From contig NC_090968.1 in assembly GCF_040807025.1 (NCBI RefSeq), positions 4,143,906-4,207,905 on the forward strand: DNA of 64,000 nt, read 5' to 3'. This stretch comes from Struthio camelus (lineage: Eukaryota > Chordata > Aves > Struthioniformes > Struthionidae). Positions 1 to 64,000 of this stretch are shown piece by piece (positions within the stretch are counted from its first letter, which is position 1; each line of letters opens with the position of its first letter). Under the pieces are notes generated by a model. It had not been told where the DNA came from and did not search any database. It saw nothing but the letters and a program-made list of their open reading frames with translations. Position numbers and translations under genes: made by a program.

Positions 1-2339
1 CTCACGGCCATTGGGATACAGGGAACCAGTGCAGTTCTGAGTCATCAAAATACTAGTGGGGAAGTAAGAGGGAGAAAAAGCAATGGATTTTCAGGCAGAG
101 TCCCATCTCTGCATGAAGAGAGGAGCGCCTGCTGTGTTGTACTGTGAATCTCCTTTCCAGATGCTCAGAGGAGCTGTGCTGCCTTCTAGACACTAAGGAG
201 GTGAGTGTGGATTGGGGCAGACACAAGGGTCTAGGATACAGTCTTCCTCTGAACTATGTCTCTCCACAGGTTGAGTGTTACCTGGTTGGTTCTGAGCGTA
301 CATCTCTCTCAGTCGTTTTTTGCTTCACCTCCTTGACTTCCTAGGAAGTTTTGTGTTACGTGCTTCAAAATCAGTTTGATTGCTTCTCAATTTCCAGGTC
401 CACCATCTACCCTTTAATGATCGCAATTATAATGCTTAGAGATGCTCGATACTACACTCGCTTTTCTTTTCATTGTTGTGCTTATTAAAATCTGTCTTTT
501 CCCTTCTTGGATTTATTCTTCAACTTGTTCCCTCTTGCAGAAAAGAAAATTTAACGATCCAATTTTGTATCACTGCAAAGCAGGCAAATGCCCACCGTGG
601 AATACCTTTTCATCTCCCCCTCCCCCGTACTCCCTACTCGTGAACTAGGCATCTCAATGGCTCAGAATCAGAGTTGTTTTAAACAGCTTCACCTGCAAGA
701 AAATATATAGCTTTGAGGTTCAGCAGCGTGACAGTTACTGCTGTTTGGTGTGTGTGTCAAGTGCGAGCTGAGGAACACATCTGAAAGACCTAATACTAGG
801 GTCCTGTCCAAAGGCATTTACAGAGCCTTATCTGGTCTCAGATGTAACAGGAGTAGTATTAGCGGTTGTTTTTCAGCTGTCCATTCAGTCTCTTGGACAG
901 GAAGGCTACACCCGCCATCTATGTGTTGTGAGAGGCTTTTTTCAGCTGACGTTTGTAGCTTTCCTTTGTGCCCGCTTTGTGTACACATTCCCAGGCTTTG
1001 CCTCACTTTTCCATCGTATGTACCTTTTCTCCATATTTAGTCAGCTGAGGCTGAGCTCGGCTTCCAGATACTCTGAAATGTTGTGTCACTCAGTAGGAAA
1101 CTTGTTCTTTGCAACATCTGCTTGGCAGGAATTGTTTTTCCCTATAGATTTCTAAAATAGGCTGTTTAGCTGGACTAATGAGCAGTTCAGTGTGTAGTAG
1201 AGTCACTTAATAAAGAAATCTTAGGCTAAATTCTGGACTTACAAAGGCCATTCATAGTCTTGAATTGTGTCCTGCAGGGTTCTCTCTCTTCCAGAACTGA
1301 TCTCTGCAGGTGAACTGATAATTAGGATTGATTGTTATCCCTAAAGGAGAACGGACTGCTGCTGAGAACATGGCGAGAAAATCTGGGCCACAAAATTAAT
1401 GTTGGTCTGTTAGCTGCTGTTAAACAATGCTGGGTTGAAAAAGGTTGGTTCCACTAGCTGGAGGCAGCCTGGGGAAGGCTCCCTAAAATAGCTTCCCACT
1501 CCATTTTTATACGGGCACCATAGCAGTAAGTGAACGTTGCTCCTGGAAATCATACTCTGTGTGTTTTCTTGTCTCCTTTAGGGGGTGCTGCTCTGAAAAG
1601 AGCACAACAGCATGTATCTTTGACATGGCAAACTTCACTCTCCCCCCTTCAGAGCTAACCAGAAGCTCATGTAAATGACCTTTGAGTCCCAGTCCAGGAG
1701 CTCAAGTGGCAATTGCTCTACAGCATGCAGAGGTTTTGACTGACACTTCAGACCCCGAAGACCTGCAGTGGCAGATATCTCAAGTATCTCAAATGACATT
1801 GCTGAGCAGACACAGCATCAGCAGCCACCCACCTTGCCAGGTTTCTGCTAAGCCTGTTGTAAGGCAGAATCAGGACTAACACAAGGCAAGAAAAGCATCA
1901 CTGACTTCCCCTGGGAGAAATCTAAATTCAAGATACTTTGGAATATCTGTATTATTTAAATACTGAATCTTCCCAAAAAGGCAGAAATGACTTCATCAAG
2001 TTATCCTGCAAAGTATAAGAAATAGCCTCAATTTTATGTAGCCTCACTTCTGCATCCCGAGAAAATACAAAGGGGGTTAAACTTGACTGTGAAATGGCGA
2101 CTGTGCTATTAACTAGGGGAATGGTAAAACTTGGGGAGAAAGGTGGATTTCCTACTGTTTCCGGATCCTTCGCGTCGTTCCTGGTGCTGCACTCCTAACA
2201 TATTCTTAAACTTTTTTTCCCAGCAAAGCCAGGCAAATGTTGCCTGTAGGACCTTCTGAAAACTGATCTCACCACTCTTTCCTACCAGAAAAGGGAGTGA
2301 AAGACACCGGCCTTGCATGGACATTATCAGCCACACACC
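1..2339 (+). other. ADRA1A upstream flank and probable 5' UTR
   Basis: No coding exon is recognised here. The sequence runs directly into the ADRA1A start codon, and no acceptor site is needed just before it, so the lower part is probably 5' UTR as in other vertebrate ADRA1A genes. I found no convincing TATA box or CpG island, so I cannot place the transcription start. An in-frame upstream ATG at 2313 would add nine residues. It has T at -3 and matches no family N-terminus, so it is more likely leader sequence. Confidence 0.5.
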
Positions 2340-3222
2340 ATGGTTTTCCTCCTTGGAAATTCATCTGACTGCTCCAACTGCACCCACTCTGTGGGGCCTG
2401 TAAACATTTCAAAGGCCATTTTACTAGGCATTATTCTAGGGGGGCTGATTATTTTTGGGGTCTTGGGTAACATTCTGGTTATCCTCTCTGTAGCCTGCCA
2501 CAGACATCTTCAGAGCGTTACCCACTATTATATAATCAACCTGGCTGTAGCTGACCTCCTCTTGACTTCCACTGTCCTGCCCTTCTCAGCTACCATGGAG
2601 ATTTTGGGCTACTGGGCCTTTGGGAGAATCTTCTGCAACATCTGGGCAGCTGTTGATGTCCTTTGCTGCACTGCTTCCATTATGAGCCTGTGTATCATCT
2701 CGATAGACAGATACATCGGGGTGAGTTACCCACTGAGATATCCAAGTATAGTGACAGAAAAGAGGGGCCTCCTGGCTTTATTTTGTGTTTGGGCATTGTC
2801 TCTGGTGATATCAATTGGACCTCTTTTTGGGTGGAAGGAACCAGCACCAGAAGATGAGACCATCTGTCAAATCACTGAAGAGCCCGGCTACGTGCTCTTC
2901 TCTGCTCTAGGCTCCTTCTACCTCCCCTTGACTATTATCTTGGTGATGTACTGCCGCGTGTATGTAGTGGCCAAAAGGGAAAACAAAGGCCTGACTTCTG
3001 GCCTGAAGACTGAGAAATCTCATTCTGAAGAAGTGACTCTACGGATCCATCGTAAAAACGCTCCTGAAGCAAGTAGATCTTCATCCAACTCCAAGAGCAA
3101 ACATCATTTCTCAGTGCGTCTCCTCAAATTCTCCAGGGAAAAGAAAGCTGCCAAGACCCTGGGAATAGTTGTGGGATGCTTCGTTTTGTGCTGGCTTCCA
3201 TTTTTTGTAGTAATGCCTATTG
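2340..3222 (+). CDS. ADRA1A: ADRA1A coding exon 1: alpha-1A adrenergic receptor, N-terminus to TM6
   Basis: This exon encodes residues 1-294 plus one base of the next codon. The product is a Gq-coupled plasma-membrane receptor for noradrenaline and adrenaline. The start at 2340 has a strong context (A at -3, G at +4) and opens MVFL like the mammalian protein. Three N-glycosylation sequons lie at N7, N13 and N22. Visible family residues are D106 in TM3 (amine binding), the C99/C176 disulphide pair, DRY at 123-125, S188 and S192 in TM5 (catechol contacts), and CWLP in TM6. The third intracellular loop is basic and serine-rich. The exon ends at the G of ATTG followed by GTAAGT, so reading on through the intron gives an artefactual stop at 3230. 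The intron at the end of TM6 is the conserved alpha-1 receptor position. Identification is very secure. Confidence 0.97.
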
Positions 3223-5100
3223 GTAAGTAAAGCAAAAGCCCCTGCCTTTTACAGCACCTTCCCTGGAGGGAGGGCCATGTTTGTGCCTGTATACAATAGA
3301 GCTGATCAGAAAAGCTCTGAGGGAGCAGTTTGCTATTGGAAAGCTGTCAAAATCACAAACATTCACCATTACAAAATGGTGAATGAAAAAACCGAAGAAG
3401 TCTCAAATCAAACAAAACATCCCTGATCATAATCCTTTTGAGGATTAAAGCATAATCCTTTTCATTTTCAGAAGACTAAGTAACCTTCTTCCACAGAGAA
3501 AGTACTCTTTCAAAACTAGGACTGCTATTTCTGACCAACTCTACTGTTAAAGAATGTTATCTTTTGGGGTATGTGTTTGTATCTAAGTTGGTGGCCCGTT
3601 CTTCAGCTGATATAAAATGTGTAAAAGGTCAAGATATAAATATTTTCAAGGTCAAAGTAGCTGTTTACAAACTCGGGGCCACATTTCCCAAAGTGCTCAG
3701 CACCTAGTAATTCCCACTATGAGGGAAAATCGGCTTCATACCAGGAAGTTTCACTATGAGATACTGTACCGTAATATCCCTCTCTCAGCTCCAAATGAGA
3801 CGTATGTTGTATTTTTATCATATAACCGGTCAGAAGACAGCCACGAGGATCCTTCAAACTAATTTTGTACTTCCTCGTTCGTATCTTATGCGAAACGCCA
3901 CTGAACTCAATGGCCAAACGCTGGCTACCGTTTCATCCATCGTACTGAATATCAGTATTTATTCATCAGTTTTGATCCCAAAGGGAAGCAATGTCTGGGG
4001 TTCGTTCTTTGCTACCAGTCAAATATAAAGCCTTTTAAAGTCACCTTTGATGCAATTGCAGAATGTAAAAGCAGAATACCGGTTTTATACCTAGATCTCA
4101 GCGTGTAGTAATTAGGCATTAAATATCACATTAAAGTTTGCATTGTGACAGCTGCACTAAAAACGAGTTTTTAAAACCTGGAACCTCATAGCTTAAATCT
4201 GTGATTGCCAATTTCAATAGCTTTCCTTATGGAAAAGGCTTGTGCTATGTAGGAAAATTAAGTAAGATTATATAAAAGTTTTAGCCAGGAATGGACCAAT
4301 CTGTAGAATTAAGAAAAAAAAAAGTTTCCCCCCCAAAAAAAGACTTTGGGTTTTTTTTAAAAACCCTTACAAAAGCCTTTTCTTCTTTAGTTTACCTACG
4401 TTACATTTATCAAGATTATCAGGTTGTTTCATGAAATCCTGCCGCTAACATTGCCACGTGAAAAAAATAAACAAAAAACCAAAAGCTACAGGACTTTTTC
4501 TTTTGGCCAGTACTGGGAAGTGCTGGAGTAAAAGATGTAGCTGTTTTGTAAGGAGAAGTCCTCAAAGGCCTGGCTTGTGCTGTCCAGGATGTCAGCATAT
4601 TGGAATGTTGGTTGCCAAGACGTCTAAAACATACCCAAAAAGGGTTTGCGAGAATGCATTAAACACTTTTCATCTGCAAATGTGGTTGCCCACGCAGAGC
4701 TGTTGTTGTTAATTAATTTGCTTTGTATTCAAGAAATTGTCTAGATTCAAGGCTCACTTTGCACCTTTCTTTGATCCCATACAAGGAAACTTTCTTGAGG
4801 TTAGTTTCCCTATCTTTGTGGGGTTACGGTGTTATTTTTAAAGCATATAATAAGTCTTTTCAAAGCCTATTTGTTAGTTTTGTTTAAAGACAGAAACTAT
4901 TAAATAGAAAAGTAGCATGAAGAATCATGTCTCTGAAAAAATAAGGAAACGTCTTGATGTAGACCGTCCCACCCAAAGTCAGCGACTCACCCAGAGATGA
5001 TTTTACGTGGCACGCTACATCTATGCAACACAGACTACTTTCCAAAAGAGAGCAAGCATTTTCAGATCTATTCTGCAGATACGTGAAAAAAGCCAAGCAC

Positions 5101-5160
5101 AATGAGGGGAAGTCATTCGGCCAAGCTCACACAGCAGGTTAGTGGCAGAAGTCTGATTTT
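5101..5160 (+). repeat. MIR/L2-like ancient repeat fragment
   Basis: The run GGCCAAGCTCACACAGCAGG followed by TTAGTGGCAGAA matches the typical 3' phrase of old amniote MIR/L2-type repeats (protein-free, 'AAGGTCACACAGCAAG' style). It is short and diverged. Confidence 0.5.
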
Positions 5161-7400
5161 TTCAGCTGTGCAGAGCAGCTCTCCCCACTCTGTTGCTGAA
5201 ATTAATGGGAGTTGTGGAGTTCACAGTACAGCCGGCTGGGGAACAAGAATTTTGTTGTACAAAATACCAGTTCTGCAGCTTTTTTTGCAATGGGACAAAC
5301 CTGTAAAGGGATCCATCAGCTGCTGCAGGTCATTTTAGTTACTGCAGGAGGCAGAGCCTTTGAGAATCAGACCCTGAATGAAGGGTACCCCATGAGACAG
5401 ATATTCTTAGGCTTTGGCACGCAAACCACTTCAGATGACTGGCAGGTGCTTGCTACTCTGTGCAGCAAATGTTCCCAGACTGAAGGTTTATTTGGCTGTG
5501 CTCTACAGCATCTTCAAGATCCCCACGTCTATTAACATCAACAATACTAGCTAAGAATTGAGGTAAAGCAGGATACACAGGCTTGTTACAGGGCTATGGG
5601 ATGAAATCTTTTGGGGTGGGGGCAGGAGTGACAGAAGCGTATCAAGGCCCTTGGGGATAAAGGCAATGCGTCCGTATCAGCAGATGTTGCTAACAGCCAG
5701 AGAAACAGCTTGAGTATCCCTGCCATAAGACAGTGTCTTAACTGAAAACAGTATGCAAAGTTGCCATAAAGATGGAGGGCTGCTTTGCAATCTGTGTGGG
5801 TAATAATGCTTTTCTTACCTTCTCTGATGGATGGAGTTTTCAGTCCAGGCAAAGGATGTGTCCAAATGCTTTATCTGCACGACAGCTGACAAAGATTTTC
5901 AGCCCAATACACCTTCTTTTCACTTGGCTTTGATGTTGTTTGTGGAGTGAGCCAGAGAATGATAATCCTGCTGCATGAAAATAAAAGCAGTTTTAAGATT
6001 TGTTCCTCGTTGCATCCTGGAGTGTAAACCCAACCTTCACAAAATTTCCTTAGAAAGAAAGTGTGTTAAAACAGCTCATTACCCAGCCGCGGAAGCGGTC
6101 AGGTTTTCATTTCTGAATGTGCTCTACTCTTTAGAGTTACAGATCCACTCCCAGTCTGTAGGTTTTCCTATAAAAAGCTTTGAACTCAACACGTCTTCAC
6201 AAGTTATTTGGGCTCTGACTTAGTAGGTTCTCTCAAATATGTCCCAACTAGATACGCAGTGTTCACATTCCCCTTATTAAATCTGATTTTCTCTAGATGA
6301 TGTAAGCTAGGAGGACTGGCAGGCAAGAGAGCTGCATTTCAGTTTTCCTACATTAGCCAGAACCTTACCACCACACTTTTTCAAATCAGCTATAAAATGA
6401 AAACCTGCTTCCCTTCACAGGGGTTTGACATTTTTCTAAAGTCAGAACTGGCTCCTGGAAGAACCTCCACATCAAGGAGCAGCAAGAGCAGGGCTGCTCC
6501 ACAAGGCAGGACAATCCAGGAGCCGGGGTGATAACAGCACAGGCAGCAACCATGCCCTCACCAAAAGGGTGTAGTCTTGCAATACCTAAACAAGGCAAGC
6601 AAAGGTGGCCAACTTCCACAGGTTCAGGTGACAGTCCAGTGATCATCAGACAAACGCAAAGCAACAGACCAAAATCTGCAGAGGACAAGCCTAGCCTCAG
6701 GACAGATCAGAACAGATTAAGGACAAGAGCCGGACCTTAAATGCAGCTCCCTGGCCAATGGGTGGAGGGTGCATGGGTGCAGGCCCCAACTGAGGCTGGT
6801 CAGGGCATTAAGGCCTGTTAGCGCACTCAGGGCCCTGACACTGCAATGCTGGAATAACAGCCCACTGCACACCCTGCGTCTTCCATTTCAGTTTGTCTTC
6901 TTCTTGCAATTGCTGGAAAGGGAGATGGACAGAAAAACAGACGGACAAGTACAGAGATAGATACTCAGAGCTGTACGCGTCTGGGAGTTCAGTGCATTTC
7001 CCCATGCATGGGACCAGCTTTCAAGGTGGATGAGGTTACAATTCACAGAGCAGATCTTTCCCTGGAATTGGAAGATGCTGGAGGCTACTCAAAGCATTTC
7101 TCGGAAGCTTCTTAATGACAAGAATGGTGCTAAGTTAGGACTGATGCTTTGCCTTAACAAATCCTCAGAAACAAACTCGCAGAGTTTTGTTAGCTGTGCA
7201 CTTCCTTTGGAAAACTAACTTAAATTTATCTGGTTGTAACTGGTGCTTTCCGACCCAGGAAGAAGGAAAAAAGGAAGAGCTCAGTCAGGAGGCTGAGGGA
7301 GAACATACAATGCAGAATGCTAAATTGGGGAAAGACAAGGAAGGCTTTTTAGCGTTTGTCAATCATTTTCATGATGAAGTGAGCAGAAAAAAGGATACTC

Positions 7401-7413
7401 GGGGGGGGGGGGG
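7401..7413 (+). repeat. G13 homopolymer
   Basis: Thirteen consecutive G residues in ADRA1A intron 1. Homopolymers of this length are prone to sequencing error and can form G-quadruplexes. Confidence 0.9.
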
Positions 7414-9555
7414 TATTTACATTTGTAGTAGAGTAGTATATTAGGCTTGTGAACTGGCATAAATGCTGTCAAGGGAATCCTCTAAGCCTGTCTACGTGCC
7501 AGTCTGCAGCTGGTTTCTAATAACTTTCTGTGGTTGTTCTTTCACTGGCAACAAGGAGAATAACTCTCTACTGTCACTAGAGGTGAACCAGAAAAGAACA
7601 GCGCATTTTGCTGTCTCTGCTATTGATGCAGTATCTCAAGATGTCAAAAGGAAGGGAGTAGGGACAGGCACCGAAGCCCTGTGTTTTCCTGTGACACTTG
7701 CATTGTTCCATGTATGCACTTGCTATATGCTTTAATGAGGTGGCTGATTTGGCTCTGGTGTCTTGCTTGGGCTTCAGAGACATGAGTGCATACACAGTCC
7801 ACTCATTTGCAAATGGAAAATCTTGTTTTGGAGCGTTTAAGTCAAAGCATAAGTCAAAGGTGAGCAGATGTGATGGAAAAATTTCAGCCATTTATATGCT
7901 ATCAGATAGAGAAATTCACCTACCTTAATCATGCTGGTTACGGTACTATTGACCTATCCTCCTTTATTCTGCAAGGCAGGGACCACGCATGGCTGATTTC
8001 TGGCTGGACTATCAAAGCTGATTTCCAAAGGCTGTACTTTAAGGACCCGGTCTGCCTTTTGCTACTGGGAAAAAACGTACCATTCCCTAGGCGTAGCTCG
8101 ATGGTCACTTGCTCTTTTCAGGATTACGTGAGCCTTGATTCAGTACGTTCCTGAAGACCTGAAACATGGTGTCCCACCGATTCGTAATCGAGTAAAGTAG
8201 CTGAACGAATTGGTGATATTAATAGCCATTTAAATTGCAACAAAAGATTTATAGAATCAGTTGCGTTATGTTTCGTGATTCATATGCAGTGTCTACAGCT
8301 TTCTTGCGTGAACTACTTGTCAGAGAGAAGGCATGTTCTTACCTTTAAAATATTCTTGCCTTGCCTTGTATAGTCACCACTTTCAAGTCCCTGGAATAAA
8401 TGAACCAAGAAGAATGTCATTTTCCACTCACTGTTAAACCTCATGGTGCTATTTAGAATTTGCTAGTGATTGAAAGGTAATGAATGATTCCCCCACCCCA
8501 CCCCCCCAGCAAATTTCAGGATTTGTCTTCAATTTGTATTCATAAAGGACAGATTTTCAGCTTCTGCTAAAGAATGTAATTCCACTGTTGCTAACCCTAA
8601 GGATTCCAGAATCACGACTAACAATCACGCAGTGACAAAATTGTGACAGAGACGGAATTAGACTGATCGTTTCAAACTATTCTGTGAGCCACCAGATTTT
8701 TGTTCTTTAAATAAAAGCTAAGACTTTGTTGTAAGAACATGACTCTGGGAGCTAGGGTTTTGGGAGGAATACCAAATATTTTTAAAATGCTAGCAGCAAG
8801 ATCCAGAATCATTCCACTGTAGTAACAGCACGGGAGCTAGAATTTCACCGACAATAAAGTGACTTGTAGATCAGTGGGCTTAGTCAAGATTTACAGGGGG
8901 AACGAAACCTCAGTTTACCTTGCAATGTTTTTATCAACTTTTTAAATCTGCAGCTGCACACAATGAATCTGGCAATAGTTGCCCAAGATGTTTGCTTTTT
9001 GCCAGAAGTATCTACTATAAGCGGGTACAATACAAAACAGAGCAGAAATTACGTCTGAAAAAATCCAAATGATCAGAGCATCATTCCTAGATTGACTCTT
9101 TCCTGTTATCTGTCCTTCCCACGCATCACCTTGTCTGAAGAAACATCCACACCGTACCAAGTGCTCCAGAGCTCTGAATTCAGGCCCTTGTGAATAAGAA
9201 CAACCTCTCTCTCCTCTTTCTGTGACTGTTTACTACAGCTCAGGGATATCTGAGGACAAAGTCACTCTTGTTTTCCCCTGGAAACAGCCACAATATTCTA
9301 GGCCCTAGGACAGGTACAGGGCTTCACAGATGCAGGCTTTCACCAGTCCTCGTTTTTATTCTCACCGAAACATAACTATACTGTTGCTCTGCATTTGTTA
9401 TGTTAATTGATTGTACAAAACCCAGAAGCATTTCCTAGTATTCAAGGGTTCTTTGATCCCACATTTGTTCCCACAGAAGATACTTCCCATAAGAAAGCAG
9501 CAGAGTGAGAGACAGCATATATGTAAGAGCACAGCTGTTGCATGTCTGCAGCAGT

Positions 9556-9602
9556 GTGTATATATATATATATGTGTGTGTGTACACATATATATATATA
9601 AA
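9556..9602. repeat. TA/TG compound microsatellite with inverted symmetry
   Basis: A (TA)n tract passes into (TG)n, then ACACA, then (TA)n again, so the two halves are self-complementary and could form a cruciform or hairpin. It lies in ADRA1A intron 1. Confidence 0.85.
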
Positions 9603-11806
9603 AATACAATTTCCGTGGGGTGTTTTCTGTTTGACCTGAGATGCAGTACAGAGTGCAGTCTCACGGAATAAAGTTCAGCACTAACATTGAGCTTGGGAAC
9701 ACAAGATGAAACATATTTAGCAACATTCACAGTGCAGACTGCCTCACAGGAGATCCAGCTCGCCTCTGGTATAGAATCGGCCTGTGTGAGGTAATCAGCG
9801 TTCCTTTGTGCTTCGTTCTCTGGGCCTTTAGGGCAGTTGCTCTGGAGTAGCTGCCACCTTCTAACTTGATCCCTTCAGGACCGACCCCACGGTTTGAGCT
9901 TTATGTTTGGCCTTTCTGTAAGCCACACTGCTATCCCCTTGGAATGACAACAGCTCTGTTTTCAGTTTGCTGTAATTCCAGAGGCATATTTCATCGGCAT
10001 TAGAGGTAAAAGATGGTTAGGATTTTTGCTGGACTGTTATGCAAGGTTTTAAGCTTGCACTTTTCCCAGTTCCTTCAGACACTTTCAGTCATCATAAAAT
10101 AACACTGGCAAATACTGTTCAGTTCTCTGCTCACAAAGTGCAGGGGTACTACTGTCCTCTCCCAAGCGGAGTCTACAAACGTTGTCTGCTAGGCACTGCG
10201 CACAGCTATTCATCGCAAGCTCTGAATATACAACCTTAACTGTTTTGCAGATTACTGCCAGTTCCTTAGCTCGTACGGGTACAGGCCTGACCTCATTCAT
10301 GCACTTACTCTGCACTGAGCAGCGCCAATGTAGCCATACTACCCTGCCTGCCTTTTCCTCTGCTCTGACTCAATCACCAGACTTGTGCCATACAACATAA
10401 AAGGGAGTAAAAAGCAGTGAACCTAACCTTGAGCATCATAACCTCATCTGTCTGTAATTATTTGCCTTCCCTGGGCTTTCAACCACAATCACCAGAGCTA
10501 TGAGATTTAATAGTGGGGCTGGATTTTATGAGCACTTTGAGGTCCATAGGACATAAAAACATCCAGGATCCTGCTCCTGTTCTGCTAACAGAGACGTTAC
10601 AGGGTTAAATAAGTAGCAGAAGCTTCCTTAGTTTAGGGGGCTTCTAAATCCCTGTGTGCTATCTATGCATGATGTAGTACTGATTTTTTAAGCAACCTAT
10701 AATCAAGCAACTCTGTAACTTCTGACTAGTGAGAAAACCAAATTACATCTTTGTGACCAAATTGGCACTTACTCAGCAGGAGATACATGGAAAACTTAAC
10801 TCTTAGCTCTGAAGAAACTTGAAGTTGGCAAACGTGAAAATAAATTGTGAGTGGGGAGAATGCAATCCTGACGTTTTCAGGGGTGAGTGATGAAATATTT
10901 AATGGCAAATGAACAGTACATTTTATTTTCATATAAAAAGCAACTGAATTGTGCTACTGCCACTTTTAGATAAACTTCAAACTTCCAAAAAAAAAAAAAA
11001 CAACAGGAATTCAAGCCTCATTTAGTCAATCTCCAATTTAAAGGCATTAAAAGATCAGTTTAAGTTTTCTTTACTGTTCTTTCAGCACAGACCGTAGGGA
11101 GACAGTGGAAGAGGAGGTCTCTAAACCGTGTTCAGTTTTGCCACTATTTAGCATTTTGTTCCCGACAAAGGACCAGAGCAGACATGAAGCCTTGTGAATA
11201 CGATGGAGAATTAGTTTTAAAAGGGAAAATATTTCACTTCACAACTGCTGCTCACTATCTGACCTCTATTAGAAGATGGCTGGATGATGGCAGCACTCCC
11301 TGGTCTATAATTACGCCTAGCCTACTAGTGAGAGAATTAGCAAAACTCCCTCTGGAGAATTAGGTGCTATTATAAATCTGCTTTCTCAGTCCTGACTGTT
11401 AGTGGGCAAGTGCCCAAATCCAAGTTGACACTAATTGGCAGCCACCAAGTGGTCAAGGACTGAACAGACATGGACTCTGAACTGCTCACGCCAAGGGAGG
11501 ATGAGCTGCGATAACAAAGCCGTTGCTTCGTCAGTGCTAAGAACACATTTTATTCCATGCACAATTGTCCACAGAACCAAGCAGCGCTTAGTAGCTCTTA
11601 GCCTTTCCTCATGCTACAGGGAGCTTGCTCACCTTGCCCAAACCCTGCATCTGCATGGTGACACTGCCAGTATGCAGGCAAGACCTGCACACCTTCCTTC
11701 CCTAAAAGGAGACACAGTGCAAGGAAAGAAGTAATTTGCTACGGGGGAGACATGCTGAAGAACTCTGCCAAGAGAATGCGTTCTCTGATTTCTTCTATGA
11801 GCAAAC

Positions 11807-11870
11807 TTTTTTTTTGAATTTTGAATTTTTTTGAATTTTGAAATTTTTTTTGAATTTTTTGAATTTTGAA
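11807..11870. repeat. GAATTTT minisatellite-like array
   Basis: Six or so imperfect copies of a T-rich unit containing GAATTTT, with T-tracts of varying length between the GAA steps. It lies in ADRA1A intron 1. It is probably a slippage-born simple repeat. Confidence 0.85.
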
Positions 11871-12239
11871 CTTGTCTGACTTAAACTACCAGCCACTGCC
11901 CATTTAGAGGTTTCAGCGCACTGAACAAACTGCTTTATCACCAGGCTTAGCAGCACTGTTTGAAAATAACTTCTACTTGCTACCAGATACATCAAACACT
12001 GGTATTAATCACAACCGCAACATCACAGACTATTAAAGAGCTGGAAAATTATATATATAATAGATATATAAAATAAGATTCTTAACCCAGGGAACCTGTG
12101 GAATATGGTATTTTCCCCCTTTTTCCAGATTTTCAGGTAGCCAACAGAAAAGATTAGGAAAAGTTCATGAACTATAGATACCCAGGTGTCTGCAATAGCT
12201 TTTCTTTGGCTAGCTGAATGCACAGGACAAATACTAACA

Positions 12240-12350
12240 TGTCAGTCATTCCTCACAACAGTCCTGCAAAGTACAGAAGGATTTTGCCCATTATACAGAG
12301 AAGATACAGAGGGTGAAATATTTTACCCATCCAATGCAGTAATTCAGTGG
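12240..12350 (+). repeat. MIR/L2-like ancient repeat fragment
   Basis: The order CTCACAACAGTCCTGCAAAG, then a TTTTGCCCATTATACAGA phrase, then GAAGATACAGAGGGTGAA resembles the conserved 3' part of old amniote MIR/L2-type repeats. Diverged; called by eye. Confidence 0.5.
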
Positions 12351-15300
12351 TTCGACGTTTTGACATGCTGAACTTGATTTACGTTGCTCTGGAAGTTGAT
12401 GATGTTTTCAGCTTACGTGAGAAGAGGGTCCAAACTATTTCTTCTTTGGTTTTACATCTACCTGTTACATACTGGGTCCACTGACTATCATTTCCAATCT
12501 CAGTCCTTTGAAGATGCTACTTGCAGTACTATTTTCCTATTGGTGTCAGTACTGTTTCCCTCACAGGACAGCATACAGTTTTAATTAAGCCTATAGATGG
12601 TGCTTTAGCTGGTGCAAATTTATGAAACACCACTGACTAGCATGACCAGATGCATGACAGAGTAGAGTTCCTGTCCTAAAGCTGAAGTTACGTCTACCAT
12701 GGTAATGAAAAAGGAAAATGTGCGATGGGGTCTACAGATGGCAAAGTTTGTATGCTGTTAAAATTGCTCCATATCCTTTTCCCTGACAGTGTGTTGTTCC
12801 AAGACACGAAATCTCTTAACTGATCAACCAAAAAAAGTTACATTAATAAATGAGCATGCAGATTCTCCTCACCCTCTCCCCACCCCCCCCCAAAAAAAAA
12901 AAAAAAAGAGAAAGAGAAAAATTCTGATGCTGGCTATTTTCTATTTTAACAGGGTTTGGCAAGGCTTTCCATATTAAGGTGAGCCAGAAGTTGCAGAAAT
13001 AGGAATTGTTATCGTTGTTTACCCATTACTACACTCAGCCTCGTAGACCTAAGCCTGTATTTGTTTCACACAGCTCCTAATGTTTTTATGCAAAATGTTT
13101 TCTTTCTTCTGCATGCTTTTCATCTTAAAAACTGGTCCGTGTTAAATTAATAGCGAAACTGCTCTACCTAGATGGCTTTGAGCAACACAGGAGCAGTCAT
13201 GGAGGCACTGAGACTTGTAGTTGATGCCCGAGCTGTAATTGGAATTGAAATCAGAGGTTCAGTTGCTTGAATACAAATAGCAAGCTCCTTTGGTATGTTC
13301 TGCATAGCCTTTGGGTATCCCAACTCAGTCTAATTTATGTGCAAAATAGTGGCTGCTCTAACATGTTCCAGATGGCCTGGGTCCTAAGGGACTTCTCCCA
13401 AGTCAAAGATAACTGGAACACTTCTCACCCTGCCACACCTCCTATTTCTTCCTTGACAGCAGCATGTCCTCTGGGCCCATCAGTTCCACTCAGAGATTTG
13501 CTGCCACGGCAAGACGACATTGCTTCACGTTTCACAGCAGAGACCATGTTCAGCAGAAGCAGAATGAGCAAGTCATTAATCACGCTGCACTATTTGTGTC
13601 GCTGGTTCAGGCAGTATTTTGATATATTCTCACACAGGCAAAAACACCCTGAAAATTCCTCTCTGGCTTTTACCGCTTGAAAGCATTTTCTGCACTCTCT
13701 GCAGCTATGTTTGACAAAGATGGGAAGAAAAAAGCAACCCCAAATTCAGCAGCTCGCAGAGTTAAATTAGAAGTCCCTCTGACTGCACTATCAGCTTTTC
13801 CTAAATCAGGGGAGGTCCAGCTAACAGATCAAGCCCTGTAATACTTAGAATCTGCTTACAAACAGAAACAGTAGAGGATGATGAACGTATCGATGCCTTA
13901 ATCTTCCACAGTATTTCTTCCAATGCAGACATGCTTATAATTTTGTGGAGGAGGCAGGAAGACAAGCATATGTCAGTGCAAAATGTTCTATTCATTATAA
14001 ACTTGACTATGAAGCCTAAAACAAGCCAGTTACATTTTCTGGGAAATTAATAGTGCATCGTATGCCCGTGATAGGCTATCCAAACTAATTACTGACTTTT
14101 GGAATGATAAAATCACTTTTTTTTGAGGAAGGCAGGCAATGAAAGTAAGGAACAGCTTTTCCCTTGACAACATACAGGAAATTTTTTTTTCTTTTTTTGA
14201 TCCTGGAGGACGTTTTGAAAAATTGGTCCTAGAAGTACTGTTGCTACTTATTCCCACCACAATATCCCATGGAGTTCAGTTTTCTGTTTCATTCACATTC
14301 AGACAATACTGCTTTTATTTCTAAGCAAAGAGAAGAACCAAATAAGAGAACTACAAGATCTTGTCGCAATGGCTGCTTTCCAGTGTCATTCAGGAAGCAA
14401 GTGCAACAAATTTCTGAACAATTCTCCATAAGCAACAGCCTGGACTCTTTGGTATCCTAACTACATCTGTGTAGCTTTATAACAACATGTAAATCTCGTA
14501 AGCGTTTACTGGCATGCTATTCAAATCACTTGAAGTTAAGCACTTGCTTTTACAAGCATAACGGGCTCGTATTGCAGTTAAATGACTGGATTTACAAAAA
14601 ACGTTCCCAATGGTTGGTGGTGGAGAAGAACACAAACAGGTTCTCTGGGAAGGCTGTAGCATCTCCGCAAGGTTTTTAAGGTTTGAAGGTTTTTAATAGC
14701 AGCTTCAGCAAGTCCTTCCCAAGAGCGCGATACACTGAGCTGATCCTACTTTCAGACAGGAGAAGCACAAGATGAATTTCTGCAATCACTCCAAGCCTGT
14801 ATTTCATGACTCTAGATTCTTATGTTATCTAAATTTAGTTTGTGTAAGTCTATTCCATTTTCAAACCCTTAGAAAAAAGAGGTGCCATGTTCTTTAGTCA
14901 TCTTTTCAACATTGGCATGCTCCACTCCATATGAGACAATTAAGAAGGGCATCAATATGTGAAGAGAGGAACATCTGCCAAAATTTGACTTTTTCGCAAT
15001 TATCAAAAATGATCTCCTGTCATTGGAACAGACCCAGAATAAAGTTTCTGCAGTTTTTCAGTACATTATTTTTAATGCACATTCATGAAACAGTTTTCCA
15101 CCAAATAAAAACCAAAGAACAAGATTTTAAGTCAGCAGATACCTTCTGTAATTGAATTCCATGTTATCAATCATATATTGTAATCTACTTTAAAAGAAAA
15201 GGACATTAGTAATGCTATTTCATTTTCAATTGACATGGTCACTTGCAGCTGGCTGTTGCTGTACCAAGACACTGAGGAAAAATAAAGGTGCTATTTCTGC

Positions 15301-16097
15301 CTGTGTCATTGATTTGCTCAATAACCTTTCTGGAATAATTTTTTGTACGTTATCCTGCAATTTATAGAATAAAAAGGCTCACAGTACTTTCCTTACTAAT
15401 AAGTCATCTAGCTCTTCCCTTTTAGATTGTTTCCGTGGGAGACAACCTCGCAAACATACACCAGTTTCCTTGAGTGGCTGCCCATGAGACCTGATCCAGT
15501 GCTCATTGAAGAAAGAAGGCACTTTTCCTTTAACGTATCTGAATTTTGGATGCATTCCATGAGGCAGCAAAAATGTGGGAAATTAAGTTTTTCATAAGGT
15601 TTCAAGGGAAACTGAGCACCCAGTACTTTATCATCTTGTAAGACTCTTAGCTGGAGCACGGTCAACCCAGTAATTCTCCTTTTTACCTACTCTGACTCCT
15701 GACATGGTAATTTTCTTGCCATTTCAAATCCTTTTTGATGACCGCCTTGATATGATTGTTATTGGCTAAGTAATCTTAAGTTAGAGGTCCTGGAGGAAGA
15801 AATTTCCCTTTTTCACTTGATATCATGCCTCTTGCTTGGCTCTCTGGCTGTAAGTGGGAAAATTCAATGCTCATATAATAAAACAGATGTCTCGTATTGA
15901 TCTCTGATATAATATCCTGCAACCGTACAACACCATACCTTCTGAAAGACTCGTTCCTGAAAGAATTAGGCTTTGAGTCATCAATTTCCCAAGACAGAAC
16001 TGCATCTTATTTATTTTTTCCAGCGTTCAAATTTCTTTCATTACCCACAATTGCTCATTGCCTTTGCCTTAACAATCTGTGTTATTTTCCATTTTAG

Positions 16098-16618
16098 GTT
16101 CTTTCTTTCCTGCAATCAAACCCCCGGACACGCTTTTTAAAATAACATTTTGGCTTGGCTATTTAAACAGCTGCATCAACCCCATAATCTACCCATGCTC
16201 AAGTCAAGAGTTTAAGAAAGCATTCCAGAATGTCCTGAGAGCCCAGTGTCTTCCAAGAAAGCAAACAGCGAAGAAGCAATCCCCAAGTTTCAACCTCAAC
16301 CATCCCGCTAGCCAAAGCACAGAGAGTCACAAAGGCGTGGTCCGTATCCCCGTTGGCTCAGGTGAAACCTTCTTTAGGATTTCCAAGTCCGATGGGGTCT
16401 GCGAATGGAAGATATTCTCCACTGTGCAAAGCATGCCTACAAAAAATGCAGTCTCTAAAGACAAGTCTAGCTGTACTGCTGCCAAAGTGAAAAGTAAAGG
16501 TTTCCTACAGGAATGCTGCTGTGCAGGCACTTCAGGGAATATTCTCCGAGAAAATCGTAAAGTGCCAACCATTAAAATACATACCATCTCCCTCAGTGAA
16601 AACGGGGAGGACGTCTAA
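16098..16618 (+). CDS. ADRA1A: ADRA1A coding exon 2: TM7 and C-terminal tail
   Basis: This exon completes the receptor (residues 294-467, stop TAA at 16616-16618). Joining to exon 1 restores the PIGSFFP run at the TM6/extracellular loop 3 boundary. TM7 contains the NPxxY motif (NPIIY), followed by the helix-8 segment SQEFKKAF. The cytoplasmic tail is rich in Ser, Thr and Lys and keeps the family phrases [22 protein letters not shown] and [11 protein letters not shown], ending in DV where human ends in EV. The total of 467 aa compares with 466 in human. Mammals make tail variants from further alternative exons downstream; I could not recognise any such exon here. Confidence 0.97.
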
Positions 16619-18110
16619 AGGACTGATGTGACTAGTAGCGTAGCGTGGCAAACTCACGGCTCTGCTAATGGGATGTTGTTATTTTATGGGGAAGTAGCAG
16701 TAGATGCTACAACAGTTGAAGGGATCCAGCTGAAACAAATAGCGTGCTGTAAAACAGGGCCAAATCCTTTGAGGAGTGGTGAGTTTGAGCGCTGGTAGCC
16801 CCTTAAAATCAGTGAATGACTTCAGGGGATGGTGAGCACCCAGCGCTCTTCCAAGAGTCTGTCTTCTGCAAGGGATTTGCCTGACGTTTAAAGGCCTTAT
16901 TTTTCACTGCGTTCCCTTGTTTTGAAGTTCTATTTGCTCTGATTTTTAAGCGCAATGGGAAGAGAGAGAGCAAACTGCAAAAATCCTATAGCGATTTCAG
17001 CACGGATGCTTTCGGCCAACTCCAACTTCACAGCCACTTCTGTGATGTAATTTTTTTTAAGCTAAACAAGTTGATTCAACAGCCAAAAGACTTGAGGTGG
17101 GGAGGGTCAGGTCTTGGGACAGTGTTTACAGATCTCTGCTTACTCTTCAGTAAGGGACTTGAACAAGAATGTTTTTCTCCTGTCCTGCCTCTCTTGTTCA
17201 TCTCTAGATCCCAGTCTGCAGAGGTCCTGCGCTCCTTGCCAAAGGCAGCTGTCTGGATCACATCTTCAGCTAGGCAGCCTGAGCTGCACCAGGTGGGGAT
17301 CTGGTCTTCCATAACGCCCACAAGTCTGCTCGCCCTCAGCCAATGACTGAAACGCAGTCAGCTCAGCTCACAGGAGATGGCAAAAACATTGCCTTGGCTC
17401 TTGCCCTGCTTGGAGTCACTCTCCCAAGTTTCCCTTTGGGCTTTGGATTTCAGTGAATCCCATTGCTAAGAGAAACTTGACCCAAATGGCTGCATCTCAA
17501 CTAGTTTCAGACCCACCCAAAGTCTTCTTTTTTGTACAACCAACCTCTCAAATCCCCACACAAAACCAAATGAAAATTTGCAGCCATCCTGTGTGTGTTT
17601 GGAAGGTCTCTGTGCTTTGATGCAGATAAAGTAAAACTCAGAATTAGGTGAGGCATCATTAAGTAAGGCTCAAAGGGGTCACTTTTACTCAACCACTTTA
17701 TTTTCCTTATTGTTCTGAGGTCAGCAGAGAACCATTTAAAAACTCTAAATCTCTTTGCTCAGGTGCTTGCAGTAATCAGAACCTAAGGTACTGTAGTGCC
17801 ACAGTCACTGGAAAAGCTGCAGCTGTTTTGCCATCTCCTTGCTAGGTGTTAATTCCACGTTCCTCTTCTGACTACTTCAAGGCAAAAGATTAAGCCTTCT
17901 AGGAGTTCTTAGGCACCCTAGAGTCAGGAACTTTATCCTCATTCAGAGCAGTGGGAGTTAAGCCCATTAAATGACTTCAGGATGTACATCCCCATGAGAA
18001 AGGGTCATCTTTCGGGAATTTGGGAGAAAAGCATTTGGAAGCATGCTATATTTTAATATAGCTAATCCAAATAAATAAATAAATCGACAGTTCAGCATCT
18101 GGAATAAATA
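16619..18110 (+). other. probable ADRA1A 3' UTR
   Basis: This is non-coding sequence after the ADRA1A stop codon. The first canonical plus-strand AATAAA after the stop is in the AAAT repeat near 18069-18083, with another at about 18105 and a third at 18615. The 3' end is therefore placed at about 18.1 kb, with 18.63 kb as an alternative. No transcript evidence is available. Confidence 0.4.
18069..18083. repeat. (AAAT)n microsatellite with overlapping poly(A) signals
   Basis: Short tandem AAAT units that overlap several AATAAA hexamers. They may serve as the ADRA1A polyadenylation signal. Confidence 0.7.
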
Positions 18111-18829
18111 GTGGGAGGCATTCTCTGCATAATATTAGAAACAAGCAGCTCTTGACATAATTCCTCCTGAACCTGCCAAGTAAGAATGCAGCTTCCTTGA
18201 AACAACACAAGCCTTTACTCATGTCCTGGTGTCAGCTTCTGGGCTGTGCCGACTTATCTACTGGCTAGAAGAGGAAAAGAGCTTAGAAGGTTAGCTTTTA
18301 CAGGATAGGACCTTGAAAAGGCACCTTGATATTACTGATGAGGAATCACTGTTCATTCATCTCTCATTCAGTAGTAAGGCCCCAGCGTCAAGAGAATTTC
18401 AGTCGTCTGTGTCTTTTATTTACGCACGAATGAGACTTTTCTCTTGTAAACAAGTATTTTCAGCTAGCACACTGTCTGAAAATTTGCAAAAGGAGCATCT
18501 GGTTCTTGAAGTTTCTTGCAGTACTGTTGTTTTATACGGATCTGGGAGCAGAAAGGAACCTTAAGTGTAAGGTGTCGTATCTATACGAGCACTGTTTTAC
18601 ATGGCCAGGATGCTAATAAAGCACTGCCATTGAAAAAAAGCTTAGAGCTCAAAGTAAAAGAAGAACAGATGGGCCCAAGTCTAGATTTCAGGTCAAGATC
18701 TCCTGGTTAAATTATGAAAAGGTGTTAGGGCCAGATTTATCAACGTAGTTAGTGCCAGATGACAATAAATACTTCACAGCTTTTGTGAAAACACCCAACT
18801 GACCAACTCCTGCAGGCTTTCCCTGGAAG

Positions 18830-18905
18830 TTAAGTGCCTAACCTGCCTAGGTGCTTTGGGCAAATCCCAGTAGAGGCCTGTCTGCATTGCAAGGCTCCTA
18901 AAACG
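18830..18905. repeat. decayed interspersed-repeat fragment
   Basis: The wording of this stretch (phrases such as TAAGTGCCTAACC, CCTAGGTGC and CAAATCCCAGTAG) resembles an old dispersed repeat seen in turtle and other reptile sequence. I identified it from memory of such phrases and could not run a repeat search, so the family name is left open. Confidence 0.35.
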
Positions 18906-20318
18906 GCCTGGGCTTTGTTAACAGGCTATTCATACTCCACAGCTTTATTCACACACCAGAGAACTATTATTTCAATCAATACATGCAAGACAATTTTTGT
19001 GTAGCCTGTTCACAGAGGAAGGACGGGCCAGTTAGTTTTTCCCCTACATTTGGCCCTGTTCTCAATGCATTAATGTTGTCCTGTAATATTTGTACATCAA
19101 GGAAACCTAATACTAGGTACCCATTTACCGGTGATCCTGCTAATCTCAAAGGATCAGAAGTAAAACCCATAAAAGTAGGCATCAAGTCTTCAAGCAGATT
19201 CACTAGGTAGTATTGGCTCAGACAACACCAACTCGATTCAACTGTATGAGAAAACAAGAAAGGCATAAATGACCTTGTAAAGTTGGCATTTTCCTTCTAG
19301 TGTGATAACCAAGAACACTTCAGGTCTCATACGCCTGTAAACTTTCCTTGCAGCACTTGCTACTACCCTTTAAGCCTTTCTGAAGTTTTTTTCAATGGTT
19401 AGAATTTGAAACCAGAAGTGTTGAGACACCATGAAAAAAATTATTCTCATGGTATTCAAGCCAAGACAAGAAGCAGAAAAGCTGGAAATCTCATAAGAGA
19501 GCAATGTGAGACTCAAAGCCAAGGTTTTCAGTCTCATGGGATTCAAATACATGGGACATTTATTTGAACCAAACCTGAACTCTGAAACACTTAAAAACGT
19601 CTATTGAATTGAGCAACATTTAATATCTCCACTGTACATACTTGCTGTCCAACCCTCTTTGTATACCCATTTTATAACTTCAGATAGACTAGTAAGGCCG
19701 TTTGTGCCATCTCTCCTTTAGAGCTGGGAGATTCACACAGCGGCTCTCTAGTAATTTTAGATTTGTTGAGGTTTCATGCCACCAGCCAAGGGGATTATTG
19801 TGAAGCTTTATACAGGCTGAAGAAATGGATCAGTCATTAAAGAGCGATTCTGAAATAGCAACATAATCGAAACCTGTGTGATTAGAGTAAAGAAGTCAGG
19901 GTGCTGGCGGCAGCATCTAGAAAGACAGGTGGGAAAGGTCATCCTTGAAGCACAGTGCTCCTGCTTGGGAGAATCAGAGGTCAGAATAATTGAATCATTG
20001 CCTCTTCTTCGTTCTTTCTGCTTCCCATAAAACAGAAGCTGAAGACCCTCTGTGTCCCATGACTGCAGACAGACTCAGACCTTGGTATCAAGCAAACCTG
20101 ATCCTACCCGAACCTCTGCTTGCCAGCAAGAGTGGATATATAATTTGTTTGGCTCACTCAGATAATCTCTGCAGGAAAATGGCCCTGTTCCCTTGTTTCA
20201 AGTAGGATCATAAGCATTTGTCATCTTCGTGGACTGACAAGTCTCAAAAAGTAGAGTGCAGATTTAAACAGCCCATATACTTTTTTTATTGAAAGTGAAC
20301 TTGGCACTAGTAGGAGAG

Positions 20319-20351
20319 TTGACAGACATACAGACTCTGTATGTCTGTCAA
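20319..20351. repeat. perfect inverted repeat (14-bp arms, 5-nt loop)
   Basis: Arms at 20319-20332 and 20338-20351 are exact reverse complements (TTGACAGACATACA and TGTATGTCTGTCAA) around the spacer GACTC. As RNA this would fold into a stable stem-loop. Function unknown. Confidence 0.95.
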
Positions 20352-23300
20352 AAAACACGCTAGCAGTACAACAGAATCCCTATCAGCCTGCCAGCTGTCA
20401 CTGCAGGTAAAATCCTTCTAGGATTAGGGCTCTGTTTTATGAAGTACTGTAAGATAACAGGAGATAGCCAGGGAGTTTACCAAATCTACAGAAGGGTAGT
20501 AAAAACACAGTGGAGCATGCTGATTTGCCCTCAAAGTTGCATCCACTGAACTGCACTGATCTTTTGATTGATGTGTCCTGAACGAAACCTTGAGGGGAAC
20601 GTGTGGCATCCCACTGTTCGCTCCATTGAGAGCAAAGGCTAAGATCTCATCTCCATTTTGAATGGAGCAGACCATCTCTACTGTGAGGTGTAGAGAGCTA
20701 CCAGCGTTTAGTAGTTAGCTGGCTTCTGATTTACACTGGTTGAATCTAAGTAAATCATCCATCTGTTTTCTTCCAGGAGCAGGAACAGGTCAGTATTCCA
20801 GTTTCCAGGGTTACCCCGGGATTTAATGTTCATTCAGATTTAGTGTCTTAATTTTAAGGCTTTACATATTCTGCAACATTATTCAAATCCTAAATACTCT
20901 AAGGTTTTCCCATTGCCCAAATAAATGTCTGCTTGCTTTTTTTTTTTTTTTTGGAGTTTTACTCTGCCAAGTCCAAGGATAAATTACACATTGTGTAAAA
21001 ATAGTATTGTCCTTTGCCAGGCTTTAACATCTTGAAAATCCATAGCATTGAGAAAAGATTAAATGAGAAATACTTCTTGCTTTTCTACTCCTCAGACTCA
21101 GTAAGTGGATTTCACTGAGCTTTGCCAGTCTTATCAGCAAAACCCATCCACCTGACTTCTGTTTCATGAAAGAAACAAGATGAAGGACTTCAGTATCATA
21201 TACCAACTGAAGTCAGTTAAAAAAATCTCATTGCTTTATTGAAGCAGAAGTTACTTAGTTCTAGCTATGTGTGTTAGCATCATGATAACTAATGCTCATG
21301 TATGAATGAGGTTTTATTATAAACTCAATTTGAAAATAAAGATATGAGGCAGGGACCCAATTCATTGATTTGCTCAAGGAAGATTTCATGGATTTTCAGT
21401 AGAATCCATGCTTGGTAATTAACTCAATATCCTACTCAGATATTTTTCCTCTTAAAATTGTTTGGATAAGGGAGACAATGCTGACAATCAACAGGCTGTT
21501 GATGCCAGTTTTCTGAATGATTGCTTCTGTCAGAGCTAAAGAGGAAAGCCAGTGAGCCTTCAAGACGCTGCACTAAAAGCTCAAAGCATATTTGGAACCT
21601 CCACAATGCAGCGTCATTGTTTGCCAAGTGCTAGCAAGAAAAGGCATCTAAGAGCTTGCAAGAGAACTATCATGAGGCAGGTTTGTATAAGCTGCTGTCT
21701 TTTCTGCATTAGTCATGCCTATTTCCAGTCATCCTTCTGCACAGAACCTTCAAATCTCACTAGCGTATTGGCCTTTAACTTATTTTCCCAACAAGCCCAG
21801 TAACCAAGCATGAATCTTCATTCTGTTTCTTGCCTAATTATAATGAGACTCAGCATACTCAGGGGAGAAGAGTAGGCTGTCTGGCCAAACTAATCCCTTC
21901 TTTCCTATCATTGCACATAAGTGAACTAAACCTTCTCCATCTATAGAAGGGAGCTAATCCATAAACATAATCAACTACTTTCTGAAGGTATTTGCAAGCA
22001 GATTGTTTAATATATGACAGTATTATGAAAATCCAAGGCACTAGGAGAGAGTTTTAGTGCATTAAAATAAAGATCTTCCATCCAGTTTGATAAATGTAAT
22101 TGAATCACTTATTTCCCAAGGGAAGATTAAGCATTCGTATTAAAGATTCAAGCAAAATGTCATGCCTTCTATGTAAAGTGTGCTGCATATTTCTCATACT
22201 GGCAGAGGAGGAGAAAAATAGCAAGTATGAGCTATGGGGAAGTGAACTGCTAAAGAGAAGAGCTATATATTGCAGTCAACTATCACATATGAACTGCAAG
22301 GTGCGTTATTTCTATGACACCCAAAAAAATCTAGCTAATGGGGATTACTATGTCTACTACACTCAGCTCAAACCCAGGCTGAAAATTATCTTCTCCTTTA
22401 GCACCATGAAACCTTCAGTTCCTTTTCAGAGTCAAAACAGCTTAGTGTTTACACTAAAAAGCAGAAATGAATTCCCAGTAATCATCGTCTCAGACTGAAT
22501 GCTATCTTCTCTACTGATCTGCGTTTCTACTGGAAAAGCTTAGTCCTTATAAACCAGTTTTCTTAAGTAAGAAAAATACAGCCAGCATTTCAGCAGTTCT
22601 CTGCTTAAAGTGATGCCACTGGCAAGCGAAATCTCAGCTAATGATCATATAGCATCATTATTTTGTGATACAGTATCTTTGCTGACTATTGCTGAATGCT
22701 CAGTTGTACTTACTTCTGTTGAGATGGTTGGAATTGTATGCAAGCTGGTGTGGTTTTTTGCTTACCCAGTTTTTTGGTTGCAGAAATGTTGTTTTTCTTC
22801 TGTCTGATGTAGCATTTTGCTTGCCTGCTGTACAACTTTGGCTGCCAATGTTTTTTAAAGATGTTTCTTGAAACAGGCACTGCATTTTCTGAATATGGTA
22901 TTTCAATGTCATTGGATTTTCTACATGCTGTTTTTATAGGCCCGATGTTTATTATGCAACATTTGAACAGTCATGCTGGTCATTTTCTTGAATGAAATTG
23001 AATGTATATGAAGTACTGTTAGATGAACAAATAAATTATTGGGGGGTGAGGGGGAAGTGCACTTTGGGACATGTGAGCTACAAATTTGTTTGCCTCTTTT
23101 CAAGAGAGCTTTCCCAAGTGGGAGCTTTCCCCTATTACAAACCCTTTCCTCTAGATCAGGTAGCAATTCCTACCAAGTCACACAGCACTTTACTGATGAT
23201 CTCAGTGGTTTCAGTGGGAGTAAGGTACAAAGTGAATAAAGGAATGACACCTCGATTTCTACTAGAGCAAGTTTAAATTGGCACATGATTCTAAGAAATT

Positions 23301-23394
23301 TGAAGGGACACAAGTTCTTGCCAGGCTTACAGGAATACACCATGTCCCACATGAAATCCAGCCCATTTCGCTGGGAAGATAGTGCTGAATGATT

Positions 23395-23400
23395 TTTATT
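23395..23400 (-). terminator. candidate poly(A) signal of the predicted minus-strand RNA
   Basis: AATAAA on the minus strand (TTTATT on plus). It is the first canonical hexamer met after the 29.04 kb promoter when reading leftward. About 40-60 nt past it, the minus strand is G/U-rich (ATGTGGGACATGGTGT), as expected of a downstream element. ATTAAA variants at about 23.84 kb and 24.81 kb are alternatives. Confidence 0.4.
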
Positions 23401-25530
23401 TTCCTGTGGTTTATGAAGGGATCAAGAGAGGGGAAGATAGACTTCCACAACAGTCAATATACTAGAACTTAGAAAACCCTACATGTTTTCACTGGAGAGA
23501 CCCTCGAAAGTTTCACAGTGTCTCAGGTAAGCTCTGGAGAAAAACCTGCAAGTGAAACAGTTGCTCTCTGCTTCTGTCATAGGACTGTTCTCTGACTTGG
23601 GATTAGAATTTACCCCCTGCCACTGTATTTGTTCATATTACAGGAGAGCCTGCCTGCAAGCCTCAGCTAAGGTCCAAGATTTGGTACCTAACTAACATAG
23701 GCCTTGCTCTAAGGAATTCCCATCTATCCTCCTCAATGAATATGGAAAATGTTGCAACTATAAGTAATGACTTACAAGATCAGAACGTCCTTGTGATCAC
23801 TAGATGTCCTGTGGGATAACGGAGGTAGAGCTATTTTTAATCAATGGTGGGAAAATGGTGCAGGAAAGGCTTGTTTTTGCTAACAAAATAAATGCAGTTC
23901 AATTAAGACAGACTGACAGTTCTACATAACCATAGGAGCGTGGTTATAAGCTCTTCCTCTGTTACCCAACAAATTCCCTTCTGTCCCACTGAACCTGTCA
24001 GGTGAGGGCAGGAAGGAAGTTAGTTTCTCACCTACTGGAGAAGAACTTTTTCTTAACTGGTCACCATTTTCTGACCTTAGGCAAGTCAACCCATTTACAC
24101 TGTTTAAATTCCCCTCTGTAGAAGGGATGCGATATTCCAACTGTGCCAGGAATGTTCAAGCTCATAAAAGTGCCATGAAGTATTTTGAAAAGCTGATATA
24201 TGGCAGGGGGTGGGGGGTGGAAAGCAAACTGTTGGCACATTTGTTTCATTATGACTACAGGAAACAGGCAAATTTTGCCAGTGCTTTCTAGAGTCAGCTT
24301 CCTCCCCTTTCCTGATGCTCCAATTGTCTTGCTAGACTCTTAGCAGCTCCTGCCCACTCAGTTTAAGGAATAAACTGCCCCCTTCACATCCTCTTTTCTG
24401 TAAGGGGCAACAGCCCAGGGTAGGATGGAGTTCTGCCTGCCTTGCTAATAGCAGCACAATGAGAAGAGCCACAAGGCTGCTGTTTGTGCCTGAGGTGTGA
24501 AGGGTGAAAAGTCAGCCATCGCTCAGGTCCTGACCATGGACAAGCATGGCCGAGTACTTCCCTGCACAGGAGTTCTGCTCCAGGCCATTTCTTAGGTTAT
24601 CCTGGGTTATTCCTCTGGCTTGAACTGTCAGGGAACAGACACACATGCAGGAGGGCCCCAGGAGATCCCCGATTTCCTCCAGAGTGACATCACTTAGAGA
24701 AAAAGGGACTATTTCCATTTTCCTTCTCTCAGTTCTACATATTAGTTTCAACAATATCCTTTTTTATAAAAGGAAGCCAGATGTCTGTGCTCAGCATTAC
24801 AAATAAAGTTTAATCAGTCCTTAGTTTCCCTTAGCTAGAAAACTTCTATTTTGTAGATGATCCTCCCACAAATCCCAGAGTTGCTCTGAATTTTGTTACT
24901 ACTGCAAAATTGTGTTATAGACACCACAGAAATTAAAATATCCTAAATACTATTCATGCAGTACACTCCATTCAAGTGTCTTAAGTGCTTTTAGAAGCAT
25001 CTCTCAATTAAGCCTTTCCAATAGGGAAATTGTGTTATACATATCCCCTTGAAGGCTCCCAAGCTATTTCATTAAGTTTAACTGACAGATAAACTACACA
25101 CAAAGGTAAAGTCAATCTCCACTCAGGCATGAAAGGAGGTACCTGTCTTAGTACCTGCGTAAACATTACACTGCAACTTTGATAAGAAAATGGCTATTTC
25201 CTTCACCAATTGGAACTCCAAGCAGCAGAAGATAATTGCTCAGTTATGAATTTGGCTAAAGTAACACTCAACAGCATCTTCCAGTCTGAATGCAGTATTT
25301 GATAACCCACATACTGATTATGCCAGTGTGACTGCTCCGTCTCCTAGAGGAAAAAAACTTGATTTCTGCTGATGCTCTCAGGAACCCACTGAGTCTTTAT
25401 AAATAAAGACTCAGGTCCAAGAGAAAGTTTTACTACAGGTTTAGTTATGGCCCGCTACAGGATAAAACCCATAGCTTCAACAGCTACTCAGTTCCCAGAG
25501 GAAGAAGGGTCACACCGATTCAGGCAAGGA

Positions 25531-25561
25531 AGCAACCTGGTAACATGGTAGCAACCTGGTA
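25531..25561. repeat. duplicated 12-mer
   Basis: AGCAACCTGGTA occurs at 25531-25542 and again at 25550-25561, inside the predicted minus-strand RNA. It is probably a small local duplication. Confidence 0.8.
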
Positions 25562-28500
25562 GCAGTCTTAATGCTGTTGCTTCTGCTCTGTTAATCTAAC
25601 TGCAGGCAAAGTCCAAAGCAGTCAGAAGCTTTACTGGGGTTCACATGCTTTTGCAGTAAGTGACATTGTGCTAGCAATTACAGAAGTAAGAGCTAGAAAA
25701 TATCAATTTTTCTGTTTATCAGATTGTTACTGGCCTAATGCTAGGATGGCTTTTACAATGAACTACTTCTGCTGTTCGCTGAAACAGCAGAGTGAGCAAA
25801 TACATGTTAGCTAATCCACTAGTTCACATAATGCAACTACCAGCCACCAGCCTTTATCAGAAAAAAAGTTGATTAGACTGAACTGCTTTGGGGAAATGCA
25901 AGTTCTCCCCCTGACATCAGGCCTAGAGCCATTATCCAGATCTAGCCTGTATGTGCAGTTACCATTGTCATTTGTATGTGAGCAGCTATATGGACAGGCT
26001 ACCAGTGATCTGTTACTGCTGGCTTAGCTTATCGCTGCATTCATTAGCTCTACAAGGGGAAAATTCCTAGACACAGTTAGAAGCAGCCCTGATAATCTAA
26101 TAGTCTTATCTCCCAAAAGAAGGAGAGCCCACAAAACGCGTCAGAGACATGTAAGAAATTGTCATAAACATTCCCAAGAGCCTAACTAAAAATCAAGTCT
26201 TTTACCTATGCACAATAGAAGAGAGGTAACAAATAAAGGATGGAATTTCAGTTGAGTGTTATACCCAAACATGCTTTGATACCAAAACACATCTTACAGC
26301 TTTTGCAGTTCATTACAATTTAAACATGCTGGGTTTTTCTGTGGCTTGCTTTTTTCTTCCCTAGAAAACACAGTACAAGATGGATAGAAGTTTTCTGCGT
26401 AAGCTGTTTTTTCATTTTCTTCTTGACTTATTTGGCAGAAGAAAAATACCTCCCATACCCAAAAAATGAAGGGCTGATCCTGTTTCCTCTCAACCCAATT
26501 AAAAATATATATATTGAAGCAGATCCAGCATTCCTTACCCATATCAAGCAGTCACCAAGGAATCCCATCAACTCCAGTGATACAGCTCCCATCAAGACAG
26601 CTCGCAGAACTGTTACCTTTGTGTCCTTATGTAGAGGAGAGAAAAGCAGTTACCAATACAGTAATATTACCAGCTCAAAGTTTTTCATTTGCTCTCATAA
26701 CTCCCTGGAGTAGTGGTATTTGTTTTAGATGAGTTTGCAGGAAACATTGGTGAATTTTTACAGATCCAACAATACTGAACTCAAGTCTTCACATGCCATA
26801 CTGCTGTCCCTCAACATACAGGAAAATGCCCCTCTAGAACAACATGAGGAAGAAGTCCTTCCATCACAAGGACAGACCAAGAGCATTCTATTACTTTTCA
26901 GTGTAAATTCATGCCTCATTCATACAGAGCATTAACACCACTTTCTAGACAAAGCCCTAAAGCCACAACTAACTCCACTGGGATTAACCACTGGGTGTAA
27001 AACTAAGCACTGGCTGATCCAGCCAGAATAGCAATTGGCACAAGCAAACAATTTTCAGAACCCACATGTTTTACTTTCCAGTTGATTTACACAAATCATC
27101 AAAACAAAGCTCTATGATGCTACTGCAAGTGGCAAAACAAGATTTAGGTCTCCTTTGCATAGCAAGATGTCAGGATATCAGTTCAGTTCCCATTCGTGGG
27201 CCTGCAGTCCTTTCCAATCAGGCCATCCAATTATCCTATTAGCTGCTGTGCATCTCCAAAGGGAGAAAACTGTTGATTGAAAAACTAGCTATTTCTTTAG
27301 TAGAATGGACAAACTGAAACAATGTAGTATCATGTTCACAAACACACATGCGCATCATGTATGTACACACACATCACATACCTATGACATACATATACAC
27401 GCAGATTCTAACCTTAGCCCAGAGCATCTTATTCAAAGCCTTTAAGGTTCCATAATTGAGACTGACTGCAAAAACCAGGGAAAAAAATATAGGCTCCAGC
27501 AAATAGAAAGTCAACAGCTGATCTAAAAATTTACTTTAGAAACTTGAAATGCCATGCAGAGGTTTTTTTTTTTTCAAACAGAAAAACCTGCCCTGAACTC
27601 ATTTACTGAAAGTATGTGATTTTGGAGATTCTCAGCTTGTGTCTCCACTCCTTCACATACATGCTTCAAAGTGAAAGGAAAAAAGGTTAGAGCACTTCAT
27701 TAAATAGCCCATTTGTTGCTTGTTTCCTCCAGCTAGCCAGTTATATGCTTAGATCTACACCTGGCTACTTGTTTTTCACTCCCTCCCCCTACATGCACAC
27801 CCGATTCTTCTTTTAGCAGCTGATACTATTATCACTCCTCATAGAGCTGGCCAAAGCTGTGGGAAAAGGGCTCTCTGCTACTCTGTACTGCTTCCTTATT
27901 GTGTGACAAGTCCTTTACTGACTGATGTTGAGCAGACATCGTTCCTACATGGCCACTTGTACAGCAGATAACTGCAAACACATGGTAGCTCAGCCAACAT
28001 AATACACTCTACTTTTAGCAAACCTCATTAATCTGAGCAGATCGTCCCACTAATACCACTCTGATTCAAAGCTCTGTAGACACTTGAATACTAGCTTAGA
28101 GCACACAGACAACAACAAATAACACAGGGCAACCATTACATGACCTCATGGTATCACTATTAGATCTCTTTCTACAGTGTCACTAGTAGTATCTGTGACA
28201 GTCCATGCCAGCAGTGCAAGAGCACAAGAAAATGCATATTAAATCACTGACTGCCACTTGCAGATTCTTTTGGATGACTAGCAGGTTGCCTTCCCGAGGT
28301 GTGAGAGGGCTTACAAGTGCCAGGCCACATGACAGCAAAACAGTTGATTGTAACAGGAAAGACACTAGAATTATACAAGTAAAATTAATCAATTATTAGC
28401 CATAAGAGTCACAAAATAACCCAACAGCATGCACCTAATAGTAAACAGATCTTATGTGTATATGCATATACACATTATATACACACCAGTACAAAACTAT

Positions 28501-29039
28501 ACAGAGTAACAATAGCAGAGTCAAAAGTATAACCAGAATAAAGAAAACCTTTATGAAGGAAAACAAGGCCACTGACTGGGATGATGCCTAGGCTCCACAG
28601 CTAGACCCCAAACCAAGAGTGAGCACAGCTGGCAGGGGGACCCCTGATGGGGGACACAGCATCCATGCACTGGGCCTGCTGGCAGGATCCCTGCAGGCAG
28701 GCTGGCCTCCCTTCCCTTCCCTTGACAGGGCGGCCAACAGCTCCCAAAGGCAGCTGGGAGACGCAGCACTCAACCCAGAGGCCTCCCAGAGCCCCTCGGT
28801 GCAGGGGCAAAGCAGGAGAGCCGGCCCCGGCGGTTACACTTAGGCTGTATGCGGTGCTGCTCCCAGCCGGCAGGGGCCGCGGGTCCGCGAAGGACCCCTC
28901 GGTGCTCCCGAACAGCAGCCCAGGCCGGCGGGAGCCTTCGCCGGCGCCCGGCCGCCGCGGTTACTCGGCACCTTCAGCCAGGAACGCGCCTCCGACAGGA
29001 GGCGGCCAGACAGCTCCAGTCAGAGCCACCTCAGCACCT

Positions 29040-29054
29040 CCCTCAGGGGGCGCC
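29040..29054 (+). promoter_or_regulatory. CTCF-like motif over the predicted start site
   Basis: The 15 bases at 29040-29054 carry the core CAGGGGGCGCC and match the CTCF consensus CCASYAGRKGGCRSY at 13 of 15 positions by hand alignment. It overlaps the predicted transcription start. Occupancy is not shown. Confidence 0.5.
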
Positions 29055-29064
29055 TGCCCGGGGG

Positions 29065-29072
29065 CTTTTATA
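29065..29072 (-). promoter_or_regulatory. TATA box (TATAAAAG)
   Basis: A consensus TATAAAAG on the minus strand, flanked by G/C-rich sequence as in strong TATA promoters. Initiation is predicted about 30 nt downstream, near 29043. Confidence 0.75.
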
Positions 29073-29116
29073 GCTGGGCCGATCGGGTACGCAGTCACCC
29101 ACGAGGACTAAACCGA

Positions 29117-29121
29117 CCAAT
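29117..29121 (+). promoter_or_regulatory. CCAAT box 1 (NF-Y type)
   Basis: CCAAT on plus, so ATTGG in the sense of the minus-strand transcript, about 75 nt upstream of the predicted start. This is the usual spacing for NF-Y and resembles the CCAAT box position in HSP70 promoters. Confidence 0.65.
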
Positions 29122-29146
29122 CAAAGCGTGCACTCCCGATCCGCCT

Positions 29147-29154
29147 ATTTGCAT
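29147..29154 (-). promoter_or_regulatory. octamer (ATGCAAAT)
   Basis: A perfect POU-factor octamer, ATGCAAAT on minus, about 105 nt upstream of the predicted start. Octamers occur in snRNA, histone H2B and some germline or pluripotency promoters. I saw no snRNA proximal element with it. Confidence 0.6.
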
Positions 29155-29193
29155 ACCCCTCGGAGCGGCAACAAGCACGCGCCTCAGCCAACC

Positions 29194-29206
29194 TTCTCGA
29201 AGGTTC
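29194..29206. promoter_or_regulatory. perfect three-unit heat shock element
   Basis: TTCTCGAAGGTTC matches TTCnnGAAnnTTC exactly, which is the HSF1 trimer site. A fourth, imperfect unit (CAA for GAA) precedes it in register at 29189-29191. It sits about 150 nt upstream of the predicted minus-strand start, beyond the CCAAT box and the octamer. In a CpG island with TATA and CCAAT boxes this is the layout of an inducible heat shock promoter. Confidence 0.75.
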
Positions 29207-29226
29207 CCTTGATGGACAGTCCGGAC

Positions 29227-29232
29227 CACGTG
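29227..29232. promoter_or_regulatory. E-box CACGTG
   Basis: Palindromic E-box read by MYC/MAX, USF, CLOCK/BMAL or TFE-family factors. A second copy lies at 29424-29429. Both are inside the CpG island upstream of the predicted minus-strand start. Confidence 0.5.
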
Positions 29233-29243
29233 ATCCGAGGGAG

Positions 29244-29248
29244 CCAAT
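29244..29248 (+). promoter_or_regulatory. CCAAT box 2
   Basis: A second CCAAT (GAGCCAATCCG context) about 200 nt upstream of the predicted start, in the same orientation as the first. Confidence 0.5.
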
Positions 29249-29269
29249 CCGCTCCCGAGTGCAGGGCGG

Positions 29270-29277
29270 GAACCTTC
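29270..29277. promoter_or_regulatory. second, two-unit heat shock element
   Basis: GAACCTTC fits GAAnnTTC, two units only. It lies 64 bp beyond the perfect element and could assist cooperative HSF1 binding. Confidence 0.45.
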
Positions 29278-29360
29278 GGGGGCGGTAGGGGCCGCGCTGG
29301 GGTCCCAGAAAGGGCGCGGGGAGCGGCAGGTCGCCTGTCAGCGGGTTCTCCCTTATATCC

Positions 29361-29373
29361 GGGGGGGGGGGGG
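29361..29373 (+). repeat. G13 homopolymer at island edge
   Basis: Thirteen G residues just upstream of the promoter motifs (relative to the minus-strand transcript). Possible G-quadruplex or nucleosome-excluding tract. Confidence 0.85.
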
Positions 29374-30970
29374 TTATTCGCCACAGTATCTAAAACCCTA
29401 ATATCCCCGCTCCTCATCAGCTCCACGTGCCCAAGCTCACGGAAAATACAGTCGGCCAGGGAAGCATCTAGGTCAAGGCAGGCTTAATTATACGTAAGGT
29501 GTATAGTGTTAGTCCCAACCCGTGTGGTGGAAAGGGGAGCTGACGGCTAGCAAATAACAAGCCGCACAGATGAGCGCCGCACTCGGCTTCTGTTCTGCAT
29601 TCGTGTTAACCTGCCCAGTAACAATAATTTAGAGGGGCAGAGCGTATATGAAGGCAGCAATACGCTCTCTGGCTAGTGGAACGGTTCCCACCCACGCATC
29701 CGTCCTGAACTCCCGAGCCTTTAACCATAACAGATCAGCTCCTCGGGGGTGAAAACTGGAAAAGTTCACTAGGAATAAATGAAATCCCCCTGTAGAATTT
29801 CGGCCCCACCAAGGCAGGCTCTGCTCTACTGCTCGTTTCTGTTTTACTGGGGGATTTCTTTATCTAGTTCTTTATCTGTTTAATAAACAGATAGTTCTTT
29901 TTTACATTAAAATTCCCATTGTGTTGTTTGGTGCTGACATTAGCTGAGGAGCTGGTGCCTGTTTCTTTACTGCTCTTTCTTTCCTCATTATAGCTGCTGA
30001 GGTGGAGGCAGCCAGCAGCAAATGCTAGCCCTGATGATAAGTTAGATTTTTGTTAACACTACCTACCCTCCGCAGTGATGCTTTTTTATCATCATATTGC
30101 TGCTGGAAATCACACTGAGCGAGTTTGAGATGAAATATTTACTATTTATTAGTGAATCAAGTAACGGCATCAATGTTTATTGGCCCCATGCCTCTTAAAC
30201 CGAATGTCCCATATGCTGGCAGCTCCCATGATTTATCCTTGAGAGAGACTCTGCTATCTGAACTCCAGCTCAGGGACTCCAAAACGCTACTTCAGTTTCA
30301 GGAATGTTCCGAGTTTCCCTTGAGAGTTATAAAAATCTCAAACTAATGGTGCTATATCCGGAGATGTAGTGGAGGAGGGGGCAGGCAGGAAGACTATCTC
30401 CAGTGAGTCTTAGTTTTTCAAAGCACTTCTTCCCTTAAACACATGTAAACCAAGTCTTTTGGTTACAGTGGTATTGTTAAACCCAAGGGTCGTGAACTAC
30501 CACGACCACCACCCCAAGGAAAAAAGCCCTCCTAACATTTTATTTAGTTATTTTCAATCCTGAAAATTAAGCAAATCCGCTGCCTAGGGAAGGGGAGGGA
30601 TCCTCTTTCAGTGGCTTTTACAGTTGAAGGAAGACTCGTCTGTCGATACGTAATACCTGGGCTCCAAAGAGTAACGTAAAGGTGATCTCACAGAGAGCTG
30701 TTCCCCCCTTCTCAAAACTGCTGTTTCTGGAGGAGATGTTGTGGAGCGCAGTGGGAAGACGAGCAACGCTGTAAGGAGCAACTTTTTCCTAAAACACACA
30801 AAAAAAACCTGTTGCTTTTTGTTTGCCTTCAAGCTTTTAAGTCCCCACACCCATCATGGATTCTTTGCCGAAACCATCCTTAACATCACATATAAAGCTA
30901 TCAGCCAGCCTCTAAGAAATACAGCTTCCTTAAAAATAGTGAGAGATCATTTGAAAGATGCATGGGCTTT

Positions 30971-30994
30971 GCTTGCTTGCTTGCTTGCTTGCTT
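30971..30994. repeat. (GCTT)6 microsatellite
   Basis: Six perfect GCTT units. Confidence 0.95.
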
Positions 30995-32724
30995 GTTTTT
31001 AATTCCTATATCATTGGCCTTGCATTTATCTAGACTTGTTTGGAAAGCTGACTCTCATTTCCAGTTTCAGTATTCCTCTTTCAGACTCCTATCACAGCGT
31101 AATCATAGTTCTGCAGAAGAAAAGGATCTCTTAAGTGTGCTTTTATTAATACTCAGTTCAGGCGCTACTGCATGGTGACCTGTATTAAACAAGTTGCATT
31201 TAATCACCAGACTCCGTGTGTTTCCGGTGTTCTGCCTGTCTTGCCTCCACTCCAGACTCAAAGCTACTATTTAGTTACTTCAAGAAAGGTATGTGACATT
31301 TTGCTACTATCAAACATCACAAAACGTAGAGGCAACAAAGTAAAATTGCTGTTTGCTTAAGCTCACTTGCTGCTGCTCCCGTTAAGGAAAATAATGTTCA
31401 GAACAGCTTCAGTAAAACAAGCACCTTGTTTGGTATCAGACTATTAAAGTCTTTTCCTCACAGTGCAGCAGAGTAGGTTCTGCAGGAAAAATTAGAATAA
31501 CCAGCCCAAAAGGAATTTTGTTAGGAGGTTAACAGAGAACTTATTTCAGCCAGTTCAAATGGGATAAATTCATGTCCCCAGAAGAGCCTGTGCATTCCCA
31601 TCTACTATCTGAATAGTTATATGAGAATTTATAAAGTGCGTGGCAAATCTGAAAATCCAAAAACATGCCAATGCAAAGAAAAAGGAACACGTACTTATTT
31701 ATGAACGCCAAGTCCAGATCCATAAATTGCCTCCTTCTTTTGCCAAAAGAATAGGTTCCATGTGGTTGCTAGCAGTCTATTTTAAGGCACTTTTATGCTT
31801 TTCACTATGTTGTTATATCCAAAGAACACTTGATTGGGAATTCAGTTGTCTAATTCTGAACGCATGACACACACCCAAAAAGAGGCAGTTAAATTAAATT
31901 ATAAGGCTTGGTTGGCTTGTTGTTTCATTTGTAACATGCCTGAAGCATCTACTGGCTTCACCGGGAATATCTGTATATAAATCTCATCTCAAGCTGTATT
32001 TACATATGGATCTAGGCATATTAAAAGGGTCCAGGGGACTCATAAGAATCACATTCCAAGCCGTGATATCTCTTCCTGGTGCTGCACAGAGACCATGCCT
32101 TAAATACTCCATACCCAGGGTTCACATCAGGCATTTTACTGGGGACATTTGTTTTGCTGGAAGCTATGTATAAAAATACAATTCAGTGTCTATCAAAGCA
32201 AGTGGCAAACATCAAATTGGCCAATAAACACCTGTTGCATACATAATACTTGTTCTGAGCATGTTTGGCACAGCCTTGCCATCTTGTGGTCTACTCAGCT
32301 CTGCAAGTTTGAAAGCAAAGCTGGGGTGAAAGGAAGAGGACCCGACAGCATAGTTGGAAATGGGAAGAGTATGAGACGCTACTCTAACTCACAAACAGTG
32401 GGGAAAGAAGTCTAGGGCAGACAGGGAATTGTCCCCCTCGATCTGTTTGCCCTACAAACACATGAGTACATAGCTCCACTGATGGCTTCGGGACTACTGA
32501 TTTATGCTGGCGCTTCAGAGTCATGCACTTTGCTGCCAGACGCGATTTCTGGCCCCGCTAGCAGTAATGGCAACAGATGGGGAGGAAAGTCTATCTTTCG
32601 ACTGCTCAAGGCATTTATAGGCCAACAGAGCTCATCCTGAATAGGTACATGCACTGGTGGGATCCTGTTGTTCCCCTGTACTTGGACTCTGTGAGCTCAG
32701 CTGGTTTCTCATGCTGCTTGTATA

Positions 32725-32740
32725 GTAATAATAATAATAA
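32725..32740. repeat. (AAT)n microsatellite
   Basis: About five AAT units. Confidence 0.85.
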
Positions 32741-35700
32741 AACACACGGTATAACTGAGCAATGCTGTTAGTGTGTTAAACACTTAGAGAGGAGAATTTC
32801 CTCATGGTTCAACTCACAGCAACCTTCCTGGTAATGAGCAAATTTCATTGTCTTTCACTCCGTAGCTCCAATGGTGACTCTGCAAAGGTGTCCCAGCGGG
32901 TGGAGGAAATGCCAGAGCAAGCCAGGCAGACATCAGCAGGCAGGTCTGGAGAATATCAGCCATGGCATTAGCAGCAGAGAATGCTCGCAAGTAACCGAGA
33001 AGACCAAGGAAACATGAAAGATTGGCGTGGCAGGATTAAATCTTCAGGAGAAGCTGTCTGACCGCCGCAGTGAGTTAACAATGAAGTCTTTGTATCTTCC
33101 CTTTATACAGCTAGGGTTCCCCAATCCCAAAGGATACATTCTGCTTACTTTAACAGAGGAAGTCCCACTTCCAATGTTTTTTGGTAAGGAGGGGGTGGTG
33201 AGGAAAATACCAGCTGGATACAGCGTCAGCTGCTGTAAATGGGTTAGTGCTGGAGAAGCGAGAGCCAGTAAAGCAACATGCAAGTGGTGGAATTATGGTG
33301 CTTTGCAATTGCTGATCTTCTGACTTCTTCAATTCCATGAACTCTGGGAGCTTCAGAAATGTGTTAGCTTAATTGGTGTCATTAATCTAACTAGAATCAT
33401 ATCATCTTAATTTGTATTGAGGGGAATATTTGTTTGGGGAAAAAATGGCTAGACCTTTGTTTAAAGTAGCATATATGCCTTTCAAACCAGCTATTTTATT
33501 TCAAATGATGAATTAGGGGCATAATTTCCTTTCAGGTTTTGAAAATTAACATCTAATTATACTTAACCAAAGGGATATTAACACCTCTTATAAAAGTGAA
33601 TAACATTATAATCTAAATTTAGAAGAGAGACCTTTTCAGTGAATGGCAAGCCTGGAATTACTCAAATACAAAAGAATAATCAAGGAATACAAAAGAATAA
33701 TTTACAGAAAAAAATTAACATGTAATAAAAACCAAAAGTAATTTTTAGGGCAACCAAAGAAAAATGAATCTGCTGTCTGAGATCAGTATTGGTAATATTA
33801 TCCAACCCCTTCCAGCCTTGCAGCTCCAGAACTGCTCACTATAAGTAGCATGATTCAGAAATGGGATTTCCATTCTTTTGGGGCCCCTAAGATCTTTTGG
33901 AAGACATTGAGACTATTTTCATTTTGTTTGCTTCATTTTAACAAGTTGGTATCTGGAAGGAAAATTAGAAATTAGATGCATTATTTTATTGGTGAGAACA
34001 AATCACCATCAAGACAAATTACCAAGAAATGTGACAAATTCTCCAACTCTGAAAGTCTTTTAATAAGACTAAATAACTTTCTGAAGAATGTGATAGTTCA
34101 GCCTCAAACTCTTAGGCCTGATCTTGGAATCAGTGGGGGAATTAACCAGACAAAGAATCATAGTTTCAAAAAAGACTTAATATTTGTGAATCTAAGCTTC
34201 TTTGACAGTTGCAAAATTGCGAATGCTTGTCCTCTTTCTAAGAGCACAAAGGCACAGAACTGTTTTCTGGCAAATATTTCATTATTTCAAGCTATCTCCT
34301 CTAATGAGACAGAGGCACGTTTTATTTTTCTCTTAAGCCTTAAACCACAGATTGCTTAGAGAGAACTGCAGCAACCAGAAATGGGACTAGTTATAGCCTG
34401 ACAATCCATTACTTGCACCTAATGAATTAAAATCTCTTTGGGAAAGAAAAGCAGCATAACAAGGGCACTTTCCTAGGAGAATGCCATTATGCTTTCAGAC
34501 TGACACTTCTGTCCTCACTGAAGGTTCCCCAATGCAAAGTCCTTGTGCACATGAAATCTCATGTTCAAGCCATAAAGGAAGCATGTGCCTCCCTCTCTCT
34601 TGGCTTGGGATTATTTTGTCTCTTCCCTTTGGATGTCAGGCTGAAGTCACTCTTGCATCCTTCCATAGTGAATGCTTGTCACTGGGAATATTTTCATGCA
34701 ACGGAAAGCCAGTGGGGTGAATACTTTCTGGATCAGAGCACACACAGATACATGACTATGGCATCTGCAGTTTGGCTTATTTCTAAATCAAACTCATAGA
34801 GCAGGTCTGATGCCAAGAGGCTTTTCTCAAAATAGGAGTTTCCACTCCCCTGATATTGGGTTGCAAACTGCAATTCCAAACTGGGACACGTGCTAATATT
34901 ATCTTCTCAGATGTTCCTGAACTTTCCCCTAAGCTGTGTTGGTGGTTAAATGAAGTAGTTCTAGTGCTAGCGTAACTTTTGACAGCTCTGATGACCAAAA
35001 TAATCTCAGCACAGAACAGATATGGCTCCAAAGGGTGGCCAGAGTAACCAGTATATTTTTACCCCTTTTCTTTTGGTGACCACCATATGTATGAACACCA
35101 AGGACGCAGCAAGACTAGGCAGTGGAGAGGCTGGCTGGGCACTCAGGCGAACTTTGTGCAAGTAATGGCTCTGACACAGATCTTTATATACGACTTTGGG
35201 CGCATCTCTTATTCCTGCTGTCTTGATAAAGTGGCAGTGATTCCTCCTCCACCCTCCCAGACTCCTCCACACGTCCATTATAGCTTCAAGATGATAACCT
35301 TCCCTGTGAAAATGAGGTCTTTGTGATCCCTAGGGCCTTTATGAACTGCTTTTGCACCCTGCCATAGCATCCTCAAGAACTAGGGTGTGAGGAAAGATGT
35401 TTCAAGTCAGACTCATCTTTCCACATATGCTTCAGGCCCAATTTTTCTGTGAGCAGTAATGCTGAAGGAGGTAGTTTGTCTTTTCAACACAGCCACGAAA
35501 AGAAAAGGGATAATTACATGAGTTTATCTTTTCACTCTACACCATATTATTCAAAAGGGCAAGATATTTGCCTAGAAACAGTGCAGTAGGCGGGAGGGAA
35601 AACTTCCAGCAAACACTGTACACTTGAATCGCATCTTTCATCAGAGAACGTGAAAGGGCTTTTTAAACATTACGGGGGAGATTTTTTTTTCCTAACTATT

Positions 35701-36365
35701 CTCCATTGGCCAAAACTCTGCTTCTGTTAAAGGCAATATAAAATTCTTGCTGTCCTTTGTTGGAGCAGCCCTAGGAGTTAGGCTGACACAGTGCTTTTGA
35801 GATGCTGTCTGAGCTTTATTAAAGGTCTTTAATGTCCATTTCTTCAGCTGTAAAATAGCTTTGCCCCGAATCATATAGTGGGTCAGCAAGAGATTTAGTT
35901 TGTTGAATCCAGGGGTTCTCTATATTCACACTTCTGGAAAAATAGGTTCAGATGTATGCAGATAGAAGAGAGAAATTTGAATCCAGTTGTCCTCGGGACT
36001 CAACTGCTGGTCAACAGGTTTTTGCTTTAGACAGTATTGTTGTATTTCCGCAAGCTCTGCCTCCTCTGTTTTTGGCAGTGTGCATTGGCTTAGACACCCT
36101 GCCCCCAGAGAGCAAGTATAAGGCAGCAAATTGCAGGCAGAGGGATGGCATGTCCCCCCCAGCTCTGAATTACGCGGCTGGGGTTGTATCCATCAGTCCC
36201 TTCAGCATTTCCTTATGACTACTACGGGAGCTCTGAAGAGAGCACCCGATCTGCGCCTAGGATTAGGACTATGGATTTTCCTCTAGGTGGCAAAGTATTA
36301 TTTCAAACCTCAGGCTTCATCAATTCCCATTGCAGTCAACGAGCTGGTACTACTGTGCTTATAGC

Positions 36366-36395
36366 CATGCACATGCACATGCACATGCACATGCC
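36366..36395. repeat. (CATGCA)n hexamer repeat
   Basis: About five tandem CATGCA units; the unit is itself nearly palindromic and contains the NdeI-like/TGCATG core. Confidence 0.9.
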
Positions 36396-37367
36396 AACAC
36401 ACTCTGCTAAAGACAGCCTAAAGCTATCTTTCAGGCACTTGCCTTTGAATGCAAGCATTAATGAGCACTGTTAGCTCCACTACAACGCTGTACAAGCATA
36501 GCTTTGCAGAGAAGATTCAAAACTTGCAGGGTTTTGGATTACACCCCCTCTGTTGCTGTGGCTTGTTCATAACATGGGTATTTAAAAAATAAACTTCTTA
36601 TAAATAAAAGGACCATTTAACATCCATGTGACAAGTTACAGCTAAACCCAAAGTGCATAAATGCCAGAGGGTTTTTTTTTTTTTTTCAGTTTATAAAACC
36701 TTGTTTCTAAGTTTATATAAAACATCTTGCTGGGTTTTTTTTCTACTAAAAGAACTCTAGGACCCAATCCAAAGACCACTGAAGTGGATGGAAATACTCT
36801 CATTGATTTAAGTAAGCTTGGATCAGCTCTGTTTTTAATATGGAATGGCTGGATGGGGAAGAGATTTCTCCAGTACAGGATGAGGAAATCTTGCCCTCTG
36901 GTGGATGTTGCTCATGATAGAAATAAACTACCAGGAATAACTGGCTTAGAAAAGAAACATCAGCCAATCTCACTGTGCTAGGAAGGGTGACGTCTCCAGT
37001 AACAGATAATGAAGGCCTGGCTGTTAACATCAGAGTAAGCTAGCCCCACAGGAATGGAAAGGGCAAAAACTGCTCTCTATTTTTTCCCTCTAATGTTTCC
37101 AGATTTTGATCTGTTCAGCTGCACAAAGTGGGGTTTGGGGTAGGATTCTTCAGAGCTGCGCTAATGAGTTCTCCGTTGTCCATTAGATCAGTGGGCACTG
37201 GCTGATAAAACTCAGCACCATCCACACACATGCATTTAACAAAGAATATTTGCTAATAAACCGTAAAGCCAGTTCCCCCAAAGACCATAGGGCCTGCGTT
37301 GCAATTGGGTTCCTCCCACTGAATCACTGGGATTTGGTCACTGCCACTCTTAAGGGTTTGCTAGTAT

Positions 37368-37391
37368 CCTTAACCCTTGTCAGGGTTAAGG
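37368..37391. repeat. perfect inverted repeat (10-bp arms, 4-nt loop)
   Basis: CCTTAACCCT at 37368-37377 and AGGGTTAAGG at 37382-37391 flank TGTC. Function unknown. Confidence 0.9.
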
Positions 37392-37667
37392 GAACTGCTC
37401 TGCTCAGTGGTTTTTTTTCATTTTGGTGAAAGGCAGAGCAGTTTGGTCATGAAGGACATGGTCTTTGTTGCTGAAATCAACACTAGACGATGAGAAGAGT
37501 TAAATAAATGAATCTGAGCTGAAAAATTCTTAGCCCAAGTTTTTTTTTTTTTTTTTACTTCTGAGAATCTGACTCATGGCTTCATCACAGGAATAAACCT
37601 AAGCATATGTAGCATTGCATAATTATATTGTTTCAATGTGACAGCTTTCATTAGGATAACTGCAAGC

Positions 37668-37735
37668 TCTTTACCATGGTGGTCAGAGTCATATTTCTAT
37701 TTTACAGGGGGTAAACTGAGGCACATAAGAAAGGA
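37668..37735 (+). repeat. MIR-like ancient repeat fragment
   Basis: The phrase ATTTTACAGGGGGTAAACTG followed by AGGCACA matches the 'cccattttacagatggggaaactgaggca' segment typical of old amniote MIR/L2 repeats. Confidence 0.6.
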
Positions 37736-40269
37736 ATCCACCCTCCACCAGCCAGTCCAGAAACAGACATAATCATAGCATGCAATTTCAAACATCTTCA
37801 GTGTGGGCATCCCCAGCTGAGTAGGTGAGTAGAGTCTCTTGCTAGTCCATAGAGGGACAGAAGCACTCTTAGGGCATGCTGCAGGTCATCCTAAGAGAGA
37901 AAGCTTTTCCCTTTGCCTGTCCCTGAGGGAAAAGGCTTTAAATGATGGCTGACCATAGAGAATGAAAAATCAGCACTAAGGTTGTATATGAGCTCCAAGT
38001 AGTGTCTTTCTGGGCTCTGTTTTCCTTATTCTTTCTATTGAGGTAAGAAGAGGCTGTTTGTACAATAAAGTAAATGACAAAATATAGTCTTTCTCTCCTA
38101 CAAATTGAACTTAAAGTGGCTCTACGGGTACTTAAAAAACAGTGCATGCAAAGCAATGCACAATAAAGAAATGGTCCAAAGTGGCTGTGATGTGGAATGA
38201 ACTAAAAGGCACTTCCTGTAATAACTACAAGAGGTACCTCTGCCATGGCACATGGTTTCCCCTCCTGAATTTGTAGCCACGTCCTGGCATGTTTCTAAAA
38301 GCACCTACACTGATGCTAATAATAGCTCACCTCCCATTTCGATCCAGTCCTCAGGAAGGCAGAATGTTCCCATCTGTACCACCCTCTGCTTCATCTTTCC
38401 GCCTGTGGGGCTGCCAGGCTGCGAGGAGCACGTACTCCCTTGCCTGGCTGAGTCATTACTGTCCACCAAAGCACGTAATGCTCCAGGTGCCAACGTGGAG
38501 ATGAGTGAAATCTGGAGGAGGGAAAGTGATGATTTTAGCAGGGAAAAGATGCATAATTATTCATAGGGATGTCTCTCTCTGCACTGTCTAACTGAAAAAA
38601 CAAACTGTTCAGAATTATTTTCAGCTGATTTGTTCTAGTTGAAGTTCCCAGCACAACTGTTTAGCCAGAGCCAGGGAAGGGGCGGGGGGGAGATGCTATA
38701 AGCCAGATTCTGATCTCAGTTACCAGCCTATGAAGCTCACTCTTAACTCTTTCCATGGCAAGGATGATTTGTACCTCATAACCTCAGATGCAAACCCAGC
38801 GTGGATATGCAGGAACACTGGCAAAACTCTAACAGTCAAAACAGTAAAACTGGGATCAGAATTTGATACAACTCCAGACTAGCTCTGCTAAAATAAAATA
38901 GAAAGATTAATACAGATTAAATAGACTGGAACATATGCTTTTTGGGCCAAGGCTTGTTAAAATACAAAACCTTTCACATCTAAGCAGTCGGGCAAATATA
39001 TAGACTACAAAAACCTGTGCTGGTGTAGTGAAGTGACGGTTAGCAAATGACTCAATGACAACCCAAGGACTGAGAATCCTTACATGGGGAGCGCATCAGC
39101 TGCTAGGCAGCACGGTCAGGAGAAGGCTTGCTGCAATGTGCCCAGCTCTGGTTCTTTTACCAGTATTGCGTTCACATTAAAAAAGGGGAAAATAAGCCTG
39201 CTTTGGGTTCGCAGTTGGGGTGCTTCCTGTAATATTGATTCTAACACTTCAGGGAGCAGTGAAGTGATATGTCCTGTCTTGCAAACATAAAAATAATCTA
39301 GAGTCAAACCTGGTGCTTTCTCTGAACACCTGATGGATGCAGCTTAGGACGCCCTATTAAGGGTCAGTTCCCCTGGGACTGAACCCTGAGCACAGGGTCA
39401 ACATTATCAGTCCACAAGGGTTAGAGCTGTGCACTGGCAAGTGGCGGGTCACAATCAAGTTTATGCTTATAATTAGTCTTCAAGAATGGTTTCCTGCACA
39501 GATGCTTTTACAGCCCCAGGATCTAGTCTTGACAGGGTTGTCTCTTTGAAGACACTGATGCTCTCTCTTCTCAACCTACTGTCTTCACTGAGTGGTAAAG
39601 AAGCTCAGTACTTCCACGATATCATTCACACTAACCTGAATTAGCCCTGTGGGAGCCATGGTTGCGCTGTAGTGGCTAGGGCAAGGCATAACCCATTATC
39701 TGCAAATTCACAGGGTTGGACCTTTAGTTCACGTGTTGATCCAGATGGCGCTGAGCTCAAACCCTGCTCCAGATGCATGCGAGGCAATAAAATGACGAGG
39801 AAGGAAGCTGGGCCGTCCTCCAGCAATAGCACCCCTGACCTCGGGAGGCTGTGCACTGCTAGAGGGTGGTAATGATAGCAAAACACTGGTGCTATCAAAC
39901 AGCTTTCAAACAGAGGGAGTTGACTTGTGCTGACACCAGGCAGATAACTTAATATTTACATAGAATTTCAACAGTAAAAGCACGTTGTTATGCCTTAAAA
40001 GCTTTTGGAGGATGAGATCCAAGATGGCACAGCAAAGCCATGGAATGGCTCCAAGTTCTATTTCTTTGCAGTAAATTTGTCAAAACGAAGTGTTGACTCT
40101 GTAAATCGCTGAGTGAGCAGATGTTGCCCCATTCACAATGCCAAAGCTCCCAGTAGCCCTCCTGCCTCAGCCTGCTGATTGTAACTTCAACCTGGAGGTT
40201 CAGTGAGGTGCCAGGAGTGAGGCCAAGGCTCCAGGGTTAAGCTAAGGAGCTGGTCCTAAATGCAGTAGT

Positions 40270-40425
40270 AGCCACTTTGCCCGTACTCTGCAGTCCAGAC
40301 CTGGACTGGGATCAGCAGATTGACTCATCTCCCGGTTCTGCCACAGGATTCCTGCATAACCTTAGATGACTCACTTCATCTCTCTGGGCCTCTCTTCTCC
40401 AACTTTAAAATGGAGAGGGTTGTGC
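40270..40425 (+). repeat. MIR/CORE-SINE copy
   Basis: The order is diagnostic: CCCGGTTCTGCCACAGGATT, then CTGCATAACCTTAGATGACTC, then ACTTCATCTCTCTGGGCCTC, then TTTAAAATGGAGAGG. This is the classic core of MIR/CORE-SINEs shared across amniotes. The copy is diverged, consistent with an old insertion. Confidence 0.8.
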
Positions 40426-41549
40426 GCATTAATATGCCTCCTTTATCTGTCTTTTGTATTAATGCTCCACACGGTAGTGTTTGCCTCTGACAATGCAGAG
40501 CCCCAGTTTTGGCTGGATGTGCCTGTACTGCCACTGTGTCATAGTCATAACAACATAAATTTATAATAACTAAGTTGTGCTTATTTTCCTATACCTACTG
40601 CAGGAGCCCCTTTCTTTATTCAATTGTTTGAAGCCAGAGGCAGTTACACAAAATCTGCGCTAGAAGATGATGTATGACAGACCTTTGAAATCTGCTATTG
40701 AGCTGCTATTGTTCTTGCAAATGTGTTTTCAGACTTACAGAGACAAAAAAATACTAAAGTGTTTTAATCAGCGGCTAAACCATGGGAGGCAGCACAGCAG
40801 CAAGGGAGGCAGAAAACCCAGTCTCCTTACCTGGCCCTGCCAGGGAGAGGGTTGGTCAGGTCCAGGGCAAAGCACCACTCTGCCCTTGTGTTTGCCACTG
40901 CTGCAGGTAGTTAAATTGCAAGTTCCTCATGGCAGGGACTCTTTTGTAACATATGTTTCATGCTAGACAAATAAGACAGGGAGTCTCATTCTAAACTGCT
41001 ACTGTCAGAGTAACTAAACCCTCAGGCTTTTCAGTACCGGCACCCTTTCTCTCTCCAAAAAACTGAGCAGGTATAATGCACCCTTCCCCTTCTCCGTACT
41101 GCTTACTGATCAGCTGTGTTTGTCCCCTGGCTTTTCTTCTCTCCCCATCCCTCTGCACTTGAATTTTAATCAGAAGCAGCAGCTGAACAGAAGGTGCCAT
41201 TTCCATAGCTACGGAAGAGGCCTCGACAGTGAGAGGTGATGGAGAGGCTTTTACCCAGATGCAGCCATCATTAACATTCACCATAATAACCTCGCCTGCA
41301 AGCACAGCCCTACTATGGCAATAAGGCGCTTGGGCTGTAAATCCTTGGCCAGGCTCCTCTTTCATCACAGAGAACAAAACCTTTCGGGTGAGATTTTTAA
41401 TCCGCCAGTTAATCACTTTTATATGTGGCATCATTTACACATAAGCAGAGACCACTTTAAACCACGCGTGGCTACTCCAGTGGTCACCTTGCCTGAGGCG
41501 CATGTGGACAGTAACTGCCCTGTCTGAGGTATTATGCATACACAAATGC

Positions 41550-41592
41550 ACGCACGCGCGCACACACACACACACGCACACACACACACACA
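41550..41592. repeat. (CA)n microsatellite with CG interruptions
   Basis: CA dinucleotide tract with a CGCACGCGCG start and one CG interruption. Confidence 0.95.
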
Positions 41593-44500
41593 GCATCTGC
41601 TGTCTGCATATTACTCCTCCCACTGGACTGTTTTATGCCTTTAGAGACAACACAGTTTAGCAAAGACAGTTTCTCTGTACTTCTGGCTGTGCCACTGAGT
41701 TATTTTGGGTAGGACCTTTCCCCTCCATTGTCTCTATTTAGCTTGTGTTTTCCCTGTCTTAAACCTTCTGTCTCTCCTCAAAAGCACAGCCTAAGGCAGA
41801 AATTTTTCCTCCCTGCAGGAGCCTCACCAAACCAACACATTGTTCAGGGGGTAAAAACCCTTGTCATGCCATGGGTTGTCTCTGTGCAGCGTGACTCAGG
41901 CCCGTTATGGTTTCATTTCAGGTATAAATCCCAGGCAGTGGCTGAACTGAGAGGCTGTGTGGGGTGCGCAGCATGCTTTGGTACATGTATTACAAGGGGA
42001 TCAGTTTTGCCATTAGGTTGGGGATCTCTTTCCAGCACTGGTTTGTGCCTGTTACAGCGGAAACCTCCCCTACAGAGACCCAGCGTTTGGCCTGCTGTGT
42101 CCTTTTAGCAACTTCTATCCTAGCTTCCCTCACAGGAGTGCAAGGCAACAAACTGGATGAATAAAACTGAATTTGAACGTGAGGGAGGGAATGCTGGTTG
42201 GGGAAAATAACCCCTTGAGTAATTTATGAGGCACATTTATAGCTGTTATTTATAGACCTCTATGGGGGATTCATATTGTTCTCCACCATCTGACATTATT
42301 TGGCAGTTAGTGGTGCCTATAAAAAAAAAAAAAAACCCGAACATTTTTGATTAATAATCTTGAAAGCTCAGGCTGTCAGCAAGTCCTCAGAAAGACTGTC
42401 CCTGCTCTCCTCTAATAAATAACTTATGGCTTAAAGGTACAAGGGCTTGATTAAAACTCTCATCACAGTAAATCAATGGTAGCTCAAGGAAGAGAGGTCC
42501 TTTCCCTTCCCCCATTCAGATCAAGTTTACCTGCTTATGCTTTTCTGGCATTTGATTTTGCACGCATGCAAAAATACTAAATCAATGGCATCAATAAAGT
42601 GCTCACCAGGGGTCCTTAGTTTTTCCACAGCAAGCTGGAAAGCAAAATTTTTTAAGCATGTGCCTTCAATGTTATTTTTGGAGAGATTAATGAATTCAGG
42701 TGCAGTAAAAATAGTCTACTGCAAACAAATTCCTTCTTAGCATACTGGAAGGATAAAGAATGTCATCTGCATAAGCACAGCCTATATGATACCACTAACT
42801 AGGCAAAGCAATTGCACCACTGCTGTGGCTCTTTGGGGTAGTGTTTTGTCTCAAATGACCTTGCCTGTTAGGAGCTGTTAATCCCAGAACTTGCCTTGCC
42901 TGAGGCAGGAGACACATCTGGAGAAGAGCACAAGAAACCTTCCAACCCCAGTTACTGCTCTACGTGGGAACAACGTGTGCATCTAATTATAGGAGAGAGG
43001 TCAGTAGGGGGCTGGAAAGCAAATGATGATTCTTCGAAGTCTTTGGCCTGCAGAGTGAGGAAAAGCTCATTTCCTTGCCTACTCTGATATCCTATGGTTA
43101 TTTCGCAGCGTTTCTTAAAATATAAAATCTCCTGAGAATTCAATCCAACTGCCAAGTCCTGGTTCGTGGTGGAGCCCTCCTTAGCCTCTCTGGAGTCTTT
43201 TCCAGCATTCAGCAGTGTGGCTGCTGCTAGCTTGCTAGAGGAAAGGCTAAAATGCAACTGACTTAAAGCAAAAATGCAGGATGGTAGTTCATTACCATGT
43301 TGGCCCAGAGGCTGGGAAAGCTTCATCTCCATCACCAGACAAACTTTAGAGAGAGTAGGAGAGCAAAGGGGAGCAAATGACAGGATCTCCTGCAGAGCCC
43401 TGGTCAATCCACAGACATTTTGGGTCTCAGCCTCGAAATGTCCAGCTGGGCTGAGTCCTCTTGGGACTTCATGTTTCTCTTTGACCAAAGAGTAATATGA
43501 AACGGCCCAGAAAGGAAAGCCACATTTAATCTCATGATGCTCCTGCTCTTTACCATATCACCCAAGGCAAGCCATTCCTGGGAATTGTCTAACATTTGAG
43601 CCAAAAATCTGAATGGAGCTGATGAGCTCTGTGACATTTGAATGTCATCTAGCCTTGATCCAGTCCCCAGTTTGTGTTTGAGTTGGCAACTGGCTTCCCC
43701 TCCCTGTCCCAGAAAGGCAACACTCCGCCAAGGTGACAGCCACTTCTAAATGTCGCTACCTCTCCCATGCCAGGCTTTTCTTTGTTCTGTAGAATGAAAA
43801 AGCTACAAGTAGGTGCATAAATAAAACAGTGTTTTTCTGCTTAGTTGATGCTGTTAAGGGAGAGAAATGCAGTCATTTTCATGACATTTTGATCATCTTG
43901 TGATGAAAGTCTTGCTAGAATCTATAGGAAAAGCCACTGGGGTGAATCTGACAGGGCTCTCTAGAAGAAGCTAATAAAAATATTATAGCTTTGCTGTAGA
44001 ATTTTGTGTGTGAATTTGAATATGCACTGAGAAACAGATGATTCCCTGTCACACTTACAGCGATTTCTAATAGAAAAGCCCAGACTATTTCAGCTGCGTA
44101 TGAACCAGAACCTAAAATGCATCTACCTAATCCAGGACAAAAAAAAAAGATGGCAGTTTTTTGGTGTTGAAAAGCACACTATCAATGCAAAATCCTGTGC
44201 CCTTTATGTTTAAGTAGGTCCATATCTGTTTGTGGAAGAAGTAATGTGAATAAGAGGGGGAAATAGGCTCAAGAAATTCAGAGAAATGCAGTTTAAACAT
44301 GCATATCTGGTGCCCTCTTGTGGAAAAATGCCATGCTCCGCTTTGGAGGGAAAAAGCAACTATTCAATGGTTCTAATGAACAGAAAATTTTGTCTCTGGG
44401 GTAGGGCTTTTCTTTTTTGCCACGTGTTTGGACTCAGAACATAGATAGAAAATAGAGTTTAGGTAGCCATTTAGTTAATCATTTTTCTGAAAAACTAACT

Positions 44501-46105
44501 TGAAATTTGCTGGCCTAGCAGCTGCTGCAGTTTTATACATTATTTGGGTAGCTGTAACAATCGCTCCTCATTACTGTATCACCTAGCTGTTGGCGAACAA
44601 CAGGTTGTGTTGGAGTATATTCTGGTTGCTCCTGGGTATTTTAGGGAGACTGGGGGAGGAAGAGATGTGGCTATCAGAAGCAGAAATGATAGTGGAGTCT
44701 AAGTGTGTGAGCTGCAATAAAGTTTCTAAATACCTGTTTTTATGAATTTTGAATGAAATAAAAGCAAAAAATGGATAGTAATCATCATGTTTTGGACCTG
44801 AAATTCGGTGGTTGTTAGGGTTTTTTTTTTTTTTTAATTCCCATCAGAAGATGAAAGCAATTTAAACAATCATTTCACATCCCTTCAGAAAGTAAAATAA
44901 GCTGCTGACAAAATTGTTTAGTTAACAGTGAGCTGCAATTTACTCTATTTACTCTTGCATTTGCACTACTTTACATCTTAGGAATGCTTTGAATGAAAGA
45001 CATTAAATGTAAATGCCCTCAAATACCAACCAAAGCATGAAATTTTTGTCACCTCTACCTTATAATCCTAACAATCCAAACACCATTCGTCAAATGTTAT
45101 GACTGTTCCACTCATAGCTTACGTGGGACAAATGAGCAATTTAAAATCTTTTTTTTTTAACTAATGATTACTGTTTAAAATACACTTAGGGGGAGCAAAT
45201 GTTGGCCCTGACCGCAACCAGGTTGCAGCAGGCACAACATATTTGCAAGCGTATGACAAGGCTCTGTTGCAACTTAAAAAAAGGACTACTGCAAAAAGAG
45301 ATTCTGTGTTTTTTCTATGCCCTTACACATACCAGCAACAGGCAGCCATATCTATAGCTAAAATCTGAAAAACGTAGCCTCATTGGAGTCAGATTTTTCC
45401 AGTTTTAGATAGTCCTGTATATTAACACAGTGTTTCATCAATTCTGGCTAGCATGACTGTAACTCAGCGTGATACCTAGCGAGGTGACGGTCAGCAAGGA
45501 GAAGGCGTTGCAGCTTTCATCAGCACACGTTAGCTGGCTACACTTATAAATGTTCAGCGTGACTTTGGTTGCAGATCTATTGCTCTCCTCACACAGGGGG
45601 GTGTGCTGCGTCTCTGCAGCAGGACCTGGTGGGATAGGGAGTAGAAGAAAGGGTTAAAAGAATAATACACTCAAGTCCATAAGGATAACTCCACAGTTAG
45701 TCACAACTACTAGAGTAAGCAGAGGGTAGCTTCTCTGGCTTGTATTATCTGGGAGAAAGAACAGATCATCTCGTCTAATTGTAGAGCAATCATTTGGCAA
45801 AGTTTGCAGTTTCACAAGGAGAAAGAGGAATAGGCGGAGTAATAGCAAAGAGGGAGATGATTCTCTTGAAGCTTTTAGCCAGAAGCTAGCTCTTGGAAAG
45901 AGATGGTGGGACAGTTTACTGCTGAACAGAATCACTGTTTTGATTGTTTTCAAGAAAGAAAATGGTTTTGCTTTCTCTGCGTTTTGGGTTTTTTTCTTTT
46001 TCAGGGAAACTATTTCTGCTACTGGTAAAAAGAGCACAGAGCAAAATTCTGCATGTTTTCCAGGTCAGAGAGGAAAATTCAGGGGGGTTTTTTGGACTTT
46101 TATTT

Positions 46106-46252
46106 TTCACTATTTTCTCAAAGAGAAAATATTCACTATTTTCTCTTTTCACTATTTTCTCTTTTCACTACTATCTATTCACTATTTTCTCTTTTCACTA
46201 TTTTCTCTTTTTTCACTATTCACTCATAGAGAATATATTCACTATTTTTCTC
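46106..46252. repeat. CACTATTTTCTCTTTT minisatellite
   Basis: Seven or more imperfect tandem copies of a unit of about 16 bp reading TTCACTATTTTCTCTT, with two copies bearing an inserted CAAAGAGAAAATA-type segment that is complementary to part of the unit. Open frames through it are repeat artefacts. Confidence 0.9.
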
Positions 46253-47130
46253 AAAGAGTGGGACAAATAATATTATAAACCAAACAGTGGTTCACACTTT
46301 CCCTTATTCTCCGTCCACCAGTAGCTTCTTATGTAGGGAACTACTTCACAAAGCCAAAACGAACGAACAAACAAAAAAACTGCTAAAAAACCTGCTAGCC
46401 ATTTAGGAAGGCTAGGACAGAAACAAAACCATTTCAGAGGAAAGAAAGCTCTGCCATTTCTTCAAATCTACCTTGCCTCTGTTTTTGGACGTTATGCTTT
46501 TGTGAAGAAAAGTCAAAACCTCCTTAAAAATGACTTTTTTTCCTGCAACGAGATCAACCCTGTACTTGTTCTACATTTATTACATCCTACATCGTTTTTA
46601 ACACGTGGCCAAGAGAGCTGACAACTTTGATTTTGTATGTCTTGCTGCCATCTAATGATAGTGAGCTAAGCCTTCACCTTTTGTGTTAAAGGGAGAAATA
46701 TAGTTTTGAAGCTATAGCCTGTATCAGCACCGAGCAAGCAGCTGAAAGTATTAAGTGCTTGAATTATTAAAAAGAAAAGTCATAAAAATCTTATGAATTC
46801 AAAATAAGTTAATTCATATTAATTAATAGGATTTCAGTCCTGCATAAGCTGTCTAGAGCCATACGTAGTACCTTAGTTAGGGGCACGAAACTGAGATTGT
46901 TGGTACAAGGCAGCTGATGGGCAAAAGGAAGGCCAGGAGCTGTGTGACACCATGTTCTCAGCCCACGTGAATGCACCCATCATGACAGTCCACAATAAGG
47001 GTTACCCAAGAGTTCCCGGGGTGTTTTTGCCAAAGAGGAGCCTTGGGGACCTGTGCAATCACAGACTTTCTCAAATTCCTGTGGTGGGAGGTACTGACCT
47101 GTAGAAACTCTGCTTTTAGCCTTCTGGGAA

Positions 47131-47180
47131 TGCAAAACTGCATGGGTTAACCTTGACTGCTGCAAAACTGCTTGGGTTAA
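47131..47180. repeat. two-copy direct repeat, 30-bp period
   Basis: TGCAAAACTGCATGGGTTAA at 47131-47150 recurs at 47161-47180 with one mismatch. Confidence 0.9.
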
Positions 47181-49379
47181 ACAGCAGCATATGTATGTGC
47201 TTCTATGTAGATATATCGAGTATAGCTATAAACGAACCCTACGTCACAGAAGCTTTGGTTTTGAAAATCCTGTCTTTGGTCTTGACACATATTGAAGGAG
47301 GACAGCGAAGGACTAGGGACAACTATTGCTCCCAACCACCCTCACACTATGCGACAAATGAAGCCACAGTGTCCTCAGGCGTGCTTACCTGCCTCTCCTC
47401 CTCACCCGCTTCCAGCTACTGTTCCAGGTGCCTTTGTCTTCTACTTTTTCTCCTGCTTTTAGCCACTAATTCTGTACCAATTCTAAGCTCTAGATCTATA
47501 TTGGGTCTTATATGCACAGTCACAGACCAGTCAATGGGAGGCCTGCAGAAAACCAAATCAGCACATACCTAATAAGCCATGAGCTGGATCTCAATGGTGC
47601 CAGCATAAAGGATTAGCTGGATTACTGGGTTGACAAAATATGGCTATTGCTCTGCTCTTCTGTAGCAGCAAACCAGCATTGCCCCACTGACCTGAATATC
47701 CTTCCGAGATTTCTCACTGGCATGGTTCCTCAGTATGTTAGGTTTAGATCTGGCTGTTCATTGCTTCTTCCTGACCTCAAAAACTTCTATATGCTTCAGT
47801 AGATTTTTTATTTTGTTGTTGCTGCTCTTGCACTCCCTAAGGCCTGCTCCAGCATGAGCTAGGTTCACGGGGTCCCTGGAATGGATTCCCTGGAGAAAAG
47901 GCTTCTTTCTTCCAATTTAGTGGCTAGAGGAAGAAATAATGATAGAATAACAACAAATGGAAGCTCCGCAGATGTGCGTTAACTAAATACCAGTGCTTTA
48001 GGCTGACTGTATCTTCCACCATGATATTATCATAGGGGGGACAAGCTAATACATCTTATATATAGCTACCCACCAGTCCTGCTCTGTAATATTTAACTGC
48101 GTACATGCTAATATCTAATCTAAGCCTCCAGTAGCCAGATAACTGCACGTCTTTGGTGGCACAGCCAGAATCCACAGCCTAATCAAAAGTCTTCTGTCAG
48201 TGCATGACTATTGCCTCATGTTTCTCAATAAATATCAGTTAAAGGTTGACCCGCCTGTTGGCTGGCTGATAGGTGTCCTTCACCACTAATTTGGCAAAAT
48301 TGGGCAAAATGGTGACTCCATTAATGTTGATAGCTCAAAGTATAACCCTTGAGCTCAGCCGGTTTTGGCTATTCCATTGCGCTCCATGAACACAGTTACC
48401 GCACTATTACACTAAACATGCTATCTTCTAGTGAAGACTTAATTCACAGTCCCATCTTCTCAATGAAAAATTGAAAAGCTGCTCTCCCTTTCCAAACAGA
48501 CAAAAGAGAAATCCTGTTAAAACTTCCCATAGGATGGGGGCAACAGGTTTAAAGCTGTGTGGAGAAAGCTAATTGCATTTCACAGAGGATTTAAACTTTT
48601 GGTATTGTTCAGATTAGGAACAAGAACTAAACATCACTGCAAAGTCAGTTGCAGAATCCAGCTGTGCTCAGATATGGGGGACGGCCACCGAGTGGGTTGT
48701 CCTTGTGGATGTATGGATGCAGCAGTCGAAGGCCTGAGGGGCTGACAGCCTTGGCTGGTTCGGAGACCTTGCAGGGATCTGGTGTGATTTCAATCACAGC
48801 ATCGCTGCTATGCAGGAAAACCCAACCACTTCCACTAAAAGTTTCACTGGAACGTTTCCAGCCAGCTCGAACACTCCCCATTCAGTTATCTGTGTGTGGT
48901 TTCTATTTAAGGCTGTACTTTCTCTCCCCTCCCCCATCTCTGTTAGGAAGGTCCAAGTAGTAACACATTGGAGAGCTGAGGACTCCAATTATTATGCCAA
49001 TAATTTTAGCATCTTCTGCTCGCCTTTCATCAGTGATCCCTACTTAACCACGTAATGTGGAGCCGGGAGTTTTCAGACAAATGTCTCTGCTTTGCCAGAT
49101 ACTGCCTTAAACAGATAACTGCCCCGAGGAGGCTTGCTCTCCCTTTCCTCCAAAGGAAATCACATTGCGGACCGCTGATTGCTCTTTACTATCACTAGAA
49201 CTGTGAGGCCTTACCTTCAGCTCTGCTACCGTATATCTGACTCGTATGTATGATTATCATCAGTCTACATTAGGCACTGATTTCAGAGCCCAGTCAACTT
49301 TTATGTGCTGAAGGCACCTGCCAAGGTATGCAGTTACATAGAACACATATCGCCTTGAGACACAGATGCACCTAGTGAA

Positions 49380-52167
49380 ACAACAACATTTTGTCTTTAT
49401 TAGGAGTTCCCATGGTAATATAACACAGAGTTCTTAAGGAATAAAACACAAGACTTGGGTTGTTTTTTTTTTTTTTTTGCCATTGAGACAATGGTCAAAT
49501 ATCAGTACTTCTTTTTGTCTACACACATGATCAGCTTTATCACTTACAGCTCCTCCACTCATGGTTCACAATCACAAATCCAAGGGTTAAATCCAGCTAG
49601 TATTAAATCCTACTTTTTTTTTTTTATTTTTAGAGCTTCAAGTCACTGCGGTTAATTAATTAATTAAGTCATTGACTTTGTTTTCTTTAAGCATTTACAT
49701 ATGACATTCATTAAACAGACACAAAGCGGACGAGCTCTCACAGGAAAAAACATGCTTACATAGCCTGCAAAAAACTTTTTTTGTGATTTTTTTTTTCCTT
49801 TTGAAGAACAAATTAAAACTAAAAAGTCATCATGAGTCAGTGAAGGAAAAAAAAGGAAGACTTAAGTGAATACTGAAGAGCCGCGAGTGTTTCGTAGAAT
49901 TGAAACGGATTTGCATTTCTTTTTTTTTCTCCCCAACTCGTTCAAATTGATTTCAAAGTACAGGTGAAAAAAAAATGAAAATAGCTGCAATATATATTAC
50001 GTTTACGGATTACTTAACAAACAAAGTGCAAACTCCTTTATGCAAAACTAAAAGACCCAAAAGTTAAACTAAAATGCACGGACAGATGAGTATGGCGATG
50101 TTTTTTCTTAACTTTTACGTTCAAAGGGGCCTAAAGGAATTAGGGGCTGATGTTGGGAGGGTTTGGGTACCTACACAGCTTCCAGATCCTTTGAAAATCC
50201 CAGCACTTACTTATACTTCATAACAACAAATTTGGTATTTGTTTCTTAAAAGCCTTCATATATCTAGTTTTTCCTTAAAAGAACCTGTAAACAACATTTA
50301 AAAAATAATCACAAATATGGAAAAACAAGGTCAATGTACATGGTAAAGTACAAATAGAAGAGAAAGCAGAAGAGGCAGGTAAGTGCCAGGGCATACAGAC
50401 AGTGGAGGTAATGCTGTGTTAACTGTGGGCAGAAAAGATCTCTGTGCTAAGAGACAAGTCCAAGGCCTTGGGACCATCAAGCCCTTCAGCCAAGTTTAAG
50501 TGGGACTCCAACGGTGCAGATTTATTCTCCATGTCCCGAAACAAGAACCTCCAATATTAGGGATAAAAGACCTTCAATCCTTGAAAAGATTTAAATGCCC
50601 AGATCCTGCTGACTGCCACAGAAGCTGGAGCACCTAAACCCCCTCAAGGAGAGATCAAGGCCTCTGGTTTCTCAGATTGGAGGCAGTAAGCATCTGAGAA
50701 AGGGTGGGGAACAGGCCTTCTCATCACTATTTGCACAAAGGCAGATTCCTGAAGGAACAAGTGACTGTAGAAGAAATTTGCACCGTGCGTGAGAGATTCT
50801 CAGCTGCTGTTGACCCATCGAGCTGCTCTGAGACTCCCAGTTACAACAGCTGGGCATCTGGTCTCTAACTGGAATTGCTGCAGATGCTCACGCATGCACT
50901 CAGCTGACCAGCCTTTAGATGAGAGCTAAAGATAAGCTCTCACAAGGTTTTAAATAGCCGGTCATTGATGGCCGCCGGAAAGGGGAACATGGCTGCTACA
51001 GAATTTTTTTCAGATAACATGTTATTCATTGCCTATGGCCCCCTGCTTATCAATTTCCACCTCCAGGAATGAAAGACAAACTAACTGCTAAAAGCTTCTA
51101 AAGACACTCTGTCCCAGCTCCTCAGCTGGTATGCGGCACCTTTTTTTGCACCAGCTCACGTCCTAGTATATTTAAGAGAAAAATCATAGCTTATGAACTT
51201 GCTCCGTGACCTCCTACTGAAGCTAAGTGGGAAGCATTGGCTGGAATGACACCTGAAGTACCAGGGAGGCAGTGGCAGTGACATTGGTGGGAGTCTGTAA
51301 CTCGAATGAGGCTCGGGAAGGACCAGGAAGAACTGGGAAATCCCCAGTTCTGAGATAAGGCTTAGTAAACACAATGATACAAAAATATTAAAAACACACA
51401 CACAAATATTAAAAAAAAAAAAAAAGTTTCCTCAAGGACCTTGTTTGTAACAAAATCCAGAAGGAAAAAAATGAAAAAACAAACAAACAGAACAACCTCC
51501 CCCAACGATTCTAGCTCACCCATCGATGGGCTGCGATGCGCTTTGTCAATTCCTAGTGCTGGGTCCTGTTTCTCTTTCTCAGCAGCAGACAGCTACTCAG
51601 TGACCTCAACAGCGGTGGCAGGGAAATGGTTACAGATAGGCCTGGATTTGTGTCCCTCCGTGCTCTCCTAGCTATTCCGCTGGAACACAGAACCCTACAA
51701 AACATCCAGTTTAAAACCCTTGAACTACTCTTCTGCTTGACATTGAAAAAAAAAAAAAAAAAAAGCTATTTTTTACATTTATTATTTATTTATTCCTTTT
51801 TTGTGTGTGTCTTAAAGGCAGCTCCCGGGAGATTCACTTTATCCTTCCTTTATTAAAAGAAAGATGCTTAATGGGACAGAGGCCACATCTCTCAAACATC
51901 CTCTTTACATTTACTTTTCCATGTCAGAGGTGTCAAAAACAGGGTTTATTTCTTTAAATGTGTAGGGGCTGAGGGGGAAGTGAGAGGGGTCGATGAAGAT
52001 GAGGAGGGAATCTGAGGGGACTGAAAGTGGCGCCTTACTTCAGTCCCCCCCTCCCCCCAGTGGTTGCCCGCAGTAACTGTCACAGGCTCTAAAAGAATCA
52101 AAAAGGGTCTCCAGGTGCCCCCATCCCCTCCCCTGGTCCGCTAGGCGGGCACAGAAGGGGTTGGTCC
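49380..52167 (-). other. DPYSL2: DPYSL2 3' UTR
   Basis: Non-coding sequence from the DPYSL2 stop to the poly(A) signal. It has T/A-rich blocks, several A-tracts and, near 51.78 kb, overlapping ATTTATTTATT copies that read as AU-rich elements on only one strand. The 49.4-50.35 kb part, nearest the end, is strikingly AT-rich and looks constrained, but I cannot test that here. A TTAATTAATTAATTAA run lies at 49651-49668. Confidence 0.6.
49396..49401 (-). terminator. DPYSL2: DPYSL2 poly(A) signal
   Basis: AATAAA on the minus strand. It is followed within 20-50 nt by G/U-rich sequence (TGTTGTTGTTTC, then GTGCATCTGTGTC), so cleavage is expected near 49380. It gives a 3' UTR of about 2.8 kb, similar to the long mammalian DPYSL2 3' UTR. 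A closer TTTATT cluster at about 51.78 kb could serve as an alternative, shorter end. Confidence 0.65.
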
Positions 52168-59260
<7,093 letters not shown>

Positions 59261-59267
59261 CTACTCA

Positions 59268-62944
<3,677 letters not shown>

Positions 62945-63065
62945 CTTTTTTCCTGGCTTGAGCAATGACATCAGCGGCACTTTTGCTCATCACCTTGGTG
63001 ATATAGAGGGGGCAGTTGGTTTGGTTGGCGATGGTGATTGCCCGGTTCACAGCTTCTGCCTCCAC
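62945..63065 (-). CDS. DPYSL2: DPYSL2 exon (residues 231-271), most 5' exon in window
   Basis: 121 bp, acceptor TTTTTCAG, donor GTAAGT. It reads [17 protein letters not shown] through IAQARKK plus one base of a Gly codon. Mammals have SSAEVIAQ where this has SAADVIAQ. The exons encoding residues 1-230 lie beyond 64000: I searched 63066-64000 for the preceding RPEE-coding exon and did not find it. CRMP2 binds tubulin heterodimers and is neuron-enriched. Confidence 0.96.
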
Positions 63066-64000
63066 CTGAAAAACAAAGTCAGCAGCAAGTCTGTAAAATC
63101 CCTGCATGTTAGCCCATCCTGTTCACCTTCAGTGGGTCAGGCCCTCTGCTTTCAGGGGAAAACAGTGTGTGCAGAACTGAGATGGGAGACTTTCCACCTC
63201 TCCGATTCTGAGCCAGAAAAGGGTACAGTATAATCAGGATAATTAAAATTGCATCAAGCTATAGTCCTCTCGCATTGCCACCTTTCCTTCCAGGCTGCTG
63301 CAGAGTTTCTCTGCAGCAGCCTAAGTCCTAAAATAACACTCCAGGTGCTCAAGGTCAGTATGATTAAGCCCCTTCTTTAACTTAGGCAAAAATAAGCAAC
63401 TGAATGTTGACTCAGCGAAACTATTCATGTTCCAGCCCACGTGGAAGAGAGATGCTATAGCCACATATTCTGGTAAGCCACGTTTGCAAACAAGCCTTCT
63501 AAATTGTACCCTCCACTGCAATATCTGGCCTGGGATCTGACAGAGTGTGAACCGCCCCATAAATCATCTACTTTTTCTGCATGTGGAGAGAGATATCCCT
63601 CAGCAAGACTGAAAGGCTACTTTATAAATACAGTTTTAGAGTAAATGTAATCATTGCACAGGACTTTTACAGATCACACATCCTAATCAAATCAGTCCAG
63701 ATGACAAATTTAACAACAGAGCGATGCTCATAGTGTCTAGCACTAGGGAGAACTGAGCCTACAATAACATTGACATTTTCCAAGTGAACAACAGAGGAAA
63801 CTGAAACACAGAGCAATCAATCAGTTGCCAGATTCCCGAAAGCCAGAGGCGACCAGCGCCTTCCATGGATGCCAGTGGGACTGGAACATGCTCAGGACTT
63901 CTGAAAATTTGCTCTGTAGTGACTTATCCCAGGCCAAGCACAGTAAGCCATCATCAGTGTCAGAATCAGAACGCACTGACTCCTTGCTCCTATACCTGTG
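63066..64000 (-). other. DPYSL2 intron (partial, runs off window)
   Basis: Intron sequence upstream of the residue-231 exon. A MIR-like phrase sits near 63.78 kb. No coding exon was found before the window ends. Confidence 0.8.
63775..63870 (+). repeat. MIR-like ancient repeat fragment
   Basis: AACAACAGAGGAAACTGAAA with CACAGAGCAA then CAGTTGCCAGATTCCCGAAA resembles the 'gaggaaactgaggcacagagagg' part of MIR/L2 repeats. Diverged. Confidence 0.45.

Follow-up and report, generated by a model that had tools for sequence, protein, structure and literature searches.

The leftward promoter between ADRA1A (CDS 2340-16615, plus strand) and DPYSL2 (coding matches 52171-63068, minus strand) in the genome of Struthio camelus lies in the U3 part of a solo long terminal repeat (LTR) of an ancient endogenous retrovirus (ERV). 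The two genes are arranged tail to tail, and the feature sits between them, in the 64-kb stretch of DNA that was analysed as a whole and is here called the window. We consider it likely that the element is a solo LTR of an ERV family with a promoter of heat-shock type, and that this copy has been kept unmethylated and probably still starts a non-coding RNA. The original prediction, an isolated, unique gene for a heat-inducible long non-coding RNA, was right about the location, the CpG island and the leftward promoter of heat-shock type, with its TATA box, two CCAAT boxes, octamer and perfect three-unit heat-shock element (HSE). Such a promoter does stand before apparently non-coding DNA; it is not, however, an isolated promoter of a unique gene, but a solo LTR whose family numbers at least 41 copies. 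A reptile host with temperature-sensitive development, raised there as a condition, does not fit the host karyotype, which is of bird type: contig C1 measures 225 Mb, there are small chromosomes, and the contigs on which HSP70-family genes lie agree with the chicken map.

Promoter elements within a solo LTR

The features on which the analysis rests are as follows, in leftward order.

29386..29700, no strand: non-LTR flank upstream, still CpG-rich (CpG observed/expected ratio 0.63 over 600 bp)
29386..29390, no strand: upstream copy of the 5-bp target-site duplication (minus-strand reading GATAC), read directly
28194..29385, minus strand: solo LTR, 1,192 bp, with TGTGG...CACA ends and boundaries common with other copies
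29267..29277, minus strand: second, partial HSE-like site GAAGGTTC, from copy comparison
29244..29248, minus strand: distal CCAAT box (ATTGG on the minus strand)
29227..29232, minus strand: CACGTG E-box, read from the sequence
29194..29206, minus strand: HSE, three perfect units GAA..TTC..GAA, from motif search with copies compared
29147..29154, minus strand: octamer ATGCAAAT, seen in copy comparison
29117..29121, minus strand: proximal CCAAT box (ATTGG on the minus strand)
29066..29072, minus strand: TATA box (TATAAAA)
29040..29045, minus strand: putative transcription start, from TATA spacing of about 25-30 bp
28550..28555, minus strand: CATAAA, a possible weak LTR poly(A) signal
28189..28193, no strand: downstream copy of the 5-bp target-site duplication (minus-strand reading GATAC), read directly
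23395..28188, minus strand: unique, apparently non-coding DNA, with a possible read-through transcript to AATAAA at 23400-23395, from genome matching and coding checks

The CpG island extends from about 28.7 to 29.8 kb, where windows of 400 bases have GC contents of 0.51-0.71 and CpG observed/expected ratios of 0.66-0.88. Among the CpG-rich windows listed for the 64 kb, a single further one appears, at 52201-52600 (GC 0.515, ratio 0.64). The promoter boxes fall in the U3 of the LTR, read on the minus strand from 29385 to 28194, and at least three alternating nGAAn units (the HSE, 29206-29194) lie near a TATA promoter (29072). A perfect three-unit HSE is by itself not rare: the 64-kb window has four, and the whole genome has 15,849, as compared with 25,849 matches to a reversed control pattern. 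The partial HSE-like site at 29267..29277 is weakly conserved, its value of 0.69 lying under the U3 mean of 0.76, and the CACGTG E-box at 29227..29232 is missing in some LTR copies.

The LTR family and its heat-shock element

Other copies of the LTR occur at no fewer than 40 loci on 14 contigs of the same genome (40 of 46 candidate loci were scored in the family search). When the LTR body is used as the query, other loci match only to about 28187-28203 and nothing further, and five of six copies with long flanks stop at the equivalent of about 28193-28204, which marks a common boundary. The TG...CA termini of the window copy recur as similar ends in other copies. An exact 5-bp target duplication, with a chance of about 1 in 1,024 per copy, flanks 6 of the 17 copies with both ends located (the window copy, C4a, C9, C2, C185d and C40) and is absent at the located ends of the other 11, including all eight copies so located among ten added later; L067 has an exact 5-bp duplication once one end is shifted by a base. 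Target duplications of this length point to class III / ERV-L retroviruses, and by that rule the parent element was perhaps class III or ERV-L-like. No same-strand LTR pairs 2.5-20 kb apart were found among the 40 loci, and no retroviral internal region was found at the loci examined.

The HSE is perfect in 15 of 24 copies, has 8 of 9 core letters in six and 7 of 9 in two, and was not located in one. Across 21 copies, conservation is 0.91 in the HSE core, as compared with 0.58 in its spacers and 0.72 in U3, and the comb of HSE core letters ranks first of 321 U3 positions (permutation P 0.0004); rival combs in U3 reach 0.90, close to the 0.91 of the HSE, and stretches of 13 bases in R and in the 3' part reach 0.89-0.90. 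Judged from the copies compared, the heat-shock-type U3 promoter is a property of the retroviral family, not of this locus. Conservation of the HSE may reflect selection on the retrovirus rather than on the window copy. A duplicated promoter of the HSP70 family was considered as a source and rejected: HSPA2-like and HSPA8-like promoters share the boxes, but none of the HSP70 loci identified occurs among the LTR matches listed. Locus L020 of the same genome, which we take to be the HSPA8 promoter, likewise combines octamer, CCAAT, HSE and TATA within one promoter, but it belongs to a host gene, and the likeness is one of boxes with no alignment.

In the proposed sequence of events, an ancient endogenous retrovirus would have brought in a U3 with HSE, CCAAT boxes, octamer and TATA box, and its internal part would then have been lost, presumably by LTR-LTR recombination, leaving the solo LTR. 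The promoter of the window copy would have stayed unmethylated in the germ line. RNA probably starts at about 29043 and runs leftward through the LTR, possibly reaching the AATAAA at 23.4 kb.

Extent of the putative transcript and retention of CpG sites

The 4.8 kb downstream of the LTR have no match elsewhere in the genome. The predicted lack of protein coding agrees with our results: the longest minus-strand ATG reading frame between 29043 and 23380 has 82 codons' worth of product (82 aa), and 10 minus-strand reading frames scanned, a part of all those present, gave no Pfam match over cut-off. The window likewise had no Rfam hit reaching the gathering score and no tRNA hit, and on these scans a hidden protein gene was rejected. 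The prediction that no sense-strand poly(A) signal precedes 23.4 kb holds for AATAAA, first found on the minus strand at 23400-23395, but not for its variants, since one ATTAAA starts at 24814 and another at 23841, with a CATAAA at 28555; an absence of AATAAA this long has P of about 0.12 in a first-order simulation. The strand asymmetry that had been called strong is indeed the strongest in the window, yet it is 0.072 once the LTR is excluded, a value reached by 4 of 26 control stretches of 4 kb (three of them with GC of 0.61-0.72), and as proof of transcription it was not upheld. Asymmetry and missing AATAAA are suggestive of transcription, and the evidence that the downstream 4.8 kb are transcribed is weak. 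A correlation between CpG retention and downstream asymmetry, hinted at by seven copies (with L043 off the trend, 58% of CpGs kept and little asymmetry), was not borne out by five more, among which L050 (asymmetry 0.107, 27% kept), L049 (-0.002, 53%) and L047 (-0.035, 39%) lie off the trend.

The LTR might instead drive a short RNA and form its first exon, the RNA either ending inside the LTR or being spliced to exons further left, a reading that is plausible if somewhat doubtful. It would draw on the CATAAA at 28555, a site that in eight other copies compared reads TATAAA in three (L031, L044 and L046), AATAAA in one (L043) and other variants in the rest, and on candidate splice donors such as those at 27381 and 24031; donors scoring at least 8, by an approximate matrix from recall, number only two on the sense strand as against three on the other. 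A parallel exists in chicken, where lnc-LTR5B, a non-coding RNA of 590 nt derived from an ERV-L LTR and studied in virus infection, has its promoter and first exon mostly in the LTR (PMC8667585). As in that chicken case, likened here by description, a bird LTR would both drive a non-coding RNA and give it its first exon; the two differ in that the portions of that report used here make no mention of a heat-shock element for lnc-LTR5B (PMC8667585).

For the CpG analysis the U3/R boundary was set at 29040. Of its ancestral CpGs, the window copy has kept 18 and lost 3 to decay in U3, and has kept none of 11 in the 3' part (Fisher 2.8e-6). This split is the most polarised among 12 copies, the window copy having both the highest U3 retention and the lowest 3' retention. 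Taken over the whole LTR, its retention is unremarkable, at 0.44 in a range of 0.08-0.76 for the 12 copies, and was discarded as proof of use; only the regional pattern is unusual. The copy is not simply young, because its non-CpG branch is long (0.170). Away from CpG its U3 is not slower-evolving than others (with a mean divergence of 0.218 it ranks second from the top among 9). CpGs kept in the promoter and lost in the 3' part form the pattern expected of a long-lived unmethylated promoter. This pattern suggests that the window copy has been preserved and used as a working promoter, an activity that we infer from the sequence.

It is unlikely, by our estimate, that the solo LTR is dead, with the HSE and other boxes as retroviral relics and a CpG island due not to use but to GC-biased conversion acting locally on a small chromosome. 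Other copies do hold the same boxes, CpG retention among copies does vary over the wide range just given, the host contig is small (8.0 Mb) and the downstream asymmetry is not exceptional; but local GC bias alone would not readily have one insertion lose 11 of 11 scored 3' CpGs while keeping 18 of 21 in U3, nor would it readily leave the unrelated upstream flank CpG-rich as well. A unique heat-inducible RNA gene of 5.6 kb born at this locus, for which the promoter boxes, the lack of coding signs and the AATAAA at 23.4 kb could be cited, has almost no probability left: the claim of unique sequence fails, as the promoter and the opening 850 bp of the transcript as proposed belong to a dispersed LTR flanked by a target duplication, and the dispersed copies and their common boundaries rule out such an origin.

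Comparison with known heat-responsive elements

A maintained, heat-responsive solo LTR would have counterparts in other systems, compared here from partial accounts of each. ONSEN, a heat-activated copia retrotransposon of Arabidopsis, is likewise an LTR retroelement, transcribed in the heat response of its host and able to make its neighbours heat-responsive (PMC6927752). ONSEN, however, is a plant copia element making new insertions, while the element here is an old bird retroviral LTR, found only as solo copies and with a putative heat response. Helitrons of Caenorhabditis also form a transposon family that spreads HSEs through a genome, but they are nematode DNA transposons and are backed by HSF-1 data (PMC6927752). 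Human satellite III stress RNAs, likened by description, are heat-activated non-coding RNAs from repeats, arising from satellite arrays and not from an LTR (PMC7216065).

Among the papers listed in a search of a partial literature collection, none dealt with a heat-inducible RNA at the ADRA1A-DPYSL2 locus or with HSE-bearing bird LTRs. We put forward tentatively, as rather less than probable, the broader proposal that the heat-shock factor of the host served a bird ERV family as its own transcriptional trigger, that the family scattered heat-shock promoters around the genome, and that at least one solo copy, the one lying between ADRA1A and DPYSL2, has been retained as a promoter, active in the germ line and responsive to heat, that drives a non-coding RNA. 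Should the LTRs respond to heat, the family would clearly exemplify how a vertebrate retrovirus can take advantage of the heat-shock response and spread stress promoters in ready-made form, a counterpart, on the accounts drawn on above, of the plant element ONSEN and the Helitrons of worms. As a single genome contains dozens of copies, some with intact and some with broken HSEs, the idea is directly testable. The locus also illustrates how what looks like the CpG-island promoter of a long non-coding RNA can be recognised as an LTR.

Promoter organisation and its LTR origin

The original prediction placed a leftward heat-shock-type promoter in a CpG island between ADRA1A and DPYSL2, and both parts were borne out. 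The two genes lie tail to tail on either side, and the sole strong CpG island in the window, at 28.7-29.8 kb, contains, in the leftward reading direction, a heat-shock element (HSE), an octamer, two CCAAT boxes and TATAAAA, placed as listed below. The contig carrying the window, C27, spans 8.0 Mb of a 1.45-Gb genome.

Features of the promoter and its neighbours (window coordinates)
2340-16615, plus strand: ADRA1A, CDS
29277-29267, minus strand: partial HSE
29248-29244, minus strand: distal CCAAT
29232-29227, minus strand: CACGTG
29206-29194, minus strand: HSE with three perfect units
29154-29147, minus strand: octamer
29121-29117, minus strand: second CCAAT
29072-29066, minus strand: TATAAAA
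52171-63068, minus strand: DPYSL2, coding matches

The promoter had been described as unique sequence. Instead, it is almost certainly a long terminal repeat (LTR), dispersed at no fewer than 40 other loci in the same genome. A search of the genome with positions 28650-29450 returned 25 more matches, nearly all inside about 29397-29032. A second conserved block stops at about 28193-28204 in five of the six copies compared with longer flanks. With 23300-28700 as query, other loci match only as far as about 28187-28203, and the 4.8 kb left of the LTR has no match elsewhere in the genome. Extra loci came from a search with another copy as query, in which 40 of 46 candidates were scored; three genome searches merged yield at least 40 loci in addition to the window copy, of which nine are on contig C185 and 31 elsewhere.

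Where intact, the LTR ends resemble TGTGG...CACA. An exact 5-bp target duplication, for which the chance per copy is about 1 in 1,024, flanks six of the 17 copies for which both ends could be placed: the window copy (GATAC), C4a, C9, C2, C185d and C40. The duplication is inexact at C4b, C8/L048 (4 of 5) and C16/L050. Ten copies were added later, mostly more diverged (66-81% identity to the query); none of the eight with both ends has an exact duplication, and L067 matches after a one-base shift of one end. No same-strand LTR pair 2.5-20 kb apart occurs among the loci found (40 of 46 candidates scored in one search), and therefore the copies found look like solo LTRs.

Several arrangements of the LTR were seen in passing. 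On C185 (1.3 Mb) it has multiplied to nine loci (e.g. L034-L037, L039, L040); other sequence, presumably akin to a CR1 end, takes the place of the usual 3' end in five of six fetched copies (L034-L036, L039, L040). On G000:C1, pieces at 99717134 (minus) and 99717899 (plus) form a close inverted arrangement. On G000:C29, four plus-strand pieces of equal score and identity (1225251, 1808322, 2865005, 2968737) are spread over 1.7 Mb, as in segmental duplication.

Conservation of the heat-shock element

By itself the HSE is weak evidence, because four perfect three-unit HSEs occur in the 64-kb window and 15,849 in the genome, fewer than the 25,849 of the reversed control pattern. Across 24 copies including the window copy, all nine core letters are kept in 15, eight in 6 and seven in 2, with the element not located in one; four near-duplicates on C185, each with 8 of 9, were excluded from this count. 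At least two groups of copies differ in the HSE/octamer region. One (L050, L066-L072) lacks the stretch between HSE and octamer and has the form GAACCTTCTGGAA, with one letter changed in L072; the other has variable spacers.

Over 21 copies, conservation is 0.91 for the nine core letters, 0.58 for the spacers and 0.72 for U3, the promoter part of the LTR. The HSE ranks first of 321 U3 comb positions (permutation P 0.0004), with the runner-up non-overlapping comb close behind at 0.90. For the first 12 copies the core stood at 0.93, six positions in the spacers or flanks at 0.69 and U3 at 0.76 (P 0.003); in these 12, the R and 3' parts also contain stretches of 13 bases that are equally conserved (0.89-0.90). 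Every copy was found because it resembles either the window copy or another one, L042; this biases the set toward conserved copies generally, not specifically toward the HSE. Judged from these alignments, the HSE is a trait of the LTR family, and the retroelement therefore probably relied on heat-shock factor.

Mobile elements with HSEs include Helitrons in Caenorhabditis, and ONSEN in Arabidopsis is a heat-activated LTR element (both in PMC6927752). A review of vertebrate transposons and stress names Alu RNA for heat shock, and the word "HSF" is absent from its text (PMC7922186). In birds, LTRs are known to supply the promoter and first exon of lncRNAs, as in the 590-nt chicken lnc-LTR5B, whose LTR is ERV-L (PMC8667585). 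Within the literature searched, two things seem new: the conservation of an HSE across a family of retroviral LTRs in a vertebrate, whose promoter is built like that of heat-shock genes, and a single LTR copy whose CpG pattern is focused on its promoter.

CpG retention in the window copy

A site was scored if CpG is present there in two or more other copies, and change to TG/CA was counted as decay. In the window copy, U3 has 18 CpGs kept, 3 decayed and 10 otherwise changed, versus 0, 11 and 5 in the 3' part (Fisher 2.8e-6); among 12 copies it has both the top U3 retention and the bottom 3' retention. L043 shows polarity in the same direction (P 0.0018) and L047 the opposite (P 0.023). Non-LTR DNA upstream of the window copy is CpG-rich (observed/expected 0.63 over 600 bp); elsewhere this flank gives 0.73 at L042 and 0.00-0.50 at others with more than 150 bases, except L049 (1.03 over 193 bp). 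From 450 to 900 bp past TATA there is one CpG (0.06). The window copy does not owe its CpGs to youth: measured outside CpG, its branch is a long one (0.170, where 12 copies span 0.06-0.33).

We interpret the pattern as that of a promoter free of methylation with a methylated body behind it. Against use stand the ordinary whole-LTR CpG retention of the window copy (0.44), a U3 that is not slower-evolving outside CpG, and the more even retention along L042. On balance, the window copy would appear likely to be, or long to have been, an active promoter; a response to heat is a more tentative reading, somewhat short of evenly balanced.

L042 (G000:C6:8486900-8494200; LTR at about 290-1486) itself has 112 CpGs (observed/expected 0.98), a CpG-rich upstream flank and a strong downstream G+T excess (0.128), and is a candidate for another retained promoter.

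Transcript and genome setting

The predicted absence of coding potential held: the longest ATG ORF is 82 aa, and ten ORFs gave no Pfam family above cut-off. The lack of a poly(A) signal until 23.4 kb stands for AATAAA (0 on the minus strand and 6 on the plus strand between 29040 and 23403; P 0.12 for zero by simulation) but not for ATTAAA and weaker variants, found earlier. Minus-strand G+T excess is the strongest in the window, yet without the LTR it is 0.072, which 4 of 26 control 4-kb stretches reach; three of these four have a GC of 0.61-0.72. Across 12 copies, the 2.2 kb downstream (only 458 bases in one case) gives values from -0.035 to 0.128, with the window copy at 0.108. Transcription may read through to 23.4 kb or, just as plausibly, give a short RNA from the LTR; one continuous transcript of about 5.6 kb is less likely than not.

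HSP70-family genes lie on C5 (single-exon), C22 and C20, which we take to be HSPA2-like, HSPA8-like and HSPA5-like respectively, with further members on C1, C4 and C13. This placement, taken with the sizes of the contigs, resembles the karyotype of a bird such as chicken. Locus L010 (G000:C23:6475628-6480349), separate from the HSPA2- and HSPA8-like genes, has an HSP70-like reading frame, open over 668 aa, with an unusual N-terminus. Two contigs that follow small chromosomes in the numbering, C40 (70 Mb) and C41 (90 Mb), may represent large sex chromosomes of the ratite kind. In the window, a tandem repeat with a 16-bp unit in about five copies occupies 46132-46211.
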